Origin: Phycisphaerales bacterium
GTDB lineage: Bacteria; Planctomycetota; Phycisphaerae; Phycisphaerales; SM1A02
DNA: 64,000 nt
Assembly: GCA_009691915.1 (NCBI GenBank)
Contig: SIAD01000002.1
Location: 182,562 to 246,561, forward strand
Direction of reading: 5' to 3'
Shown here: piece by piece, positions 1-64,000 of the stretch
Layout of the letters: each line of letters begins with the position of its first letter
How positions within the stretch are numbered: position 1 is the first letter of the stretch
Program-made: the position numbers and the translations under genes
The notes under the pieces: generated by a model
What the model saw: the letters and a program-made list of their open reading frames with translations, nothing else
The model's database searches: none
Told to the model about the DNA's origin: nothing

Positions 1-2224
1 CATCGCGCTGCGAATTCGCGGCGGCCTCGCCGGTCAAGGCGAAGACACGACGAACACCGGCGGAGAGTGCGCTCTCGCTCTGGAGGACGAAAGGTCCGAT
101 CTCGCGTGTGTTAGTGACATGGGTCCCGCCGCAGAACTCGATACTCAGTTCGTTCCAGCCTGCGCGCTCCGGGTCGGTCAGCAGATCGCCGACAGCTGCC
201 CCGATCGACACGACGCGCACCGGATCGGGATACCGTTCGCCGAAGACCGCGCGCACTCCCTGCACCCGGCGCGCACTTTCGAGCGGTGCGTCCTGCGCGG
301 CTATATCCAGTTGCGCGGTCACCTGCGCGTTGACGATCGTTTCGACCTGGGCAATATGTTGTAGCGATAGTGGCCCTCGCGAGGTGTAGTCGAAGCGGAG
401 CCGGTCAGTGGCGACAAGTGATCCACGCTGGGCGACATCGGCGCCGACCACATCCCGGAGCGCGAGATTGAGCAGGTGCGTCGCGGTGTGATTGCTCGCC
501 AGAAGCGCGCGCCGTTGCGTGTCGAGTCGCAAGGAGACCGCTTCGCCGACGCTCAGGATTCCCTGTGTGATCTCCCCTAGGTGCAGCACGAAGGCACCGA
601 ACGCCTGTGTGTCCGTGACGGAAAAGTTTCCAGAACCGGCGACCACCGTCCCGGTGTCACCGACCTGTCCACCGGACTCGGCGTAGAAGCAGGTGCCCTC
701 GACGACGAGTGCGCCCCGTTCTCCCATCTGAAGCGAGTCGACGAATCGGTCTCCCTTCCAGATCGCTCTGAGGGTCGATTGAGTCTCTGCCGCGTTGTAC
801 TTCGCCCGGTCATTGGTGGACGCGATGCCCTTGGCCTGAAGGGCCGCGATCGCATCCGGAGGGAAGTGCATGGCGTGCGCGGCTTCAGTTCCGCCGCGAC
901 TTATCTCGCGTGCCGCGGTCATCCGCCGTTGGTACTCGGCGACATCCACGACAAGTGCCCTCTCCTGAGCCATCACCTGAGTGAGATCGATCGGGAAGCC
1001 CATGGTGTCGTGGAGCAAGAAGGCGTCATCGCCCGAGATCCGACGAGTCCCGTCGACGAGTGCCGCACGCCCAGCCGCCTCCTCAAAGAGTGCGAGGCCG
1101 CGGTCGACCGTCCGTCCAAACGCATCCTCTTCAGCTCGCACGATGTCCGCGGCGCGTGACGCGTTGGCCCGGATCTCGGGGAATGCGTCGCCTAGAGTCG
1201 CGTCAACGGCCGCCACCAACCGATAGAGAAACGCGTCCTCTCGCCCCAATGTCTGCCGACCATGCCGCGCCGCGCGTCGGAGAATCCGCCGAAGGACATA
1301 GGAGCGTCCATCCGCACCGGGACCCGCACCATCGCACGCGGCGACGGTGAGACAGCGGATGTGGTCTGCGATGACTCGATAGGCGATGTCGGTCGGATCG
1401 GTCAGCGATCCGCCGTAGCGGCGCGCACCGGTCTCCTGACGGATGGCATCAAAGATCGGAGACCAGAGATCGGTGTCGTAGTTGGACCGCGTGTCCTGGA
1501 TGACGCTGACGAGTCGCTCAAGCCCCATTCCCGTATCGACATGACGGGCCGGGAGGAGCCGGAGCGACCGGTCCGGCTCGCGGTTGAACTGAATGAAGAC
1601 ATGGTTCCAGATCTCCAGCACATCGGGATCGCCCGCGTTGACAAGTGCCGTGGCATCGCGACCTCCGATCCTGTCAAAGTGAATCTCGGAGCATGGTCCG
1701 CAGGGACCGGTCTCACCCATCTCCCAGAAGTTGTCCTTCATCGACCCGGGAATCACCCGGTTCGCAGGGAGGAATTGGCTCCAGAGCGCGCGTGTCTCCT
1801 CGTCCTTCTCCAGACCGGCCTTCTCGTTCCCTCCGAAAAAAGTCGCGTACATGCGGTCGGCGGGAAGTCCAAACTCTTTCGTCAGCAATTCCCATCCCCA
1901 GGCGATCGATTCCTTCTTGAAGTAGTCGCCGAACGACCAGTTGCCAAGCATTTCAAAGAAAGTGTGGTGATAGACATCGGTGCCGACATCCTCGAGGTCG
2001 TTGTGCTTGCCTCCGGCGCGGATGCACTTCTGAGAATTGACGGCGCGCGTGTAGGGGCGCGATCCTCGTCCGAGAAACACATCCTTGAACTGGTTCATCC
2101 CGGCGTTGGTGAAGAGGAGCGTCGGGTCGTCGTACGGGACGACGGGACTGCTCGCGGTGACAGTGTGTCCCGCCTTCGTCCGGAAATAGTCGATGAACGC
2201 TCGGCGAATCTCAGTTGCGCGCAT
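1..2224 (-). CDS. alaS: Alanine--tRNA ligase, partial (C-terminus outside window)
   Basis: Class II aminoacyl-tRNA synthetase that charges tRNA-Ala and edits mischarged Ser/Gly. Read on the minus strand from ATG at 2224, it begins MRATEIRRAF, typical of AlaRS. The catalytic core motif NAGMNQFKDVFLG lies near 2075-2105. The editing-domain zinc motif HTATH is near 480 and its partner FCGGTH near 130-145, so the order aminoacylation then editing is intact. The frame is still open at base 1, so about 741 codons are present and the C-Ala domain is missing. An in-frame ATG at 2245 is possible, but a TAGACT hexamer (2235-2240) between the two ATGs favours 2224. It is divergent from tpiA. Confidence 0.96.
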   Translation of the reverse strand, partial: MRATEIRRAFIDYFRTKAGHTVTASSPVVPYDDPTLLFTNAGMNQFKDVFLGRGSRPYTRAVNSQKCIRAGGKHNDLEDVGTDVYHHTFFEMLGNWSFGDYFKKESIAWGWELLTKEFGLPADRMYATFFGGNEKAGLEKDEETRALWSQFLPANRVIPGSMKDNFWEMGETGPCGPCSEIHFDRIGGRDATALVNAGDPDVLEIWNHVFIQFNREPDRSLRLLPARHVDTGMGLERLVSVIQDTRSNYDTDLWSPIFDAIRQETGARRYGGSLTDPTDIAYRVIADHIRCLTVAACDGAGPGADGRSYVLRRILRRAARHGRQTLGREDAFLYRLVAAVDATLGDAFPEIRANASRAADIVRAEEDAFGRTVDRGLALFEEAAGRAALVDGTRRISGDDAFLLHDTMGFPIDLTQVMAQERALVVDVAEYQRRMTAAREISRGGTEAAHAMHFPPDAIAALQAKGIASTNDRAKYNAAETQSTLRAIWKGDRFVDSLQMGERGALVVEGTCFYAESGGQVGDTGTVVAGSGNFSVTDTQAFGAFVLHLGEITQGILSVGEAVSLRLDTQRRALLASNHTATHLLNLALRDVVGADVAQRGSLVATDRLRFDYTSRGPLSLQHIAQVETIVNAQVTAQLDIAAQDAPLESARRVQGVRAVFGERYPDPVRVVSIGAAVGDLLTDPERAGWNELSIEFCGGTHVTNTREIGPFVLQSESALSAGVRRVFALTGEAAANSQRD

Positions 2225-2277
2225 GGAAGAGGTGAGTCTACGCATCACGAGCGCAGGCTCTCCCGAATGCCCTCCCC

Positions 2278-2283
2278 TATGAT
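2278..2283 (+). promoter_or_regulatory. Putative leaderless -10 element of tpiA
   Basis: TATGAT (5 of 6 to TATAAT) is followed by exactly six bases (CGCTCC) and then the tpiA ATG. A start site about 7 nt after the -10 would coincide with the A of ATG. No convincing -35 is visible. The role is inferred from spacing and from its recurrence at other genes in the window. Confidence 0.5.
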
Positions 2284-2289
2284 CGCTCC

Positions 2290-3069
2290 ATGGCTCGTCG
2301 CCCATTTGTCGGTGGAAACTGGAAGATGAACACCGACCGCACCTCGGGCGCGGCCTTGGTCGCGGCGCTGGTTGCTGGGTGCGGCGATCTCGCCGAAGGA
2401 GTGGAGATCGTTGTGTTTCCGCCGTTTCCATACCTTGACCTTGTGCGCCGTTCACTAGGAGAATCCGAAATCTCCCTCGGTGGCCAGGATCTTTCCAACG
2501 ACGCGAATGGGGCGCTGACCGGCGAAGTCAGCGCGGAGATGCTCCTCGACAGCGGCGCACAATGGGTGCTCGTGGGCCACTCCGAGCGCCGTCAACGGAT
2601 GGGTGAGTGCGACGCGCTTGTGGCCGACAAACTTCTGATGGCCCTCGAGAGTGGGTTGAGCAGTGTGTTGTGCGTTGGTGAGACGCTTGAGCAGCGAGAG
2701 GCTGGCAGCAGTTCGAGAGTCATCTCGGCACAGATAGTCAGCGCGCTCGACCATGTGCACCCCGCTCAGTTCCAACGAGTGGTCGTGGCTTATGAGCCAA
2801 TCTGGGCGATCGGGACGGGTGTTGTAGCGTCGCCACAGGATGCCGCCGACGCCCACGCCGCCATCCGTGACGCGCTGACTTCCCGCTATGATTCCGCGCT
2901 CGCCAGAGAGACCCGCGTCGTATACGGAGGGTCGCTCGCGCCTGGCAACGCGAAGGCGCTCTTCGCACAGCCAGGGGTGGACGGTGGACTGGTTGGCGGT
3001 GCGTCCCTCAAGGCGCCCGACTTCCTCTCGATCTGCTCCGCTGCGGCGTTCGGAGTCGCGGCCCGCTGA
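2290..3069 (+). CDS. tpiA: Triose-phosphate isomerase
   Basis: Interconverts dihydroxyacetone phosphate and glyceraldehyde 3-phosphate in glycolysis and gluconeogenesis. At 259 residues it has the usual TIM-barrel length. Visible hallmarks are NWKMN with catalytic Lys12, VGHSERR with catalytic His97, AYEPIWAIGTG with the general base Glu169, and the phosphate-binding YGGS and GLVGGASL loops near the C-terminus. It heads a plus-strand run (tpiA, secG, yicC and onwards) and has no Shine-Dalgarno; a -10-like hexamer sits 6 nt before the ATG. Confidence 0.98.
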   Translation: MARRPFVGGNWKMNTDRTSGAALVAALVAGCGDLAEGVEIVVFPPFPYLDLVRRSLGESEISLGGQDLSNDANGALTGEVSAEMLLDSGAQWVLVGHSERRQRMGECDALVADKLLMALESGLSSVLCVGETLEQREAGSSSRVISAQIVSALDHVHPAQFQRVVVAYEPIWAIGTGVVASPQDAADAHAAIRDALTSRYDSALARETRVVYGGSLAPGNAKALFAQPGVDGGLVGGASLKAPDFLSICSAAAFGVAAR

Positions 3070-3094
3070 GGGCCAAGAGATCGGAATTCCCCTC

Positions 3095-3556
3095 ATGTGG
3101 TTTCAGCTTCTGATAGTCCTGTTCATCCTCGCGAGTGTCGCGCTTGTTCTCGTGATCCTCGTGCAACGGCCGCAGGGGGGCGGTCTCGCGCAGGCTTTCG
3201 GCGGCGCGTCGGGCGGCGGCACCGACACGGCGTTCGGTGGTCGGACCGGCGATGTCCTTACCTACCTCACGATGGGCGCGTTCGTGACCTACCTCCTCAT
3301 CGCCATCGGTCTCAATGTGATGGATCCGACGGGAACCACAACTCCAGCCGCCACAGAGGAGCAAGTGATCGAACCAGGACTGCTTCCGCCGGTAGATGCC
3401 GCGGGTGCAGTCACCACTCCCAAAGTGCCAGCGTCAGCGCCCGCCCCGAACTCGCCCGAACCAGTACGCACGCTCGACCAGCCGCTGACAGCACCGGCGA
3501 CGATTCCCACGCCAGCTCCCGCTCAAACTCCGGCCCCTGCGGGCGGGGCTCCCTGA
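3095..3556 (+). CDS. secG: Preprotein translocase subunit SecG
   Basis: Small inner-membrane subunit of SecYEG. The chosen ATG gives MWFQLLIVLF, two hydrophobic helices (about residues 3-24 and 50-72) and the SecG loop VQRPQGGGLAQAFGG between them, including the G-rich stretch typical of the family. After the second helix there is an unusually long (about 80 residue) Pro/Ala/Thr-rich tail, so the 153-residue protein is longer than the usual 75-110. The reading frame stays open upstream into tpiA, but only this start makes a SecG N-terminus. It is 25 bp after tpiA, a common neighbour of secG. Confidence 0.93.
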   Translation: MWFQLLIVLFILASVALVLVILVQRPQGGGLAQAFGGASGGGTDTAFGGRTGDVLTYLTMGAFVTYLLIAIGLNVMDPTGTTTPAATEEQVIEPGLLPPVDAAGAVTTPKVPASAPAPNSPEPVRTLDQPLTAPATIPTPAPAQTPAPAGGAP

Positions 3557-3562
3557 TCTCCG

Positions 3563-4447
3563 ATGATCCGGTCAATGACCGGATTCGGTGGCGCGCAGAC
3601 CGAACTCGACGGAGTTCTGGTCGCGGTCGAGGTACGGTCGGTCAACAATCGTCATTTCAAGTGCACACTGCGAATTCCAGAGGACTTCACCGCACTTGAG
3701 CCGGAGCTCGAGGCGGTAGTGACGCGACGGCTCGTCCGTGGGAGCGTCATCGTGACCCTTCGAGTCTCCAATGCGTCCTCGCGGATCTCGGCGCGCATCG
3801 ACGGAACCCGGCTCAAGCAGTACATGGAGCAACTCGAGAGCACGCTTGGGCGCGAGGCGGCATCTAAGGTGGAGACGGGGGAGTTGCTGATGCTGCCGGG
3901 AGTCGTCGTCGAAGATGGCGGGGCCATGTTCCTCGAGCGACTGCGCCCAGCGGCAATTCAGCTGGCCAACGAAGCATGCGACAAGGTGATGGTCATGCGC
4001 GAACGCGAGGGACAGGAGTTGCGCTCGCACCTCGTCGAGTTTGGATCGGTGATCCGCTCACGGGTCGAGTCAATCCGTGAACGCGCCCCCAGTGTCGTAG
4101 ACAGTTACCAACTGCGGCTCAGGCAGAGAATCGACGCGATGCTCGCGGAGATTGGCAAGTCGGTCGAACCCGAGGATCTCCTGCGCGAAGTCGCCATCTT
4201 CGCGGAGCGGGCGGACATTGCCGAGGAACTCGCGCGCCTCGCAGGGCATCTCAGCCAGTACGAGTCGCTCATGGATCAGGGACTGACGGAGCCCATCGGA
4301 CGCACGCTCGACTTCGTCGCGCAGGAGATGCTGCGCGAGGCTAATACGATCGCCAGCAAGTCAGGAGATGTGGAGATCAGTCGCCAGGTGGTGCAGATCA
4401 AGACGGCCATCGACAGGATCAAGGAGCAGGCCCAGAATGCCGAATAG
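3563..4447 (+). CDS. yicC: YicC family endoribonuclease-like protein
   Basis: YicC proteins are conserved, and the family has been linked to endoribonuclease activity and stress or sporulation phenotypes. The N-terminal MIRSMTGFG and VEVRSVNNRH motifs and the C-terminal DUF1732-type ending (VQIKTAIDRIKEQAQNAE) are clear, and 294 residues matches the family. It starts 6 bp after secG and overlaps the next gene by 11 bp, so it is probably cotranscribed with both. No Shine-Dalgarno sequence is evident before the ATG. Confidence 0.93.
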   Translation: MIRSMTGFGGAQTELDGVLVAVEVRSVNNRHFKCTLRIPEDFTALEPELEAVVTRRLVRGSVIVTLRVSNASSRISARIDGTRLKQYMEQLESTLGREAASKVETGELLMLPGVVVEDGGAMFLERLRPAAIQLANEACDKVMVMREREGQELRSHLVEFGSVIRSRVESIRERAPSVVDSYQLRLRQRIDAMLAEIGKSVEPEDLLREVAIFAERADIAEELARLAGHLSQYESLMDQGLTEPIGRTLDFVAQEMLREANTIASKSGDVEISRQVVQIKTAIDRIKEQAQNAE

Positions 4448-5528
4448 GCCGGGGGATCCGGGGCGGGCGACACTCTCGGGCGCGGAAGTGAAGGCGGTCC
4501 TTGCGCTCTTTCGAGTCGGGCCAGTGTTGGCGGTCCACGATTTTCGCAAGGGCTCGACCCGTCTGGCCAAGGGGGTTGTCACCACCAGCGACGGCGGGAA
4601 GTACCTCCTCAAGCGGCGTAGTGGTTCGACCGAGGACCTCGCGCGAATTGCGTACACCCACGATGTGCAGACCGCACTCATGGGACTGCACTTCCCAGTA
4701 CCAGCGATGATCGGCTCGCATCGTGGGGAGACGTGGGTCCCATGGGAGGGTCATCTCTACGAACTCTTCAGGTTCATCGAAGGGGATCGGTTCAGACGCA
4801 CGGCGGGGGAGGCTCGCGAGAGCGGGCTGTTTCTGGCGCGACTTCACAAGACGCTCAGCGGTTGGCGCCCGCGCGCGACTCCACCCCATCCTGGGGGGTA
4901 CCACCGCAGCAAGACCGTCGCTGCGTCATGGTCCAGAGTGCGATCGGGGGTCCACGGGGCCGATCCCGCCGCGCGGGCGGAGTTGATCGACGCGGCGGTG
5001 CACGATCTTAAGACCCGCCACACGATCGCCGGTGATGATGCCGCCGTCATGCTTGCTGCGCCCGGGCGAGAGGCGCGCGCCTCCACCATCCACGGCGATT
5101 TCCATCCCGGCAACATCCTGTTTGTCGCGGGTAACCCCGTCGTGATGATTGACTTCGACGCAGTACGGCCCGATCAGATGGTCATCGATGTGGGCAACGG
5201 CTGTCTCCAGTTCGGGATGCATCCGGTCGGCGACAAGCCCGTCCCGGAGTGGGTGGCGACGCTCAACCTCAACTTCATCGAAGCATTCCTTAGTGGGTAT
5301 GCGCTCTCGAGCTCGCTGCGGCTGACTCGCGAGGAGTGCCATGCGGTGCCTAGTCTCATGATCGAGGCGGCGATCGCGGAGTGCGTTCCCCGCATCGCAA
5401 TCGCCGGCGTGTTCGCCAAGCGTCCAGGATTGCAAGTCCTGCAATTCCTTCGCGAAAAGACAGGATGGATCTGGGCCGAACGTGAGCGCATCGCTACGCT
5501 GTGCCAGTCATGCATGGGCATCCGATGA
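4437..5528 (+). CDS. Aminoglycoside phosphotransferase (APH)/CotS-like kinase-fold protein
   Basis: Probable small-molecule kinase of the protein-kinase-like APH/CotS/HSK2 fold, 363 residues. The catalytic loop HGDFHPGNILF and the metal-binding segment MIDFDAVRPDQ are intact, and the N-lobe shows the YLLKRR lysine. The substrate cannot be deduced; APH-family members act on choline, homoserine, sugars or antibiotics. The ATG at 4437 overlaps the end of yicC by 11 bp. The frame is open further upstream, but that part is the yicC shadow. Its stop forms an ATGA overlap with the next gene. Confidence 0.85.
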   Translation: MPNRPGDPGRATLSGAEVKAVLALFRVGPVLAVHDFRKGSTRLAKGVVTTSDGGKYLLKRRSGSTEDLARIAYTHDVQTALMGLHFPVPAMIGSHRGETWVPWEGHLYELFRFIEGDRFRRTAGEARESGLFLARLHKTLSGWRPRATPPHPGGYHRSKTVAASWSRVRSGVHGADPAARAELIDAAVHDLKTRHTIAGDDAAVMLAAPGREARASTIHGDFHPGNILFVAGNPVVMIDFDAVRPDQMVIDVGNGCLQFGMHPVGDKPVPEWVATLNLNFIEAFLSGYALSSSLRLTREECHAVPSLMIEAAIAECVPRIAIAGVFAKRPGLQVLQFLREKTGWIWAERERIATLCQSCMGIR

Positions 5529-6529
5529 TCCTGTGTGGATGCGCGCTGGGAACGATTCTGTCGTTGGCCACGGCGACAGCGGGGGGTCAGAACGCAGCGC
5601 AGGGAGTCGACGACAATCCGCAGGTCGTCGCCAGGCCCACGGCGAAGCAGCGTGGGGCTGTCATCAAGCCGGAGCCGGTCAATGTTGCTCCCCCCGAGGG
5701 GCGCGGTGTGGCAGCGATTCCTCGTGGCGGACTGCAGGCTGTTCCCACGGTTCCAGCTCCCGAGGTAGTAAGGCTCTGGTCGCCGGAGGTTGCGGCCGGG
5801 GTCAAGCTCACCTCGTCGATGCTTGCAACTGTCGCCGACCTTGACTCACGGGAGTTCGCGCGACGCGAGGCGGCCTCGGTGAAGCTGGCGGACTCGTCAG
5901 TCACCGTGGAAGAGATCTTCGCCGTGCTCGTGCGCGGGGATCTCAGCGAAGAGCAAGTCGAGCGACTCCTCTCGGCGGCGCAGACGAAAGTAATGTCGCT
6001 GCCACGCGGCGCGCTCGGATTGCGCATGCAGCCCAGCGGGGATCTCGCCCACCCCGGCGTCGAAGTGATTCTCCTCATTCCCAAGATGCCCGCCGAGAAG
6101 GTGCTCAAGCTTGGTGATCGGATCGAGAAGATCGACGGCCGACCGATCGCCAGCTCGACTGACCTCGTCGAGATCATCCAATCGAAGCTCCCAGGAGAGA
6201 TGGTGCGTCTCGCGGTCGCGCGGCCGCTACGGGACGAGCGGGGCAGGCAGCGACTGGATGACGACCGCCAACTCGTCGAAGAGTTCCTGACCTTTGATGT
6301 GCCGCTGGCATCGGCGACAGAACTTGAGCAGTATGAGGATCTCCTCTCACCGCAGTCGCGAAGCGTGATCGTCGAGCGCCGCCTTCTGGCACTGCGCCAG
6401 GCGCATGAACGGTTCGCACCCGTGGGGGCATCTATCACGACGGTTCAAGTCGCCGACCGCGACGCGCGCGCCCGCCCCGAGGCGCCTCAGCAGCCTACGA
6501 AGGCACCCTCGCCGACGATCCCGAAGTGA
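5525..6529 (+). CDS. Secreted or membrane-anchored PDZ-domain protein
   Basis: 334-residue protein with an N-terminal hydrophobic stretch (MILCGCALGTILSLATA), probably a signal sequence, although it lacks the usual positive charge. An upstream GTG at 5501 would add MPVMHGHP. A PDZ domain occupies roughly residues 160-235, including the carboxylate-binding-type loop ALGLRMQ and the segment LGDRIEKIDGRPI. No protease domain is visible. The ATG overlaps the preceding stop as ATGA, suggesting coupling with the kinase-fold gene. The last 35 bp overlap the convergent adk gene. Function unknown. Confidence 0.8.
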   Translation: MILCGCALGTILSLATATAGGQNAAQGVDDNPQVVARPTAKQRGAVIKPEPVNVAPPEGRGVAAIPRGGLQAVPTVPAPEVVRLWSPEVAAGVKLTSSMLATVADLDSREFARREAASVKLADSSVTVEEIFAVLVRGDLSEEQVERLLSAAQTKVMSLPRGALGLRMQPSGDLAHPGVEVILLIPKMPAEKVLKLGDRIEKIDGRPIASSTDLVEIIQSKLPGEMVRLAVARPLRDERGRQRLDDDRQLVEEFLTFDVPLASATELEQYEDLLSPQSRSVIVERRLLALRQAHERFAPVGASITTVQVADRDARARPEAPQQPTKAPSPTIPK

Positions 6530-7127
6530 AATTTGCCTCCTGAATGGGGACCACCACCTCAAGAATCCGCTGCAGGACCCGCGCAGGTGATCCCGCGGCA
6601 TCAACATCGACGACGGTCTGCCTTGGATAGCGGCCAAGCACGGGCGCGGTCTCGCGTCGATACACATCGAATCGCTTGAGGATGACCCGTTCGTCCGCGT
6701 CATCCGTGCGGTTTTCTTTGATCGCCCGTTGCTTCATCCGTTCGACCATGGCCGACTCGTCCTTGCAGCCTAGATGGACGATCTTGAGCACTTCGATTGC
6801 CGGATCGAGCGCCTGCGCCTGCACGACATTGCGAGGAATGCCGTCGAGCACCAGTAGGTCGTGCGATGGCCGGTACATGCCGCGCGCCATGAGGCCATCG
6901 ACATGCTCCTTCCACATGCGGATCGTCAGTTCGTCGGGGACGAGTTCCCCGCGCGTCGAGTACGAGACGACCTGCTTTCCGAGATCGCTGCCCTTGTCGA
7001 GCGCGCGGAACACATCGCCGCACGCAAGGTGGTGAAAGCCGGGAATCCCGCCCAGGAACTTCCCCTGTGTTCCCTTCCCGACACCGGGCGCTCCGAAAAG
7101 GAGGATTGACTTGTGCCGAGTGTTCAT
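6495..7127 (-). CDS. adk: Adenylate kinase (short-LID type)
   Basis: Transfers phosphate between ATP and AMP. The P-loop GAPGVGKGTQ is at residues 11-20 and the AMP-site motif reads LDGIPRN, with Ile where DGFPR usually has Phe. The LID is the short form (around RAIKENRTDDADE) with no zinc-finger insertion; total length is 210. The frame is open 69 codons upstream, but MNTRHKSILLFG is the natural start and GGAG lies 7 nt before it. Other short-LID NMP kinases (UMP/CMP kinase) are an alternative. Confidence 0.88.
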   Translation of the reverse strand: MNTRHKSILLFGAPGVGKGTQGKFLGGIPGFHHLACGDVFRALDKGSDLGKQVVSYSTRGELVPDELTIRMWKEHVDGLMARGMYRPSHDLLVLDGIPRNVVQAQALDPAIEVLKIVHLGCKDESAMVERMKQRAIKENRTDDADERVILKRFDVYRRETAPVLGRYPRQTVVDVDAAGSPARVLQRILEVVVPIQEANFTSGSSARVPS

Positions 7128-7201
7128 CCGAGTGCTCCGTGCGGAGGTGCCGAACATGGTAAGGAGGATGGCCCGGCAGGGGGCTCTCTGGGAGCGACGC
7201 G

Positions 7202-7207
7202 TACTCT
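7202..7207 (+). promoter_or_regulatory. Putative leaderless -10 element of recJ
   Basis: TACTCT is followed by exactly six bases (TCAAGA) and the recJ GTG. It shares only the TAnnnT frame with the consensus; support comes from the identical spacing seen at other genes here. Confidence 0.35.
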
Positions 7208-7213
7208 TCAAGA

Positions 7214-8962
7214 GTGCAAGGCTGGACGAAACGATGGATTGAGCCGCCCGAGTGCCGAGATGGGTCGATCGTGGACCGAGTCGCGTTGGCGCGGGGGATC
7301 GCCCTCGGTGACCTTGCTTGGTTTCTCGAGCCATCTTTCAATAACCTCGCCGATCCCGCAACGCTCGCGGGCGCATCCGCCGTCGCGACGCGTCTCGTGT
7401 CGGCCGTGCGCGAGGGCAGGCCGCTGGCGGTCTACGGCGATTATGACGCCGATGGCATGTGCGCCGCGGCGATTCTCCACCATGCGATTCGGGCGGCGCG
7501 GCCCGACACCTGCGTGCACACGCATGTTCCACTTCGCTCGACGGAAGGCTATGGACTCTCGGTGGCGTCGCTCGAACAACTTGCGGCGCGCGGGATCCGG
7601 ACAATCATCACCGTGGACTGCGGCGTGACCGCGTTCGATGAGGCGCAGCGCGCTCACGATCTCGGCATCGAGTTGCTGATCACGGATCATCACGCGCTCG
7701 ACCCGCGGGGGCGTCTTCCGGTGGCGGCAGCAATCGCGCACCCGGGTCTCGGTGACAATCCGACCCAACTGTGCGGCGCCGCTGTGGCGTGGCTCGTGTC
7801 GTGGGCGTTTCTGCGCGAGTACACGGGCAATCCCAAGCTGACAACGCCGATGCGCGAGACGCTTCTCGAGACGCTGGCGCTCGCCGCGGTCGCCACCATC
7901 GCGGACATTGTTCCGATGGTTGGCCAGAGCCGGGTGATCGCGCGGCTCGGACTCTCGCGCGTGGCCGCGAGCGGGCTGCCTGGACTGCGGGCACTTGCCC
8001 GCAAGGCCGGGATCTCTGCCAAGGAGTCTGTCGATGCGGAGCGCATCAGTTTCGGGATCGGTCCGCTGCTCAATGCCTGCGGGCGGCTCGGGAAGGCCGT
8101 CGATGCGGTCGAACTCCTTGCCTTGCCCGCGACCCATGAGCGCGGCCACGACACCCAGTCGATTGAACGCCGCGCAGGCCAGACTGCCAGCGAGTTCAGC
8201 CAGCTCAATCAGCGACGCAAAGTGATTGAACGGGAGATCGTCGAGTCCGCCGGAGGCCGGTTGACCGAGGGGCTCGGCACGACGCGCGGCGCATGCGTCC
8301 TCGCTGACCCCGGGTGGCCTCGCAGCGTCGTCGGAATCGCGTGCGCACGGATTGCGGAGACCAACCGAGTTCCAACGGTCCTTCTTGAGCAGGCTGGGGA
8401 GATGGCCTACGGTTCGGGGCGAAGCGTCGAGGGGTACTCCCTGCTCAACGGTCTTCAAGAATGTAGTCATCTCCTCGAGCGCTTCGGAGGTCACGCGGCG
8501 GCGGCGGGCCTCTCCCTCAAGGTGGCGAACATCGAGGCATTTCGCGAGGCGCTTTCGGAGCACGCTTCCCGTCACACGGTTGGCATCGCTGGTGGTGAGA
8601 TCCGCCCCGATGTCGAGCTGTTCGCGCGCGACATCTCACTTGAGGCATTCGAGTCGCTTCAGCGCCTCGGTCCATTCGGTAACGGATTCCCTCAGCCCAT
8701 GGGGCTCGTTCGGCGGGCGATGGTCACCAGCGACGGACGGTCGTTCGGCGCGCAGGGGGATCATCTGTCATTCCACATCGGGCTTGACGGAGCTCCGCAA
8801 AGCGAAATCCGCTGCACATGGTGGAGGCAAGGAAGTCGCGCCTCGCGGATTCGGCGTGGCCAACGAGTGCATGTCGTCGTGCGGCCGCAGGTCGACCGGT
8901 TCGGGCGGCAGCCGCGCCCGGCGTTTGCCGTCGTCGATGCCGTCGAGGCACCTTCGCCCTGA
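7214..8962 (+). CDS. recJ: Single-stranded-DNA-specific exonuclease RecJ
   Basis: 5'-3' ssDNA exonuclease of recombination and repair. DHH-family motifs are visible: YGDYDADG (about residue 75), TVDCG, and TDHH with the catalytic histidines. The DHHA1 half follows (for example GGHAAAAGLS near residue 420). The C-terminal OB part ends RRGQRVHVVVRP and beyond. At 582 residues it is standard length. The GTG start is the first usable one. Its stop codon abuts the stop of the convergent pyrophosphorylase gene with no base between. Confidence 0.95.
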   Translation: MQGWTKRWIEPPECRDGSIVDRVALARGIALGDLAWFLEPSFNNLADPATLAGASAVATRLVSAVREGRPLAVYGDYDADGMCAAAILHHAIRAARPDTCVHTHVPLRSTEGYGLSVASLEQLAARGIRTIITVDCGVTAFDEAQRAHDLGIELLITDHHALDPRGRLPVAAAIAHPGLGDNPTQLCGAAVAWLVSWAFLREYTGNPKLTTPMRETLLETLALAAVATIADIVPMVGQSRVIARLGLSRVAASGLPGLRALARKAGISAKESVDAERISFGIGPLLNACGRLGKAVDAVELLALPATHERGHDTQSIERRAGQTASEFSQLNQRRKVIEREIVESAGGRLTEGLGTTRGACVLADPGWPRSVVGIACARIAETNRVPTVLLEQAGEMAYGSGRSVEGYSLLNGLQECSHLLERFGGHAAAAGLSLKVANIEAFREALSEHASRHTVGIAGGEIRPDVELFARDISLEAFESLQRLGPFGNGFPQPMGLVRRAMVTSDGRSFGAQGDHLSFHIGLDGAPQSEIRCTWWRQGSRASRIRRGQRVHVVVRPQVDRFGRQPRPAFAVVDAVEAPSP

Positions 8963-10402
8963 CTAGAGCAGCACGCTCGAGGCAGCCTCGACCACACACG
9001 GGAGCCCCGGGCAGTGCGACAGCGCCTCGGCATCGAGCGCCGTCAGCGGCGAGAGTTCAATGGTCGCTTCAAGGGTGCCGTCCTCCTTCGACCGCGGGAT
9101 CCGAACACCACAGCGCTCGAGCCATCGACCGGCCCGCTCGGATTGGGCGCGGCGGCTGGTCTCTGGAGAGTCCTCGCCGGTTGCGTTCTTGATCGGGGCG
9201 AACTCCTCGTCGCGCCGCGTCTCATAGACCAGCGGGCTTTCGGCCAAGGGGATGGCATCGAAGATGAACGCTTCGAGCTTGACCGCATTTGCGTGTGTCG
9301 GTTCGACCAGCACTCCGCTGGCGGGGTCGATGTGCGCAACCCTCTTTAGCGCACGGTGCAACGGAAGGCGCTCTCCCTCTCCCGCGAGCCGCTCGAGGAA
9401 GGTGCGCGAGAAGACATGAATCGCAATCGAGCCCGCCCAGTGAACCAGTCCTCCGTCGCCGCGTGTGGCTTCGGCGAGATCGCGTGGAAGGTCGGTGTAC
9501 TCGAGCACTACCGTGCGCTTCCCCCGGCGGCAGAAAACTCCGACCTTTTCACTGGCATCGCGTTTGGCGACAACCTTGCTCGAAACCTCTGCCGAACTCT
9601 GCGGGTGGAATTCGTGCAGCCCAAGAAAGAGGGGATCGACCGCATCAACGAGCGGGTTGTCGACTTGGAAGTACGACAGTGTGTCGATCCCCAGCGTGTG
9701 CATCTCGGCGAGTGCGCCGCTGGCCGCCAGCGCGCGCACGGCGCCGCCATGACCATCGGGATTGAGCGCGATTGTCCCGGGACCAGAGAGCAGAATCTTT
9801 CCATCGCGCGAGAGTGACGGCAACGTCCCCTGCATGAACACGCGCACGGTGTCCGATCCGAGACCGAACCACGAGTGTGCCTCAAAGAACCGCACGGTGT
9901 CGAGGTGATTGAGCGGACTCGTCATGATGTACCAGCGGACCATTCCGTGATAGCGCCGCCGTGAGGCGAGAATCGACTCGGCAAACACCTGAAAGAGCGA
10001 CTTGCCCTCGATCGGCGTCGCGGGGAAGGTTCCCTTGGGTGCGTCCCACCCAAGCCGCGTCCCTTGACCTCCCGCGACGGTGAAGCAGGCGACCCGGCCC
10101 GTCGCGATCATCAACTCGCCCTTGGCGCGGTAGGCGGCGCCATCGGGGGGAGTGTGAGCGACGACAACTGCGGGTTCGATCGTTCCGAGATCCGCGGCGC
10201 GAGGTGACAGTGTGTCGGGATCGGCCATCGCGGAGGCGAGTGATTGAAGCGGGAGCTCGTCACACTGCTTCAAGAGTGCCGCGCGCTCTACATCGTTGAG
10301 CTTCGCCCAGAGTGCCAGCAGATGACCTTGCCCAAACGCCTCGAGGTGGTCTCGGATGCGGCGCTTTGTCGCCTCCAGGACAGAGTCCGTCGTCGGGCTC
10401 AT
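8963..10402 (-). CDS. UDP-sugar pyrophosphorylase, eukaryotic UAP1/UGP2-like
   Basis: Nucleotidyltransferase that makes a UDP-sugar, probably UDP-GlcNAc or UDP-GalNAc, from UTP and a sugar 1-phosphate. The signature FTVAGGQGTRLGWDAPKG appears near residue 107, followed by the NPDGHGG and YFQVDNPL motifs and the late SPLVYETRRDEEFAPIKN segment typical of UAP1 rather than bacterial GlmU. Length is 479. It overlaps phoU by 4 bp (ATGA), so it is probably translated with it. The sugar specificity cannot be read from sequence; the nearby phosphohexomutase could supply the sugar 1-phosphate. Confidence 0.88.
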   Translation of the reverse strand: MSPTTDSVLEATKRRIRDHLEAFGQGHLLALWAKLNDVERAALLKQCDELPLQSLASAMADPDTLSPRAADLGTIEPAVVVAHTPPDGAAYRAKGELMIATGRVACFTVAGGQGTRLGWDAPKGTFPATPIEGKSLFQVFAESILASRRRYHGMVRWYIMTSPLNHLDTVRFFEAHSWFGLGSDTVRVFMQGTLPSLSRDGKILLSGPGTIALNPDGHGGAVRALAASGALAEMHTLGIDTLSYFQVDNPLVDAVDPLFLGLHEFHPQSSAEVSSKVVAKRDASEKVGVFCRRGKRTVVLEYTDLPRDLAEATRGDGGLVHWAGSIAIHVFSRTFLERLAGEGERLPLHRALKRVAHIDPASGVLVEPTHANAVKLEAFIFDAIPLAESPLVYETRRDEEFAPIKNATGEDSPETSRRAQSERAGRWLERCGVRIPRSKEDGTLEATIELSPLTALDAEALSHCPGLPCVVEAASSVLL

Positions 10403-11082
10403 CGGGCGTCTGGAGGAGCCGGGTCGGACCAGCCTTCGGGCCTGTGGCGGACGATCTTTCCCGTGAACAGGTAGATCGCCTGCTCACAGATGTTCGTCGA
10501 GTGGTCGGCGATTCGCTCCATGCTGCGCGTGGCTCCGGTGATTCGGAATGCGAACCTCACGCTAATGGCCCCCAGGGCCACTTGTTCCTGAGCTTGCATT
10601 GTGAGTTCGTTGCGAAAGCGGTCGACCGTGTCGTCGAAGAGGAGGACCTGCCGTGCGAGATCGGGATTCGCGGTGGCGAGGGCGCGATTCGAGTCGCGGA
10701 GCATGCCGAGCACGCTGTTGGCCATCACCCGAAATGTTGTGGGCATCTCTTCGGGGAGACGCTGGTGGCCGATGACCTGCTCAGCAATGGTGACGCCGCA
10801 GTCCGCGATTCGCTCCAACTCGTTGTTGACTTTCACAATCGTGAGGACTTTGCGGATCGCCGTCTCATCGGTCTGCCCCATGGTCAGGAGTGGGATCGAC
10901 GCGCGCTCGATCGCCACATCAACGGCGTCGATCGAGTCATCGAGTGTGACCACCTCGCGCGCCTTGGCCTCGTCGTGATCGAAGTACGCCTCGACTGCCT
11001 TCGACACCATGGAGAGAACACGGTCACCCTGCGTGTGGAGATCCGATTGGAGTTGGAGCAGGCTCGCGGCGAAGTTCTGCAC
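10399..11082 (-). CDS. phoU: Phosphate-signalling regulator PhoU
   Basis: Two-repeat helical protein that links the Pst transporter and the PhoR/PhoB system and restrains phosphate uptake. Each half carries the metal-binding signature: NNELERIADCGV in the first and RSMERIADHSTNICE in the second. Length 227 is normal. It starts with GTG, 17 bp from the oppositely oriented pdxJ GTG. No pst or pho genes are adjacent, so it is separated from its usual operon; ppk1 lies a few genes away. Confidence 0.95.
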   Translation of the reverse strand: MQNFAASLLQLQSDLHTQGDRVLSMVSKAVEAYFDHDEAKAREVVTLDDSIDAVDVAIERASIPLLTMGQTDETAIRKVLTIVKVNNELERIADCGVTIAEQVIGHQRLPEEMPTTFRVMANSVLGMLRDSNRALATANPDLARQVLLFDDTVDRFRNELTMQAQEQVALGAISVRFAFRITGATRSMERIADHSTNICEQAIYLFTGKIVRHRPEGWSDPAPPDAR

Positions 11083-11087
11083 GCGCC

Positions 11088-11094
11088 TAGCATA
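11088..11094. promoter_or_regulatory. Overlapping divergent -10 elements of phoU and pdxJ
   Basis: Plus strand: TAGCAT (11088-11093), six bases, then the pdxJ GTG. Minus strand: TATGCT (complement of 11089-11094), six bases, then the phoU GTG. The two hexamers overlap by five bases. With only 17 bp between the start codons, both transcripts would have to be leaderless. Inferred from spacing only. Confidence 0.5.
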
Positions 11095-11099
11095 GCCCC

Positions 11100-11837
11100 G
11101 TGCCGAGACTCAGCGTGAATATCGACCATGTCGCTTCGGTGCGGCAGGTGCGCCGAGGGACGCATCCCGACCCGATTGCCGCCGCACGGGAGGTCGAACT
11201 CGGCGGCGCGGATGGCGTGACCGTCCATCTACGCGAGGATCGAAGGCACATTCAGGATGCCGATGTCCGGCGGCTGCGGGAGGCATTGAGGGTGCCGCTC
11301 AACTTCGAGATCGCTCCCACCAACGAGATGGTGGAGTTAGCCATGGCCTTGAAGCCCGCGACGGCCATGCTTGTCCCCGAAGGGCGCAACGAAATTACGA
11401 CCGAGGGAGGGCTCGACATCGTGGCGGATCCCGAGCGGATCGCCTCGGTCATCGCCAGGCTGGCGAGTGCGGGGATTGTCACGAGTGTCTTCGTCGACGC
11501 CGAGGAGGCGCAGATTCGTGCGGCCCTCGTGGCGGGGGCGGCGATCTGTGAAGTCCATACAGGACCGTGGGCACATGCCTTCGCCCAAGACGGCGGGATC
11601 GGCCCTGGGGCCGTGGCGGAACTCGCGCAGATTGAGCGCGCCGGAGCGTTGGTGGAATCACTCGGCATGCGATTCAACGCTGGGCACGGGCTCAATGAGG
11701 CGAATGTCTCCCCGATTGCCAGGCTCCGCGGCTTGCACGAACTCCACATTGGTCACGCCATCGTCAGTCAGGCGATCTTCCACGGACTCCGTGAGGCGGT
11801 GGCGCGGATGGTGCGGCTCGTACACATCGAGCGCTGA
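11100..11837 (+). CDS. pdxJ: Pyridoxine 5'-phosphate synthase
   Basis: Condenses 3-amino-2-oxopropyl phosphate with 1-deoxyxylulose 5-phosphate in the DXP-dependent vitamin B6 pathway. The N-terminal LSVNIDHVASVRQVRRG, HLREDRRHIQD, NFEIAPTNEM and C-terminal GHGLNEANV and HELHIGHAIV motifs are diagnostic, and 245 residues is the family length. The start is GTG. It is monocistronic here: the next gene is convergent and separated by a tandem repeat. Confidence 0.97.
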   Translation: MPRLSVNIDHVASVRQVRRGTHPDPIAAAREVELGGADGVTVHLREDRRHIQDADVRRLREALRVPLNFEIAPTNEMVELAMALKPATAMLVPEGRNEITTEGGLDIVADPERIASVIARLASAGIVTSVFVDAEEAQIRAALVAGAAICEVHTGPWAHAFAQDGGIGPGAVAELAQIERAGALVESLGMRFNAGHGLNEANVSPIARLRGLHELHIGHAIVSQAIFHGLREAVARMVRLVHIER

Positions 11838-11853
11838 ACGAACGCGGTCGGCC

Positions 11854-11907
11854 GATCATGGAGCCCTGATCATGGAGCCCTGATCATGGAGCCCTGATCA
11901 TGGAGCC
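11854..11907. repeat. 14-bp tandem repeat, nearly four copies
   Basis: The unit GATCATGGAGCCCT occurs at 11854, 11868 and 11882 and, truncated to 12 bases, at 11896, with no mismatch. Each junction creates the palindrome TGATCA. It lies between the convergent stop codons of pdxJ and the Nudix gene. No long hairpin or T-run is formed, so it is not an obvious terminator. Confidence 0.95.
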
Positions 11908-11909
11908 AT

Positions 11910-12449
11910 CTACCGCAGCGGGCGCGGAGGCTCGCTCTCGACGACACGGAATTCGAATGGCTCCTTCGTGCAGTCGATCTGCACCATGAAGAACCCTCCG
12001 CGGTGCCTTCGGGCATTGGGCCACATCACTCGCCGGTCGGTCTCGGGGAGATGAAGATCCGCGACCGCGTCGGTCGGCACCCACTCCAGGCGTCCCTCGT
12101 CGAACTCCATGGGCCCGACGCCGGAGGGATCAATGGGACGCGTGGACTCGAAGAGAAAGATGAGCCAGTGGTTCTCGCCCTCGTACGCCCGTTCGGAGAC
12201 GACGCCGAGCAGCCGCAGGTCCTCGTAGGTGAGGTCGAGCCCGGCCTCTTCCTTCGTCTCGCGGATTGCACATTCGTGCGGTGATTCGCCGCGGTGCACT
12301 TCGACCTTGCCGCCAATCGGCGAGCAGCGCCCCGGGTTTGGCGACTTCACACGGTGCAGCATCAGCAGGCGGTCGCGCTCGTCGTAGAGGTACACGAGGA
12401 CCGCGATTCTCAGCGGGAGGGCCGCCGATGGAGCACTAGTACTCGCCAT
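11910..12449 (-). CDS. Nudix hydrolase
   Basis: Probable nucleoside diphosphate-linked pyrophosphatase. The Nudix box reads GGKVEVHRGESPHECAIRET followed by KEEAGL; it keeps the RExxEExGL metal core but has two extra residues between the first Gly and Glu compared with the canonical GX5E spacing. Start MASTSAPSAALPLRIAVLVY; 179 residues. It begins 5 bp after dapA, so it is probably the third gene of a glmM-like/dapA/nudix operon. The substrate is unknown. Confidence 0.87.
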   Translation of the reverse strand: MASTSAPSAALPLRIAVLVYLYDERDRLLMLHRVKSPNPGRCSPIGGKVEVHRGESPHECAIRETKEEAGLDLTYEDLRLLGVVSERAYEGENHWLIFLFESTRPIDPSGVGPMEFDEGRLEWVPTDAVADLHLPETDRRVMWPNARRHRGGFFMVQIDCTKEPFEFRVVESEPPRPLR

Positions 12450-12454
12450 GCTGG

Positions 12455-13396
12455 TCACCGTACGCGTCCGGTGGCGGATGCAGTCTCTGCGCTTTCGGGG
12501 ATCCCCGCCGTGCAGGACACCTTTGCCGTCTCGAGCAGCGCGGCGATCGTCCCACGCAGCGATGCTGCAATCGGACACAAGGGAAGCCGAAGCGCTCCCG
12601 AGTCCCGTCCCAGCAACTCCAGCGCGCACTTGAGCGGAACAGGATTGACATCGAGCGAAAGGAGTCCGCGCGAGAGCGGGAACAGTGCCTCATGTGAGCG
12701 CCGAAGAGCCGCAAGGTCTCCGGTGGCGATCTCCCGGCAGAGTTGTGCGACCCGGTCCGGGACGATGTTGGAGACGACACTCACGACGCCGACGGCCCCG
12801 ACCGCAGCGAAGCTCGCGGTCAGCGAGTCGTCACCGGAGAGGATGGTGATCCCGCAGCGCCGATGGATGTCGCTCGCCGAGTCCATCGATCCGGTCGCCT
12901 CCTTGATCGCCACGATGTTCGGATGACGCGAGAGTCGTTCGACCGTCTCGGGCGTGATGGCGACGCCTGAGCGCCCCGGGATGTTGTAGAGCATCACGGG
13001 GAGGTCGGAGCTGTCGGCGACCGCCATGAAGTGTCGGTAGATCCCCTCTGCCGACGGCTTGTTGTAGTAGGGGGTCACCTGCAGCGAAGCATCAGCGCCA
13101 AGGGTCGTTGCCAGCCGATGCAGATGGATCGCGTGCGCTGTCGAATTGCTTCCGGCCCCTGCGATCACCTGCAGCCCCAATCCCCGCGCCGCATCTACGG
13201 TTGTCTCGATGACTCGCGTGTGCTCGGACTCGGTCAGTGTCGGAGCTTCTCCGGTCGTTCCGCATGGGACTACGCCGCGGACTCCACCCTCGGCCTGAAT
13301 GCGGACATTGATTCGAAGTCTCTCATGATCGACCTCGACGCCGCCAGCGGAAAACGGAGTGACGAGGGCGGTGTATGCGCCCGAGAGGGAGATCAT
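12455..13396 (-). CDS. dapA: 4-Hydroxy-tetrahydrodipicolinate synthase
   Basis: Condenses pyruvate and aspartate semialdehyde in the lysine/diaminopimelate pathway. Schiff-base lysine motif VAIKEATGS, pyruvate-binding GTTGEAPTLTESEH, TPYYNKP with the catalytic Tyr, and NIPGRSGVAI are all present. 313 residues, slightly long at the C-terminus. It starts 9 bp after the phosphohexomutase gene. Other class I aldolases of the same family (N-acetylneuraminate lyase and relatives) are less likely given GTTGE and YYNKP. Confidence 0.94.
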   Translation of the reverse strand: MISLSGAYTALVTPFSAGGVEVDHERLRINVRIQAEGGVRGVVPCGTTGEAPTLTESEHTRVIETTVDAARGLGLQVIAGAGSNSTAHAIHLHRLATTLGADASLQVTPYYNKPSAEGIYRHFMAVADSSDLPVMLYNIPGRSGVAITPETVERLSRHPNIVAIKEATGSMDSASDIHRRCGITILSGDDSLTASFAAVGAVGVVSVVSNIVPDRVAQLCREIATGDLAALRRSHEALFPLSRGLLSLDVNPVPLKCALELLGRDSGALRLPLCPIAASLRGTIAALLETAKVSCTAGIPESAETASATGRVR

Positions 13397-13402
13397 CCAC
13401 GG

Positions 13403-13408
13403 AGTCTA
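13403..13408 (-). promoter_or_regulatory. Putative leaderless -10 element of dapA
   Basis: On the minus strand TAGACT, overlapping the TAG stop of the upstream gene, is followed by six bases (CCGTGG) and the dapA ATG. It could provide internal initiation within the operon. Weak by itself, since TAG is also the stop codon. Confidence 0.25.
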
Positions 13409-14803
13409 CGGGGCGAGTCCCGCGACGCGTGCGCACTCATCACAAAGCGACTCGGCCCCGTGGCGTGAATCAGACTCGGCGATTACGCGGATGATGGGTT
13501 CGGTGTTGGACGCACGCAGGTGCACCCATCCCTGACGGAAGTCGATGCGGATGCCGTCGGCCTCGTCGAGGCGCGCGCCTTCGATCAAGGAGAAGTGCGC
13601 GCGGACTCGTGCCAGAGCCGGTGCGACGGCTTCGTGGCCGCCGACGGATGCAAGTTCAAGCTTGCGCTTGACCATCGAAAACGAGGGGATCTCTGCGGCG
13701 ATGTCCGAGAGGGGGCGGCCCTCGGTGGCTAGGAGCTCCAACAGGAGGGCCATCGCCGAGAGGGAGTCGCGCACCCAGCACACCGTCGGCCAGATGAGTC
13801 CGCCATTGCCTTCGCCCCCCACAAATCCACCGGATGCGCGGATTCCGGCGACGACATTGGCCTCGCCGACGGCTGTGCGCACAACCCGCGTCCCCGGAAA
13901 CTTCGCGGCAACCGCGTCGATCATGCGCGAAGTCGACAGGTTGGTCGCGAGAATCCCACTGCCTTCGCGTTGGAGCAGTCTCAGCACCGAGAGGACCAGC
14001 GTGTACTCCTCGCCGAGGAATCGACCGCGTTCGTCCACGAGCGTGAGGCGATCCGCGTCCGGATCCTGGGCGAATCCGACGGCGACCATCCCGTCACGCG
14101 CGGTGACCTCCATCAGCTGCCCTAGGTTTGACTCGATCGGTTCGGGGGTGTGCGCGAAGGTCCCGGTGTGTTCGGCGTTGAGATGCACGACCTCGCACCC
14201 AAGCGCGTCGAGCAGCATTCGTCCGCTTCTCGCGCCACCGCCGTTCACGCTGTCGAGCGCGACTCGGAAGCCGCACGCGCGGATCGCGTTGCCGTCAATG
14301 TGGGCAAGGACGCGGGCAACATGGGTCTGATCGGCATCGGTGCGTTCGCTGCTCGCGCCCTGATTACCTTGAACACACTCACTCCCTGAACGAAATCGTG
14401 CGATCACCTCGTTCGCCTCGGCGGTGGGTAGCGCAAGCCCATCGGCATTGAGCGTCTTGAGCCCATTCCACTCGATGGGATTGTGACTGGCGGTGACCGA
14501 GATGCCGCCGATGGCCCCGAGCTCAGAGATCATCACACCGACGGTCGGTGTTGCCACGATGCCGATGTCGACGACATCGAACCCTGCGCTGCGCAACCCC
14601 TTCGCTGCCGCCGCAGCGAGCAGGGTCCCCGACCCCCGTCCATCGCGTCCGATGACCGCCAACCGTCGGGCGTCATCGGGGTTCGTGGTGCGAAGGTGGG
14701 AGCCAAACGCGTTGGCGAAACGCGTCGCGACGGCGTCGGTCATCGACCTGCCGACGAGTCCGCGCGCGCCGGACACGGAGAGCATGAGGGGGGCATCGGT
14801 CAC
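13406..14803 (-). CDS. glmM: Phosphohexomutase, phosphoglucosamine/phosphomannomutase type
   Basis: Alpha-D-phosphohexomutase, probably interconverting GlcN-6-P and GlcN-1-P. The N-terminal LSVSGARGLVG, phosphoserine loop VTASHNPIEWNGLK, metal loop AQDPDADR, sugar-specificity loop GGEGNGG and phosphate loop RASNTEPIIRV are all visible over 465 residues. The GEGNGG loop is nearer to archaeal-type GlmM/PMM enzymes than to GEQSGH of classical bacterial GlmM, so specificity and the symbol are tentative. The GTG at 14803 is preferred because TAGATT sits 7 nt before it; the open frame upstream is a shadow of the QueD-like gene. Confidence 0.88.
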   Translation of the reverse strand: MTDAPLMLSVSGARGLVGRSMTDAVATRFANAFGSHLRTTNPDDARRLAVIGRDGRGSGTLLAAAAAKGLRSAGFDVVDIGIVATPTVGVMISELGAIGGISVTASHNPIEWNGLKTLNADGLALPTAEANEVIARFRSGSECVQGNQGASSERTDADQTHVARVLAHIDGNAIRACGFRVALDSVNGGGARSGRMLLDALGCEVVHLNAEHTGTFAHTPEPIESNLGQLMEVTARDGMVAVGFAQDPDADRLTLVDERGRFLGEEYTLVLSVLRLLQREGSGILATNLSTSRMIDAVAAKFPGTRVVRTAVGEANVVAGIRASGGFVGGEGNGGLIWPTVCWVRDSLSAMALLLELLATEGRPLSDIAAEIPSFSMVKRKLELASVGGHEAVAPALARVRAHFSLIEGARLDEADGIRIDFRQGWVHLRASNTEPIIRVIAESDSRHGAESLCDECARVAGLAP

Positions 14804-14810
14804 GCCCACG

Positions 14811-14816
14811 AATCTA
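14811..14816 (-). promoter_or_regulatory. Putative leaderless -10 element of the phosphohexomutase gene
   Basis: TAGATT on the minus strand is followed by seven bases and the GTG at 14803. It lies in the 81-bp divergent gap shared with the QueD-like gene. Confidence 0.35.
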
Positions 14817-14872
14817 GCGCAGGACGCAGGTCGGTCGGGAGAGGGACCGGATGTAACGGGACCGGACAGGGC

Positions 14873-14878
14873 TATACT
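14873..14878 (+). promoter_or_regulatory. Putative leaderless -10 element of the QueD-like gene
   Basis: TATACT (5 of 6 to consensus) is followed by six bases (CAAAAT) and the GTG at 14885. Transcription starting 7 nt downstream would begin on the start codon. No clear -35 element is seen. Confidence 0.5.
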
Positions 14879-14884
14879 CAAAAT

Positions 14885-15268
14885 GTGTTTGAATTGGAGA
14901 TCCGAGCCTCGTTCTCCGCCGCCCACGCCATCGTGATGAGTGGCATCCGCGAACCGCTTCACGGCCATGACTGGCAGGTCGAAGTGATCGTCGAGGCCGT
15001 CGACCTTGATGGGGATGGTCTCGCCTGCGATTTCCATGCGCTCCAGCAGGGACTCAACGAGGTGCTCGCCCCATTCCAGTCGCGGACGCTCAACGAGACA
15101 GCCCCGTTCGACTTGGTCAATCCGACGGCCGAGGAGGTCGCCCGGCACATCGCGAACTCGATGGCCGCTCGCATTCCCGCGCGCGTGCGGGTGAAACGCG
15201 TTCGCGTCACGGAAGCGCCCGGGTGTGCCGCGCGCTTCCTACCAGCGCACTCGGAGGTCTTGTGTTGA
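14885..15268 (+). CDS. 6-pyruvoyl-tetrahydropterin synthase / QueD-like protein lacking the catalytic Cys
   Basis: T-fold enzyme of the PTPS/QueD family, 127 residues. The zinc ligands are intact: FSAAH (His14) and LHGH (His26, His28), with the conserved NPTAEEVA and VTEAPG segments. In QueD and PTPS-I the catalytic Cys sits four residues before the first His of HGH; here that position is Arg22, followed by Glu23. A queuosine role is therefore uncertain, and a PTPS-III-like or other pterin activity is possible. No queC, queE or queF is nearby. The GTG start is supported by TATACT six bases upstream. The 3' end overlaps ppk1. Confidence 0.85.
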   Translation: MFELEIRASFSAAHAIVMSGIREPLHGHDWQVEVIVEAVDLDGDGLACDFHALQQGLNEVLAPFQSRTLNETAPFDLVNPTAEEVARHIANSMAARIPARVRVKRVRVTEAPGCAARFLPAHSEVLC

Positions 15269-17508
15269 GCGACCTCGCCCCCAAACTTGACCCCTCGCCC
15301 GATGGCGCCGCGCAGGGAGCCGCGGAAGATCTCACACGGTTCCTCAACCGTGATCGCTCGTGGCTCGAGTTCAATGCGCGCGTGCAGGCGATGGCCTCGG
15401 ACCCGAGGACACCGCTTCTCGAACGGGTCAGATTTCTTTCGATCTACTCACGGAACCTAGATGAGTTCTATATGAAGCGAGTGGGGGGGCTTCGTCACTC
15501 GGTCGAGACCGGCCAGCGAACCGGACCTCCCGACACCCTCAACCCAGCGCAGGCACTTCACGCCGTAAGAAGACGGACGCTTGAGCTCGATGCTCAGCAG
15601 ACGCGACTCCTGCGAAGCGAAATCCTTCCGGAGTTGCGGCACGCAGGAATCTGCCTGCTGGCGTGGAGCGAACTCAGCGACAGCGAACGGTCGGAGGCCG
15701 GGGCATGGTTCCGCCGAAGCGTCTTCCCAATCCTCACTCCTCTGGCGGTCGATCCGGGTCACCGATTTCCGTTCATTTCCAATATGAGCGTCTCGCTCGG
15801 GCTCGTAGTGCGCCGCCCGGGCGAGCCGGACACGATGTTTGCGCGCGTCAAGGTCCCCGAGAGTCCGACCCGTCTCTACGAGTTCCGATGCGGTCAGAGG
15901 TTCATCTCGGTGCAGGAGATCATCGAACACAACCTCGATGACCTCTTTCCGGGGATGGAGATTCTTCAGGTTTTGCCCTTCCGCGTCACACGCGACGCGG
16001 AGATCGAGCCAGAGCGCGACGCCGCGGACGACCTCCTCGAGTCTGTGGAGCAGAAACTCAAGGAGCGCAAGTTCGCCCGCGTGGTGCGACTCGAAGTCGC
16101 GACCGGTGCGAGTCCACGGATCCTCCGATTCCTCATGGAGGAACTCGATGTCGGCGCGGAGGATGTCTACGAGACTGCGGGCCTCCTCGACTACGGAGTT
16201 CTCGACGGGATTGCGGACATCGATCTGCCCACGCTGAAGTACCCGCGGTGGCTTCCGCTCGCTCCCACGGAACTCGCTGATCAGGAAGTCCCCGACATCT
16301 TCGCGGCGATCCGCAAGGGAGACATCCTAGTCCATCATCCGTACCAGAGCTTCGAGCTCTCGGTCGAGCGGTTCATCAAGATGGCCGCCGAGGATCCCCG
16401 GGTTCTCTGCATCAAGCAGTCGCTCTACCGCACCAGCGGCGACAGTCCGTTTATCGCCAGCCTGATCCGCGCCGCTGAGAGCGGCAAGCAGGTAGCGGTG
16501 CTGGTCGAGCTTCGCGCCCGGTTCGACGAGGCACGCAATATCGAGTGGGCACGCAAGCTTGAGAATGCGGGAGTGCATGTCGCCTACGGAGTGGTCGGGC
16601 TCAAGACGCACACCAAGACGGCCCTAGTCGTCCGGCAGGAGATTGACGGGATCCGCTGCTACGGGCATGTCGGTACCGGGAACTACAACGCCAAGACAGC
16701 GCGTCTCTATGACGACATAGGACTGCTGACGACCGATCCACTGGTGACCGAAGACCTCGTTGATCTCTTCAACTACATGACGGGTCGGTCGCGCCAGACG
16801 CAGTTCAATAAGCTGCTCATCGCTCCGGTGACGATGAAGAACCGGTTCATCGAACTCATCGATCGCGAAGCGGAAATCCAGCGCACCCGCGGCTGCGGCC
16901 GGATCATTGCCAAGATGAATCAGATCGAAGACCGTGGGGTGATGGACGCGCTCTACCGCGCCAGCCAGGCTGGGGTCTCGATCGACCTCATCGTGCGCGG
17001 ATTCTGCTGCCTGCGCCCCGGTGTTCCCGGGCTGTCTGAGACAATCCGCGTGCGCTCGGTCATCGGCCGCTTCCTCGAGCACAGCCGGATCTTCTACTTC
17101 GGAGGAGGGCAGGAGGAGCCGACGGACGGAGACTTCTACATCGGAAGCGCGGATTGGATGTACCGGAATCTCCAGACGCGCGTCGAGGCGGCGACGCCAA
17201 TCGAGAACCGACAGCATCGTCGCACGCTCTTCACAATCCTCGACTACGCGCTGAGCGATGTCCGACAGTCATGGCAGATGTCGCCTGACGGCAACTACTC
17301 ACGCGTGAGCGACGCTGGGATCCCCGCCGAGGATCCTCGGTGTCTTGGGCTTCACCAGCGACTGATGAATGACGCTCTAGAGGCGCACGCACGCTCGACC
17401 GGGCTGCCGCGGGCGTCGGTCGCTGTCAGCTCCCATCAACAGCAGTCGCCTCCGGACCCGTTGGTGTCGAGAGGCCCGAAGCGGAAAAGTCGACGCTCGG
17501 TCGGCTGA
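15262..17508 (+). CDS. ppk: Polyphosphate kinase 1
   Basis: Makes long-chain polyphosphate from ATP through a phosphohistidine. PPK1 landmarks: FLNRDRSWLEFNARV at the N-terminus, SIYSRNLDEFYMKR, catalytic-His segment KTHTKTALVVR, YGHVGTGNYN, and FYIGSADWMYRNLQTRVE near the end. About 748 residues. GGAGG at 15253-15257 is 4 nt from GTG 15262 and 7 nt from TTG 15265, so either may be the true start; both overlap the previous gene. The C-terminal codons overlap an antisense lipoprotein gene by 83 bp. phoU nearby fits a phosphate theme. Confidence 0.95.
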   Translation: MLSDLAPKLDPSPDGAAQGAAEDLTRFLNRDRSWLEFNARVQAMASDPRTPLLERVRFLSIYSRNLDEFYMKRVGGLRHSVETGQRTGPPDTLNPAQALHAVRRRTLELDAQQTRLLRSEILPELRHAGICLLAWSELSDSERSEAGAWFRRSVFPILTPLAVDPGHRFPFISNMSVSLGLVVRRPGEPDTMFARVKVPESPTRLYEFRCGQRFISVQEIIEHNLDDLFPGMEILQVLPFRVTRDAEIEPERDAADDLLESVEQKLKERKFARVVRLEVATGASPRILRFLMEELDVGAEDVYETAGLLDYGVLDGIADIDLPTLKYPRWLPLAPTELADQEVPDIFAAIRKGDILVHHPYQSFELSVERFIKMAAEDPRVLCIKQSLYRTSGDSPFIASLIRAAESGKQVAVLVELRARFDEARNIEWARKLENAGVHVAYGVVGLKTHTKTALVVRQEIDGIRCYGHVGTGNYNAKTARLYDDIGLLTTDPLVTEDLVDLFNYMTGRSRQTQFNKLLIAPVTMKNRFIELIDREAEIQRTRGCGRIIAKMNQIEDRGVMDALYRASQAGVSIDLIVRGFCCLRPGVPGLSETIRVRSVIGRFLEHSRIFYFGGGQEEPTDGDFYIGSADWMYRNLQTRVEAATPIENRQHRRTLFTILDYALSDVRQSWQMSPDGNYSRVSDAGIPAEDPRCLGLHQRLMNDALEAHARSTGLPRASVAVSSHQQQSPPDPLVSRGPKRKSRRSVG

Positions 17509-17932
17509 CCCCGAGGTCGAACAGCGTTTCGGCCAGCTGTCCCGGCAGCAGGTAGCGGAGCGTCCCGCTCACACGCCAGTGCGTCACCGTGCTGGGAGTT
17601 CCGAGGTGTCGAATCACGACTGGCAGGGAGTCCTTGGTGAGAGCGCGTGCGGCGAGCGTCCGGCTCGCCACCCACTGCGTGCTCCACGAACCCCCGTCGG
17701 TGACCACCTCATACTGCCACAAGTCGAGCACTAGGGGCTGCTCGGATGGGTTCCACAATTCGAGTTCGATCGCGTATTCGTCAGCGTGCTCCCCCCGCGC
17801 GACGAGATCAAGGCGATTGACTCGGATCTCCGGATCAGTCTGGCAACCTCCGATGATTGCAACTCCGATGGTGCACCAGAGCCACACACTTCGGCTCAGG
17901 CACGAACTGGAGTGATCCATCGCGGTCGGCAT
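17426..17932 (-). CDS. Putative lipoprotein, LEA/WHy-like beta domain
   Basis: 168-residue protein with a signal peptide and lipobox (VAIIGGCQ; Cys about residue 30), so probably lipid-anchored. The body (NRLDLVARGEHADEYAIELE, then LWNPSEQPLVLDLWQYEVV) resembles the LEA type 2/WHy fold, in which NP and a Y-x-V strand are common. That assignment is by eye and tentative. ATG 17932 or 17920 could be the start. Its 3' end overlaps ppk1 on the opposite strand by 83 bp. Function unknown. Confidence 0.68.
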   Translation of the reverse strand: MPTAMDHSSSCLSRSVWLWCTIGVAIIGGCQTDPEIRVNRLDLVARGEHADEYAIELELWNPSEQPLVLDLWQYEVVTDGGSWSTQWVASRTLAARALTKDSLPVVIRHLGTPSTVTHWRVSGTLRYLLPGQLAETLFDLGVSRPSVDFSASGLSTPTGPEATAVDGS

Positions 17933-17973
17933 CGACGCACTCTATACCCCACTGGACCTAGCATGGGATCCCC

Positions 17974-20900
17974 GTGGTGTTCCCGTACCGCCTCAGCCGA
18001 GAACTCTGCGTCCTCGCACTGGCGCTCTCAGGGATCCCGCCCCTCAAGTTCGCCTATGCACAGGACCGCGCCGTGGTGGCCGTCGATGACTCGCCGACCG
18101 CCGAACAGTTGATGTCGCAGGCCGAGGATCACGCCGCCAACAATCCGACCGAGTCGGCACGCCTGGCGAGCAAGGTCCTCGTCGAGTTTGGCAGGAAGCT
18201 CGTGCATGTACCGGGACAGGCAGATCGCTTCATCGATGGCCGCACCCGTGCCCACGCCTTCCTCGAGGCGCATCACGAGGTGATGACCCGCTACCGCGCG
18301 GCGCAATCGGGGGAAGCTGACCGTTTGGAATCCCTCGGACTCGATGCGTCTCTGGTCGAGACGCGCCTCTTTACTCCCGCTGGGTGTCGGGCAGCGATCA
18401 GGCAGGCGCAACGCGCGGTCGAGCAGGCGCGCTTCTACACGGCCGATCGGCTCCTCTGGGCAATCACGAACCACCCCGACCTAGCCAGCGCCGATCCTCA
18501 GGTCCTCCTCACCCTCCGAACGCTCGTCGCCGTCGGACTCGGTGATGCGCCCAGCATCGCACGCCACATAGCATCGGTCCGATCGTCTGAGGATCCTGCG
18601 ATGCGCGCACTTGGTTCTCGGCTCGAGCGAGTCGCCCAGGACTCTCCGACCCCGAAAGACACCGTCATCAATCCGTTGGGAGTCGCATCCTTCGGAGTTC
18701 TCCCAAAGGACATCGTTCGTCTCTGGAGTGAACCGCTTGAGAACTCGCTGTACTCGCGGCTCCGCAGTTCGATCGATGAGGGTGGATTCGGGGCTGGAGG
18801 ACTCGAAGGCGGGCTTCTTAGTGGTCGGCTCCTTGTCAGCGTGCCGACGATCGTGGGATCAACGATCCTCGTGAACGAGGGGTATGTGCTGAGGGCGTAT
18901 GACGCTTACTCCCATCAGCCCAAGTGGTATCAGTTCATGGGCGCGCCAAACTCACCGCGGACCGACGCCCAGGCGGGGGATCTCCAGGTCGTCGTCGTCG
19001 CATCTGGGCGAGTGTTCGCGCTGTCGGGGCACGCACTTCCGACCGAGCGCAGCGGTGGCGGTCGGCTTCTCTGCCTCGATCTTGAAACGGGGGCGAAGAT
19101 CTGGGAGTTTTCCTCCGAACGCCTGCGCGACCAGCCGGAATTCTTCGGGCTGTTCCTCTATGGCGTGCCGACCGTGGTGGGAGACACGGTGATCGTTCTC
19201 GGCCGCAAGGTGACGGCACGCACGGAGACGGTCTCGAGCGTGCTGGGCATCGACCGGGAGTCTGGAGAGATGCGCTTTGCCGTTCCAGCAGGCGCCGCAC
19301 CAGGGATCCGCATCGGCGGCTCTCGACCGTTTACGACGCCATCGGCCGCGGGCGGCTGGGTATTCGTTTCGACGGGTGCGGGAACAACTCTGTGTCTCGA
19401 CGCCCACGATGGCCGCGTCCGATGGATCAGGCGCGATCCTGTCCCGGTGCGCGACGCGCCGCTGGACATGATGCCATGGGAACTCGGCGGTGGATGCGTG
19501 ACCGATCGGGGGCTCGTGACCCTGTCTCCAGCCCAGGACGAAGTTCAGTTGCTCGATCCAGTCACAGGCGAGACGCTCGACTCCATGCCGACAGGAACCG
19601 GGACCGCATGGGGTGCGCCCAAGTACTTCCTCACCGATCGAACGCACGCGCTCGTGTACGCGGTGGGAGATGGGTTGACTGCGTTCCACACAGAGGATCT
19701 ACGCACTCCACGATGGAGACTGGATTCCGCGAAGATCCTCGGTGCCGATCCCACTGACACCATCTTCGCCGCCTCGGGCCGAGCGGGGATCAGAGGTCGC
19801 GTCCAGTCGGGATGGCTGGAGGATGGTCGCAGCGCACTCATCGTCCCCTTCGCCTCGAAGGCGGTGGTCATCAGCGGCGAGGATGGATCGCGCGTGATGG
19901 AGATTGCCTGCGAGGGTCCTGCCAATGTGGTCGCCAGTCAGGGCGTTGTTGCCGCAGCCACAAGCGACTTCATCGAGGTCTTCACGGACGCGACCAGAGC
20001 CCAGCAGATTCTGGAGGACTCGGTCAAGGCTCGGCCCGGTGATCCGGATGCAGTCATCGGGCTCGTCGAGTTTGCGCTTCGTGCGCGAAATGGCGAGCTC
20101 CTGGGCCACGCGGCCCGCCTGGCTCCTGCAACGCTCACGGCGATCGCGGGTGACTCTGCTCGGCGCGACCGGTTCGTCGGTCTCCTCATCCTCGCCGCGC
20201 AGTCTGGGCTCCTGGGACGCGACGGATCCGATGCGCTCTTCGCCGCGATCGCCCTCGCGGCCGCCTCTCCGCAGGAGCGGGCGGTTGCCTTGCTCGCGCA
20301 TGGGGAGTGGCTTCGCCAGACCAGACGGTTCTCGGCGGCGACCGCTGCGTGGCGCACTCTGCTCCTTGACCCCGATGCTTCAGCCGCGCTCGTTGAGAGT
20401 CCGACCAGCGATGGAATAGGAATTCTTGTGGAGAGCGGAGCGAATGCGGCACTCCAACGGATTGTGGAACTGCAACGGACTGAGCCCTCGGCGGCTCCTC
20501 ACGATCTTCCGGCGCCAACAGGAAGATCGTTCGAGGAACTTGCCCTCGCGGCACGCACCGTTCCCGGCACAACTGCGGCAGGGCACCTGTGGCTGGCTGC
20601 GGCCAAAGTGGCCGCTTCCGCGGCTGATCGCCAACTTGCTGCGGGTGCGGTGATGGCCTCCGTCGATGCGGCGCGTGCGTCGGGCGATCGAGGGTGCGTC
20701 GCGACGACGCTCGCCGAATCGCTCGCGCTGCTCGATGACTTGAAGCTCCCGGTTACACGCGCGCATCTTCTCGACCAGTGTGTCCTAGGTGGGTTCGACC
20801 TCAAACTCCCTGTCCTCGGAGGGCTGTCCGCGGCGAAGGCGCTGCTGGCTTCACCCGCGAGCGAGAGTGTTCAGGGTGCGCCGAGGCCTGTCGCCGGATG

Positions 20901-22158
20901 CGTCGTCCGCAACGACGGCGGAGAGGGTCCATCCGCGAGGTTGATGCGCGGTGTGCTCGCCCCCATTCGAACGGTGGCCGGTGCCGCGTCGGTCGGGCTC
21001 AGCGCATTTCTGGTCGCGGATCGGAGCGTGACGCGGTTGTCGCCTCCCGACCTTGAGGGCGTCTGGACCGTGCCACTTCTGGGCGAAGTTCGCTTCGTGG
21101 CTCCCGCAGGCGACACGACCTACATCGTTGAGCAGCCCGACCGCGAGACCATCGATGTCGCAGCGATCGACACGCATGGGCGGACGCTCTGGAGGATCGA
21201 CGATGTCGCGTCCGCCGTCTCGGGGACCCCGGTGACACTCTCGCGCAGCGAGTGCGTGCTGATTCCTGGGATGTCCGATCTCGTTGCTGTGCGGGCAGAT
21301 GGGTCGATCGCGTCATTCTCAGTGTCTGACAGCGCCAGGCGGTGGTTCGCCCCGCGCGTGTTTGAGCAGATTGAGTGCGCCGACGGCGGGGAGACACTGC
21401 TAGCGGTCGGTGGCACTCGATCGGATCGCGATGGTCAGACATTGCGCCTCGCGGCCATCGACAGAGGATCGGGTGCGGTCCTCGCTGAGATTCGCATCCC
21501 CAACGACGAACCTGTGCGATGGGTCAGGGTGATTGACTCGGGCTCTGTCGCCTTCGGCACGACGCGCGGAGTTGGACGATGGCAGGTCATTGGTGCGGCC
21601 CAGGGGATCCGCTGGATTGCGATGACTCCGCGGACGAGGGCGACAATCGGGGCCGAGCCGATCGGGGATCGGATCGTGGTCACTGACGCGACCGGCCGGT
21701 CGGGAGTCATCGACTGGGCCACGGGCGCTGAGGTGTCGGGAGCGTTTGGATCATCCAGTGGCAATGCCGGAGGAGACGGCACGAGAAAGTGGGTTCGCAT
21801 GGGTGGGTCGGTCGTTACCTGGACCAACAACGACATTGCGCTCTACACGGTGCATGGCGTCCCCGAGGGCGCGGTCGCACTTCACGGGACGAGGCGAATC
21901 GAGAGTGTGCTCCCAGCATCATGCGCAATTGTGGCGATCGAACAGGGAGACGCCCTCGAGGAGCCGCGCGAGTTCGGAGTCGGGAGACAGCGGGCGAAAG
22001 TGCTGTTGCACCGCTTTGGGTGGACTGACGGGGCGCGGATCATGGGGGCTCCGATGGTGGTGGACTTGCCCGATGGGCGGCTAGACCGTTCCCAGCTGAT
22101 TGATGGATGGATCCTCCTGGGTGGTCCCCAGACGACAACGGCCGTTCCCCTGCCGTAG
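17974..22158 (+). CDS. Large secreted PQQ-like beta-propeller protein
   Basis: 1394-residue protein beginning with a signal-like segment (LCVLALALSGIPPL, then AYAQ). Residues about 290-640 contain repeated PQQ/quinoprotein-type blades, such as GGRLLCLDLETGAKIWEF, GTTLCLDAHDGRVRWIR and VISGEDGSRVMEI. The middle is Ala-rich helical and TPR-like, and a second propeller-like region follows around residues 990-1300 (for example DTHGRTLWRIDD). No catalytic motif is seen, and a role in periplasmic or surface protein assembly is only a guess. Start is GTG 17974 or GTG 17977. Such giant propeller proteins are frequent in planctomycetes. Confidence 0.82.
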   Translation: MVFPYRLSRELCVLALALSGIPPLKFAYAQDRAVVAVDDSPTAEQLMSQAEDHAANNPTESARLASKVLVEFGRKLVHVPGQADRFIDGRTRAHAFLEAHHEVMTRYRAAQSGEADRLESLGLDASLVETRLFTPAGCRAAIRQAQRAVEQARFYTADRLLWAITNHPDLASADPQVLLTLRTLVAVGLGDAPSIARHIASVRSSEDPAMRALGSRLERVAQDSPTPKDTVINPLGVASFGVLPKDIVRLWSEPLENSLYSRLRSSIDEGGFGAGGLEGGLLSGRLLVSVPTIVGSTILVNEGYVLRAYDAYSHQPKWYQFMGAPNSPRTDAQAGDLQVVVVASGRVFALSGHALPTERSGGGRLLCLDLETGAKIWEFSSERLRDQPEFFGLFLYGVPTVVGDTVIVLGRKVTARTETVSSVLGIDRESGEMRFAVPAGAAPGIRIGGSRPFTTPSAAGGWVFVSTGAGTTLCLDAHDGRVRWIRRDPVPVRDAPLDMMPWELGGGCVTDRGLVTLSPAQDEVQLLDPVTGETLDSMPTGTGTAWGAPKYFLTDRTHALVYAVGDGLTAFHTEDLRTPRWRLDSAKILGADPTDTIFAASGRAGIRGRVQSGWLEDGRSALIVPFASKAVVISGEDGSRVMEIACEGPANVVASQGVVAAATSDFIEVFTDATRAQQILEDSVKARPGDPDAVIGLVEFALRARNGELLGHAARLAPATLTAIAGDSARRDRFVGLLILAAQSGLLGRDGSDALFAAIALAAASPQERAVALLAHGEWLRQTRRFSAATAAWRTLLLDPDASAALVESPTSDGIGILVESGANAALQRIVELQRTEPSAAPHDLPAPTGRSFEELALAARTVPGTTAAGHLWLAAAKVAASAADRQLAAGAVMASVDAARASGDRGCVATTLAESLALLDDLKLPVTRAHLLDQCVLGGFDLKLPVLGGLSAAKALLASPASESVQGAPRPVAGCVVRNDGGEGPSARLMRGVLAPIRTVAGAASVGLSAFLVADRSVTRLSPPDLEGVWTVPLLGEVRFVAPAGDTTYIVEQPDRETIDVAAIDTHGRTLWRIDDVASAVSGTPVTLSRSECVLIPGMSDLVAVRADGSIASFSVSDSARRWFAPRVFEQIECADGGETLLAVGGTRSDRDGQTLRLAAIDRGSGAVLAEIRIPNDEPVRWVRVIDSGSVAFGTTRGVGRWQVIGAAQGIRWIAMTPRTRATIGAEPIGDRIVVTDATGRSGVIDWATGAEVSGAFGSSSGNAGGDGTRKWVRMGGSVVTWTNNDIALYTVHGVPEGAVALHGTRRIESVLPASCAIVAIEQGDALEEPREFGVGRQRAKVLLHRFGWTDGARIMGAPMVVDLPDGRLDRSQLIDGWILLGGPQTTTAVPLP

Positions 22159-22169
22159 GCGGGGGGGGC

Positions 22170-22198
22170 TTGACAAGTGCCGGTTCGGCGGAGATATT
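22170..22198 (+). promoter_or_regulatory. Sigma-70-type promoter upstream of the acidic-protein gene
   Basis: A perfect TTGACA (22170-22175), a 17-bp spacer and GATATT (22193-22198, 4 of 6) form one of the best -35/-10 pairs in the window. Transcription would start near 22205, only about 8 nt before ATG 22213, which argues against the upstream GTG at 22177. Confidence 0.5.
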
Positions 22199-22212
22199 CC
22201 CCGCGCCATTCC

Positions 22213-22773
22213 ATGAACGCAACGACTGTCGCCGAATTCAAGTACGCCCCTTCTCATTCCGCGTCCCTTCCTTGGGGGGATTCGAGTGCCCCATTCGCCG
22301 TCGGCTACGACGATGACGAGGATGAGGACTTCAAGCTGGAAGAGGACGATGACTTCGACGACGAGGAGTTCGGGGACGAGGACGGCTTCGGCGACGATGA
22401 CGACGCGGCGAAGCCTGCCCCGGCCAAGGGTGCGGACTCGGACGAATTGGATGACGACCTCGTCGGGGAGGGTGAAGGCGACGAGGTCGTGAGCCTTCCA
22501 AACGAAGAGCTCGAAGAGAAACCCAAAGAGCGCAAGCCTCGCAGCCCCGCCGCGGAGGATGGCGGCGATGATGATCAGGGCGACGATGGAAGCGACGATG
22601 ACGAAACCAATGATGACGATGACGATGACGATGAGGACGATGACGATGATGAAGAGGACGGTGACGATTCCGACGACGACGGCGACGATGTAAAGCCGAC
22701 CCCGCCACGGCCGACGGCGGTATCGGAGGAGTCGTCAGCCGCTGTTCCGGCGGAGCGGGGACGCAGACGCTAG
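22213..22773 (+). CDS. Extremely acidic low-complexity protein
   Basis: 186-residue protein dominated by Asp/Glu: runs of DDDD occur throughout residues 35-160, interrupted by a Lys/Pro segment near 110 (KPKERKPRSP), and it ends with a basic GRRR. No folded domain, signal peptide or membrane segment is seen. A disordered, metal- or histone-like-partner-binding chaperone role is conceivable but unsupported. The start at MNATTVAEFKYAP is chosen because a good promoter lies directly upstream. Stands alone between the propeller gene and the convergent secretion operon. Confidence 0.7.
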   Translation: MNATTVAEFKYAPSHSASLPWGDSSAPFAVGYDDDEDEDFKLEEDDDFDDEEFGDEDGFGDDDDAAKPAPAKGADSDELDDDLVGEGEGDEVVSLPNEELEEKPKERKPRSPAAEDGGDDDQGDDGSDDDETNDDDDDDDEDDDDDEEDGDDSDDDGDDVKPTPPRPTAVSEESSAAVPAERGRRR

Positions 22774-22817
22774 GTCGAAGCCTCGCACGGCATCGCTCTT
22801 CCCCAGCGTCACGGGAC

Positions 22818-23996
22818 CTACGGGCTCCCAGCAGAAATCGACAACTCGGCGAACTCCAGGCTGTCACGACTGACGCGTACGACGATCGGCGAGCCCCTCG
22901 CACTCGTGCCGAGAGGGATCCACCCCACCTCGATCACCGCCGTTGCAGCCGCCTCCTCGGTCGCGGTCGACGGCTGCGGAGTCGCCTCCAAGGCGAGCCG
23001 CTTCGCCGTCGCCGTCAACAGCCGTCCGTCCGTGAGGGTGATCGCCGCCGCCGTGCCTGGGCTGGCCATGGCTATCGAGTCTTGCCACGGATCCCAGAGA
23101 CTGATTCGGCCGAACCGTGGGTTGTAGAACTGGAGGCGTCCGTCCTCTCTGGGCGACCCATGCAATGGCACCAGCGACTGGTACGCGGTACGCAGGTCGG
23201 CGCGCCAGAAGATTTCACGGGTCACACGGGGAGTCGGGTCCAACCCGTCGCCTAGTCCGAATGCGCACAGTGCGAGCACTCCGTCACGGAGGCGAAGCGC
23301 AAAGAGCGTCCGTCCGTCGTGCGAGAATGTCGGGGCCATCCATGTACCTCCATCGGGGGCGGGTACCTCCCACGACGGCGCTCTGGGGGCGGCTCCAGGG
23401 GTTGCCACCGCAATCGAGAACCCCGAGTCATCTGGTCGTCGTCGGCACCACGCGAGCGCACCCTGCTCTGAGAGGCAGGCGAAGCAGTTGATCTGGGCAT
23501 CACGAACCAGCCACTCAGGAGTTCCGCCGGTCCACAAGCCTCGTCCGATCCACCTGGATCCATCGGCGCGGGGACTCTCGACAAGGAACCCTGCCTCATC
23601 TGCAGAGCGTCCTAGGAGCAACGCATCTCCTTCGATCTCGACGCGTGGCTCGAGCCTGGGCTGCGTCAGCGGAACAACTTCGATACGGCTCGCCCCGATC
23701 GAGGAGCTCTCTCCAAGGACCACACTCCAGTCCGCGCTGCTAGATGCCTGAACGGCAGCCATTGATCCGTCCGGCGAGAGCAGTGGCAGTGTGAACCCAT
23801 CGTGACTGACCTTCCCAAGGCTTCGAAACGCAAAGGTCACCTCGTGCCTGACGACCGGTGCCGATATGGCGCTGACGCCGCCCTCCGAGCCCGGCGGCAA
23901 CTCGACCACGAGCGGCCGTGGAGTCGTCTGGCATGCGCCGAGCGCAAGGCTAAGCCCAAGAGAGAGCGCCGCGAGCGTGGCTCGCTGCGTTGGCAT
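22818..23996 (-). CDS. TolB/WD40-like propeller lipoprotein ending the secretion operon
   Basis: 392-residue lipoprotein: a signal peptide with lipobox LALGACQ at about residue 22, followed by blades with the PD40/TolB pattern (LLSPDGSMAAVQ; PTFSHDGRTLFALR). ATG 23996 overlaps the gspD stop by one base (TGATG), so it is translationally coupled to gspD. In that position it could be a pilotin-like or secretin-associated outer-membrane factor, but no sequence match to known pilotins is claimed. Confidence 0.75.
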   Translation of the reverse strand: MPTQRATLAALSLGLSLALGACQTTPRPLVVELPPGSEGGVSAISAPVVRHEVTFAFRSLGKVSHDGFTLPLLSPDGSMAAVQASSSADWSVVLGESSSIGASRIEVVPLTQPRLEPRVEIEGDALLLGRSADEAGFLVESPRADGSRWIGRGLWTGGTPEWLVRDAQINCFACLSEQGALAWCRRRPDDSGFSIAVATPGAAPRAPSWEVPAPDGGTWMAPTFSHDGRTLFALRLRDGVLALCAFGLGDGLDPTPRVTREIFWRADLRTAYQSLVPLHGSPREDGRLQFYNPRFGRISLWDPWQDSIAMASPGTAAAITLTDGRLLTATAKRLALEATPQPSTATEEAAATAVIEVGWIPLGTSARGSPIVVRVSRDSLEFAELSISAGSP

Positions 23997-26680
23997 CACC
24001 GTCCGTTGGGGTTGATGTTCCGTTCGATTGGGGCCAGCGGCTCGACTCTCTCGCCACCGGGTTTCTCCGGAAGGAGCAGTCGATTCTTCTCTACGAGTGT
24101 CTCCGACTCCGCGTTCAGCGGCTTGGCCAGCACCTCTAGGCGCTCTCGCTCATCCGCGTTGAAGTTCGTGTCGTTCTCATCGGGGTTGTCGACGACCGTC
24201 GGTGTGATGAAGATCAGCAACTCCTTCGTGGTCTTCACATCACTCTGGTTGCTGAAGAATAGGTCGAGGATCGGGATCGACCCCAGCACCGGGAATCCGT
24301 TCTTCTCCCGTGCCTGCGACTCGACCCGCACACCACTGATCACGATCGTCTGGTTGTTCTTGACCGTGATGTTGGTGTTCGTCGACCTTCTTGAAATCGT
24401 CGGATTGTTGCTGCCGTTAACATTGATCGGGGATGCCGTATTGATGTTGGAGAGCAGCACCTTGATCTCCATGGCCACATTGCGCTCCTTCGTGATGCGC
24501 GGACGCACATTGAGACCGATGCCGACCGGGATCTGGTTGTAACTGTTAGTTGTGCCGCCCCCCGTCGCAGCGCCGGTCGTCGTCCCGCTCAGGAATGGAA
24601 CATCGTCGCCGGCAAAGAACTGCGCTTCCTTGTTGTCGGTCGTGAAGACACGGGGCTGCTGCAGAATCCGCACCGAGGTGTCGCGTTGGAGTGCCTGCAG
24701 GATCACATCAGCATTGACTAGGAAGGAGAAATTGAAGGTATTGAACTGCTCCGGGAAGAGTCCGTCTTTCTTCGCGTCGATGGTCGTTGAGATCTTGACC
24801 GCGTTGTTCGGGTTCACGGGCGCAACCGTCCCAGTGGGCCCAAACTTGATTCCCATCGCAAACTGATCCCCCAGTTCCACCTCGGCAAGAATGCTCGAAA
24901 TCATCACCTGTCTTCCAGGCTGGTCCAGTTCCTCGATGAGGGACAGGACCGCCCGCTCAATCTCGGGAGTTGCCAGGACAAGAAGCGAATTCTGATTGGC
25001 GTTGGGGACGACGCGGCTCTTGCCGATCACAGCGCTGACTTCTGTCGCCTCGTCGCCACCCGCACCACCCCGGGCATTCTGCCAGGGGAATTCGATGGTT
25101 CCTCCGGGTGTCGCGCCACCTGATCCCGATCCGGTCCCAGTAGTGTTCGACGAGTCCGTTGCCCCTTGGGCATCGAAGCTTGACGACGGGTCCTTAACTC
25201 CCTCCTCGGGGGCCGAGATGCCCGTACCCGACCCGCTCTCGGCCAGCAGCGCATTGATGATCTCGGCGAGGCTCATCGCGCTGGCGTGTTTGAGCTGAAC
25301 ATTGATGGGCATTCCCACCGACAGCGGTGTGTCGATCTGAAGCATCAGCTGGTCGAGCCAGACGAAGTTGTCGGGCGTCTTGGTGAGGATCACGAGTCGG
25401 CTCGAGTCCGGGTAGGCCTCGATCTTGAAGATGTTGGCGACCGCGACATCGGCACCGGACTCGCCGCCGCCACCGCCGCCTCCCGAACCCGCAAGCCGCG
25501 TAGCTCCCCCTCGGCCGGACGAGGAGCTACCCCCGCCGGAATCGAGCAGTGCCTGCAGCAGATCGCGGACTTTGATTGGGTCGGTGAACTTGAGGTCGTA
25601 GGACTTGAAGATCGATCCGCCCTGTGTCGGCAGAATGTCCCACGCGGTCGCGATCAGGTCGCCGATCCGAATGAGAGTGTCCGCTGCTGCGCGCACTGTC
25701 ACCGAATTGGTAGCCGGAAGCACGGTCACGACAAGCGTCGGGCTCTCCGTGGCTCCTCCCTGGGCCGACGGATTCGGGTTCTGCCCGGGTCGTGCCTGCG
25801 CCCGGTTCGCTCCGCGACTTGCGGTACCCGCGCTCGACGAACCGGAGAAGATCGTCGTGATCGAGTCGGCGATCACCTGCGCGTCGGCGTAGCGGATCCG
25901 AAAGGTCTCGGTGCGAGTATCGGCGAACGGGCTGACATCGAGGATGTTGATGAGCTCCTGACAGCGTTTGGCGAGCCCCACATCTCCTTCGAGGATGATC
26001 TGGTTGGAGTTGGGATCGAACTCGAGTTTCGCGTAGCCCTCGGGCACGCTCCTCAGGTGCTCAACGATCGACTGCGCCTTGGAGTTCTTCACCTGAAAGA
26101 CCTTGATGACGACTTGGCCAGTCTCTTCAAACGCAAGAACATCGACCGATGGGCCAAGCACCACCGCAGGCTGGAGCTTCCCGACATTGCCCCACTGGTC
26201 GATCATGATGAGTTCATCGGTCTCGACGACTGCGATTTCGTTGAGACGGAACGCCTGGAAGATGAGTTCAAGCGCCTTCATCCGCGTGACCGGCTTGTCG
26301 CTGATGACACTGATGGTCTGCTGCCTGAGCAGAGTCACCCGTGGAATGACGGCCTTCCCCGTGCACTCCACAATGAAAGGGAAGAGTTCTTCCGCATGCG
26401 TTTCCTTGAAGTTCACGAGCACCAACTCGTTCATGTCAACGGCTCGACGGTCCTTGCGGAAGTGACGCACAGTGCCCGGGCCAAGGCCCCCTTCAAGCAC
26501 CATTCCCTGCGGAGAGGGCATCGGTGGTTCCTGCGCGTACACGCTTGGTGCTGCGCTGAGGATCATGCCGAGCGAAGCGATCGTCGTAGACGCTTGGGCT
26601 CGAACTGTGGTGCTCTTCTGTGGGGTCACTGGTGTGCTCCGAAGTGTGAACTCAAGTCTGAAACGGGGACGGTAGACCAT
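23996..26680 (-). CDS. gspD: Type II secretion system secretin GspD
   Basis: Outer-membrane secretin of the type II system. Several N-domains (N0-N3) occupy roughly the first 560 residues, including ILDVSPFADTRTETFRIRYA and VTVLPATNSVTVRA. The secretin core shows VPNANQNSLLVLATPE, QVMISSILAEVELGD, VRILQQPRVFTTDN, NVRPRIT, and the C-terminal VPVLGSIPILDLFF-like motif (here FPVLGSIPILDLFFSN). Long Gly/Ser-rich linkers interrupt N2 and N3. ATG 26680 (MVYRPRF) is preferred over an in-frame TTG at 26689. 894 residues. Confidence 0.95.
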   Translation of the reverse strand: MVYRPRFRLEFTLRSTPVTPQKSTTVRAQASTTIASLGMILSAAPSVYAQEPPMPSPQGMVLEGGLGPGTVRHFRKDRRAVDMNELVLVNFKETHAEELFPFIVECTGKAVIPRVTLLRQQTISVISDKPVTRMKALELIFQAFRLNEIAVVETDELIMIDQWGNVGKLQPAVVLGPSVDVLAFEETGQVVIKVFQVKNSKAQSIVEHLRSVPEGYAKLEFDPNSNQIILEGDVGLAKRCQELINILDVSPFADTRTETFRIRYADAQVIADSITTIFSGSSSAGTASRGANRAQARPGQNPNPSAQGGATESPTLVVTVLPATNSVTVRAAADTLIRIGDLIATAWDILPTQGGSIFKSYDLKFTDPIKVRDLLQALLDSGGGSSSSGRGGATRLAGSGGGGGGGESGADVAVANIFKIEAYPDSSRLVILTKTPDNFVWLDQLMLQIDTPLSVGMPINVQLKHASAMSLAEIINALLAESGSGTGISAPEEGVKDPSSSFDAQGATDSSNTTGTGSGSGGATPGGTIEFPWQNARGGAGGDEATEVSAVIGKSRVVPNANQNSLLVLATPEIERAVLSLIEELDQPGRQVMISSILAEVELGDQFAMGIKFGPTGTVAPVNPNNAVKISTTIDAKKDGLFPEQFNTFNFSFLVNADVILQALQRDTSVRILQQPRVFTTDNKEAQFFAGDDVPFLSGTTTGAATGGGTTNSYNQIPVGIGLNVRPRITKERNVAMEIKVLLSNINTASPINVNGSNNPTISRRSTNTNITVKNNQTIVISGVRVESQAREKNGFPVLGSIPILDLFFSNQSDVKTTKELLIFITPTVVDNPDENDTNFNADERERLEVLAKPLNAESETLVEKNRLLLPEKPGGERVEPLAPIERNINPNGR

Positions 26681-26695
26681 GATTGCCAATCGCGG

Positions 26696-27721
26696 TCATG
26701 GGGCAGTCCCCTGTCGCGTGCGCAGGAGCACAAACTCCTCGCGAAGCCGCGCTTGGGTGGCCTGATCAAGTCCTGGCATGCGACGCGCGCGGCTCACTTG
26801 GGAGATGGCCGCCCCGACCTCTGCGGGGGTCATCACAGCAATCCGTGAGGCAGAAATCGGAGGAGGAGGCTGATCCGAGGGTCCGAGTGTCGGTGCAGGG
26901 GCAATTGCTCGTGCCTCTGAGTAGGCAGGAAGCGGCATCGCTGCGCGCACGGCTGGCGGCGTTGGTATCTCAGTCGATGGCGCGCGAGTTGTCTGGCGCT
27001 CGGCGTCGGGAGCATCCGAATCTGGTTCGTCTGGATCGGAGGCGACCACGACAACAACCGGAGGCGCAGGTTCCGCCTCCACGGCAGGCTCGGCGGCGAG
27101 CGCGACCTCGGCCGGCTCCGGAGGCGACAGCGCCAGCAGCGCAGTCGGCGCATCCTTGATGAGGTTCGATGCGCCACGAACGGGGGGCGATCCAAGTTTC
27201 GACCAGTCGGTGCCCGTCCACACCGGCACGGAGTAAGTCCCTCCCATGTGCTCGATGCGCACATTCGATGGAGGTTCAATTCCCAACACTTTGATCCCGT
27301 TCTTCTCTTCGCCGACTCGAATCGTGATTGACTCGAAGAACACTGAACTCCCCACCATCCCCCTAGGTACTGCTCCGGAATACTTGGCAGGTGGTGGCGG
27401 TGGCGGTTCCACTGGTTCGAGCCGCGGCGGCGGCGGGGGGGGCGTGGGTGGTGTCTTTCGCGGCGGCGGCGGGGGAATCACAAACAAACTCCGCCCCGTG
27501 AAGCGGTCCCGTGAAGTCTTCATCAGGTCCTGATGGCGCTCAAGTGCGCGATCAATTGCAGACACACCACCGGAATCCGCGCCAGGCGCCAAGAGCGACG
27601 AGATTGCGGGAAGTCCCTCCGACAGCACCACCCATCCGCCGAGCAGCACCGCCACCACGCTGACAATGAAGGGACCGGACCATCGGATCCCCGACGGAAG
27701 CGGCAGGCGGAGGTCGTTCAC
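26696..27721 (-). CDS. Inner-membrane GspC/PilP-like protein with polyproline linker
   Basis: 341 residues: a short cytoplasmic start, one membrane helix (about 15-40), a proline-rich linker with several runs of six prolines (about 80-115), then a small domain (about 115-170) with the pattern ITIRVGEEKNGIKVLGIEPP, resembling periplasmic GspC-HR or PilP regions. A second disordered Pro/Ala region leads to a C-terminal motif shared with the GspL-like protein. Its place just before gspD fits a secretin-coupling role. The GTG start overlaps the preceding stop as GTGA. Confidence 0.65.
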   Translation of the reverse strand: MNDLRLPLPSGIRWSGPFIVSVVAVLLGGWVVLSEGLPAISSLLAPGADSGGVSAIDRALERHQDLMKTSRDRFTGRSLFVIPPPPPRKTPPTPPPPPPRLEPVEPPPPPPAKYSGAVPRGMVGSSVFFESITIRVGEEKNGIKVLGIEPPSNVRIEHMGGTYSVPVWTGTDWSKLGSPPVRGASNLIKDAPTALLALSPPEPAEVALAAEPAVEAEPAPPVVVVVASDPDEPDSDAPDAERQTTRAPSTEIPTPPAVRAAMPLPAYSEARAIAPAPTLGPSDQPPPPISASRIAVMTPAEVGAAISQVSRARRMPGLDQATQARLREEFVLLRTRQGTAP

Positions 27722-28329
27722 TGTGCTGCTCCCTTACGCGCGGCCTTCGCCGAAGTGGCCCATGCCTCCGCAAGCAGCTTGACGCTCACCTTGCGGGTGT
27801 CTCCCACACGGTTGAGCCTCACCGAGTAGATCGAGTCGATCGCCGGGTGCAACTCCAGGTCGGCAAGGATGGCCGAGACTTCGTCAGCGTCGGTTTCGAA
27901 ACTCACCTGTCCCCGCACCCGCTCGATGCGCTGTCCGGCTCCCACGATCGCCGCGAAGGCATTGGTTGGAAGTTTTCCTCCCTGCAGCGACTCGTAGCCG
28001 GAGTTGGCAATGTGGTGATTTCGCAGCGTCTCGGTGATCGCCTTCGCCAGCGACTGGGATGTCGATGCTTCCTCGGTGGGAACTTCGGCCTTGCCGTAGG
28101 CGATCACAGCCCGTTCGATGTCCTTGGAGAGTGCCGACTGTCGATTTGCGCCTCGTTCAAGTAGCGACTCGAGCCGGTCAGCCTGCGCATTCCACTCGGT
28201 GGCGTAACTCCATACATAGTCGTGAACGAAGAGTGCTCCAACCAAGAGCCCTCCTGCGGCGATCACCACCTTGGCGGCAGGGGAGAGCGCCGCAAACTTT
28301 GCGGTGACTGTCGCCTTGGAGGCGCTCAT
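27718..28329 (-). CDS. GspM/PilO-like secretion protein
   Basis: 203 residues with one N-terminal membrane helix (about residues 17-37), a helical coiled segment (about 45-80) and a C-terminal ferredoxin-like alpha/beta domain in which the pattern VRGQVSFETDADEVSAILAD is typical of PilO/GspM. It lies between the GspL/PilN-like and GspC/PilP-like genes, the usual place for the inner-membrane platform partner. 4-bp overlaps on both sides indicate tight coupling. Assignment is by architecture and position. Confidence 0.68.
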   Translation of the reverse strand: MSASKATVTAKFAALSPAAKVVIAAGGLLVGALFVHDYVWSYATEWNAQADRLESLLERGANRQSALSKDIERAVIAYGKAEVPTEEASTSQSLAKAITETLRNHHIANSGYESLQGGKLPTNAFAAIVGAGQRIERVRGQVSFETDADEVSAILADLELHPAIDSIYSVRLNRVGDTRKVSVKLLAEAWATSAKAARKGAAQ

Positions 28330-30263
28330 GGATTCCGAGCCCTATCGAGCAACTTGTAGAACTCAGCTTTCAGTCGCGCCTCGGTGGCCTCATCGAGACT
28401 CGCGAGTCCGCGCGCGGTCGAGACCCTTGTCGCGGCTTCTCGCGCCTCCGCCTGAGTCATGGCAGCAATATGCTCGCCAGTCAGCGGCTCGGGGACGGCG
28501 GGCGCAGGGGTCTCGGCGCCCGGCCGACCACGGCGGGCGATCTCGCTCGTCGCGCCTGCACTCGATGGTGGGCGTCTGCGAGACCGCGGGTCGTCCGCCG
28601 TGGATGGGGCGCCTGCCGCCGCCGCTGCCATCGAATCCGCGGTGGTTTCGACCAGGTCCGGCGAGTTGTGGTCGGTTGGTCCCGGTCTAGGCGGTTCGCT
28701 CTCGGCGATGGGCGAGGCGGGGTCGATCGTGTCGGTCGGGGTGCCGTACTTACGATCCCTGAGCGTCCGCTTGGCAAAGTCCTGATCATCGGAATAGTTG
28801 GGCACCAGAGTTGGCTTGATGATCGTCGCCGTCAGATCGAACTTCACAATGCCGTTGGCGTTCGGTGGATCCCAGGTCTTCTCGACCCGGTCGAAGACAC
28901 CGGAGGCGCGCATCTGCTCCTCCATCTGGAGGATCGCATCGGCGGCGTTCGCACTCCCTCCCCGAGGCTTAGCGGTCCCGGCGAGTGTCAGCGGAGCATT
29001 CTGGCCGATCGTGATGATTTCAATCTCGATTCCTTCAGGTGTCGTTGATGCCACATCCCCGAGCAGCTTGGCCACAGGCCATGCGTAGCGCTCGTAGTCC
29101 CGATACATCGCCGATTGCTTGTCGTCGCGGTCGAGGATGCGTGCGTACGCCTCCGGTTCTGGGAGGAGCCATTGGAGATACAGGAGTCTTACGCCGGCGA
29201 CGGCCGGTGGAAGGAGCGCGATGATCAAGACGGCGGCTACGGCCAGTTTCGCGGCAAACCGTGGCCGTTCTGCTGAGATTGCCAGTTGCCGGAAGAACCC
29301 GGGATGCACGACTGTCTCCTGGGCCTGAAGGGCGCACAACCGACTCAGCGGTCCGCCGAGCGCGAGCACCAGTCCAGCGACTGTGCCGCTGGCATTCCAC
29401 CAACCATCATCCGAAGGTGCGCTTGACACGAGCGCCTTGCCCGAGTCGACTCCTCCAGCAAGCGGGGCGATGAACCCGTCACAGCACTCCGCGACCGCAC
29501 GCGTGACTGCCTCGCCGATTGACTTCGACGCGGCCTCAGGCACATCGGCCAGGATGAGCGTCTCCTCAACGGCCCGCACCACAGCGACGCACCACTCCTC
29601 GGCATCGGATCCATCCTCTCGCACCACGCGAAAGGCGCTGTGGATCCCATTCGTGAACGCGATCGAGATGGATCCCCCCGCGCGATCAAGTAGGATCGTC
29701 AGAGACTCGGCCGCGCCCAGCGTAAGCGCCCCGGTCGCGAGTGCGGCAAGGCCGACAATCCCGGGAGCGAAGGTCACTCCCGGAAGGTCGAGCAGTGGTC
29801 TGAGTGCCTCCGGTGGCAGCTTGACCATCGGCCACTCGACGACCAGCGCCATCCGCTGGGCATCGGGATCAACCATCGGCAGAAGCGACCCGTCGGTTCG
29901 CCACCGGGCCGAACCGCCCAGCCGAAGATTCTCAATCTGCAGACGCAGCGCCATCTCCAACTGGTCGGCAGACCCGGTCGGCATGGTCATGGTGCGGCAG
30001 ATGACCTCGGTCCCGCCGAGAACCACCACCACCCGCGTTGCCGCGCTCGATCGATGCAGCGTCATCGTTTCCTGCATGCACGCTGGGCCGCGGAAGGAGA
30101 AGGTCTCGACTATGTGCGGATGGGTGGATCCTGTGCGCACCACCGCGATGCTGACAACTGTCAGCTCTTCGCCTTGGAAGTGCGGCTGGACGACCCATAG
30201 CAGGTTCGGGTCGGGTGCTTGGCGGGCGGACTGAACTTCCACTGGTTTGGCCGAGTGCTTCAT
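28326..30263 (-). CDS. GspL / PilM-PilN-like inner-membrane platform protein
   Basis: 645 residues. The first about 320 form an actin-like PilM/GspL cytoplasmic region, a membrane helix spans about 338-360, and a PilN-type periplasmic domain follows (for example GIEIEIITIGQNAPLTLAG). A long Pro/Ser/Ala-rich linker precedes a C-terminal motif also found in the GspC/PilP-like protein. In the type II system this protein recruits GspE to the membrane. MKHSAKPVEV at 30263 overlaps gspK by 4 bp and is the natural start. Confidence 0.75.
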   Translation of the reverse strand: MKHSAKPVEVQSARQAPDPNLLWVVQPHFQGEELTVVSIAVVRTGSTHPHIVETFSFRGPACMQETMTLHRSSAATRVVVVLGGTEVICRTMTMPTGSADQLEMALRLQIENLRLGGSARWRTDGSLLPMVDPDAQRMALVVEWPMVKLPPEALRPLLDLPGVTFAPGIVGLAALATGALTLGAAESLTILLDRAGGSISIAFTNGIHSAFRVVREDGSDAEEWCVAVVRAVEETLILADVPEAASKSIGEAVTRAVAECCDGFIAPLAGGVDSGKALVSSAPSDDGWWNASGTVAGLVLALGGPLSRLCALQAQETVVHPGFFRQLAISAERPRFAAKLAVAAVLIIALLPPAVAGVRLLYLQWLLPEPEAYARILDRDDKQSAMYRDYERYAWPVAKLLGDVASTTPEGIEIEIITIGQNAPLTLAGTAKPRGGSANAADAILQMEEQMRASGVFDRVEKTWDPPNANGIVKFDLTATIIKPTLVPNYSDDQDFAKRTLRDRKYGTPTDTIDPASPIAESEPPRPGPTDHNSPDLVETTADSMAAAAAGAPSTADDPRSRRRPPSSAGATSEIARRGRPGAETPAPAVPEPLTGEHIAAMTQAEAREAATRVSTARGLASLDEATEARLKAEFYKLLDRARNP

Positions 30264-31669
30264 GGTTCTCGGTAGTTCATGATCTGTGCTGGCAGGGTTG
30301 AACGATCGACCGTCGCCAGGATTTCGCACTCCGCGCCACTCATCTTTGATCGCCCCACGCTTGAAACCGTAAAGACAAAACTCTGTACATCAAGATGCTT
30401 GGCCAGGGGAGCGAGGACATCACGGGACATTCCAGGGATCTCGAGGATGTCCGCGACGCTGGTCAGTCCTGTCGGCCGGGCGTCGCGGCGCGAGAGAAGG
30501 GTATCGACAAGCTTCGGGTTCATGGCGAAGACTTCCCGGAGGACCCGACCCGAGGCGGTATTGATGTTGATCTTGCCCGGCCCAGGGCGGGTGAAGACGG
30601 TCATCGTGCACTCGTTCAGAACCCGTCCGAGGCTCTTGGCGTCGAGGTCTCCCGGGCCGGCTTGCGCGACTCCGGTGCCACCGGTGGAACGCGCTCCACT
30701 TGACCGATTGGTCCTGCCCGAACTCGCGCCTCCCAGGGCGCTTCCTCCAGTCGCTGGGGACTGTCCGCTTGCTCCGCCGACGGCCAGCGTCGACAGAGGC
30801 GCCGTCAGGAGATTCTCAATGCGTGCATTCGGCGTCTGCGAGTACTGGATCAGCGACGCCGCCTGCTGTGCGGAGACTCCCGTGCGCTCAACCACCTCAT
30901 CGGGACTCGCCGTCTTGAGATTGATCTTCGCGAATCCGCTGGGCGCGTTGGGGGAGCTCTTGGAGAAGGCAGTCAGGATTGACGACCACCCTCCGTCGAG
31001 CACACCGTCAGACTTGTCGTCGGGCCAGGTCTGTTCACCGTCATCCTCGTTGGAGTCGAGGCGCCCATTCAGGTTCCAGTCTTCACTGCGCGTGTACTCG
31101 GGCCAGACTCCGGCGATCAACTCAAGTTCCGCAAACGACCGCAGGTTTCCGTTTCGTGGTTCGTACCCAAGGCCGCGATTGGCGTAGTAGGTCTTCTCCG
31201 CGCCGATCATGCTGGCGTTCTCATCGGCATCGCGCCAGTCGGTGATCGCGCCGGCCACATCGGGCGTCATATCTGGAATGTTCATGAGCTCAGCCGATGA
31301 AAGCAGATTTATGTTGGCCTTACTGTGTTCATCGAGCGGTCCGATGTACTCGACTCCATCGAGAAAGTGGCGGATGTCGTAGGTTCCCGTCTCCAACTCA
31401 CCGGTCGCGCTATCGTCGAGCTCGTTGATCATCGCCAGAGCATCCTCCGGGTCGGAGTTCTCGGTATGCCACTCCATGATCGCGATCATCGTTTCAAGTC
31501 CGGCGCGTGCCGCCCATCGGGCCTGGACGCGCGCCAGCGCCTCGCTGCCGAGCACTGCCTGTCGATAGGTCAGAATCTGTAATCCCGCCACGATCGTCGC
31601 CGCGATCGCAACCGTCCAGATCACGATGACGAGCGCGGACGCTCGGCGACTTCTTGACGAGGACCACAT
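30260..31669 (-). CDS. gspK: Type II secretion minor pseudopilin GspK
   Basis: 469 residues. A short positively charged leader and hydrophobic helix (ALVIVIWTVAIAATIVAG) lack the Glu5 of other pseudopilins, which is normal for GspK. The helix-hairpin-helix repeats are clear: NINLLSSAELMNIPDM, INLKTASPDEVVERTG and ININTASGRVLREVF. A Gly/Ser/Thr-rich insertion (about residues 297-345) separates the last two. GspK caps the pseudopilus tip with GspI and GspJ. Its ATG overlaps the gspJ stop by one base. Confidence 0.9.
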   Translation of the reverse strand: MWSSSRSRRASALVIVIWTVAIAATIVAGLQILTYRQAVLGSEALARVQARWAARAGLETMIAIMEWHTENSDPEDALAMINELDDSATGELETGTYDIRHFLDGVEYIGPLDEHSKANINLLSSAELMNIPDMTPDVAGAITDWRDADENASMIGAEKTYYANRGLGYEPRNGNLRSFAELELIAGVWPEYTRSEDWNLNGRLDSNEDDGEQTWPDDKSDGVLDGGWSSILTAFSKSSPNAPSGFAKINLKTASPDEVVERTGVSAQQAASLIQYSQTPNARIENLLTAPLSTLAVGGASGQSPATGGSALGGASSGRTNRSSGARSTGGTGVAQAGPGDLDAKSLGRVLNECTMTVFTRPGPGKININTASGRVLREVFAMNPKLVDTLLSRRDARPTGLTSVADILEIPGMSRDVLAPLAKHLDVQSFVFTVSSVGRSKMSGAECEILATVDRSTLPAQIMNYREP

Positions 31670-32676
31670 CAGTTTGGTCCCCTAGACCCCGGACCACCGG
31701 ATCTACCTTGTCCACCGCCGAATGAGGGACGCCCTCCACCGGATCCACCTTGTCCCCCTCGGCCCCCTCCCGGTCCTCGGGCTCCACCTCCGCGGCCAGT
31801 TCCATCAGGACCGCGCATCACACCTCCACCAGTTCCGCCGCGTCCTCCCGGCCCACCGCCGGATGTCTCGCCTGGACCGCCGGCCGTCGCGCCACCTTCT
31901 GCAAGCACACCGCCCGCTGCCGCGTCGGCAGGAGTCTCCGCCGCTACGACCGCTCCATCAGCGGATTCGGTCTCCTCAGTGGGTGGCTCTTCATAGGGTG
32001 GAATTGCTCGATCGATGGGGATGATCGTGCGGAGACTCATGAGATCGTGTCCCGACTCGTACAGATCGCTGCCGTCGGGCGCACCCCCAGTCGAGACGGT
32101 AACGCGAAGCGCCCAAGGAAGTCCAAGAACATCAGAGTCCCACTCGTCATACCACGACGCACCGTCGAACGCCTCGACATTGAGACCGATGACTCCCTCC
32201 ATCACCGGTATGGCCTGACCCCCGCCGAGCTCGTTCTCATCAGGGACGGCATCGGAGCGGATCCAGAGTGCTGATCCGGTGTCGTCTTGTTCGACGCGGC
32301 ACTGCACCTCGTGCTCGAACCCGTCTCCCGCGTACTTCTGCTCGCGCACCGGCGAGAGCTTTGATGCGTAGACGAGGATTTGATCCCGGTCGAGTTCGCC
32401 AACCGGGGAGTCTTCCTTGTCATCTACGACGACAACGCGCGAGTCAAGGAGTGCGTCGCTTCGGATCACCTGCTGGAACTCGCGTCGCATGCGCTCAAGC
32501 GCGGTGTTGGCGCGCAACGAGCTGCTCAATCTGACCTTGGCCATGGAGCGGGATCGTGCGATTTGGCTCAGTGACGCGCCGATAGTGGCGAGCACGATCG
32601 CCGCGATCACGCTGGCCACGATCAGCTCAAGGAGCGTGAAGCCCCGGGGGGAGTTTCTGTCACTTCGTCGCGGCAT
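31669..32676 (-). CDS. gspJ: Type II secretion minor pseudopilin GspJ with glycine-rich tail
   Basis: 335 residues from MPRRSDRNSPRG. The prepilin site G|FTLLELIVA has Gly at -1 and Glu5. The globular part matches the GspJ pattern (FQQVIRSDALLDSR; MSLRTIIPI). After about residue 240 the protein runs into a roughly 95-residue tail that becomes almost pure Gly with Arg, Ser and Pro, unusual for a pseudopilin. ATG 32685 is an alternative start; either overlaps the gspI end. Confidence 0.85.
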   Translation of the reverse strand: MPRRSDRNSPRGFTLLELIVASVIAAIVLATIGASLSQIARSRSMAKVRLSSSLRANTALERMRREFQQVIRSDALLDSRVVVVDDKEDSPVGELDRDQILVYASKLSPVREQKYAGDGFEHEVQCRVEQDDTGSALWIRSDAVPDENELGGGQAIPVMEGVIGLNVEAFDGASWYDEWDSDVLGLPWALRVTVSTGGAPDGSDLYESGHDLMSLRTIIPIDRAIPPYEEPPTEETESADGAVVAAETPADAAAGGVLAEGGATAGGPGETSGGGPGGRGGTGGGVMRGPDGTGRGGGARGPGGGRGGQGGSGGGRPSFGGGQGRSGGPGSRGPN

Positions 32677-33118
32677 TCTCGTCATCTTTCGAGTCCCAAT
32701 AGGACTGACGGTCGAACGGTTCCGAGGGCATGCGCTCGGGATTGGGCTCCTCCCCGGCGCGGATAGCGATCCTCGTCGCGCAGCGGTAGCCGCGCCCCGC
32801 GTCGTCATGGACTATCGCCATCACCTCGCATGGATAGCCAGGCTCCGCCTCTTCGATCACGACCTCGTAGTTGTAGCCGTCGAATGGCGACTCGAAGGTT
32901 CCACTGGTGTCGTGCTGCTTCGGCCAATCGACCGGACCTTCGACGAGGATCTCCGCGAGGAGTTGATCCAGGAGGGCTGCCGCCACGACGCCTCGCTCAC
33001 CCCGTTGCTGCTCCATGAGCGAGCGCGAGGCGAGAGAGACCACGGCACCGAGACCGATGGCCAGGACCACGCCTGCGATGATCACTTCAAGGAGCGCGAA
33101 CGCGCGGCGCTCAGTCAC
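32660..33118 (-). CDS. gspI: Type II secretion minor pseudopilin GspI
   Basis: 152 residues. Prepilin-type N-terminus RRAFALLEVIIAGVVLAIG with Ala at -1 and at +2 and the conserved Glu5. The soluble part contains YNYEVVIEEAEPGYPCEV and RGYRCATRIAI. The GTG at 33118 overlaps the gspH stop as GTGA and has GGAG 7 nt upstream; the GTG at 33121 is less well spaced. Identification as GspI rests on position between gspH and gspJ and on size. Confidence 0.78.
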   Translation of the reverse strand: MTERRAFALLEVIIAGVVLAIGLGAVVSLASRSLMEQQRGERGVVAAALLDQLLAEILVEGPVDWPKQHDTSGTFESPFDGYNYEVVIEEAEPGYPCEVMAIVHDDAGRGYRCATRIAIRAGEEPNPERMPSEPFDRQSYWDSKDDENAATK

Positions 33119-33690
33119 CACTTTTCTCCCCGACTCCCATACTTGGACATGTCGCGGGGCTCGCGTGGGGAGAGCGTTGTCGACCCCGCGTCCATCCGCA
33201 CAGGAGTGACGGCGTTGGAGTCAAGCCGCAAGACCGTGTCGATGACCGGTGAGACGATGTGCATCTCAATGGAGGGGCGCCCGCCGCCTGGAACCGTTGG
33301 GATCAGCCAATCGGTTCCCGACACATCGAGCCCGTCGACCACAAGATCCGCCAATTCCATCTCCGGCGCCAGCGCTACGGGCTGGAGGCGACGGTCAGCG
33401 AACCATTCGGCGCGTGAATTCCGGCTCTCGCCTCCCGCGTCAAGGTTGCGCTCAGCCACGAGGATCGTGAACCATTGCGTTTCGGGATCCTGCCAGAGGG
33501 CGATCTGCTGGCTTGAGGTCGCCTCGCGAAAGGCATACATGGAGAGGAGGTCGAGCATCCGCTCGACGACGGCATCGTGCTCGCTCTTAGTCGTTCGCGT
33601 GACCCTAGGGACGATCATCGCGGCCATGATCGCAATGATCGCGACGGCGATGATCACCTCGATGAGCGTGAATGCCCGTCGAGGTGCCAT
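33115..33690 (-). CDS. gspH: Type II secretion minor pseudopilin GspH
   Basis: 191 residues. MAPRRAFTLIEVIIAVAIIA is a prepilin leader with Ala at -1 and Glu5; the hydrophobic helix continues to MAAMIVPRV. The globular part (SSQQIALWQDPETQWFTI) follows the GspH layout. GGGGAG lies 9 nt before the ATG. It directly follows gspG (3 bp) and overlaps gspI by 4 bp. Confidence 0.8.
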   Translation of the reverse strand: MAPRRAFTLIEVIIAVAIIAIMAAMIVPRVTRTTKSEHDAVVERMLDLLSMYAFREATSSQQIALWQDPETQWFTILVAERNLDAGGESRNSRAEWFADRRLQPVALAPEMELADLVVDGLDVSGTDWLIPTVPGGGRPSIEMHIVSPVIDTVLRLDSNAVTPVRMDAGSTTLSPREPRDMSKYGSRGEKW

Positions 33691-33693
33691 CAC

Positions 33694-34125
33694 CTACTGC
33701 TCCCCGTGCGTGATGTCCCCTGCGTCCCCTTCGCCGCCAGGCTGGCCATCGGCGCCGTACGACAGGATGTCAAAGTCAAAGTTCGTGACTCCGGGAACGA
33801 TGATCATGTAGGCGTTCCCCCACGGATCCAGCAGGTCGCTCTTCTTCTCGAGATAAGGATTGTCTCCCGCCGTGAGAACCTCAAGGTCGAAGTCGTCCGG
33901 AATCTTGCTGAGACCAGCCTCGACCATATAGGCCCTTACCTGATTGGCCATTGACGCCGCCTCCGCCCGAGCGCGCTTGTCCTTAGCCTGACCGATGAAG
34001 CGGCCGACGCGCGGCGCGAGGACAGCCGCCAGAATGGCAACGATGGTGACCGCGACGATGACCTCAAGCAGCGTGAACGCGCGGGCGGTACGACGGGTGG
34101 TATGGGGGATGGGCCGTGTCTTCAT
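33694..34125 (-). CDS. gspG: Type II secretion major pseudopilin GspG
   Basis: 143 residues. RAFTLLEVIVAVTIVAILAA gives the prepilin site with Ala at -1 and Glu5. The C-terminal part has the GspG calcium/loop signature DPWGNAYMIIVPG and ILSYGADGQPGGEGDAGDI. This is the main subunit of the pseudopilus. It lies between gspF and gspH in the standard E-F-G-H order. Confidence 0.95.
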   Translation of the reverse strand: MKTRPIPHTTRRTARAFTLLEVIVAVTIVAILAAVLAPRVGRFIGQAKDKRARAEAASMANQVRAYMVEAGLSKIPDDFDLEVLTAGDNPYLEKKSDLLDPWGNAYMIIVPGVTNFDFDILSYGADGQPGGEGDAGDITHGEQ

Positions 34126-34179
34126 GGTTGTTCTCTACGGTGGTCTGAACGCTGTCGTGCGTAGGGTATTGCCGGTCTG

Positions 34180-35451
34180 TCACCCCCCCAGCGTCTTCTG
34201 GAGTTCCAGAAGCGGAAGCATGATCCCCATCAGCACAAATCCTGCGATGACCGCCATGACGACGATCAGGATCGGCGGAAGGGCCTTGGTGAACATCTTG
34301 AGCGATGTATTGACTTGGCGGTCGAACGCCGTGGCGGCGTGCATGAGCATGGGCTCAAGGCGGCCAGAGCGCTCGCCGATGTTCACGATCTGCACCAGGA
34401 GCGGAGGAAACAGCCCTGATCGCTCCAGCGGATCCGCCAGCGACGATCCGGTCGTGACTTTCTCCTGCACTTCGTCAATGGCCGCCATCATGGCGGCGTT
34501 GCCGAGCGTGTCGCGCACCACCCGCAGAGCCTGCAGGATCGGGATGCCCGCGGAGACGAGAGTCCCGAGTGTGCGCGTGAATCGCGCGACAGCGACATCG
34601 CGCAGCAGCACTCCGAGGATCGGTACACGCAGCAGCGTCAGGTCGAGTAGCAGGCGATTGGTCGGCACCGCCACCCATCGCTGCCAAGCGATGTACCCGG
34701 CGATCAAGGCAAGCACCATCGCCCACCACCAGGAACCAATGAAACTCGCAAGCCCTAGCAATACGACCGTCGGAAATGGAAGTGTCCCCTTTCCCTGCGA
34801 CAGGATCGGTGCCATGATCTTGGGGAGGACAAAAGTGACGAGCACGACGACGCTCAGCGCGATGATTGCGGCCACGATCATGGGGTAGACGGTTGCGCCG
34901 ACAACCTCGCGCTTGAGTTCCACCGAGCGGTCAAGCAGATCGGCCAGTTGGTGCAGCACCTCAGCGTTTCGACCCGACGCGTCGGCGGCGCGGAACATAC
35001 CGACGGTCATGTCGTCGAATGGCGGTCCGTACTCCTTGGCCGCCTGGTGGAGCGTCACGCCCGCTTCCACCCGTTCGATCAAGAAATCGAGAATCTGAGG
35101 CATCCCCTTGCCCTTGGCCTGACGGCGCACAGTGCGCAGCGACTGGAGCAGCGGAAGACCAGCCTCTATGGCGGTGGCCAGTTCTCGGATTAGCGAGGTG
35201 AGCTCGCTCTTGGATATTGACGGTTTCTTCGAACGTGACTGCAGTAGCGCACCGAGCCCTGCGAATGGGACCTTCGTCCCCGACGCGGCGATAACTGCGG
35301 CGCGCGGCGCCTTCGAGTCTCCAACCGCCTCGACCGAGGTCGCCACGACTCCCTGCTGGAACAGGATCCGCATCGCATCTGCCCTGGTGTTCGCTTGAAT
35401 CGTCCCACCACCCGATGCCGCGCCAAGACCCTGGTACCTGAAGGTTGCCAT
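34180..35451 (-). CDS. gspF: Type II secretion inner-membrane protein GspF
   Basis: 423-residue polytopic platform protein with two homologous cytoplasmic GspF domains (about 85-205 and 290-405), each followed by hydrophobic helices (around 190-250 and 390-415). Typical segments are ELATAIEAGLPLLQSLRTV, FTRTLGTLVSAGIPILQAL and NIGERSGRLEPML. It couples the GspE ATPase to pseudopilus growth. It begins 8 bp after gspE. Confidence 0.95.
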   Translation of the reverse strand: MATFRYQGLGAASGGGTIQANTRADAMRILFQQGVVATSVEAVGDSKAPRAAVIAASGTKVPFAGLGALLQSRSKKPSISKSELTSLIRELATAIEAGLPLLQSLRTVRRQAKGKGMPQILDFLIERVEAGVTLHQAAKEYGPPFDDMTVGMFRAADASGRNAEVLHQLADLLDRSVELKREVVGATVYPMIVAAIIALSVVVLVTFVLPKIMAPILSQGKGTLPFPTVVLLGLASFIGSWWWAMVLALIAGYIAWQRWVAVPTNRLLLDLTLLRVPILGVLLRDVAVARFTRTLGTLVSAGIPILQALRVVRDTLGNAAMMAAIDEVQEKVTTGSSLADPLERSGLFPPLLVQIVNIGERSGRLEPMLMHAATAFDRQVNTSLKMFTKALPPILIVVMAVIAGFVLMGIMLPLLELQKTLGG

Positions 35452-35459
35452 TGAAGTAC

Positions 35460-37094
35460 CTAGGCTCCGATCTCGTCGACATCCTGGGTCGCCCGGAGCA
35501 CTTCATCGATGGTGGTCATGCCGTTCTGCGCCTTACTCATTCCATCCTGACGCATCGTGAGGAACTCCGCGCCCACGAGGGGCTTGAGATCACTCATCGA
35601 GAGTCCCTTCGAAATGCCCGCGCGCAGGCGGGGATTGATCTTCAGCAGTTCGAAGAACCCGACCCGTGATCGGTACCCCGAGTTGCGGCAATCGTCGCAG
35701 CCGACTGGCTTCCACGGGCCGTCGACAAACAACGCCTCTTCCTCCTGGCTAAGCCGCGACCGCATGTCATCGGTCAGAGATGTCCGTTGTCGGCACTTGG
35801 CACACAGTCTCCTTCCGAGCCGCTGAGCAAGCAACCCCTCCAGCACGCTCGCGACGAGGAACGGCTCGGCACCCATATCCGTCAAACGGCCGATGGAGGA
35901 GATCGCGTCGTTGGTATGCAGGGTCGAGAGGATCAGATGGCCCGTCAGCGCCGAGCGGATGGCGATGTCCACGGTCTCGTTGTCGCGGATCTCGCCCACG
36001 AGGATGACATCAGGATCCTGCCTGAGCATGGCGCGCAACCCGATGGCGAAGGTGAGTCCCCGCTTCGGATTCACGGGAATCTGGTTCACCCCGGCGAGTT
36101 CGTACTCGACAGGATCTTCAATCGTCAGGATCTTCAGGCGCGGGTCGTAGAGCTGCGTGAGCGCGGCATAGAGGGTGGTCGTCTTGCCGCTCCCTGTAGG
36201 CCCGGTCACCAGAATCAGCCCATGCGGCTTATCGATCAGACGATCCATCGTCGCGCGGTGCGCTTCGTTCATGCCGAGGCTTGCGAGGTCCAGCGGAAGA
36301 TTGTTCTTGTCGAGGATTCGCATCACCACGCTCTCGCCGTAGATCGTGGGGACGGTTGAGACTCTCAGGTCGACCTTGCGCCCTTCGAACCGCAGAGTGA
36401 TGTGCCCGTCCTGCGGGATATATCGCTCGGCGATGTTCATCATCGCCATGATCTTGATTCGACCGATGAGCGCGGCCTGCAAGTGCTTGGGGGGCGATGG
36501 TTGTTCGATCAGGACGCCGTCGACGCGGTACTTGATCTTGACGATGCTCTCAAATGGTTCGACATGGACATCGCTGGCCCGAATCTGGATTGCCTCGAGG
36601 ATCAGCAGATTGACAAGATTGATGAGCGTTGGCTGCTCCGCCATCCGGTGTACATCTGCCGCCTCGATGGCATCGACATTGTTTTCCGATTCCCCTTTGG
36701 CCTGCTCGGTCGTTCCCGCAAGGGACTCGGCGATGCGCGCGGCGGTCGTCCCATAGGAACGCCGCATCAACTCGGCGAATGCCCCGGCCTCTACACCGGT
36801 TCGAGTGACAGGCATCTTGACGATCGTCGCCACTTCATCGGCGGCCGTCACATCAAGCGGGTTGAACATCGCTACCACCAGCCGGCCGCGTTCGATCTTG
36901 AGCGGCACCGTGCGTACACGCACGGCGACATCCGGCTCCAGCAGTGAGATCAACTGCGGATCCACCTCGGGCGCCTTGTCATGCCATGTGATCCCCAGAG
37001 TTCGGCACCGCTCGCGAACTCTTGCCGCGTCCGCTTCGGCCGAGTTGGCGTCCGCGCCCCGGCGTCCGATCTGGATTTCCGACGCGGGCGTCAT
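35460..37094 (-). CDS. gspE: Type II secretion ATPase GspE
   Basis: 544-residue assembly ATPase. An MshEN/T2SSE-N-like domain lies at about 25-130. The ATPase core has Walker A GPTGSGKTTT (298-307), Asp-box and Walker B-type LRQDPDVILVGEIRD, and His-box LSTLHTND. The metal-binding pair CAKC and CDDC lies near 435-475. It powers pseudopilus assembly through GspL/GspF. It starts 3 bp after the unknown first gene of the operon. Confidence 0.96.
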   Translation of the reverse strand: MTPASEIQIGRRGADANSAEADAARVRERCRTLGITWHDKAPEVDPQLISLLEPDVAVRVRTVPLKIERGRLVVAMFNPLDVTAADEVATIVKMPVTRTGVEAGAFAELMRRSYGTTAARIAESLAGTTEQAKGESENNVDAIEAADVHRMAEQPTLINLVNLLILEAIQIRASDVHVEPFESIVKIKYRVDGVLIEQPSPPKHLQAALIGRIKIMAMMNIAERYIPQDGHITLRFEGRKVDLRVSTVPTIYGESVVMRILDKNNLPLDLASLGMNEAHRATMDRLIDKPHGLILVTGPTGSGKTTTLYAALTQLYDPRLKILTIEDPVEYELAGVNQIPVNPKRGLTFAIGLRAMLRQDPDVILVGEIRDNETVDIAIRSALTGHLILSTLHTNDAISSIGRLTDMGAEPFLVASVLEGLLAQRLGRRLCAKCRQRTSLTDDMRSRLSQEEEALFVDGPWKPVGCDDCRNSGYRSRVGFFELLKINPRLRAGISKGLSMSDLKPLVGAEFLTMRQDGMSKAQNGMTTIDEVLRATQDVDEIGA

Positions 37095-37097
37095 TGG

Positions 37098-38447
37098 TCA
37101 CTCGACCGAACTTGGTGCAGGTGCTGCGCGTTCGCCTCGACCTGGTTGGCGGGTCAATGAGTTGCGATCTCTCTTTGAATCTCCTCCGCGCGAGCCTTGG
37201 GGGTCCGCGTTTCCGGGAGTCAGGCTCGGCACGGCAGAGCCGGACTTCGGAGTCGGCGGCGCGTGCACCTCGGCGGCGGCCTCCTTGGGTGCGCCTGGCA
37301 GTTGCTTTGCCAACTCAGCCCCGACAATCCTCGCGATCTCCTCGCGCGTGCGTTCGTTGAGCGCATCTCGCTCCCGGTAAAGCCCTGTGTACGCATCATT
37401 GCTCGGCTTGGTGGCGTTGGCTGTTCCTTGAGTCATTCGTCGGCGCGTCTCATCGGTCTGCTTCCTCGGTTCCTCAGTGCGAAGCACCTGCGCGAGTCTC
37501 GACTGGTAGTCGCCATACGCCGCCATGTAACTCGTCTCCAGCGCATTGAGTTGGCCGATCTGCTCCTCCGACAGACCCGGAAGTTCGAGTGCCGCCCGGA
37601 AGTACGGAATCAAGGGGCTTGGCCTGTAGACCATCGGAAACGCCGCCGCCAGCGCATTGTGACGGAACCATGGTCCGTGGACTTCGCCGTACGCGGCGGC
37701 AATGGTCTCGATCGCCGCCTCCTGAAAGTCGCGCAACGCCACCCGCGTGGCGACAATCAATTCCAACTGCGCGAGCCCGGTTGCGAAGTCCTGCCGGACC
37801 ATGGAGTCCTTGATCAGGTCCTGTGATTTGAGCATCTGGTCGCCACGGCGCAGAAGTGCCTCGTCGAGTCCGATCTCGTATTCCAAAAGTTGCGGCTTTA
37901 CCGTCGCCATGACCTCAGGCGGGACTTCCGATTCACGCGAGATCAGCAGGAGGTCGATGCTCTCTCCGCTCAGGAGTCCGCGGGGCAACTCCTTCTCACG
38001 CCTCATCGCCCGTTCGAGCTCCGTCCAGTGGTTCATCTGCCCCTCGGAGAGTTGGCTCCGAAGGTTTTCGATGAAGCGGGCCTTCAAGCGCGCCTTCTCC
38101 GCAGTCCACGCGTTGATGGGACCCATGATGACTCCGATGGCCCCTTGATCCCCGGCCGCGATGATCTGATCCTTCATGTTTCTCATCGTGTCGCGCAGTC
38201 CATCGACGCCGACTCTGAAATCCGCCAGGTAGTCCTTGAGGAGGCTTTCTACGATCGGCTGCTGCCACTCCTCAAGCTCGAGGTAGTCGGCGAAGAGTGT
38301 CATGTCGCGGTTCATGTAGTCGGGCTGGAAGGCCTCGACGAAGCCTGCCTGCATTCCGAGCTGCGCGTGGGACTCTGAGACCGTGAGTGTTGCAACCAGC
38401 GCGAACACGGCGAACAGGGGACGAAGACGAATGGTTCGGATGATCAT
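37098..38447 (-). CDS. Secreted protein of unknown function heading the type II secretion operon
   Basis: 449 residues with a cleavable signal peptide (LFAVFALVATLTVSESHAQ). The mature part is mainly alpha-helical and charged. A helix near residues 55-150 (YLELEEWQQPIVESLLKDYL) and the phrase LSEEQIGQLNALE recall Spy/CpxP LTxxQ-type helical periplasmic proteins, but this is weak. The C-terminal 60 residues are Pro/Arg/Ser-rich. It has AAGGA before the ATG and lies 3 bp from gspE, so it is probably the first gene of the operon. Function unknown. Confidence 0.7.
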   Translation of the reverse strand: MIIRTIRLRPLFAVFALVATLTVSESHAQLGMQAGFVEAFQPDYMNRDMTLFADYLELEEWQQPIVESLLKDYLADFRVGVDGLRDTMRNMKDQIIAAGDQGAIGVIMGPINAWTAEKARLKARFIENLRSQLSEGQMNHWTELERAMRREKELPRGLLSGESIDLLLISRESEVPPEVMATVKPQLLEYEIGLDEALLRRGDQMLKSQDLIKDSMVRQDFATGLAQLELIVATRVALRDFQEAAIETIAAAYGEVHGPWFRHNALAAAFPMVYRPSPLIPYFRAALELPGLSEEQIGQLNALETSYMAAYGDYQSRLAQVLRTEEPRKQTDETRRRMTQGTANATKPSNDAYTGLYRERDALNERTREEIARIVGAELAKQLPGAPKEAAAEVHAPPTPKSGSAVPSLTPGNADPQGSRGGDSKRDRNSLTRQPGRGERAAPAPSSVE

Positions 38448-38590
38448 GAAATCCTTGGGTGACTCGGCTCACTACAAACGGCCGAGCATGGGTTGTATGG
38501 CAGGGATTCGGGCTAAATGCGCCCCTGATAGTAGTCCAATAACGCAGCCAATCTACCCTGGACCCAGCCTATGTGTTTTCGGCGTTGAAG

Positions 38591-39292
38591 TCATCCGGCT
38601 CGGACCGTCCTCTGTTCAATGCGCTTCACGGACACGGTCTGGACAATGCGGTCGACAAAGATCCCGGGTGTGTGAATGAGATCCGGATCGAGTGATCCGG
38701 TCGCCACAAGTTCCTCGACTTCCGCCACGCAGACCCGGCCGCAAGACGCAACCATGGGGTTGAAGTTCCGCGCGGTCTTGTGGTAGACGAGATTGCCCGC
38801 ATGATCGCCCTTCCACGCCTTCACGAGCGAGAGGTCGGCATGGATCGCCCGCTCGAGGACATAGGTCTGGCCATCAAAGATCTCGTGCGGCTTGCCGTCG
38901 GCTACAACCGTCGACACACCGGTGCGTGTGTAGAACGCAGGGATCCCCGCCCCACCAGCGCGGAGCCGCTCGGCGAGGGTTCCTTGGGGAGTGAACTCCA
39001 GTTCCAGCTCGCCTGACATGTACTGCCGTTCGAACTCAGCGTTCTCGCCGACATAGCTGGAGATCATCCTGCGGATCTGGCGCGACTGGAGCAGAAGGCC
39101 GAGTCCCCAGTCGTCGACGCCGGCGTTGTTGCTCGCCACCACAAGATCCCGCACCCCGCTCTCGCGCAGAGCACCGATCAGGTTTTCAGGGATCCCGCAC
39201 AGCCCGAATCCGCCGACGGCGACGGTCATTCCGTCGCGCACGAGGTCTCGGATCGCAGCCAGGCAGTTCGGGCGGACCTTCTCGATGGCCAT
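38591..39292 (-). CDS. scoA: 3-oxoacid CoA-transferase subunit A
   Basis: Subunit A of succinyl-CoA:acetoacetate-type CoA transferase, 233 residues. [42 protein letters not shown] and the [13 protein letters not shown] segment are diagnostic. The catalytic Glu of this family lies in subunit B, which is not adjacent or elsewhere in the window, although the two are normally an scoAB pair. The gene stands alone between the divergent MFS gene and the secretion operon. Confidence 0.93.
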
Positions 39293-39331
39293 GGATCGCG
39301 CAGTGTAGGCAATGCGCTAGCCTCGGTTCCG

Positions 39332-40582
39332 ATGCGGCCGATGCTCGCGGTCTTGGTGCTCCTCTCGGCGATGCCCGACACGATGGCCGCGCCAGTCGTG
39401 AAGGAACTCCTTGTCGACCGATACGGCGCGACCTCGACCCAGGCGCAGGCGTTCAATGCAATCAATCTTCTCGGGGCGATCGCGGCGATCCCGCTGCTAG
39501 TCATCCTGAAGCGCCGATGGACCGCCTCGGCGCTGGTGGTGTGGGGGTCAATCGTCGACGCGTTACTCCTTGCGATGATGGCGCTTCCGCTCGGTCTCGG
39601 CGGGACGCTCGCAGTTCGCGGGCTCGAGGGGGTGACGGATGTCATCGTGTTCGCCGGGCTCTTCGACATGGTGCGCACCCAGTCGCGCGGGCATGTCGCG
39701 ACCGGACTCGGCATCGCGTCGACGCCACTCTTGCTTGGACTGGGAGTCGGCGCGGTCTTTGGCGGGTGGGTCGTGCGTACGACGGATGCCGCCGGGTCGT
39801 CGTCGTGGGTCTTCGGACTATCCGCTGCGCTGAGTCTCGCGGTGGCCGCGTTGGCATCGCGCGCTTGGGTCGGCGGTCGGGCGATGGCTGATCCCGAACT
39901 TCGTGCGCCTGAGGATCACACTGATGGTCGTGCCGCAGTCGCTGCCGGACCCCTCTGGCCCTCGCTAGCCATGGCGTTTTCCGACCGCGCGACTGGTGGG
40001 CTGATCACCGGAACGCTGCCGATCGCACTCGCGCAGGTGCTCGGATACTCCTCGCTTGCACGCGGAATGCTGGTCGGTCTGCCTCTTCTGCTCATGGCGC
40101 TGGGGGCAGGGCCATCTGGGTGGCTCTGCGACAGGATTGGAAGTCTGCGCGTGCGTGTGTGCAGCGGTGTCATCTACGCAGTCGCGTTTGCGTTGATGCC
40201 CGCAGTCTCGAGCGAACCATGGGCGCTCGCGAGCGCCATGATCGGCATTGGCATCGCTGGGAGCGCACTCTTCGCCAGTTCGCTGGCTCTGGTCGTGCGT
40301 GCGGGGGAGTCGACCGTGCGACTGGGAGCATTTCGAGGCGCGGGAGATCTGGGATTCCTGTGCGGAACTGGACTGAGTCTTCTTCTGCTGGGGGCGCTTA
40401 GCGGCGACTCACCAACGATCGTCGACTACCAACTTCTGATGGCGCTCTTCGCCGCCTTTCACGCCGCAACGACGATCGTGGCCGGCGGGGCCTTGGTCCT
40501 AGCGGGGCGCGCAGCGCGAACTAGTTCGGGAGCCCAGCCAGTGACGGCGGCACTCGACGGGATGTCGGCTCGAGTGGAATGA
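39332..40582 (+). CDS. Major facilitator superfamily transporter
   Basis: 416-residue integral membrane protein with about 10-12 hydrophobic helices, Gly/Ala-rich as in MFS carriers, and a charged central loop near residues 180-200. A cytoplasmic motif-A-like segment follows helix 8 (GAGPSGWLCDRIGSLRVRV). The substrate is not deducible. TAGCCT lies 8 nt before the ATG, similar to the leaderless pattern. Its last 62 bp overlap the convergent sigma-factor gene. Confidence 0.82.
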   Translation: MRPMLAVLVLLSAMPDTMAAPVVKELLVDRYGATSTQAQAFNAINLLGAIAAIPLLVILKRRWTASALVVWGSIVDALLLAMMALPLGLGGTLAVRGLEGVTDVIVFAGLFDMVRTQSRGHVATGLGIASTPLLLGLGVGAVFGGWVVRTTDAAGSSSWVFGLSAALSLAVAALASRAWVGGRAMADPELRAPEDHTDGRAAVAAGPLWPSLAMAFSDRATGGLITGTLPIALAQVLGYSSLARGMLVGLPLLLMALGAGPSGWLCDRIGSLRVRVCSGVIYAVAFALMPAVSSEPWALASAMIGIGIAGSALFASSLALVVRAGESTVRLGAFRGAGDLGFLCGTGLSLLLLGALSGDSPTIVDYQLLMALFAAFHAATTIVAGGALVLAGRAARTSSGAQPVTAALDGMSARVE

Positions 40583-41630
40583 GCGCGGCTCGGATCTTCT
40601 CAAGGGCCTTGCACTGGATCTGTCGCACCCGCTCCTTGGTGACACCCACGAGCAGGCCGATCTGTTCCAGGGTCATCGGAGCTTCCTTGACAGGGCGATC
40701 AAGGCCGTAGCGGTGAAAGATCACCGTACGCTCGATCTCTGACAGCACCGCGCGATTGCCAGAGAACAACTCTCTTACCTCGCGGATGGAGTCCTGTTCC
40801 CCGCGCGAACGCACCTCGGCGATGGCATCGCCGCGCTCAAGCGTGGGATCAAACTCGACCGGGAAGTGCTGTCGATAACGAAGGGTCTTCGCGCCCAGCC
40901 GACTGTACGCCTTGAGAATTGCCCGGCACGCATAGGTCGAGAACTTGAACCCGCGCGTGGCATCGAACTTGTCGATCGAACGCATGAGAGCCATATTCCC
41001 TTCGCTGATGAGATCGCCGAAGTCGAGGTCGGCCGAGCGAACCCGCTTCGCCATCGCCAGAACGAGGGCAAGGTTCGTCTCCGCGATCTGTCGGCGGAGG
41101 GCAGAGGCTCTCGTGCACCACGAGAGCCTCTCGCGGTTCTGAAGCGGGGAGAGCGGACGCCGTTGGCGGGAGCCCATGAGTTTCGAGAGCCGGAATCTCG
41201 CGTAGTTGAACTGACCGAAGATGACCCGCTCCTCTTTCGCCGTCAGGACAAGAGTTCGAGGGGGTCTCAGGTCCGTTGTCGAGCCATCGGTGCGGCGGCG
41301 ATCATCGAGAAGCGGCTGGTACCACGATGTACTGGGAAGGGCGATGGGCGGCGCGCCATCAAAGATTCGACGGGCGGCCCCTAAGCGGTGAAACTCCGGG
41401 TCATCCATGAACTGAACCGGTGGCTCGAGGGCGGGCTTCCCGCGCACTCGAGATGGCAGAGCACGCTCCCGAATCGGCGCGTTCCATGTCTCAACTGTCT
41501 GTCCAACCATTTGGAATGTCTCCTCTAAGAGGGGGTCAATCACCCACGAGACACCAACCGAATCTCCATACGCAACGAGCGGAGATGCGTTCGACAAATA
41601 CATGCCCTTGGCCATCACCCGTGTGGACAT
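40521..41630 (-). CDS. Sigma-70 family RNA polymerase sigma factor
   Basis: 369 residues. A 1.2-like segment (LTAKEERVIFGQFNYARFRL, about 129-148) precedes region 2 (ETNLALVLAMAKR; DLDFGDLISEGNMALMRSID; ATRGFKFSTYACRAI, 184-238). Region 4 (LEQIGLLVGVTKERVRQIQ, 321-339) has the helix-turn-helix. In region 2.3-2.4 the usual WWIRQAI is replaced by CRAILKAY, so promoter recognition probably differs from RpoD. The first 120 residues have no recognisable domain. No anti-sigma factor is adjacent; it follows ndk. Confidence 0.9.
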   Translation of the reverse strand: MSTRVMAKGMYLSNASPLVAYGDSVGVSWVIDPLLEETFQMVGQTVETWNAPIRERALPSRVRGKPALEPPVQFMDDPEFHRLGAARRIFDGAPPIALPSTSWYQPLLDDRRRTDGSTTDLRPPRTLVLTAKEERVIFGQFNYARFRLSKLMGSRQRRPLSPLQNRERLSWCTRASALRRQIAETNLALVLAMAKRVRSADLDFGDLISEGNMALMRSIDKFDATRGFKFSTYACRAILKAYSRLGAKTLRYRQHFPVEFDPTLERGDAIAEVRSRGEQDSIREVRELFSGNRAVLSEIERTVIFHRYGLDRPVKEAPMTLEQIGLLVGVTKERVRQIQCKALEKIRAALIPLEPTSRRVPPSLAGLPN

Positions 41631-41675
41631 TGATGGGTTCGACCCGCCCCGGGATCGTGTAGTCCTATAACCCCG

Positions 41676-42146
41676 TCACTCTGGCTTACCAGAACTAGCG
41701 TCGTAGACCCAGGTATCGCCGGCCATGGGATACGAGTGGATTTCGCCCGGGCTGAAGAACAATCCAAGTTCACGCTGTGCGGCCTCGGGGCCATCGGACC
41801 CGTGCACCAGGTTGAACGAGTTGGAGATCCCGTAGTCCCCGCGGATCGTTCCGGCAGCAGCCTTTGATCCGAAAGTCGCGCCCATCAGGTTCCGACAGAT
41901 GGCAATCGCCCCGACCCCGCTGAGCGCCATGACGACGACGGGCTGGCTCGTCATGAACTTGACGAGGGCGGGGTAAAAGGGCTTGCTCGAATGGTCTTGG
42001 TAGTGTCGCGCCGCGAGATCCGGGGAGATCTTCATCAACTTCATCCCGACAACCTGCAGACCCTTCTGCTCGAAGCGGCCAATGATGGTTCCGACGAGGC
42101 GTCGTTGCACGGCGTCCGGCTTGAGAATGATGAGCGTGGTTTCCAT
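41676..42146 (-). CDS. ndk: Nucleoside-diphosphate kinase
   Basis: Transfers the gamma phosphate from ATP to NDPs through phosphohistidine. ETTLIILKPDAVQRRLVG at the N-terminus, GATFGSKAAAGTIRGDYG, and the catalytic-site motif NLVHGSD with His115 are intact; 156 residues is normal. It is divergent from topoisomerase VI B, with 88 bp between starts, and lies 45 bp upstream of the sigma-factor gene on the same strand. Confidence 0.97.
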   Translation of the reverse strand: METTLIILKPDAVQRRLVGTIIGRFEQKGLQVVGMKLMKISPDLAARHYQDHSSKPFYPALVKFMTSQPVVVMALSGVGAIAICRNLMGATFGSKAAAGTIRGDYGISNSFNLVHGSDGPEAAQRELGLFFSPGEIHSYPMAGDTWVYDASSGKPE

Positions 42147-42234
42147 GGTGGGGGGGGCGGGATGGTACCGATCAGAGTTGACCGTGGGTCATGAATGCCG
42201 AGCATTTCCGGTCGTTGGCTACACTTGGATCGGC

Positions 42235-44058
42235 ATGGATGCCTCCCCAAACACCGCAATGAGCAAGCCCTCAACACGCCGCCGGGGGGCAACCGCTGAG
42301 GAGATGTCCCTGCAGCAGCGCGAGATCTCCGTCAGTGAATTCTTCGCAAAGAATCGGCATCTTCTCGGTTTCGACAATGCTCGGAAGTCACTCCTGACGG
42401 CGGTCAAGGAGGCGGTCGACAACGCGCTCGATGCCTGCGAAGAGGCCGGAGTCCTTCCCGACATCCGGGTCGAACTGCTCCAGCGATCAGAGTCTCGTTT
42501 CAAGGTGACCGTCCGCGACAACGGTCCTGGGATTGTCCGACATCAGATCGAGAACATCTTTGGCCGCCTGCTCTACGGCTCAAAGTTCCATCGCCTCAAG
42601 ATGAGCCGAGGTCAGCAGGGGATCGGCATCTCTGCCGCCGGGATGTACGGCCTCATGACCACCGGTCAGCCGGTCCTCATCATCTCCAAGACTCACAGAA
42701 AGAAACCTGCGGTCGAAGTTCTCCTAAAGATGGACACCTCCAAGAACCGCGCTGATGTCGTCAGTGAGACCGAGCATCCCGAGGATGACGGTCTCTTTGC
42801 CGACGGACACGGCACTCAGGTCGCCATCGAAATGGAGGGGAAGTACCAACAGGGGCGGCAGTCGGTCGACGAGTATCTCGACCAGACTGCAATCGCCAAT
42901 CCCCACGCGCACATCACCTTCATCACGCCGTCGAACGAAACCATCGAGTACAAAAGGGGCACGAACGAGCTCCCGCCTGAAGCGAAGGAGATCCTTCCGC
43001 ACCCGAAGGGAATAGAACTGGGGACTCTCATTCAGATGATCGAGCGCACCGAGCGGTCGCAGGTCGGCGGCTTTCTCCAGGAGGAGTTCTCGAGGATCTC
43101 ACCATCGGTCTCGAAAGAGATCTGCCTGAAGGCGGGAATCACGCCGCGAACCTGGGTCAAGAATGTCGGTCACGCCGAAGCCGAGGGGATCTACCGTGCG
43201 ATTCAGGAGGCCAAGATCATGGCCCCGGCGACAGATTGCCTCGTCCCAATCGGGACGAAGGCGCTTCTGTCGGGTCTCCTCAAGGAAGTCAAGGCCGAAT
43301 TTTTCACCGCGTGCACCCGGCCTGCAGATGTTTACCGCGGGAATCCATTCCTCATCGAAGTTGGTCTTGCCTTTGGAGGCGAGCTGCCAAAGGACGAGCT
43401 CATTCGGGTGATCAGATTCGCAAACCGGGTGCCGCTCCTGTACCAGCAGTCCGCGTGTGCCTCGTTCAAGGCAGTGCTTGAGACTGCCTGGCGCAACTAC
43501 GGGATCTCGCAGTCGCGCGCCTCGCTGCCCGAGGGACCAATCGTCGTGATGATCCACATGGCGAGCGTCTGGGTCCCATTCACCAGCGAATCGAAAGAGG
43601 CGATCGCCGACTACGACGAAATCCGGAAGGAGATGAAGCTGGCGTTACAGGAAGTTGGGCGCAAACTGGGCATCTACTTGCGTCGGCGCCAGCGCATGAA
43701 GCACGAGGGGGAGCGTCGATCGATCTTCGAGCGGTATCTCGGGGAGATCTCTCAGGCCACAGAAGCGATCACGGGGACAAGCGCCAAGCGCATCTACGAC
43801 TCACTGCTCAAGGTCGCAAAGCGTAAGACAGAGGAGGCGGACGCGGTCCTCGATGACGAAGGGAAGCGCGTCAAGGACGCGGATCCGCTGGGCAAAGATG
43901 CCTCCGTGATAATCCTCCCCGCGCGGGCCATCCGTGCGAACCGCGCGGATGCGCCGGAAGAGACAGTATCCCCCGGTGACTCCAAGCGTGCTGCCCCCGG
44001 GCTCTTCGGTGACCACGAGGCCGCCGTGAAGCCAAAGACCCCACGACGAAAGGGATAG
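42235..44058 (+). CDS. top6B: DNA topoisomerase VI subunit B
   Basis: ATPase subunit of type IIB topoisomerase VI, 607 residues. GHKL motifs: KEAVDNALDACEEAG (N-box with Asn63), RDNGPGI (95-100 region) and SRGQQGIGISAAGMYG (G2 box). The transducer domain follows, with a conserved VPIGTKALLSGL segment and the Top6B-specific region RGNPFLIEVGLAFGGELP, and a Lys/Arg-rich C-terminal extension. ATG 42235 is preferred because the upstream frame only shadows ndk; ATG 42259 is also possible. The gene for subunit A follows after 6 bp. Confidence 0.96.
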   Translation: MDASPNTAMSKPSTRRRGATAEEMSLQQREISVSEFFAKNRHLLGFDNARKSLLTAVKEAVDNALDACEEAGVLPDIRVELLQRSESRFKVTVRDNGPGIVRHQIENIFGRLLYGSKFHRLKMSRGQQGIGISAAGMYGLMTTGQPVLIISKTHRKKPAVEVLLKMDTSKNRADVVSETEHPEDDGLFADGHGTQVAIEMEGKYQQGRQSVDEYLDQTAIANPHAHITFITPSNETIEYKRGTNELPPEAKEILPHPKGIELGTLIQMIERTERSQVGGFLQEEFSRISPSVSKEICLKAGITPRTWVKNVGHAEAEGIYRAIQEAKIMAPATDCLVPIGTKALLSGLLKEVKAEFFTACTRPADVYRGNPFLIEVGLAFGGELPKDELIRVIRFANRVPLLYQQSACASFKAVLETAWRNYGISQSRASLPEGPIVVMIHMASVWVPFTSESKEAIADYDEIRKEMKLALQEVGRKLGIYLRRRQRMKHEGERRSIFERYLGEISQATEAITGTSAKRIYDSLLKVAKRKTEEADAVLDDEGKRVKDADPLGKDASVIILPARAIRANRADAPEETVSPGDSKRAAPGLFGDHEAAVKPKTPRRKG

Positions 44059-44064
44059 GAGCCC

Positions 44065-45186
44065 ATGGCCAGAAAGCCAACTACGACGACCGCGTCAGTC
44101 CGCCAGGAGACTCTTGGCAAGATTGCCGCGTTGGGCACGACGGTCGCGAAGGCGGCCCTTGCCGAGAGCGACCCGTTTGTCGATGTTCCAACCCGCACCA
44201 TCTCCAACACCACCTACAACGAGACGCGGCGGCTCCTTCAGATGGGCGATGCCACACTGCGGCGAAATCTCTTCAACACGGGGCAGGCCCGCAAGTTCAT
44301 GCAGATGGTGCTCCTCTCGAAGGGGTGCAAGGATCTGCTCGAGGCTCAGAAAACGCTGAGTCTTCGTGGGATGTACTACAAGAGCCTTCACACGATCGCT
44401 GGCACCAACGAGAAGACATTCGACGATCAGGAAGAATCCGACGGAATCCTGGAGGACATCGAAGTGTCGTTGGCGACCCTTCGCGAAAACCTGCATCTAT
44501 TCGCCAAGAAGCGCGGGACGATGGTGGGGAACATCACTGTCGTCGACAAGGGTGACTCGATCGACTGCCGTCGAATGGGCACGGGTGGGTACGCGATCCC
44601 ATCGATCTGCGAGCCCTCAGTCGTGCAATTCGCCAAGTGCGATGCCAAGTTCGTCCTTCATGTCGAGAAGGACACCGTGTGGAGCCGCTTCAACGAAGAC
44701 CGGTTCTGGGAGACCCACAACTGCATCCTCACCGAGGGAAGCGGCCAGCCCCCGCGTGGGGTCCGTCGGCTCCTGTATCGACTCAACAAGGAGCTCGGTC
44801 TCCCGGTCATCTGCCTGCTCGACTGCGACCCCTGGGGGCACTACATCTACTCGGTCATCAAGCAGGGTTCGATCAACCTTGCGTTCGAGAGCGAGCGCAT
44901 GGCGATCCCGGACGCGAGGTACCTCGGAATCCGCTCCGCAGACTTCGAGCGGTGCGGCCTCTCCGACGATGTCAAGATCTCGCTCAACGACCGCGACATC
45001 GAGCGGGCGAAACAGATCGCCGAGTACCCGTGGTTTGCGAAGAAGAAGCCGTGGCAGAAGGAGATCTCGCAGATGCTGCGCAACGGCTTCAAGATGGAAG
45101 TCGAGTCGCTGATCACCAAGGACATCTCCTATGTCACCGAGACCTATGTCCCGGAGCGACTCAAGGCGAAAGACTGGATCGACTGA
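44065..45186 (+). CDS. top6A: DNA topoisomerase VI subunit A (Spo11-like)
   Basis: DNA-cleaving subunit of topoisomerase VI, 373 residues. The winged-helix 5Y-CAP domain has SLRGMYYKSLHT with the candidate catalytic tyrosine at 104 or 105. The Toprim domain shows VEKDTVW (Glu201) and LLDCDPWGHYIYS (Asp253, Asp255). A clear AGGAG precedes the ATG. With Top6B it should form a functional A2B2 enzyme that relaxes and decatenates DNA with 5' two-base overhangs. The 3' end overlaps the convergent histidine-kinase gene by 26 bp. Confidence 0.96.
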   Translation: MARKPTTTTASVRQETLGKIAALGTTVAKAALAESDPFVDVPTRTISNTTYNETRRLLQMGDATLRRNLFNTGQARKFMQMVLLSKGCKDLLEAQKTLSLRGMYYKSLHTIAGTNEKTFDDQEESDGILEDIEVSLATLRENLHLFAKKRGTMVGNITVVDKGDSIDCRRMGTGGYAIPSICEPSVVQFAKCDAKFVLHVEKDTVWSRFNEDRFWETHNCILTEGSGQPPRGVRRLLYRLNKELGLPVICLLDCDPWGHYIYSVIKQGSINLAFESERMAIPDARYLGIRSADFERCGLSDDVKISLNDRDIERAKQIAEYPWFAKKKPWQKEISQMLRNGFKMEVESLITKDISYVTETYVPERLKAKDWID

Positions 45187-46072
45187 CTTCCGGAACCGCG
45201 GCTCCGGAGGGCAGCGTCACAAGGAAGTCGCTGCCCGTGCCCGTCTTCGTGAAGACCGAGATCGAGCCGCCATGTTCTTCAACGATCCGCTTGGCGACAG
45301 CGAGCCCTAGGCCGCTGCCACCCTTCTTGGTGGTCACATAGGGGCGGAAGATCTCCTCTCGCAAGTGATCCGGGATCCCTGGGCCGGTGTCGATCACATG
45401 AATCCGGGGGGTCGGGGCAGCCCCAGCCTCGGCGTCACCCGCCTCAACGCGCACGATGAGTTCGCGGCGCCGTCCCGGCTCGTTCGACTCCATCGCCTGC
45501 GCGGCATTGAGCATCAGATTCAGGAGCGCTTGTTTGACGAGTCCCGCGTCGATGCTTGCGGGAATCGCTCGCTCAGGCAGGTCTGCTCGCACGAGTACGC
45601 CGACTCGCTCGCACTCGGGGTGAACGAAGTCGGTCAGGTCTTCGACAAGTTCCCGCAGGTCGCAGGGTGATCGGTCGAGGTGAATCCTCCCGGCGTATCT
45701 AAGGAACTCCTCGAGGATGTCCTTGAGTCGGCTGGTCTCGCGGGTCAGGCTGTCCACGCGCCTTAGAAGGGGATGCGATTCGTCTTGAGGAAGCTTGGCG
45801 TCGAGAATGCTCTCACGGAGGAGTTGGGAATTGAGCACGATGCTTGACAGAGGGTTCTTGATCTCATGGGCCAGGCCACTAGTCAGCGACCCGGCCTCCG
45901 CGACTCTCGCTGCGACGACGCTTCCGTCGCCGTCCTGCCCATACCGGTGTCGGCGAATGGCGTGGCGTCTCAGGCGAGCCGCAACGCGGGCGCGAAGGAA
46001 CACCGCCACGACTAGCGCGCCGACGGCACCGCCAATGACAAGCCCAACGAAGAAGTCAGTGTCGAAATTCAC
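45161..46072 (-). CDS. Membrane-bound sensor histidine kinase
   Basis: 303 residues from GTG 46072. One N-terminal membrane helix (FFVGLVIGGAVGALVVAVFL) and almost no periplasmic sensor. The dimerisation/phosphoacceptor motif SLTSGLAHEIKNPLSSI carries His69; the ATPase domain has the N box LLNLMLNAAQAM, G1 DTGPGIP, F box IFRPYVTTK and G2 GGSGLGLAVAKR. It resembles the NtrB/ZraS class. No response regulator is adjacent. An in-frame TTG at 46090 is an alternative start. Confidence 0.88.
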   Translation of the reverse strand: MNFDTDFFVGLVIGGAVGALVVAVFLRARVAARLRRHAIRRHRYGQDGDGSVVAARVAEAGSLTSGLAHEIKNPLSSIVLNSQLLRESILDAKLPQDESHPLLRRVDSLTRETSRLKDILEEFLRYAGRIHLDRSPCDLRELVEDLTDFVHPECERVGVLVRADLPERAIPASIDAGLVKQALLNLMLNAAQAMESNEPGRRRELIVRVEAGDAEAGAAPTPRIHVIDTGPGIPDHLREEIFRPYVTTKKGGSGLGLAVAKRIVEEHGGSISVFTKTGTGSDFLVTLPSGAAVPEVSRSSLSP

Positions 46073-46163
46073 GGCGGGGCAGTGGCCCAACGACTGTCAC
46101 CAACGGTTGCTTGCAGACTCGGTGAGCCCGTTCGGTTCGTACAAAGGGCTCGTGATCCCACGG

Positions 46164-46427
46164 CTAGGCCGGGGCGGTCTCGCGGGCGAGCGCCCGCGCG
46201 TGGGTCGCGGCCCATCCCTTGGTGCCAGCCTGCGCGCTGTAGACGACCTTCTCCCCGTCGCGGAATGTCCGGAATCCCTGGTCCTGTTCGATCACACTGA
46301 AGTGGACAAAGATGTCCTGCCCCTGCGGACCAATGATGAAACCAAAACCCTTCCGGGCATCAAACCACTTGATGATGCCTTCCGTCTTGTCGATGACCTT
46401 GTCGATGGTCTTTTCGCTATCCGGCAT
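46164..46427 (-). CDS. Cold-shock domain protein
   Basis: 87-residue nucleic-acid-binding protein of the CspA family. The cold-shock domain occupies about residues 15-80, with GIIKWFDARKGFGFI (RNP1 KGFGFI) and DIFVHF (RNP2). A short charged N-terminal extension (MPDSEKTIDKVIDK) precedes it. GGAGG sits 6 nt before the ATG, so this gene uses a Shine-Dalgarno. The 120-nt upstream stretch is A/T-rich compared with its surroundings. The much longer open frame upstream is a shadow of pnp. Confidence 0.93.
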   Translation of the reverse strand: MPDSEKTIDKVIDKTEGIIKWFDARKGFGFIIGPQGQDIFVHFSVIEQDQGFRTFRDGEKVVYSAQAGTKGWAATHARALARETAPA

Positions 46428-46551
46428 ATGAGACCTCCGCACAGAACCGCTTAAGTGTGACCCGAAAATGAGGATCGGCAACATGAACGCGACAGAAACG
46501 AAGTTTTTTGAGAATCTTTTATGGTTCACGGATCCGGCCGGCCTACAGGGC

Positions 46552-46583
46552 TCAAAAATGGGGGACCTGCTGCCAGGTCCCCC
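46552..46583 (-). terminator. Intrinsic terminator downstream of pnp
   Basis: On the minus strand GGGGGACCTG / CAGGTCCCCC form a perfect 10-bp stem with a 4-nt loop, followed by ATTTTTG. It lies 29 bp after the pnp stop and before the cold-shock gene, so the latter probably has its own promoter. Confidence 0.88.
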
Positions 46584-46611
46584 TTGTTCTAAGCCATTGA
46601 CGAATGGGTTC

Positions 46612-48873
46612 TTACCTTCGATCGCGCCCACCGCGTCCGCGATCCCGACCCTGGGATCGTCCGCCGCCACCACCGCCGTGTCCGTCGCCACCTTCGCCCT
46701 CACCGCCCTCGGGGCCGACGAGCGCCCCCTCGGGCGGCTCAAGGAGGGCCTTGCGGCTGAGTTTGATGCGGCCGGTGTCGTCGACATTGATGACCTTGAC
46801 CTTGATCGAGTCTCCGAGCTTCACAACCTCGGTGACGCTCTTCACGAACCCGTAGGCGAGTTCGCTGATGTGGACCATGCCGTCGGTTCCCGGAGCAAGT
46901 TCCACGAAGGCGCCGAACTCCTTGATGGAAACGACCTTCCCCTCGTAGATCGTTCCGATCTTGATCTCAGCTCCGAGCGCCTCGATCTCGGCACGGGCCT
47001 GCGCCGCACTCTCGGCGTTTGCGCACGCGATGAAGACGGTGCCATCTTCTTCAATGTCGATCTGCGCACCGGTGCGCGCCTGGATCGACCGGATCATCTT
47101 GCCGCCGGGACCGATGACCTTGCCGATCTTCTCCGGATCGATCTTGATGACGGTGATCCGTGGCGCCAACGGGGAAATGTCCGCGCGTGGCTTGGCGATC
47201 ACCTGCTCCATCTGGTCGATCAGGAACAGGCGGCCTTCGCGCGCCTGCTCAAAGACCGTCTTGATCTCGTCAATGAGGAGCCCGCGGGCCTTGAGATCGA
47301 GCTGGATGCCGGTGATCCCGTCGCGCGTCCCGGAGACCTTGAAGTCCATCTCGCCGAAGAAGTCTTCTTCGCCGATGATGTCAGTCACATGGGTGACCTT
47401 GCCCGCTGCGTTGGTGAACCGACCGACGGAGATACCCGCGCAGGTGCCCTTGATCGGGACGCCCGCGTCCATGAGTGCGAGGCACCCGCCACAGACGCTC
47501 GCCATGCTTGACGAGCCGTTGCTCTCGGTGATCTCGCTTGTGAGGCGGACGGTGTAGGGGAAGTCCTCGGCGCTGGGAAGGATCGCAAGAAGTGATCGTT
47601 CTGCCAGCGCTCCGTGACCGATCTCGCGGCGACCGGGGCCGGTGATGCGCCCGGCCTCACCCGTGCAGAACGGAGGGAAGTAGTAGTGAAGGTAGAACTT
47701 CTTGGCGTACTCGGGCAGGAGACCATCGACGATCTGCTCGTCCTTCGTAGTTCCAAGCGTGCAGGTCACGATTGATTGCGTCTCGCCGCGCTGGAAGAAC
47801 GCGGAGCCGTGGGTGCGCGGGAGCAGCGCCACACTCATGTCGAGCGGGCGGATCTGACGGAGCGGTCGGCCGTCGGCCCGGACGCCCTTCTCGGCAACCA
47901 GATAGTGCGTGACCTTTTTCTCGAGAATCCGGAGTGCTTCCTTGGCTTCGCGGGCGCGCTTCTCGGCGGCGATGTGGTCGGTGTAAGCCAACCCAGCCCG
48001 AACCGCGAAGAACGAATCGATCGTCCACTTCTTGATCCGATCAACCTCATCATTGCGCGCTTGCTTGCCGAAAATCTGACGCGCCTTGACGAGCTCGTCG
48101 TAGGCCTTCTCCTTGACCAGCGCCATGACCTCTGCGCTCGGCGCAGTCGACTCACCCGCACGCTTCGCCGGTGCGCCGCACTTGGCGTGGAGCTCGTTCA
48201 CCAGATCCAGAATGGGCTTGACACCCTGGTCGTAGCCGAAAGAGATCGCCGCGATCATGTCGGCTTCGCAGATTTCCGCGGCACCGACTTCAATCATGTT
48301 GATTCCGTCGGAGTGACCCGAGAGGACGAGATCGAGGTCGCTGAACTCCATCTGTGCCTGCGTCGGGTTGATGACAAAGTGAGGCTGGTCATCGATGAAG
48401 ATGCGCCCGACGCGAACGGTCGCGATCGGTCCATTGAATGGCGCATCGGAGAGGTGGAGCGCCGCCGCCGCAGCGGAGCATGCCAGCACATCCGAGTCGT
48501 TCTGACCGTCGTGGGAGAGCACGAGCGCCTGCAGCTGCACTTCGTCGACGAACCCTTCGGGGAAGAGCGGACGGATCGGGCGATCCATCATGCGCATGGT
48601 GAGGATTTCCTTCTCGCTCGGTGGTCCTTCCTTCTTGCGAAAGCCTCCGGGATACTTGCCGGCCGCCGGACCCTTCTCGCGGTAGTCGCAGGTGAGAGGA
48701 AAGAAGTCGATCCCCGGACGCGGGTTGGCGCGCACGGCCGTGGCGAGAACGACCGTCTCGCCGTAGGTCGCCATGACGGCGCCGCCGGCCAGCTTTGCGA
48801 TCTTGCCGGTCTCGAGTCGCAGCGTGCGGCCGCCGATCTCGCGTTCAACGATGGTGTGGGTTCTAGTTGTCAT
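46612..48873 (-). CDS. pnp: Polyribonucleotide nucleotidyltransferase (PNPase)
   Basis: 3'-5' phosphorolytic RNase, 753 residues. Two RNase PH domains (GKIAKLAGGAVMATYGETVV at the start; second with RTHGSAFFQRGETQSIVT) are followed by a KH domain (EKIGKVIGPGGKMIRSI) and an S1 domain (YEGKVVSIKEFGAFVEL; GMVHISEL). The protein ends with an extra Gly/Arg/Asp-rich tail of about 35 residues, likely RNA-binding and disordered. It lies downstream of rpsO, the classical rpsO-pnp arrangement. Confidence 0.98.
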   Translation of the reverse strand: MTTRTHTIVEREIGGRTLRLETGKIAKLAGGAVMATYGETVVLATAVRANPRPGIDFFPLTCDYREKGPAAGKYPGGFRKKEGPPSEKEILTMRMMDRPIRPLFPEGFVDEVQLQALVLSHDGQNDSDVLACSAAAAALHLSDAPFNGPIATVRVGRIFIDDQPHFVINPTQAQMEFSDLDLVLSGHSDGINMIEVGAAEICEADMIAAISFGYDQGVKPILDLVNELHAKCGAPAKRAGESTAPSAEVMALVKEKAYDELVKARQIFGKQARNDEVDRIKKWTIDSFFAVRAGLAYTDHIAAEKRAREAKEALRILEKKVTHYLVAEKGVRADGRPLRQIRPLDMSVALLPRTHGSAFFQRGETQSIVTCTLGTTKDEQIVDGLLPEYAKKFYLHYYFPPFCTGEAGRITGPGRREIGHGALAERSLLAILPSAEDFPYTVRLTSEITESNGSSSMASVCGGCLALMDAGVPIKGTCAGISVGRFTNAAGKVTHVTDIIGEEDFFGEMDFKVSGTRDGITGIQLDLKARGLLIDEIKTVFEQAREGRLFLIDQMEQVIAKPRADISPLAPRITVIKIDPEKIGKVIGPGGKMIRSIQARTGAQIDIEEDGTVFIACANAESAAQARAEIEALGAEIKIGTIYEGKVVSIKEFGAFVELAPGTDGMVHISELAYGFVKSVTEVVKLGDSIKVKVINVDDTGRIKLSRKALLEPPEGALVGPEGGEGEGGDGHGGGGGGRSQGRDRGRGGRDRR

Positions 48874-49043
48874 ACGATCTGCCTTTCTGGGCCTCACTGT
48901 GGAGGCATCTGGATGAAGCCGCGCGGGTAATCAAGTGATCGCGGCCGGATGAAACCCCGGGGGGGCAGAGGACAAGTCGCACTGGGCCGGGTGAACCGAC
49001 GGTGTGGGTTGTCGACTGCCCTGAGGGGCGGGGTGGGGTGGGA

Positions 49044-49310
49044 CTACTTGCGCAGTCCAAGCTTCTTGATGAGTGCCGAGTACCCCTCCCGGTTGGTTTC
49101 GGCGATGTACCGCAGCAGGCGATTACGCTTGCTGACCATAAGGAGAAGCCCGCGGCGTCCCGCGTGGTCTCTGGCATGGGTCTTGAAATGATCCTGGAGC
49201 GAGTTGATCCGCTCGGTGAGAACCGCGATCTGGACTTCGGTCGAGCCTCGGTCGGTCGCGTGGCGCTGGTTCGCCTTGATGACCAGGTCTTTGTCTGCAG
49301 TTGCAATCAT
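49044..49310 (-). CDS. rpsO: 30S ribosomal protein S15
   Basis: 88-residue primary 16S rRNA-binding protein. [36 protein letters not shown] and [19 protein letters not shown] are diagnostic. Linked to pnp with 170 bp between. A good sigma-70 promoter and a hairpin-containing leader precede it, consistent with S15 feedback on its own mRNA as known in several bacteria. Confidence 0.98.
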
Positions 49311-49326
49311 GGGGGGTCTTTCCTGC

Positions 49327-49343
49327 GCGGCCTTCCGGGCCGC
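49327..49343 (-). promoter_or_regulatory. Hairpin in the rpsO leader, candidate S15 autoregulatory element
   Basis: GCGGCC / GGCCGC form a perfect 6-bp stem with a 5-nt loop within the roughly 55-nt leader between the predicted start site and the rpsO ATG. S15 leaders with structured elements are known in other phyla. No specific match to a described class is claimed. Confidence 0.4.
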
Positions 49344-49369
49344 TCTTTCGTCGTGAATTTGAGCGCCGC

Positions 49370-49398
49370 AGGATAGCTGGGCCGCCGAAGCGAGTCAA
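49370..49398 (-). promoter_or_regulatory. Sigma-70-type promoter of rpsO
   Basis: On the minus strand TTGACT (complement of 49393-49398), a 17-bp spacer and TATCCT (complement of 49370-49375) form a good -35/-10 pair, with transcription expected near 49363. Confidence 0.6.
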
Positions 49399-49404
49399 CG
49401 CCCA

Positions 49405-49410
49405 TATCCT
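49405..49410 (+). promoter_or_regulatory. Putative leaderless -10 element of the carboxyltransferase gene
   Basis: TATCCT is followed by six bases (CCAAGG) and ATG 49417. It lies only a few bases from the divergent rpsO -35. AAGG directly before the ATG is too close to act as a normal Shine-Dalgarno. Confidence 0.45.
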
Positions 49411-49416
49411 CCAAGG

Positions 49417-51054
49417 ATGAAGACCGCCGTCATCGGCCTCCGAACGGCCACCGACGAGTTTCTGGCTCTTGCCGCGACACTTGAGCAGGGGGGTGGCCCG
49501 TCGGGCATCGAGCGCCAGCACCGTCACGGCCGTTTGACGGCGCGCGAGCGCATCGCCCTGCTGCTTGATCCCGAGACGCCGTCGATGGAACTGGGTCTTC
49601 TCGCCGCATGGAACATGTATCGAGAGTATGGGGGTGCGCCGGGAGCGGGGGTTGTGACCACCGTTGGAGAGGTTGATGGCCGACTCTGCATGGTGATCGC
49701 CAATGACGCCACCGTGAAAGCTGGCGCGTTCTTCCCGATGACCTGCAAGAAGATCCTCCGCGCTCAGGAGATCGCTCAGCGGGCACGGTTGCCGTTGCTG
49801 TATCTCGTGGACAGTGCAGGGGTCTTCCTGCCGCTGCAGGAGGATGTCTTTCCTGACACCGACGACTTCGGGCGGATATTCAGAAACAACGCGGTGATCT
49901 CGGCGAGCGGACTTTCTCAGTACGCCGCGATCATGGGCAATTGCGTCGCCGGGGGGGGCTACTTGCCGGTGCTGTGTGACACCGTACTCATGACTGAGGG
50001 AAGCGGGCTGTATCTAGCGGGCCCGGCTCTCGTGAAGGCGGCGATCGGCCAGGAGGTCACCAGCGACGATCTCGGGGGGGCGGCAATGCACGCCCGAGTC
50101 TCCGCCACGATCGACTTTCGCGAGGTCGACGATCCCGCCTGCATCAACCGTATGCGGCGCCTAATGGCCGCGAATGCGTCAGCTCCTGTTGCCGCAAGAA
50201 CTCCGGTGGCCGAGGTCCCTCCATCTCGCGCCGTCGAGGAGATTTACAAGACTTTCAAGGCCGAGCCGGGATCGCAGTACGACATGCGCGACCTCCTGGC
50301 TTCTGTCATCGATGCGGACTCTGCCGACGAGTATCGCGCGGAGTCCGGACCTTCAATCGTCTGCCTGTACGCGCGCATCGGAGGGTTCCCGGTTGGGATT
50401 GTCGCCAACCAGCGGAAGCTGACTGAGCGCTCTCTGCCGGGGGGCAAGTCTGGTCCAACCGTGTCGAAGTGCATGCCCGCGGTCATCTATGACGACAGTG
50501 CCGACAAGGCCGCGCGGTTCATCATGGATGTCAACCAGCGACGGATTCCGCTGGTGTTCGTCCACGACACCACCGGCTTCATGGTTGGACGCGATAGCGA
50601 ACAGGGGGGGATCATTCGCGCCGGCGCGAAAATGGTGAACGCGATGGCGAACTCGGTGGTTCCCAAGCTTGTGCTCATCGCCGGCCAGTCCTACGGCGCC
50701 GGTAACTACGCGATGTGCGGACGGGCCTTCGATCCATTCCTGTCGCTGGCTTGGCCAGGCGGAAAGTGCGCCGTGATGGGAGCGGCGCAAGCGGCGAGCA
50801 CGCTCCTGCAGATCGACCTCGCGGCACGGGAACGCAAGGGAGAGTCGGTAGACCAAGCGACTCGTACCCAGATGCTTTCAGCAATCACAGCCTCGTACAG
50901 CGAGCAGCAGGACATTCGCTACGGGGCAAGCCGAGGATGGGTGGACAGGATCATCGAGCCGCACCGTACGCGGGAGGAGCTGGTGCTGGGGCTGCGCATG
51001 GCGGCGCAGGCACCTATCGCACGCGACTTTCGTACGGGCGTCCTCCAGACATGA
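49417..51054 (+). CDS. Acyl-CoA carboxylase carboxyltransferase (beta) subunit, methylcrotonyl-CoA type
   Basis: Carboxyltransferase subunit of a biotin-dependent acyl-CoA carboxylase, 545 residues. The crotonase-fold halves are visible: GAGVVTTVGEVDGRLCMVIA, MGNCVAGGGYLPVL, and C-terminal DTTGFMVGRDSEQGGIIRAG and GQSYGAGNYAMCGRAFDP, the latter close to MCC-beta. Substrate could be methylcrotonyl-, geranyl- or propionyl-CoA. No biotin carboxylase/BCCP partner is adjacent; it is coupled instead to rdgB through an ATGA overlap. Confidence 0.88.
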   Translation: MKTAVIGLRTATDEFLALAATLEQGGGPSGIERQHRHGRLTARERIALLLDPETPSMELGLLAAWNMYREYGGAPGAGVVTTVGEVDGRLCMVIANDATVKAGAFFPMTCKKILRAQEIAQRARLPLLYLVDSAGVFLPLQEDVFPDTDDFGRIFRNNAVISASGLSQYAAIMGNCVAGGGYLPVLCDTVLMTEGSGLYLAGPALVKAAIGQEVTSDDLGGAAMHARVSATIDFREVDDPACINRMRRLMAANASAPVAARTPVAEVPPSRAVEEIYKTFKAEPGSQYDMRDLLASVIDADSADEYRAESGPSIVCLYARIGGFPVGIVANQRKLTERSLPGGKSGPTVSKCMPAVIYDDSADKAARFIMDVNQRRIPLVFVHDTTGFMVGRDSEQGGIIRAGAKMVNAMANSVVPKLVLIAGQSYGAGNYAMCGRAFDPFLSLAWPGGKCAVMGAAQAASTLLQIDLAARERKGESVDQATRTQMLSAITASYSEQQDIRYGASRGWVDRIIEPHRTREELVLGLRMAAQAPIARDFRTGVLQT

Positions 51055-51713
51055 CTGAAATGAAGGGCATGACGAGCCCGCGCGCAGGCTGCCGGGAGAT
51101 CATCGTCGCCTCCGGGAACCCTCACAAGGTTGAGGAGATTCGAGAAATCCTTGCGCCCTGCGGCTTCGCCGTCCGTTCGCTGACCGAGGTCGGCGCCGAG
51201 TCGATGCCTGAGCCTGTCGAAGATGGCAATTCGTTCGCGGAGAACGCTCGTATCAAGGCGGTCGCCTATGCGCGCTCGCTGGGGCGCATGGTGCTGGCGG
51301 ACGATTCCGGTCTTGCCGTCGACGCCCTCGGCGGCGCCCCGGGGATCCACAGCGCACGATGGGCTGGCACCGGAGCCACGAGGGCCGAACGCGACGCATC
51401 GAACAACGCCAAGTTGCTCCGCGAACTCGCGAGCGTCCCCGACGCGCGCCGCAGCGCACGATTCGTCTGCGCGCTTTGCCTCGCGACTCCCAGCGGGCGG
51501 GTCGTCGCGGAGACGAGAGGTGAATACCCGGGGGTGATCGGCCACATGCTCCGGGGAACCAACGGTTTCGGCTACGACCCGCTGCTCGTCGTTACAAGCG
51601 ACGGCCGAACGAGCGCGGAACTCTCCCCTGAGGAGAAGAACGCGCGCAGTCATCGCGCCATGGCGGTGCGGGCGATGGTCGCGACCCTGGGCTCACGCGC
51701 CTTCGGCCAGTAG
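51051..51713 (+). CDS. rdgB: XTP/dITP diphosphatase (RdgB/HAM1 family)
   Basis: House-cleaning pyrophosphatase that removes non-canonical purine NTPs. ASGNPHKVEEIREIL at the N-terminus, NARIKA, ADDSGLAVDALGGAPGIHSARWAG, and GTNGFGYDPLL are all present; 220 residues. The N-terminal 17 residues before IIVASGN are extra, and the second or third ATG could be used. The first ATG overlaps the carboxyltransferase stop by 4 bp. Confidence 0.95.
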   Translation: MTEMKGMTSPRAGCREIIVASGNPHKVEEIREILAPCGFAVRSLTEVGAESMPEPVEDGNSFAENARIKAVAYARSLGRMVLADDSGLAVDALGGAPGIHSARWAGTGATRAERDASNNAKLLRELASVPDARRSARFVCALCLATPSGRVVAETRGEYPGVIGHMLRGTNGFGYDPLLVVTSDGRTSAELSPEEKNARSHRAMAVRAMVATLGSRAFGQ

Positions 51714-51721
51714 AAGCGGTC

Positions 51722-51727
51722 TAGGAT
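51722..51727 (+). promoter_or_regulatory. Putative leaderless -10 element of the YkgJ-like gene
   Basis: TAGGAT is followed by six bases (CGCGTC) and GTG 51734, in the 20-bp gap after rdgB. Confidence 0.4.
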
Positions 51728-51733
51728 CGCGTC

Positions 51734-52999
51734 GTGTCCGTCGCGCTGCCGGTGATCTCGCTCTCCACTCCCGGGCAGCGGTATTCCTGTCATGGCTGCG
51801 GCAACTGCTGCCGAGACTTCACCGTGCAGTTGCGCCAAGAGGACCGCGATCGCCTAGAGCGGCAGGGGTGGCGCGCACGCCTCGGGACCGATCCCGTCGT
51901 AGTGTTCCGAGGCAGTCACTACCTAAGACAGCGCGAAGATGGCTCGTGCGTCTTTCTCGCTCAAGATGGTCGTTGCCAAGTGCACGCCGAGTTTGGATTC
52001 GACGAGAAACCGGTGGCCTGCCGGCTCTTCCCATTCATGCTCTCGCCCACAGGATCCTTGGTCCGGATGGGAGTCAGCTTCGCCTGCCAGAGCGTCGTCG
52101 AGAACAAGGGGGCGCTGGTGAACACTCAGGTCGGTGAAGCCCAGCGAGTCGCGCGCGGTGTTCCGGAAGCACTCGCGTCAGCTCCGCCAGCGCCGATTGC
52201 ACGGGGAGTTCCATCGCAGCGTGGAGAGGTCGAGGCGCTTGAGAGGGGAATGGTCGAGTGGATCGCGAGGCCGCTTCCGCTGTCAATCCGGCTCGATGGC
52301 TTGGCCTGGATGGCGTCGACGCTCGCGGCGGCGCGACTTCGCCTGGTGCGAGGCGAGCGCTTTGTAGAGCTGGTCGGCACGCTGTGTGGCGCGCTGCAGG
52401 GCGAACTTCCGCACCACCCTATCGGAGTGGCCCAAGACCGGCAGAAGCGAATGCTGCGAAGCGCGATTTTCGCTCGTGTGGAAGATCCCAAGCTCGTCGC
52501 GGGGAAGTCGAGTGCGCGCTGGCGTGTGACGCTCTCGCAGGTCTGGCGCAATGGGGTCTGGACACGAGGCAGGTCCCACACCTTGGTCCCGTTTGTCGCG
52601 GATGGGTGGGGCGCGCGCGCATCGTTCGCCGAGATTGAGGCAATCGGGCGGGTGAGCGATTCGCCCGAGTACCCCGCCTGCGACGAACTTGTTACGAGGT
52701 GGATCCGTTGTTCGCTGGAAGGGGGACGGATCTGGGGTTCGGGCTACTACGGGTGGAGCGCGGTCTCGGGACTTGGCGCACACTGCCTCTCGATTGCCTG
52801 CACCGGATGGCTCGCCCGGCTTCACGCGGCACAGCGCGGTGCGCACACCCCCGAACTCGTCGATCTACAGGCGGCGATCCGCCGAATCGACCGCGCCGCG
52901 GGGCGCGCACCGTGGCTCTCGGGGATCTCCGAACGGGGCCGCATCGCCTACTTGTCGCGTCTTGACGGCCTGCGCCGAGTGATCGCCGCGCAGTACTGA
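51734..52999 (+). CDS. YkgJ-family cysteine-cluster protein
   Basis: 421 residues. The N-terminal 130 residues form a YkgJ/CxxCxxCC-type cluster domain: YSCHGCGNCCRDF, CVFLAQDGRCQVH, and PVACRLFPF. The family is thought to bind zinc or Fe-S; its biochemical role is not established. The remaining 290 residues are helical, Arg-rich and have no recognised domain, making the protein much longer than the basic YkgJ unit. Start is GTG. It ends 3 bp from the convergent floA gene. Confidence 0.82.
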   Translation: MSVALPVISLSTPGQRYSCHGCGNCCRDFTVQLRQEDRDRLERQGWRARLGTDPVVVFRGSHYLRQREDGSCVFLAQDGRCQVHAEFGFDEKPVACRLFPFMLSPTGSLVRMGVSFACQSVVENKGALVNTQVGEAQRVARGVPEALASAPPAPIARGVPSQRGEVEALERGMVEWIARPLPLSIRLDGLAWMASTLAAARLRLVRGERFVELVGTLCGALQGELPHHPIGVAQDRQKRMLRSAIFARVEDPKLVAGKSSARWRVTLSQVWRNGVWTRGRSHTLVPFVADGWGARASFAEIEAIGRVSDSPEYPACDELVTRWIRCSLEGGRIWGSGYYGWSAVSGLGAHCLSIACTGWLARLHAAQRGAHTPELVDLQAAIRRIDRAAGRAPWLSGISERGRIAYLSRLDGLRRVIAAQY

Positions 53000-53002
53000 C
53001 CG

Positions 53003-54019
53003 TTATGAGGGTGACTTGCCGATCGAACTCCGCATATCGGTGTCGGCCATCATGTTCTTCATCTTGTAGTAGTCCATGATGCCGAGGTTTCCGCTGCGGA
53101 AACTCTCAGCCATGGCGCGCGGAATCTCCGCTTCGGCGAGGATCACCGTCGCACGATTCTTCTGCGCTTCGGCCTGATGCTCCGCCTCCTGAGCGACAGC
53201 CAGTGCCCGTCGCTGCTCCGCCTGCGCCTGGAATCGCTTGGTATCCGCTTCGGCCTGGGCCGCCTGCAGCTGTGCCCCGATGTTTTCGCCGACATCGATA
53301 TCCGCGATGTCGATGGAGAGGATCTCGAACGCTGTCCCGGAGTCGAGGCCTTTGGCAAGCACGGTTTTCGAGATGAGGTCAGGATTCTGCAGCACGCTCT
53401 TGTGATCGACCGCCGAGCCGATCGTCGAGATGATTCCCTCGCCAACTCTGGCGATGATCGTCTCCTCGGTGGCGCCGCCAACGAGCCGCGCTATGTTGGT
53501 CCGGACGGTAACCCGTGCCTTGGCCCGCAGTTGGATTCCGTCTTTGGCGACGGCATCGATGGTCTGCTTGCCGGAGGCCGTATTGGGGCAGTCGATCACC
53601 TTGGGCATGACCGAAGTATTGACGGCATCGACGATATCTCGCCCGGCAAGGTCGATCGCCACCGCACGGTCCCAGGGGAGATCGATCCCCGCCTTCTCTG
53701 CGGCAATCATGGCCCGGACAACATTGGTGACTCGGCCGCCCGCCAGGAAGTGCGCTTCCATGTGGGCGGTGGAAATCTCCAATCCCGCCTTCTTCGCGCT
53801 GATTCGGTTGATCACGATGGACGAGGGGTTCACCTTCCTCAGTCGCATCATGATGAGATCAAGCAGCGAGACGGGCGCGCCACTGAGCCACGCCTGCAGC
53901 CAGAGTTGGATGTACTGACCGATGACGAGGAGGATGACGAGGCCGATGACGGCGATGACGGCGAGTGCGACCCAGGTGATCGGCTCGAGTGCTGCGATGA
54001 GCGGTGCCTGACTATTCAT
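53003..54019 (-). CDS. floA: Flotillin-like membrane-scaffold protein FloA
   Basis: 338 residues. An N-terminal hydrophobic hairpin ([19 protein letters not shown]) is followed by the UPF0365/FloA region ([35 protein letters not shown]) and a coiled-coil rich in Ala/Glu ([20 protein letters not shown]). FloA organises functional membrane microdomains with NfeD. It follows two nfeD-type genes. TACGAT six bases before the ATG could give separate expression. Confidence 0.95.
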
Positions 54020-54025
54020 GGGGCC

Positions 54026-54031
54026 ATCGTA
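54026..54031 (-). promoter_or_regulatory. Putative leaderless -10 element of floA
   Basis: On the minus strand TACGAT is followed by six bases (GGCCCC) and the floA ATG, within the 28-bp gap after the short nfeD gene. It would allow floA to be made apart from the rest of the operon. Confidence 0.4.
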
Positions 54032-54047
54032 GCTGCCGACGGAATTG

Positions 54048-54659
54048 TCACACGGAAGTTCTCTCGGTGGTCTCGCGGACCGTGAGCTGTCCCTCGACTA
54101 CCTCGATGACGATGACTGTGCTCCCCTGGGGAATGAATCCACTCTCGGCGACCGCGTCGAGCCGCGCGGCTCCGATTCGCACAAACCCGACTGGCCGCAG
54201 TGTTGTCGCCGTCGTCCCGTGCTTGCCGACGAACGACGCGAGGTGGTCCGCCTTCGCGCGCGCCGCGACCCCCATCGCGGGGCGAGAGGGATCCGAACGG
54301 CTCTCTTCATGGGGTTCAGCGCGCCGCGCACCGTCGGCGCCATCTGTGAGGATCATCCGATGCGCAATCGGCGTCTTCGACCAGACCTTGAACACCAGGA
54401 TCACTGCGATCGGGCTGCCCGCACACACCAGCGCGAGGTAAATCCCACCCCAGGTCGTGTCATAGACGAACATCGACGCGATCGACGCCACTGCGGCTAC
54501 GCCGGTGAGCACCGCAAGAACGCCACCGGTGGGGACGAACAACTCGAGCACCAGCAGCACCACCGCGAGTCCGAGCAGTCCGAGTGAGACGAACAGGTAG
54601 ATCTCCTCCCTCGGCGCGGCGGCAGCCTGCTGGGCGATGATGGATGCGGCGTTGATCAT
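54048..54659 (-). CDS. NfeD-family membrane protein (short form)
   Basis: 203 residues. Three hydrophobic helices (about 20-42, 44-65 and 72-95, starting [21 protein letters not shown]) are followed by a linker and a C-terminal OB-fold NfeD domain (about 140-200; [22 protein letters not shown], then [13 protein letters not shown]). Such proteins partner SPFH/flotillin proteins. [10 protein letters not shown] at 54659 overlaps the preceding stop as ATGA. Upstream extension of the frame is a shadow. Confidence 0.87.
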
Positions 54660-56365
54660 GGTGACTGGGTGGTGGGTGACTCTGGAGCCGCGCCGTCCGA
54701 CTCTGGTGCGGGCTCGACTTCGAGTTCTGCGGCGCTGGAGCGGACGATCCGCACACGCTCGCCGGCGTTGACATACTCGCCCGAAGTTCTCGCGTTCCAC
54801 GGTCGGCCCGCAGCGAGGACCTTTCCGCTCGGGCGCAGATCAGTGGCGGCTCGAACGATGGTGCCCGCCACTGGGAGCGTCTCGCGCCGCCGGGTCGGTA
54901 CCTCACCAGGACCCGGTTGTGACGAGGCGACAGCCTGCAGTGTGGCTGGGCGTGCGAACCGAGTCTCCGGGAGGTACTTCCAGAGCATCCAGGTGGCAGC
55001 GACCGATCCGAAGAGTCCGGCGAGGGTCGAGCCGATGCCCAGCAGCAGTTGGCGCTGTCCTTCGGCGGATGAGATATCGCGCGTGACAAAGCTCGACACG
55101 AGCGCACCGAGGACGAGGGCTCCACCCGTGATTGCCAGCCAACCTCCGACCGGTATCACGACGATGTCGAGGGCCACGAGTGCGAGACCTAGAATGATGG
55201 CCACGAGCTCCCACCACTGGGCTAGTCCGAGAAGAGCCGGGGCCCCGACCAAGAGCAGCAGCGCGACCGTCGCCGCAGCACCGAAGATGATTCCACCGGG
55301 CGTCAGGGCCTCGACGACGAAGCCGACGATCAGGATTGCGATCAGCGCGATGCGTACGGGCCAGCTGACGAGAAATCGGACGGCGTCCTCGGACCAAGTT
55401 TCCGCGTATCTCGTCAGGGTGGTCGCACCGAACCATGCCGAAAGCTCGCGCTCGTCGGAGACCTGCGCCCGCGCGAGCCTCAGTGCAAGCGCCTCGTCCG
55501 TGCGCACGACCAGCAGTTGATCGGCTTTGGCAATCTGGCCGACAAGCTTCCACTGACCCCGCTGCGATGAATCGAGACGCGAACGCCCTTGAGGGATGCC
55601 ATTCGGTGACTCAAGGACATCGCGCTCTCCGAGTCCTCCTAGTAACGGAATCACAGGTTCGATCTCGGAGTCAGCGAGAGTCGCAGAGTCAGGCACCACC
55701 GCGAGCGCTTGCCTCGGAGGCTCCTCGCCGAAGTGCGCGAAGTACTCCTCGCGGTCGACGATGGCGCGCTTGAGCGTCGACTCGTTGCGGAGCAGCCAGA
55801 GTTCCGACCCGATCCTCACGAATGCCTGCACCAAGTTCTCGTCGTAGCCGCGTTTGCGTGCGCTGTCGAGGACTTCCGAGATAATCGGCGCCTCGAGTTT
55901 GGCCCGCTCGGTGGCTGGGAGCGGTGTGATTCCCATCCCTGGTATCGCTTGGATCGGGGCGGCATCACCCATCGCTGCGCCATCGGCCATCACGATTTCG
56001 CGCGAGGCCAGCGCGATGATCGCTCCTGCTGAGTACGCCTGCGGCCGAACCCACGCGACCGTGTTGGCGGGAAACTGAGTCTTGATGAGATGGCACAACT
56101 GCAGCGTTGCGTACATGTCGCCGCCAGGGGTGTTGAGCTCGAGGACGATCGCGTTTGCCCCGTCCCTCGATGCCTCGGCGACGCGCCGCTCAATCGAGTT
56201 CACCGTGATGTCGTCGATCGGGCCATGCACCGCGATGACCGCGATGTGCGCAGCCTGCCGCTCGGCCGGGACAGCAACCTGCGCAAGGCTGGCAGAAGCA
56301 AGACCGGCGAGCACTACGGTGGCGCACATGGCGTTCGGAAGGGTTGCGCTCCACGCCAACATCAT
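54656..56365 (-). CDS. ClpP-class protease / NfeD fusion membrane protein (long form)
   Basis: 569 residues: signal-like N-terminus (MCATVVLAGLASASLAQ), a ClpP/SppA-like serine-protease domain at about 35-215 with LELNTPGGDMYAT and the candidate nucleophile in QAYSAGAIIALAS, then four or five membrane helices (about 335-470) and a C-terminal NfeD OB domain (VRAATDLRPSGKVL). NfeD1b proteins such as the archaeal stomatin-cleaving protease have this layout. ATG 56365 or 56362 may be used. With short NfeD and FloA it forms one operon. Confidence 0.88.
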   Translation of the reverse strand: MMLAWSATLPNAMCATVVLAGLASASLAQVAVPAERQAAHIAVIAVHGPIDDITVNSIERRVAEASRDGANAIVLELNTPGGDMYATLQLCHLIKTQFPANTVAWVRPQAYSAGAIIALASREIVMADGAAMGDAAPIQAIPGMGITPLPATERAKLEAPIISEVLDSARKRGYDENLVQAFVRIGSELWLLRNESTLKRAIVDREEYFAHFGEEPPRQALAVVPDSATLADSEIEPVIPLLGGLGERDVLESPNGIPQGRSRLDSSQRGQWKLVGQIAKADQLLVVRTDEALALRLARAQVSDERELSAWFGATTLTRYAETWSEDAVRFLVSWPVRIALIAILIVGFVVEALTPGGIIFGAAATVALLLLVGAPALLGLAQWWELVAIILGLALVALDIVVIPVGGWLAITGGALVLGALVSSFVTRDISSAEGQRQLLLGIGSTLAGLFGSVAATWMLWKYLPETRFARPATLQAVASSQPGPGEVPTRRRETLPVAGTIVRAATDLRPSGKVLAAGRPWNARTSGEYVNAGERVRIVRSSAAELEVEPAPESDGAAPESPTTQSP

Positions 56366-56372
56366 GCTGGCG

Positions 56373-56398
56373 ATGGTAGGAGATCCCAGCTTGGGATC
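56373..56398 (-). promoter_or_regulatory. Putative -10 element and palindrome before the ClpP-NfeD gene
   Basis: TACCAT (complement of 56373-56378) is 7 nt before ATG 56365. Directly upstream, 56382-56398 is a perfect 7-bp inverted repeat, GATCCCA-gct-TGGGATC, at a position where a regulator would compete with polymerase. Function inferred. Confidence 0.35.
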
Positions 56399-56403
56399 GC
56401 AGA

Positions 56404-56436
56404 AATGAAAAGGCCCGGCCGCAGTGGCCGGGCCTT
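56404..56436 (-). terminator. Intrinsic terminator of the pseudopilin pair
   Basis: On the minus strand AAGGCCCGGCC / GGCCGGGCCTT make an 11-bp stem with a 5-nt loop, followed by TTTTCATTTC. It is 25 bp after the stop at 56462 and just ahead of the ClpP-NfeD promoter region. Confidence 0.85.
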
Positions 56437-56461
56437 GAAGGCTCAAGTCGCGTGTACGGAC

Positions 56462-57328
56462 TCAGTCCCATCCCGCGGTGTGGTTCGCTGGGAGCGCTCC
56501 CGAGGCCGCGGTGATCAGTTGAATGAGCATGTCGCCGTCCCTCGTCGAGTCGTCCCGCTTGAAGACATTGTCGACGATGTTTGAGGTGCCGACTGTCACT
56601 AGATCGCAACCCTCGGGGACGAAGGCGCGGCCGAATGTGACATGATTGTCGTTGAAGCAGAGATTGCCGTCCCATTCGTCCTTGGCCCCGTGGATTTCGA
56701 GGGTCTTGGAAGTGGCGTAGTCGCTGGGGGCCATCGACCCATCCTTCACGCCACGGTTGCCCACCACAACCATCTTGGAATTGATGGAGTTGCGCCACTC
56801 GCGAGCACGGCGAACCGTGTTGGAGAGCGGCATCGTTGCATACGAAGTGGCAGACGCGGAGATGACTCCGTTGGTCCCAGCGATCTTGAAGTTGGTGTCG
56901 TCCCAGTACACATCAGAGGCCGGCCGATAGGCGTTGTAGTTGTAGTTGGCGCAGATGGCCATCTTGGAGCTCGTCTCGGACGGACTAAGGAGGATCTGCG
57001 GCGAAAACATTTGCCTCGCGATGCATGCCGAGTAGAGGCTCGCATGAGAGTTCCTCCCCTCGTCCTCAACTCCCCGGCCCGGCAACTGTGCCCCACCGAA
57101 GGCGAGGCGGTTGATCTCGCCGGGGGTCGGGAAGCGCCCCTGCGAATTGTCGACCGCTGCGATCGACCAGCCCTTGTGAACCTGCTGGATCTGGGTGGAG
57201 TCTTTCACCTGACGGGCCGTGGCGCGGGCCTTGGCCAGCGCAGGCAAGAGGATGCCGAGGAGGAGGGCGATGATCGCCATCACGACGAGAAGCTCGATCA
57301 GGGTAAATGCTCTTGATGTGCGGTTCAT
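56462..57328 (-). CDS. Pseudopilin-like protein, paralogue 1
   Basis: 288 residues. A prepilin leader with Ala at -1 and Glu5 (RAFTLIELLVVMAIIALLLG) is followed by a soluble domain. Near the end HGAKDEWDGNLCFNDNHVTF resembles the H-x-DG-type motif of planctomycete prepilin-like (DUF1559-related) proteins. It shares many blocks with the next gene (DSTQIQQVHKG, INRL, LYSACIARQMF). GGA lies 7 nt before ATG 57328, favouring it over 57340. A likely substrate of prepilin peptidase and perhaps of the type II machinery. Ends at a strong terminator. Confidence 0.83.
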   Translation of the reverse strand: MNRTSRAFTLIELLVVMAIIALLLGILLPALAKARATARQVKDSTQIQQVHKGWSIAAVDNSQGRFPTPGEINRLAFGGAQLPGRGVEDEGRNSHASLYSACIARQMFSPQILLSPSETSSKMAICANYNYNAYRPASDVYWDDTNFKIAGTNGVISASATSYATMPLSNTVRRAREWRNSINSKMVVVGNRGVKDGSMAPSDYATSKTLEIHGAKDEWDGNLCFNDNHVTFGRAFVPEGCDLVTVGTSNIVDNVFKRDDSTRDGDMLIQLITAASGALPANHTAGWD

Positions 57329-57391
57329 GTGATTGTCCATTGTGGAATTGCGATGGGTGTACAGGGTGAGTGGTGTTGGGTCACGGTGGTG

Positions 57392-58312
57392 TTACTGATT
57401 GAGCGCGTCGACGGCGTGCGTCCCCGCGTTCTCCTGAGGGACTCCGATGGTGATGCCCATGTAGGCGTCGCCTGCGGCTGCGCCGGAAGCGCCTGTTCCA
57501 CAGGATGTGAACTCGCAGTGATAGATGTTGTCCTTCGTGAGGTTGCCTGAGCCGCACTCATAACTCACTCCATCGGGGTACATCGTGCTGAGGAACTGAG
57601 TGTGATTATCCGCGAAGCAGACATTGCCATCCCACTCCTTCTTGGATCCATGGAGCTGCAGCGTGGGGCTCTTCTTATAGTCGTCGCCTGTCAGAACGCC
57701 GTTCTTCGTGCCTCGCGATGCGACCAGAGGCTTTGAGCTGTCGCTCGTGTTGCGCCATGACATCTTCTTGCGCAATCCGAACAGTCCCTGATGTGCGAAC
57801 GAGGTGTTGCAGAACGGATTCGTTCCGCCCGGCGAGGCGTGGATGTTCGCCATGAATGTCGCATCCCAGTACTTGTCCGACGCGGGGTCGTACTGCGTGA
57901 AGTCGTAGTCCTTCTTCTCGACCACAATCGGGTTGACCTCCGTTGGCCCGATCAGGATGTCGGTGTTGAACATCTCGCGGGCGACGCATGCCGAGTACAA
58001 GTTCGCCGTGCTGTTCTTGCCGAAGTCCTCCTTGCCCTGGCCCTGCATTTGGAGAGCCTGGGTGCCGATGGTGACAACAAGACGATTGATCAGGCCGGGA
58101 AGCGGGAGCTTTCCATCCGGATGGTCGTTGGCGTAGATCATGAACGCCTTGTGGACTTGGGTGACTTGAGTCGAGTCCTTCACGGTCTTGGCATTCTGCT
58201 GCGCCTTAGCCAAGGCCGGCAGCAGCAGTCCGACTAGGACCGCGATGATGGCGATGACGACAAGGAGTTCAACCAGCGTGAAGGCGCGTCGGAACAGGGT
58301 GGGGTTCTTCAT
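57392..58312 (-). CDS. Pseudopilin-like protein, paralogue 2
   Basis: 306 residues. RAFTLVELLVVIAIIAVLVG is the prepilin site (Ala -1, Glu5). Blocks shared with its neighbour are DSTQVTQVHKAF, INRLVV, NLYSACVAREMFN, the MSWRNTSDSSK region and HGSKKEWDGNVCFADNHTQF. The C-terminal part carries four cysteines absent from paralogue 1 in the same arrangement. GAGG is about 9 nt from ATG 58312, so this start is preferred over 58321. It is the first gene of a two-gene operon with a long, structured upstream region. Confidence 0.83.
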   Translation of the reverse strand: MKNPTLFRRAFTLVELLVVIAIIAVLVGLLLPALAKAQQNAKTVKDSTQVTQVHKAFMIYANDHPDGKLPLPGLINRLVVTIGTQALQMQGQGKEDFGKNSTANLYSACVAREMFNTDILIGPTEVNPIVVEKKDYDFTQYDPASDKYWDATFMANIHASPGGTNPFCNTSFAHQGLFGLRKKMSWRNTSDSSKPLVASRGTKNGVLTGDDYKKSPTLQLHGSKKEWDGNVCFADNHTQFLSTMYPDGVSYECGSGNLTKDNIYHCEFTSCGTGASGAAAGDAYMGITIGVPQENAGTHAVDALNQ

Positions 58313-58734
58313 GAGTGTCATTCCTCTTGTAGTTCTCGTGGGGATGCGTGGGGCTCAGTGAGCGTCGTGAACACATATTCAAGGCTCGCGCGCATCGGAC
58401 GGTTGAAGGCGTGAGCGGGGAAACCGAGGCGTGTGTCGCATGTGCGCTGGTGTGACGCCTCCTCCGTCAGAGGCGATATCGCGGCATGGCACTCCACGCG
58501 CGCAGCGGAACGAACAATTCGTTCCGGTCACGACACTCGAATTGTCGGCTGCTTGGTCGGGAAATACTCGGCCGTAACTCGACCAACCAAGACGGGGTGA
58601 ACTTGCGTTCGGTAACGAAAGACCCAAGCAGCCTGAACGAACAATGAACCATACGAGGCTATCGCCAATAGGGTTCTCGTCAAGTTGACGCATTCGGAAT
58701 TATGCGGACTCTAACGGGGGGGTATCGTGGGTCG
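58313..58734. other. Gene-free 422-bp region with palindrome and nested inverted repeats
   Basis: No supported ORF. It contains a hairpin CGCCTC/GAGGCG (58456-58475), a perfect 9-bp palindrome CGGAACGAA-caa-TTCGTTCCG (58506-58526), a 10-bp inverted repeat GGCTGCTTGG (58547-58556) / CCAAGCAGCC (58624-58633), an inner TTGGTCG (58554-58560) / CGACCAA (58580-58586) that competes with it, and a second copy of GAACGAACAAT (58635-58645). It could hold the pseudopilin promoter, operators or a small structured RNA. Confidence 0.6.
58723..58728 (+). promoter_or_regulatory. Putative leaderless -10 element of the RidA-family gene
   Basis: TATCGT is followed by six bases (GGGTCG) and ATG 58735. No -35 match at 16-18 bp. 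Confidence 0.4.
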
Positions 58735-59220
58735 ATGACCCCCTCACACGATCAGCGGATTTCGGAAGTTCTTGCGGCTCTCGGCCTTGCCATTCCGTCT
58801 GCGCCACGGCCTGTCGCGTCCTATGTGCCCTCCGTGAGGAGCGGCAACCTCCTATTCGTGAGCGGGCAGTTGCCGTTCCGGGATGGTGCGCTGATGGCGA
58901 CTGGACGGGTTGGTGCGGAAGTGTCACTTGCGGACGCCCAGGCGTGTGCCCGGCAGTGTGTCCTCAATGCTCTCGCAGTCGTGCGCGGTGCCTGCAGCGG
59001 ATCCCTCGATAGTGTGGTTCGGATTGTGCGCGTCGGGGTCTTTGTTGCCTGCACCGATGGCTTCGGCGATCAGCCCAAAGTCGCGAACGGGGCCAGCGAC
59101 CTGCTACAGGAGTTGTTTGGCGAGTCGGGTCGGCACGCGCGCGCGGCAGTCGGGACCAACGCGCTACCGCTCAACTCGTGCATCGAGGTCGAGATGCTTG
59201 TCGAACTCTCCCCTACTTGA
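58735..59220 (+). CDS. RidA/YjgF-family protein
   Basis: 161 residues. The YjgF/YER057c/UK114 fold is indicated by YVPSVRSGNLLFVSGQLPFRD, NALAVVRGACSGSLDSVVRI and the end GTNALPLNSCIEVEMLVEL. RidA proteins hydrolyse reactive enamines or imines, but this branch lacks the usual short RidA ending and resembles longer YjgF relatives whose activity is not known. The N-terminal 11 residues upstream of ATG 58735 in the open frame are not supported. The 3' end overlaps the convergent kinase gene by 8 bp. Confidence 0.88.
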   Translation: MTPSHDQRISEVLAALGLAIPSAPRPVASYVPSVRSGNLLFVSGQLPFRDGALMATGRVGAEVSLADAQACARQCVLNALAVVRGACSGSLDSVVRIVRVGVFVACTDGFGDQPKVANGASDLLQELFGESGRHARAAVGTNALPLNSCIEVEMLVELSPT

Positions 59221-60571
59221 GTATGAGAAGAACGATCAGCAGGATGCAGAGGGCCGCGAGTCCAGCGATTGCTACCTTTCCGAGAATTGACTCGTGGTCT
59301 GGCCGGGCCGATTCTTGAATCTCGGTCTGCGCCGTCCCCTCGACCTGCGACGCGATGTCGGCAATGTTGATCTCGGCTCGGGCGTAGCGAAGCGGCTGCC
59401 CTGCAATCGCCAGATCGATGTCTTCGATCAATTCCATCGCTGACTGGTAACGGTCCTTCGCCTTCTTCTGCATCATCATTTCCACGATCTCCGCCGTGCT
59501 CTGGGGGATCCCAGGGACGATCTGGTCTGGCGGAACCAGTGGCGACTCGAGATGGTGGCGCATTACTTCGGTGGGATCGCGACCTTCGAACGGGACGCGT
59601 CCCGTGAGCATGTGGAAGAGGGTTGCACCGAGCCCGTAGATGTCCGCCGGTGGGCCGAGATCGACCGCGCCTCGGACCTGCTCAGGGCTGATGTAGTAGG
59701 GGGTGCCGAACGCCTTGTGTCGCTCGGCTTCTGCGGTCTTCTTGTCGCTCATCGCCCGCGCCAAGCCGAGATCCGCGAGCTTCACGCCTCCGGCGCGCGT
59801 GATCATGATGTTCTTAGGCTTAATGTCGCGATGAACGAACCCCGCCGCGTGGGCATGCTTGAGTGCACTGGCCACCTGGCGAACAATGGCCAACGCGTCC
59901 TTGTCCTTGATCCGCTTGGACGCGACGATCTTGTCGTGCAGTGTTTCCCCATCGACATACTCCATCACGAAGTAGTGCTGGTCGCCGACGCGTCCGAGCT
60001 CAAGCGCACCGACGATGTTGGGGTCTGAAAGCCTCGCCGCCGCTTGTCCCTCGCGGTAGAACCGTTCGATGAACGCCTGGTCGGTCGAGAACTGCTTGGG
60101 GAGAATCTTCACCGCGACGAGTCGATCAAGGCTCACCTGCTTCGCGAGATAGACAGTCGCCATCGCCCCCGCGCCGAGCTTTCGGATCATCTGGAAGCCG
60201 GGGATCCGCAGGATCGTCTTGTCGCTCTCCGCTTCATTGCGCAGGCGCGCCAGTTGGCGACGCGTGATGATCTGGGCATCGATGAGGATGTCCCCAAAGA
60301 TCCTCGCCTGCCCTGCGTTGGCGCGCAGCGCGGCGACGGCCGCGTCAATCTCGCTCTGCGGCGCGAGACCCCGCTCGACAATCAGTCGCGCGAGAAGCGA
60401 GTCAGACGCACTCCCCGAACGAGAACCGCCGCTATCCGAAGCTGCAGCCGACTCCGGTGTCGGCTGGCCGGGCCTTCCTGCCCCGGGATTGCTTGGTTGC
60501 GGCGGTGGCGTGCTGGATGGCGGTTGCGTACTCACTGTGGTGGTGCCCCTGCGCCGACGGCGCGTCGGCAC
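59213..60571 (-). CDS. Membrane-anchored Ser/Thr protein kinase with N-terminal GspE-like repeats
   Basis: 452 residues. Hanks-type kinase domain at about 125-390: GAGAMATVYLAK (Gly loop), VAVKILP (Lys155), VHRDIKPKNI (Asp249) and DLGLA in place of DFG; one C-terminal helix (VAIAGLAALCILLIVLLIL) anchors it. Before the kinase, residues 58-115 contain two copies of an L-x3-LI-x-(E/D)-RGL/QII-x4-(E/Q)-(I/L) pattern like MshEN/GspE N-terminal repeats. The N-terminus is Pro/Ser-rich. GTG 60535 (MSTQPPSS) is an alternative start, favoured if TATAGT at 60574-60579 is the -10. Confidence 0.9.
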   Translation of the reverse strand: MPTRRRRRGTTTVSTQPPSSTPPPQPSNPGAGRPGQPTPESAAASDSGGSRSGSASDSLLARLIVERGLAPQSEIDAAVAALRANAGQARIFGDILIDAQIITRRQLARLRNEAESDKTILRIPGFQMIRKLGAGAMATVYLAKQVSLDRLVAVKILPKQFSTDQAFIERFYREGQAAARLSDPNIVGALELGRVGDQHYFVMEYVDGETLHDKIVASKRIKDKDALAIVRQVASALKHAHAAGFVHRDIKPKNIMITRAGGVKLADLGLARAMSDKKTAEAERHKAFGTPYYISPEQVRGAVDLGPPADIYGLGATLFHMLTGRVPFEGRDPTEVMRHHLESPLVPPDQIVPGIPQSTAEIVEMMMQKKAKDRYQSAMELIEDIDLAIAGQPLRYARAEINIADIASQVEGTAQTEIQESARPDHESILGKVAIAGLAALCILLIVLLILK

Positions 60572-60573
60572 AA

Positions 60574-60581
60574 ACTATACT
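60574..60581. promoter_or_regulatory. Overlapping divergent -10 elements between kinase and heptosyltransferase genes
   Basis: ACTATACT contains TATACT on the plus strand (60576-60581) and TATAGT on the minus strand (60579-60574), each 5 of 6 to consensus. The plus element gives the waaF-like gene a leader of about 9 nt carrying CGGAG. The divergent gap is only 25 bp. Confidence 0.4.
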
Positions 60582-60596
60582 TCCCCGGAGTCGACT

Positions 60597-61673
60597 ATGC
60601 GGACGGATCAACGGCGCATCCTCATCGTGCGTCCGAGTGCCCTAGGCGATGTGTGCCGATCCGTGGCGGTGTTGTGGTCGCTGCGCGAGGCGTTCCCCGA
60701 CGCGACGATCGACTGGGTCGTCGAGGATCGCTGGGCCGATGCGGTTCGCGGTCATCCGGCCGTCAATGAAGTGATCGAGTTCCCCAAGCGCCGGTTCCGC
60801 GGGGCACTGTGGAATCCCGTTGTGGGGATGGAGGCGATCAGCTGGTTCGCACGACTGAGCGTGCGCCGATACGACACGGTTATCGATGCCCAGGGGCTGG
60901 CGCGCAGCGCGCTCATGTCGCTGTGTACACGCGCGCCGACGAGGATCGCCTCGAAGCCGTCGTTGGAATTCGCGTGGATCGCCGCGAATGTGCGGGTCGA
61001 GGCGGACCCGTCAATGCATGTTGTGGATCGCATGCTCGGTCTTGTCGAGGCCGCTGGTGCCAAGGCCAGACCGAACATGAGGCTCGTGGCCACCCCGAGG
61101 GACATCGACTCGTGCCGCGCGTTGCGCGACCGAGTGGGAATTGCTGGGCGCTACATCGTCGTCGCCGCAGCGAATCGCTGGGAAGGCAAGAGGTGGAAGA
61201 GTGAGCGATGGCGCGCCGCCCTCGCGGAGCTCTCCGGCGATCTCCAGCGGGCGGGGGTCACTGCCGTCTGCTGGATTGGCGGACCGGGCGAAGATCACGA
61301 GGTCGCAGGCAGCATTCCAGACGGGCGCGAGGTCGCGGCGATCGTCCACCACAATCTCGCGGGGATGATGACCGTCGGCGAAACGATGGCGCTGGTGGCG
61401 TCGTCGTCGTTGGTGATCTCACTCGACTCCGCACCGGCCCACATGGCGGTTGGGTTCGGAGTCCCGGTGATTGCGCTGTTCGGCGCGTCGAAGCCGGAGA
61501 CGGATGGCCCGTACGGCCATTTGGCTTGGTGCCTCCACGGAGGACGCGGAGAGCGGCTCGAAGCGCGGGGTCACCGCGCAGCCGCGCAGGGCACGGCGAT
61601 GATGGATCGCATCGAGGTCGCGGCGCTCGTCTCGATGGTGCGGCGGCGACTCGACTCGGAGGGCATGGCGTGA
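60597..61673 (+). CDS. ADP-heptose--LPS heptosyltransferase-like glycosyltransferase (GT9)
   Basis: 358 residues, GT-B fold family 9. ILIVRPSALGDVCRSVAVLW at the N-terminus, IDAQGLARSALM, and the donor-site region VISLDSAPAHMAVGFGVPVIALFG with the typical NxxPxH-like core are visible. It likely adds heptose to the inner core of lipopolysaccharide. It has CGGAG 6 nt before the ATG and heads an operon with maf, lpxK and hldE (GTGA overlaps). Other GT9 specificities are possible. Confidence 0.9.
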   Translation: MRTDQRRILIVRPSALGDVCRSVAVLWSLREAFPDATIDWVVEDRWADAVRGHPAVNEVIEFPKRRFRGALWNPVVGMEAISWFARLSVRRYDTVIDAQGLARSALMSLCTRAPTRIASKPSLEFAWIAANVRVEADPSMHVVDRMLGLVEAAGAKARPNMRLVATPRDIDSCRALRDRVGIAGRYIVVAAANRWEGKRWKSERWRAALAELSGDLQRAGVTAVCWIGGPGEDHEVAGSIPDGREVAAIVHHNLAGMMTVGETMALVASSSLVISLDSAPAHMAVGFGVPVIALFGASKPETDGPYGHLAWCLHGGRGERLEARGHRAAAQGTAMMDRIEVAALVSMVRRRLDSEGMA

Positions 61674-62290
61674 CCGGCTCCGCCTGCATAGTGCTGGCGA
61701 GTTCGAGCCCTCGACGGCAGCTCCTTCTCGAGCGAGCAGGGCACACGGCCGTGGCCATTCTGCCACGCATCGACGACAGCGGCATGACCATCCGTCCCGA
61801 TCGCGCGCGCGCCGACTGCGCGTCGCTCGCCTGGTTCAAAGCCGCGCAGGTCTGGGGGCAACAAGACAGTTGGCCCGAGGAGGCACAGCGAGCTCGGGTG
61901 ATCATTGCGGCGGACACCGTCTGCGTGCTCGACGGGAAGATCCTTGGAAAGCCAGCGCATGCCAAGGAGGCAGGAGCGATGATTGAAGGGGTCATGGGCA
62001 AGTGGATGAAGGTCGTGACGGGAGTCTGTCTGATCGATCTCGCTACTGGATCGCGCAACCTCTTCGCCGACGAGGCGGCACTGCGGATCGGCGATTGCAC
62101 GCGTGAGCGGCTCGAGGCGCATCTCGAGTCGGGGAGTTGGCGCGGCCGTGCCGGCGGCTTCAATCTTGAGGAGATCGCCGCCGCGGGATGGCCGGTCGAG
62201 TGCACCGGGGACCGGACGACCGTGATTGGCCTGCCGATGTCAGCGGTTTCACTGCGACTGGCGAAACTTGCCGATCGAGGTGCAGCGTGA
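61670..62290 (+). CDS. maf: Maf-family nucleotide pyrophosphatase
   Basis: 206 residues. IVLASSSPRRQLLLERAG at the N-terminus and IIAADTVCVLDGKILGKP in the middle are the Maf signatures; GGFNLEE replaces the usual GAYGIQG-type loop. Maf proteins hydrolyse non-canonical or specific NTPs (dTTP/UTP, or modified pyrimidines). The GTG start overlaps the preceding stop (GTGA), and the stop overlaps lpxK in the same way. Confidence 0.9.
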   Translation: MTGSACIVLASSSPRRQLLLERAGHTAVAILPRIDDSGMTIRPDRARADCASLAWFKAAQVWGQQDSWPEEAQRARVIIAADTVCVLDGKILGKPAHAKEAGAMIEGVMGKWMKVVTGVCLIDLATGSRNLFADEAALRIGDCTRERLEAHLESGSWRGRAGGFNLEEIAAAGWPVECTGDRTTVIGLPMSAVSLRLAKLADRGAA

Positions 62291-63318
62291 CCGCCGCCCA
62301 TGATGGTCCTCTCCCATCCTGGTGCGCACCGGCGGCGCGTGCCGCATCGGTCGCGTTCGGCGCAGCAGTTGGGTGGCGAAACTCCCGTTTCGATCGGGGA
62401 TTCAGTGTCGTCAGGCTTGACATGCCTGTTGTCTCCGTCGGCAATGTTGTCGTGGGTGGGACTGGCAAGAGCCCCATGGTGCGCTGGATCGCGGCGTGGG
62501 CACTCCGCGCGGGGCATCACCCTTTGATTGCGCTGCGTGGCTACCGAGCCCGACACGGACAGTCCGACGAGGCGCTCGAGCATCAACGCGAGATCCCCGA
62601 GGCGGTGGTGGCAGTCGGTTCAAGTCGCGTGGCGCAGATTGCTCTCGCGCGGCGGTCCCACCCCGAAGTCGATCTCGTAATTCTGGACGACGGTTTTCAG
62701 CATCGGCGGGTCGCAAGGGACATCGACTGTGTCCTCATCGATGGCAGGCATCCGCACCTCGATGGACACCTGCTTCCGCTGGGATGGCTCCGTGAGCCGA
62801 TCGAATCGCTCTCGAGGGCCACCGCCGTGATCGTCACAAAGTGTGCGGGATTCGACGGGGATCTCGCGGCGCGCATTGAGCGGCTCCACGGGAAGCCACC
62901 AGTTGCTTGGTGCACCCATGTGTGGAGCGGGATTGACATCCACGATCCCCGAGAGGCACAAGGCGACGCTTCGGCCTCGGCCGACTGGCTGCAGCGTCGA
63001 AAGGTTGCCGTGTGGGCTGGGATAGCGCGCGGCGACGATGTTGTGGCGGAGGTCGAGAGGCAAGGGGCAGAGGTGGTGTTCGTGCCAGTGCGCCGGGACC
63101 ACGCCGACTACTCGGAGGCGCAGGTGCAGAGATTGAGCGCACAGTCTGTTTGCTCCTCGGCCGAGGCGCTCGTAGTGACGGGGAAGGACTGGGCAACGCT
63201 TGCGCCGTTTCGCCACCTAGTCCCGATCCCGATCATCGTCCCGAGATTGGCACTGCGCTTCCATCGCGGGGAGTCTCAGTTCGAGGCGATGCTCAGGGAA
63301 TCCGTGCGCAGGCGGTAA
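62287..63318 (+). CDS. lpxK: Tetraacyldisaccharide 4'-kinase
   Basis: Phosphorylates the 4' position of the lipid A disaccharide at the inner membrane. P-loop VSVGNVVVGGTGKSP, LRGYRARHG and the diagnostic VILDDGFQHRRVARDID motif are present; 343 residues. The N-terminal hydrophobic part is short. Presence of lpxK with a heptosyltransferase and hldE indicates a true LPS-bearing outer membrane. The start is GTG, overlapping maf. Confidence 0.95.
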   Translation: MTAAHDGPLPSWCAPAARAASVAFGAAVGWRNSRFDRGFSVVRLDMPVVSVGNVVVGGTGKSPMVRWIAAWALRAGHHPLIALRGYRARHGQSDEALEHQREIPEAVVAVGSSRVAQIALARRSHPEVDLVILDDGFQHRRVARDIDCVLIDGRHPHLDGHLLPLGWLREPIESLSRATAVIVTKCAGFDGDLAARIERLHGKPPVAWCTHVWSGIDIHDPREAQGDASASADWLQRRKVAVWAGIARGDDVVAEVERQGAEVVFVPVRRDHADYSEAQVQRLSAQSVCSSAEALVVTGKDWATLAPFRHLVPIPIIVPRLALRFHRGESQFEAMLRESVRRR

Positions 63319-63329
63319 CCTCTTCGACG

Positions 63330-64000
63330 ATGGCAGCTTCGACCCCACGGATTCTTGATGGACTCAAACAGTGGAAGCCGTTTCGGCTCCTCGTGGTCGG
63401 GGATCTGATGTTGGACCAGACCCTTGAAGGCGACGCTGAACGGTTGAGCCCCGACGCGCCCGTCCCCGTGCTCGCGGTGCGCGATCCCGCCGCGACGATC
63501 GACACCGCCGGTGGCGCGGGAAATGTCGGGGTCTTCGCCGCCGCGCTCGGAGGGATCGTCGAAGTGGTGGGCGTCGTCGGAGATGATCCCGAGGCGCGTC
63601 TGCTGACTGGAGCACTCCAGCGAGGCGGATGTTCCACGGAGGGAGTGCTCACGGATCGGTCGCGCCCGACGACGACGAAGCGAAGCCTCGTTGGTCGCGC
63701 CCAGCATCGCCATCCTCAGAAGATGTTTCGAATCGATGTGGAGTCGCCCGAACCACTGAGTGCGGAAGTTCAGGCGGAATTGCTGAGGCGCATCAAGGCG
63801 CGGATTCCGTCGTGCGATGTTCTCTGCCTTGAGGACTACCGCAAGGGAGTCTGCACCCCCGAGCTCTGCGCTGCGGTTATCAAGGCGTGCCGTGAACAAG
63901 GCATTCCGGTGCTTGTCGATCCCGCGCCGATCGCCGACTTCTCGCGGTACGCCGGCGCGACGGCGATCACACCCAACCGCTCTGAGGCCGAGCGGGCTAC
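63330..64000 (+). CDS. hldE: D-glycero-beta-D-manno-heptose-7-phosphate kinase domain, partial (HldE/RfaE type)
   Basis: PfkB-family sugar kinase running off the window end; 223 complete codons. LLVVGDLMLDQTLEGDAERL, SPDAPVPVL, the GGAGNVG motif, RSLVGRAQHRHPQKMFRID and CLEDYRKGVCTP, then VDPAPIADFSRY and TPNRSEAE match the N-terminal kinase half of HldE. Whether the C-terminal adenylyltransferase half is fused (HldE) or separate (HldA) lies outside the window. It starts 11 bp after lpxK. Confidence 0.92.
   Translation, partial: MAASTPRILDGLKQWKPFRLLVVGDLMLDQTLEGDAERLSPDAPVPVLAVRDPAATIDTAGGAGNVGVFAAALGGIVEVVGVVGDDPEARLLTGALQRGGCSTEGVLTDRSRPTTTKRSLVGRAQHRHPQKMFRIDVESPEPLSAEVQAELLRRIKARIPSCDVLCLEDYRKGVCTPELCAAVIKACREQGIPVLVDPAPIADFSRYAGATAITPNRSEAERA

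Follow-up and report, generated by a model that had tools for sequence, protein, structure and literature searches.

A shared C-terminal domain on GspL and GspC of a type II secretion system in Phycisphaerales

GspL and GspC, two inner-membrane proteins of the type II secretion system (T2SS) encoded in the window (the whole stretch of 64,000 nucleotides that was analysed), end in the same module of about 50 residues, which is a real, undescribed and lineage-specific domain. The tail is ancestral on GspL; a single copy passed to GspC, and further exported proteins received copies sporadically. This is the new element, and the tail-bearing T2SS is a variant of the known machine rather than a machine of a new kind. 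Little work has been done on the T2SS of Planctomycetota, and in a limited check confined to papers open without subscription no description of a planctomycete T2SS at this level, or of such a tail, was found. A tail carried by GspL, added once to GspC and lost naturally amounts to a built-in experiment on platform assembly. The ~50-residue undescribed domain family can also be used for annotation, and it is small enough for structure determination and direct binding work.

The T2SS operon and its products

The T2SS core operon was located on the minus strand of the window in the order E-F-G-H-I-J-K-L-M-C-D, with gspM between gspL and gspC; the stretch H-I-J-K-L-M-C-D has the identical order in the xps operon of Xanthomonas (PMC11981180). 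GspC and GspL were found where the initial annotation had placed them, each with the Pro/Ala-rich linker that it had described before the tail, and no more than a few residues separate either tail from the stop codon. The features are:

30260–37094, minus strand: gspE-F-G-H-I-J-K, upstream of gspL (GspK by T2SSK and NF037980, the others by sequence and order)
28326–30329, minus strand: gspL, 667 aa, with PilM/EpsL-like domain, transmembrane helix, ferredoxin-like domain, linker and tail (AlphaFold2, Foldseek, Pfam)
28494–28814, minus strand: GspL periplasmic linker, residues 506–612, Pro/Ala/Ser-rich (pLDDT, mean pairwise identity 0.20)
28335–28487, minus strand: GspL C-terminal tail domain, residues 615–665, predicted three-helix fold (profile 80–81 bits; AlphaFold2)
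27718–28329, minus strand: gspM, without tail (Pfam T2SSM E 0.001, under the curated cut-off)
26696–27721, minus strand: gspC, 341 aa, with transmembrane helix, Pro-rich stretch, HR-like region, linker and tail (position, topology, alignment)
26867–27196, minus strand: GspC Pro/Ala-rich linker, residues 176–285 (mean pairwise identity 0.21; composition)
26708–26860, minus strand: GspC C-terminal tail domain, residues 288–338 (BLASTP E 8e-10 to GspL tail; profile 72–74 bits)
23996–26689, minus strand: gspD secretin, next after gspC (Pfam Secretin E 6e-44; TIGR02517 E 1e-96, slightly under cut-off)

The cytoplasmic domain of GspL was matched by Foldseek to PilM, EpsL (1yf5) and GspL (4pht, 5tkw) with E 6e-7 to 5e-5. 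In the full-length AlphaFold2 model a transmembrane helix was predicted at 356–388 and an alpha-beta-beta-alpha-beta-beta order at ~419–503, an order that reads as ferredoxin-like from the DSSP pattern and not from a structural match of its own. When 31 GspL orthologues were scanned with Pfam, PilN was returned for 11 and T2SSL for 2. Linker pLDDT was <50 at 532–544 and 549–606, and the ~75 residues 532–606 are mostly predicted to be disordered. Linker and tail extend GspL ~160 residues past the ferredoxin-like domain, so the protein does not end there; this extension marks a variant and is no ground to deny GspL membership, which is supported by predicted fold and topology. For GspC, sequence and alignment gave one N-terminal transmembrane helix (~13–35), a Pro-rich periplasmic part and an HR-like conserved stretch (~113–172) without a significant hit in Pfam or among PDB sequences, and the protein was provisionally assigned to GspC by its gene position, its topology and this stretch. 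In GspC proteins the HR domain is the part that binds N0 of the secretin. Some known GspC proteins have no PDZ domain. No Pfam match to a C-terminal PDZ or coiled coil was obtained for the GspC of the window, and the tail domain occupies this end of the protein.

Two further open reading frames on the minus strand flank the operon. Directly after gspD lies a lipoprotein-like ORF of 393 aa (22818–23999) with no Pfam match, a homologue of which (35% identity, E 5e-42) follows gspD in another genus (L107, 10676–11908); it is perhaps a candidate T2SS accessory protein in the place of a pilotin. Directly upstream of gspE (37098–38447) lies a gene for a protein of 449 aa that has a signal peptide and no Pfam match; this gene may be the first of the T2SS operon.

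Homology of the two tails

BLASTP of full-length GspL against full-length GspC returned the tails as the sole significant alignment (GspL 613–663 with GspC 286–336; 24/51 identical, 47%; E 8e-10), and the homology that had been proposed for the last ~50 residues, together with the significance of the pairwise score, was thus borne out. The proposed length also held; the start was shifted, as the module begins at P-x-P-L/I-[ST], just before the motif first quoted. The tail pair scored 104 by Smith–Waterman; shuffled sequences averaged 24.6 ± 4.7 with a top score of 56, and 0 of 20,000 reached 104. Chance or composition bias might be invoked for an Ala-rich sequence from a high-GC genome; it was ruled out by the shuffles and by the profile, which recovered both tails at orthologous positions across many genera, and its probability is considered negligible. 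Many synonymous sites differ between the GspL and GspC tail codons, which argues against a recent DNA copy. Mean likeness was 0.33 for GspL and GspC tails of the same genome and 0.32 for tails of different genomes; with same-genome tails no more alike and synonymous codons different, recent DNA duplication or gene conversion inside the operon was left unsupported.

Sequence, fold and constraint of the tail

Tail profiles were built from 35 tails (A2) and later from 66 tails (A4), and gave the consensus PLTxEQIxAMxxxEAxxALxxVxxARxxxxLDxxTxxRLxxEFxxLxxR. The isolated GspL tail was modelled by AlphaFold2 as three helices (mean pLDDT 90.5, pTM 0.74), and the same three helices were seen at 618–665 in the full-length model (pLDDT ~90). 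These models suggest an autonomously folding domain on a flexible tether, which the topology of GspL would place in the periplasm. Among the GspL regions compared, mean pairwise identity fell from 0.39 in the tail through 0.34 (ferredoxin-like domain) and 0.28 (cytoplasmic domain) to 0.20 in the linker; the GspC values were 0.37 (tail) and 0.21 (linker). Sequence conservation thus supports the view that the module is kept by selection.

The initial annotation had regarded the module as undescribed on two T2SS inner-membrane proteins, and this stood up to Pfam and PDB sequence searches. In the Pfam scan of 35 tails at most 3 members shared any family (best E 0.004), the weak matches were scattered, and no resemblance to a known peptidoglycan-binding domain was found; the PDB sequence search with the tails returned nothing credible. 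HeliScrew4 was rejected as a relative because it matched only via repeated LTPEQIAAL-like segments, as was NblA (E 0.05, partial helix match). Foldseek with the tail model returned nothing at E <0.001. Many of the top matches were ribosomal uL29-type chains (TM ~0.7–0.76, E >=0.58), which share with the tail a short helix and an antiparallel helical hairpin. This is a resemblance of simple topology in fold only: when uL29 of related genomes was compared by hhalign, a probability of 2.4% over 17 columns was obtained, and homology with uL29 was rejected.

Distribution and order of events

The genome of the window contains two convincing copies of the tail only, those on GspL and GspC; three other matches in the same genome (C33, C6, C14) were at E 0.07 or worse, or gone, with the better profile. 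The tail was present in 44 of 61 related genomes and in 110 of 121 genomes of the window's family. In a search of class and phylum in which few candidates were scored per genome, it was confined to four families (f1–f4) of the window's order; since the phylum search missed f4, weak copies elsewhere are possible. Families f5 and f6 were left out of the judgement because their GspL is too divergent to recognise.

For location of T2SS operons across the order, GspK was used as anchor. Among 51 operons having both GspL and GspD, from four families, the GspL tail was detected by HMM in 50 and by eye in the last (L138). In 26 of these operons, every one from family f1, the tail was also detected on GspC, and no GspC tail occurred where GspL lacked one. 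In an overlapping operon set, both tails were found in 30 operons, the GspL tail only in 31, the GspC tail only in 0, and none by HMM in 1 (L226, where it is visible by eye). GspL is therefore the constant carrier of the tail in Phycisphaerales T2SS operons of this type, and on both proteins the tail always lies within a few residues of the C-terminus.

On the GspD tree, the state 'GspC has tail' requires three changes, which are most simply read as a single gain, on a branch inside f1 that has full support, and two later losses in the window's genus (G001 and G015). One gain with two losses makes the GspL copy ancestral and the GspC copy a derived duplicate. In G014, of the same genus (L049, gspC ORF 182–1351, minus strand), the tail DNA is split between two reading frames, which is either a real break or a sequence error of the metagenome-assembled genome. 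The GspC tails from the window's genus grouped together in the tail tree; the deeper forks are beyond the resolution of 52 columns. The ancestor of this aquatic bacterial lineage had the tail on GspL, one copy of which was later placed on GspC, two genes downstream, within a single clade of the window's family. The older GspL tail persists in many operons with a tailless GspC and so was not born for a handshake between GspL and GspC.

Other carriers of the tail

The tail had been put forward as a module of secretion proteins. The profiles also matched unrelated proteins, yet these were a minority and nearly all were predicted to be exported or periplasmic (topology judged by eye). In genera g7 and g14 the carriers were DUF1579 proteins that have a signal peptide and bear the tail domain twice in tandem. 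The tandem-copy exported proteins are:

L060 5260–6690, minus strand: DUF1579 by Pfam
L110 3379–4617, minus strand: DUF1579 by Pfam
L112 2298–3524, plus strand: DUF1579 by Pfam (these three were scanned)
L115 3787–4962, plus strand: DUF1579 by resemblance
L116 4934–6085, minus strand: DUF1579 by resemblance

The other carriers were a TlpA-like redoxin, a vWA/YfbK protein with one transmembrane helix, a small protein with one transmembrane helix, two fragments, a secretin-N-like protein and a WD40-repeat protein. The secretin-N-like protein (L063 4431–5501, plus strand; so called by eye, with no Pfam match) is predicted to be exported, and its C-terminal end is almost identical to the tail that GspL carries in its own genome. 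The WD40-repeat protein (L054 3–2456, plus strand) is cut by the contig end, and its tail copy (genome G018) was nearest to the GspL tails of sister species and not to that of its own genome; this contig may be misbinned. In the tail tree the extra copies in G025 and G066 each had the GspL tail of their own genome as closest neighbour. That extra copies lie nearest to GspL tails indicates that other proteins, mostly exported ones, acquired the tail from GspL on more than one occasion.

Comparison with known T2SS

Compared with proteobacterial T2SS, GspL gains a C-terminal extension of ~160 residues and the tail replaces the PDZ domain or coiled coil of GspC (PMC11981180, PMC6882859, PMC3815138). 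Many proteobacterial GspC proteins typically end in a PDZ domain, which is needed for secretion of the substrate VesB in Vibrio (PMC12369372). Like PDZ or coiled coil, the tail would be a folded periplasmic domain ending GspC beyond the HR region; it differs in having no Pfam similarity to PDZ, in also ending GspL and in being present on GspC in only about half of the operons. A domain fold shared by two inner-membrane platform proteins of one T2SS is known from the periplasmic ferredoxin-like domains of OutL and OutM in Dickeya, which have the same fold and drive homo- and heterodimers (PMC3815138). The shared domain described here differs in its three predicted helices, in the pair concerned (GspL and GspC) and in its place after the ferredoxin-like region, and pairing is only proposed for it.

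Possible function of the tail

The tail probably lets parts of the machine grip each other or a common periplasmic partner. How the six-fold platform hub, the GspC cage and the 15-fold secretin of T2SS are held together is only partly understood (PMC6882859). Our best explanation, offered tentatively, is a portable three-helix docking or oligomerisation module of the T2SS platform in the periplasm, ancestral on GspL and copied once to GspC. The domain would hang on the flexible linker beyond the ferredoxin-like region and pair with another copy, originally GspL with GspL and after the duplication also GspL with GspC. Such pairing would bundle neighbouring platform subunits, and it would link the GspL hub with the GspC cage while leaving their geometry free. 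In favour of pairing are the homology and constraint of the two tails, a confidently predicted fold on a disordered tether, a GspC tail that never occurs without the GspL tail, and the tandem copies in DUF1579 proteins. Also counted for it are the near-constant GspL tail across four families, the single gain on the GspD tree, the predicted export of nearly all extra carriers, the copies derived from GspL of the same or a close genome, and a weak excess of co-variation of the two tails. Against it, the window's genus shows at least two losses of the GspC tail, and since about half of the operons have the tail on GspL only, any pairing of GspL with GspC must be dispensable.

Pairing is placed slightly ahead of a second reading, nearly as likely, in which both tails bind the same third component of the periplasm (GspD, a pseudopilin, peptidoglycan or a receptor) and tail copies send their carriers there. 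Docking on one and the same partner had been suggested by the initial annotation and is plausible. This would account for a GspL tail kept where GspC has none and for the repeated transfer to unrelated exported proteins, a reuse that fits a common receptor equally well; no candidate with a matching distribution was found, however, and the tail is unlike any known peptidoglycan-binding domain. As docking partner, neither peptidoglycan nor the secretin in particular is favoured by the evidence. In a mirror-tree analysis a weak excess of co-variation of GspL and GspC tails beyond the operon background was obtained (partial r 0.17, p 0.005); with a signal this weak, and same-genome pairs no more alike than others, no firm choice between pairing and a third partner was made. 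The near-universal predicted export of the extra carriers, and the need for GspC PDZ in VesB secretion (PMC12369372), could instead point to a substrate-recognition or adaptor-docking site, by which tail-bearing exported proteins reach the T2SS via the GspL and GspC tails. Since extra carriers are missing from most genomes, among them that of the window, recruitment of this kind cannot be the principal role, and the reading is judged improbable. Equally improbable is a tail without any partner, either a folded cap shielding the far end of the long disordered linker or a domain with an effect on stability only: its constant place near the C-terminus of GspL and GspC and its small, stable predicted fold would suit a cap, whereas its conservation exceeds that of functional GspL domains, and one specific domain, rather than assorted caps, is found across families. 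Should pairing be the correct reading, the domain could, more speculatively and with rather doubtful standing, act as a self-associating, mobile periplasmic snap connector that bundles GspL, was put to use on a single occasion for clipping GspC onto GspL, and has repeatedly brought exported proteins to the platform.

Other genes of the window

An exported protein of 1394 aa with a PQQ/BamB-like stretch is encoded on the plus strand at 17974–22158. Type IIB topoisomerase (Topo VI) is unusual in bacteria; genes for both of its subunits, Topo VI B (42082–44058) and A (44065–45186), were found adjacent on the plus strand.
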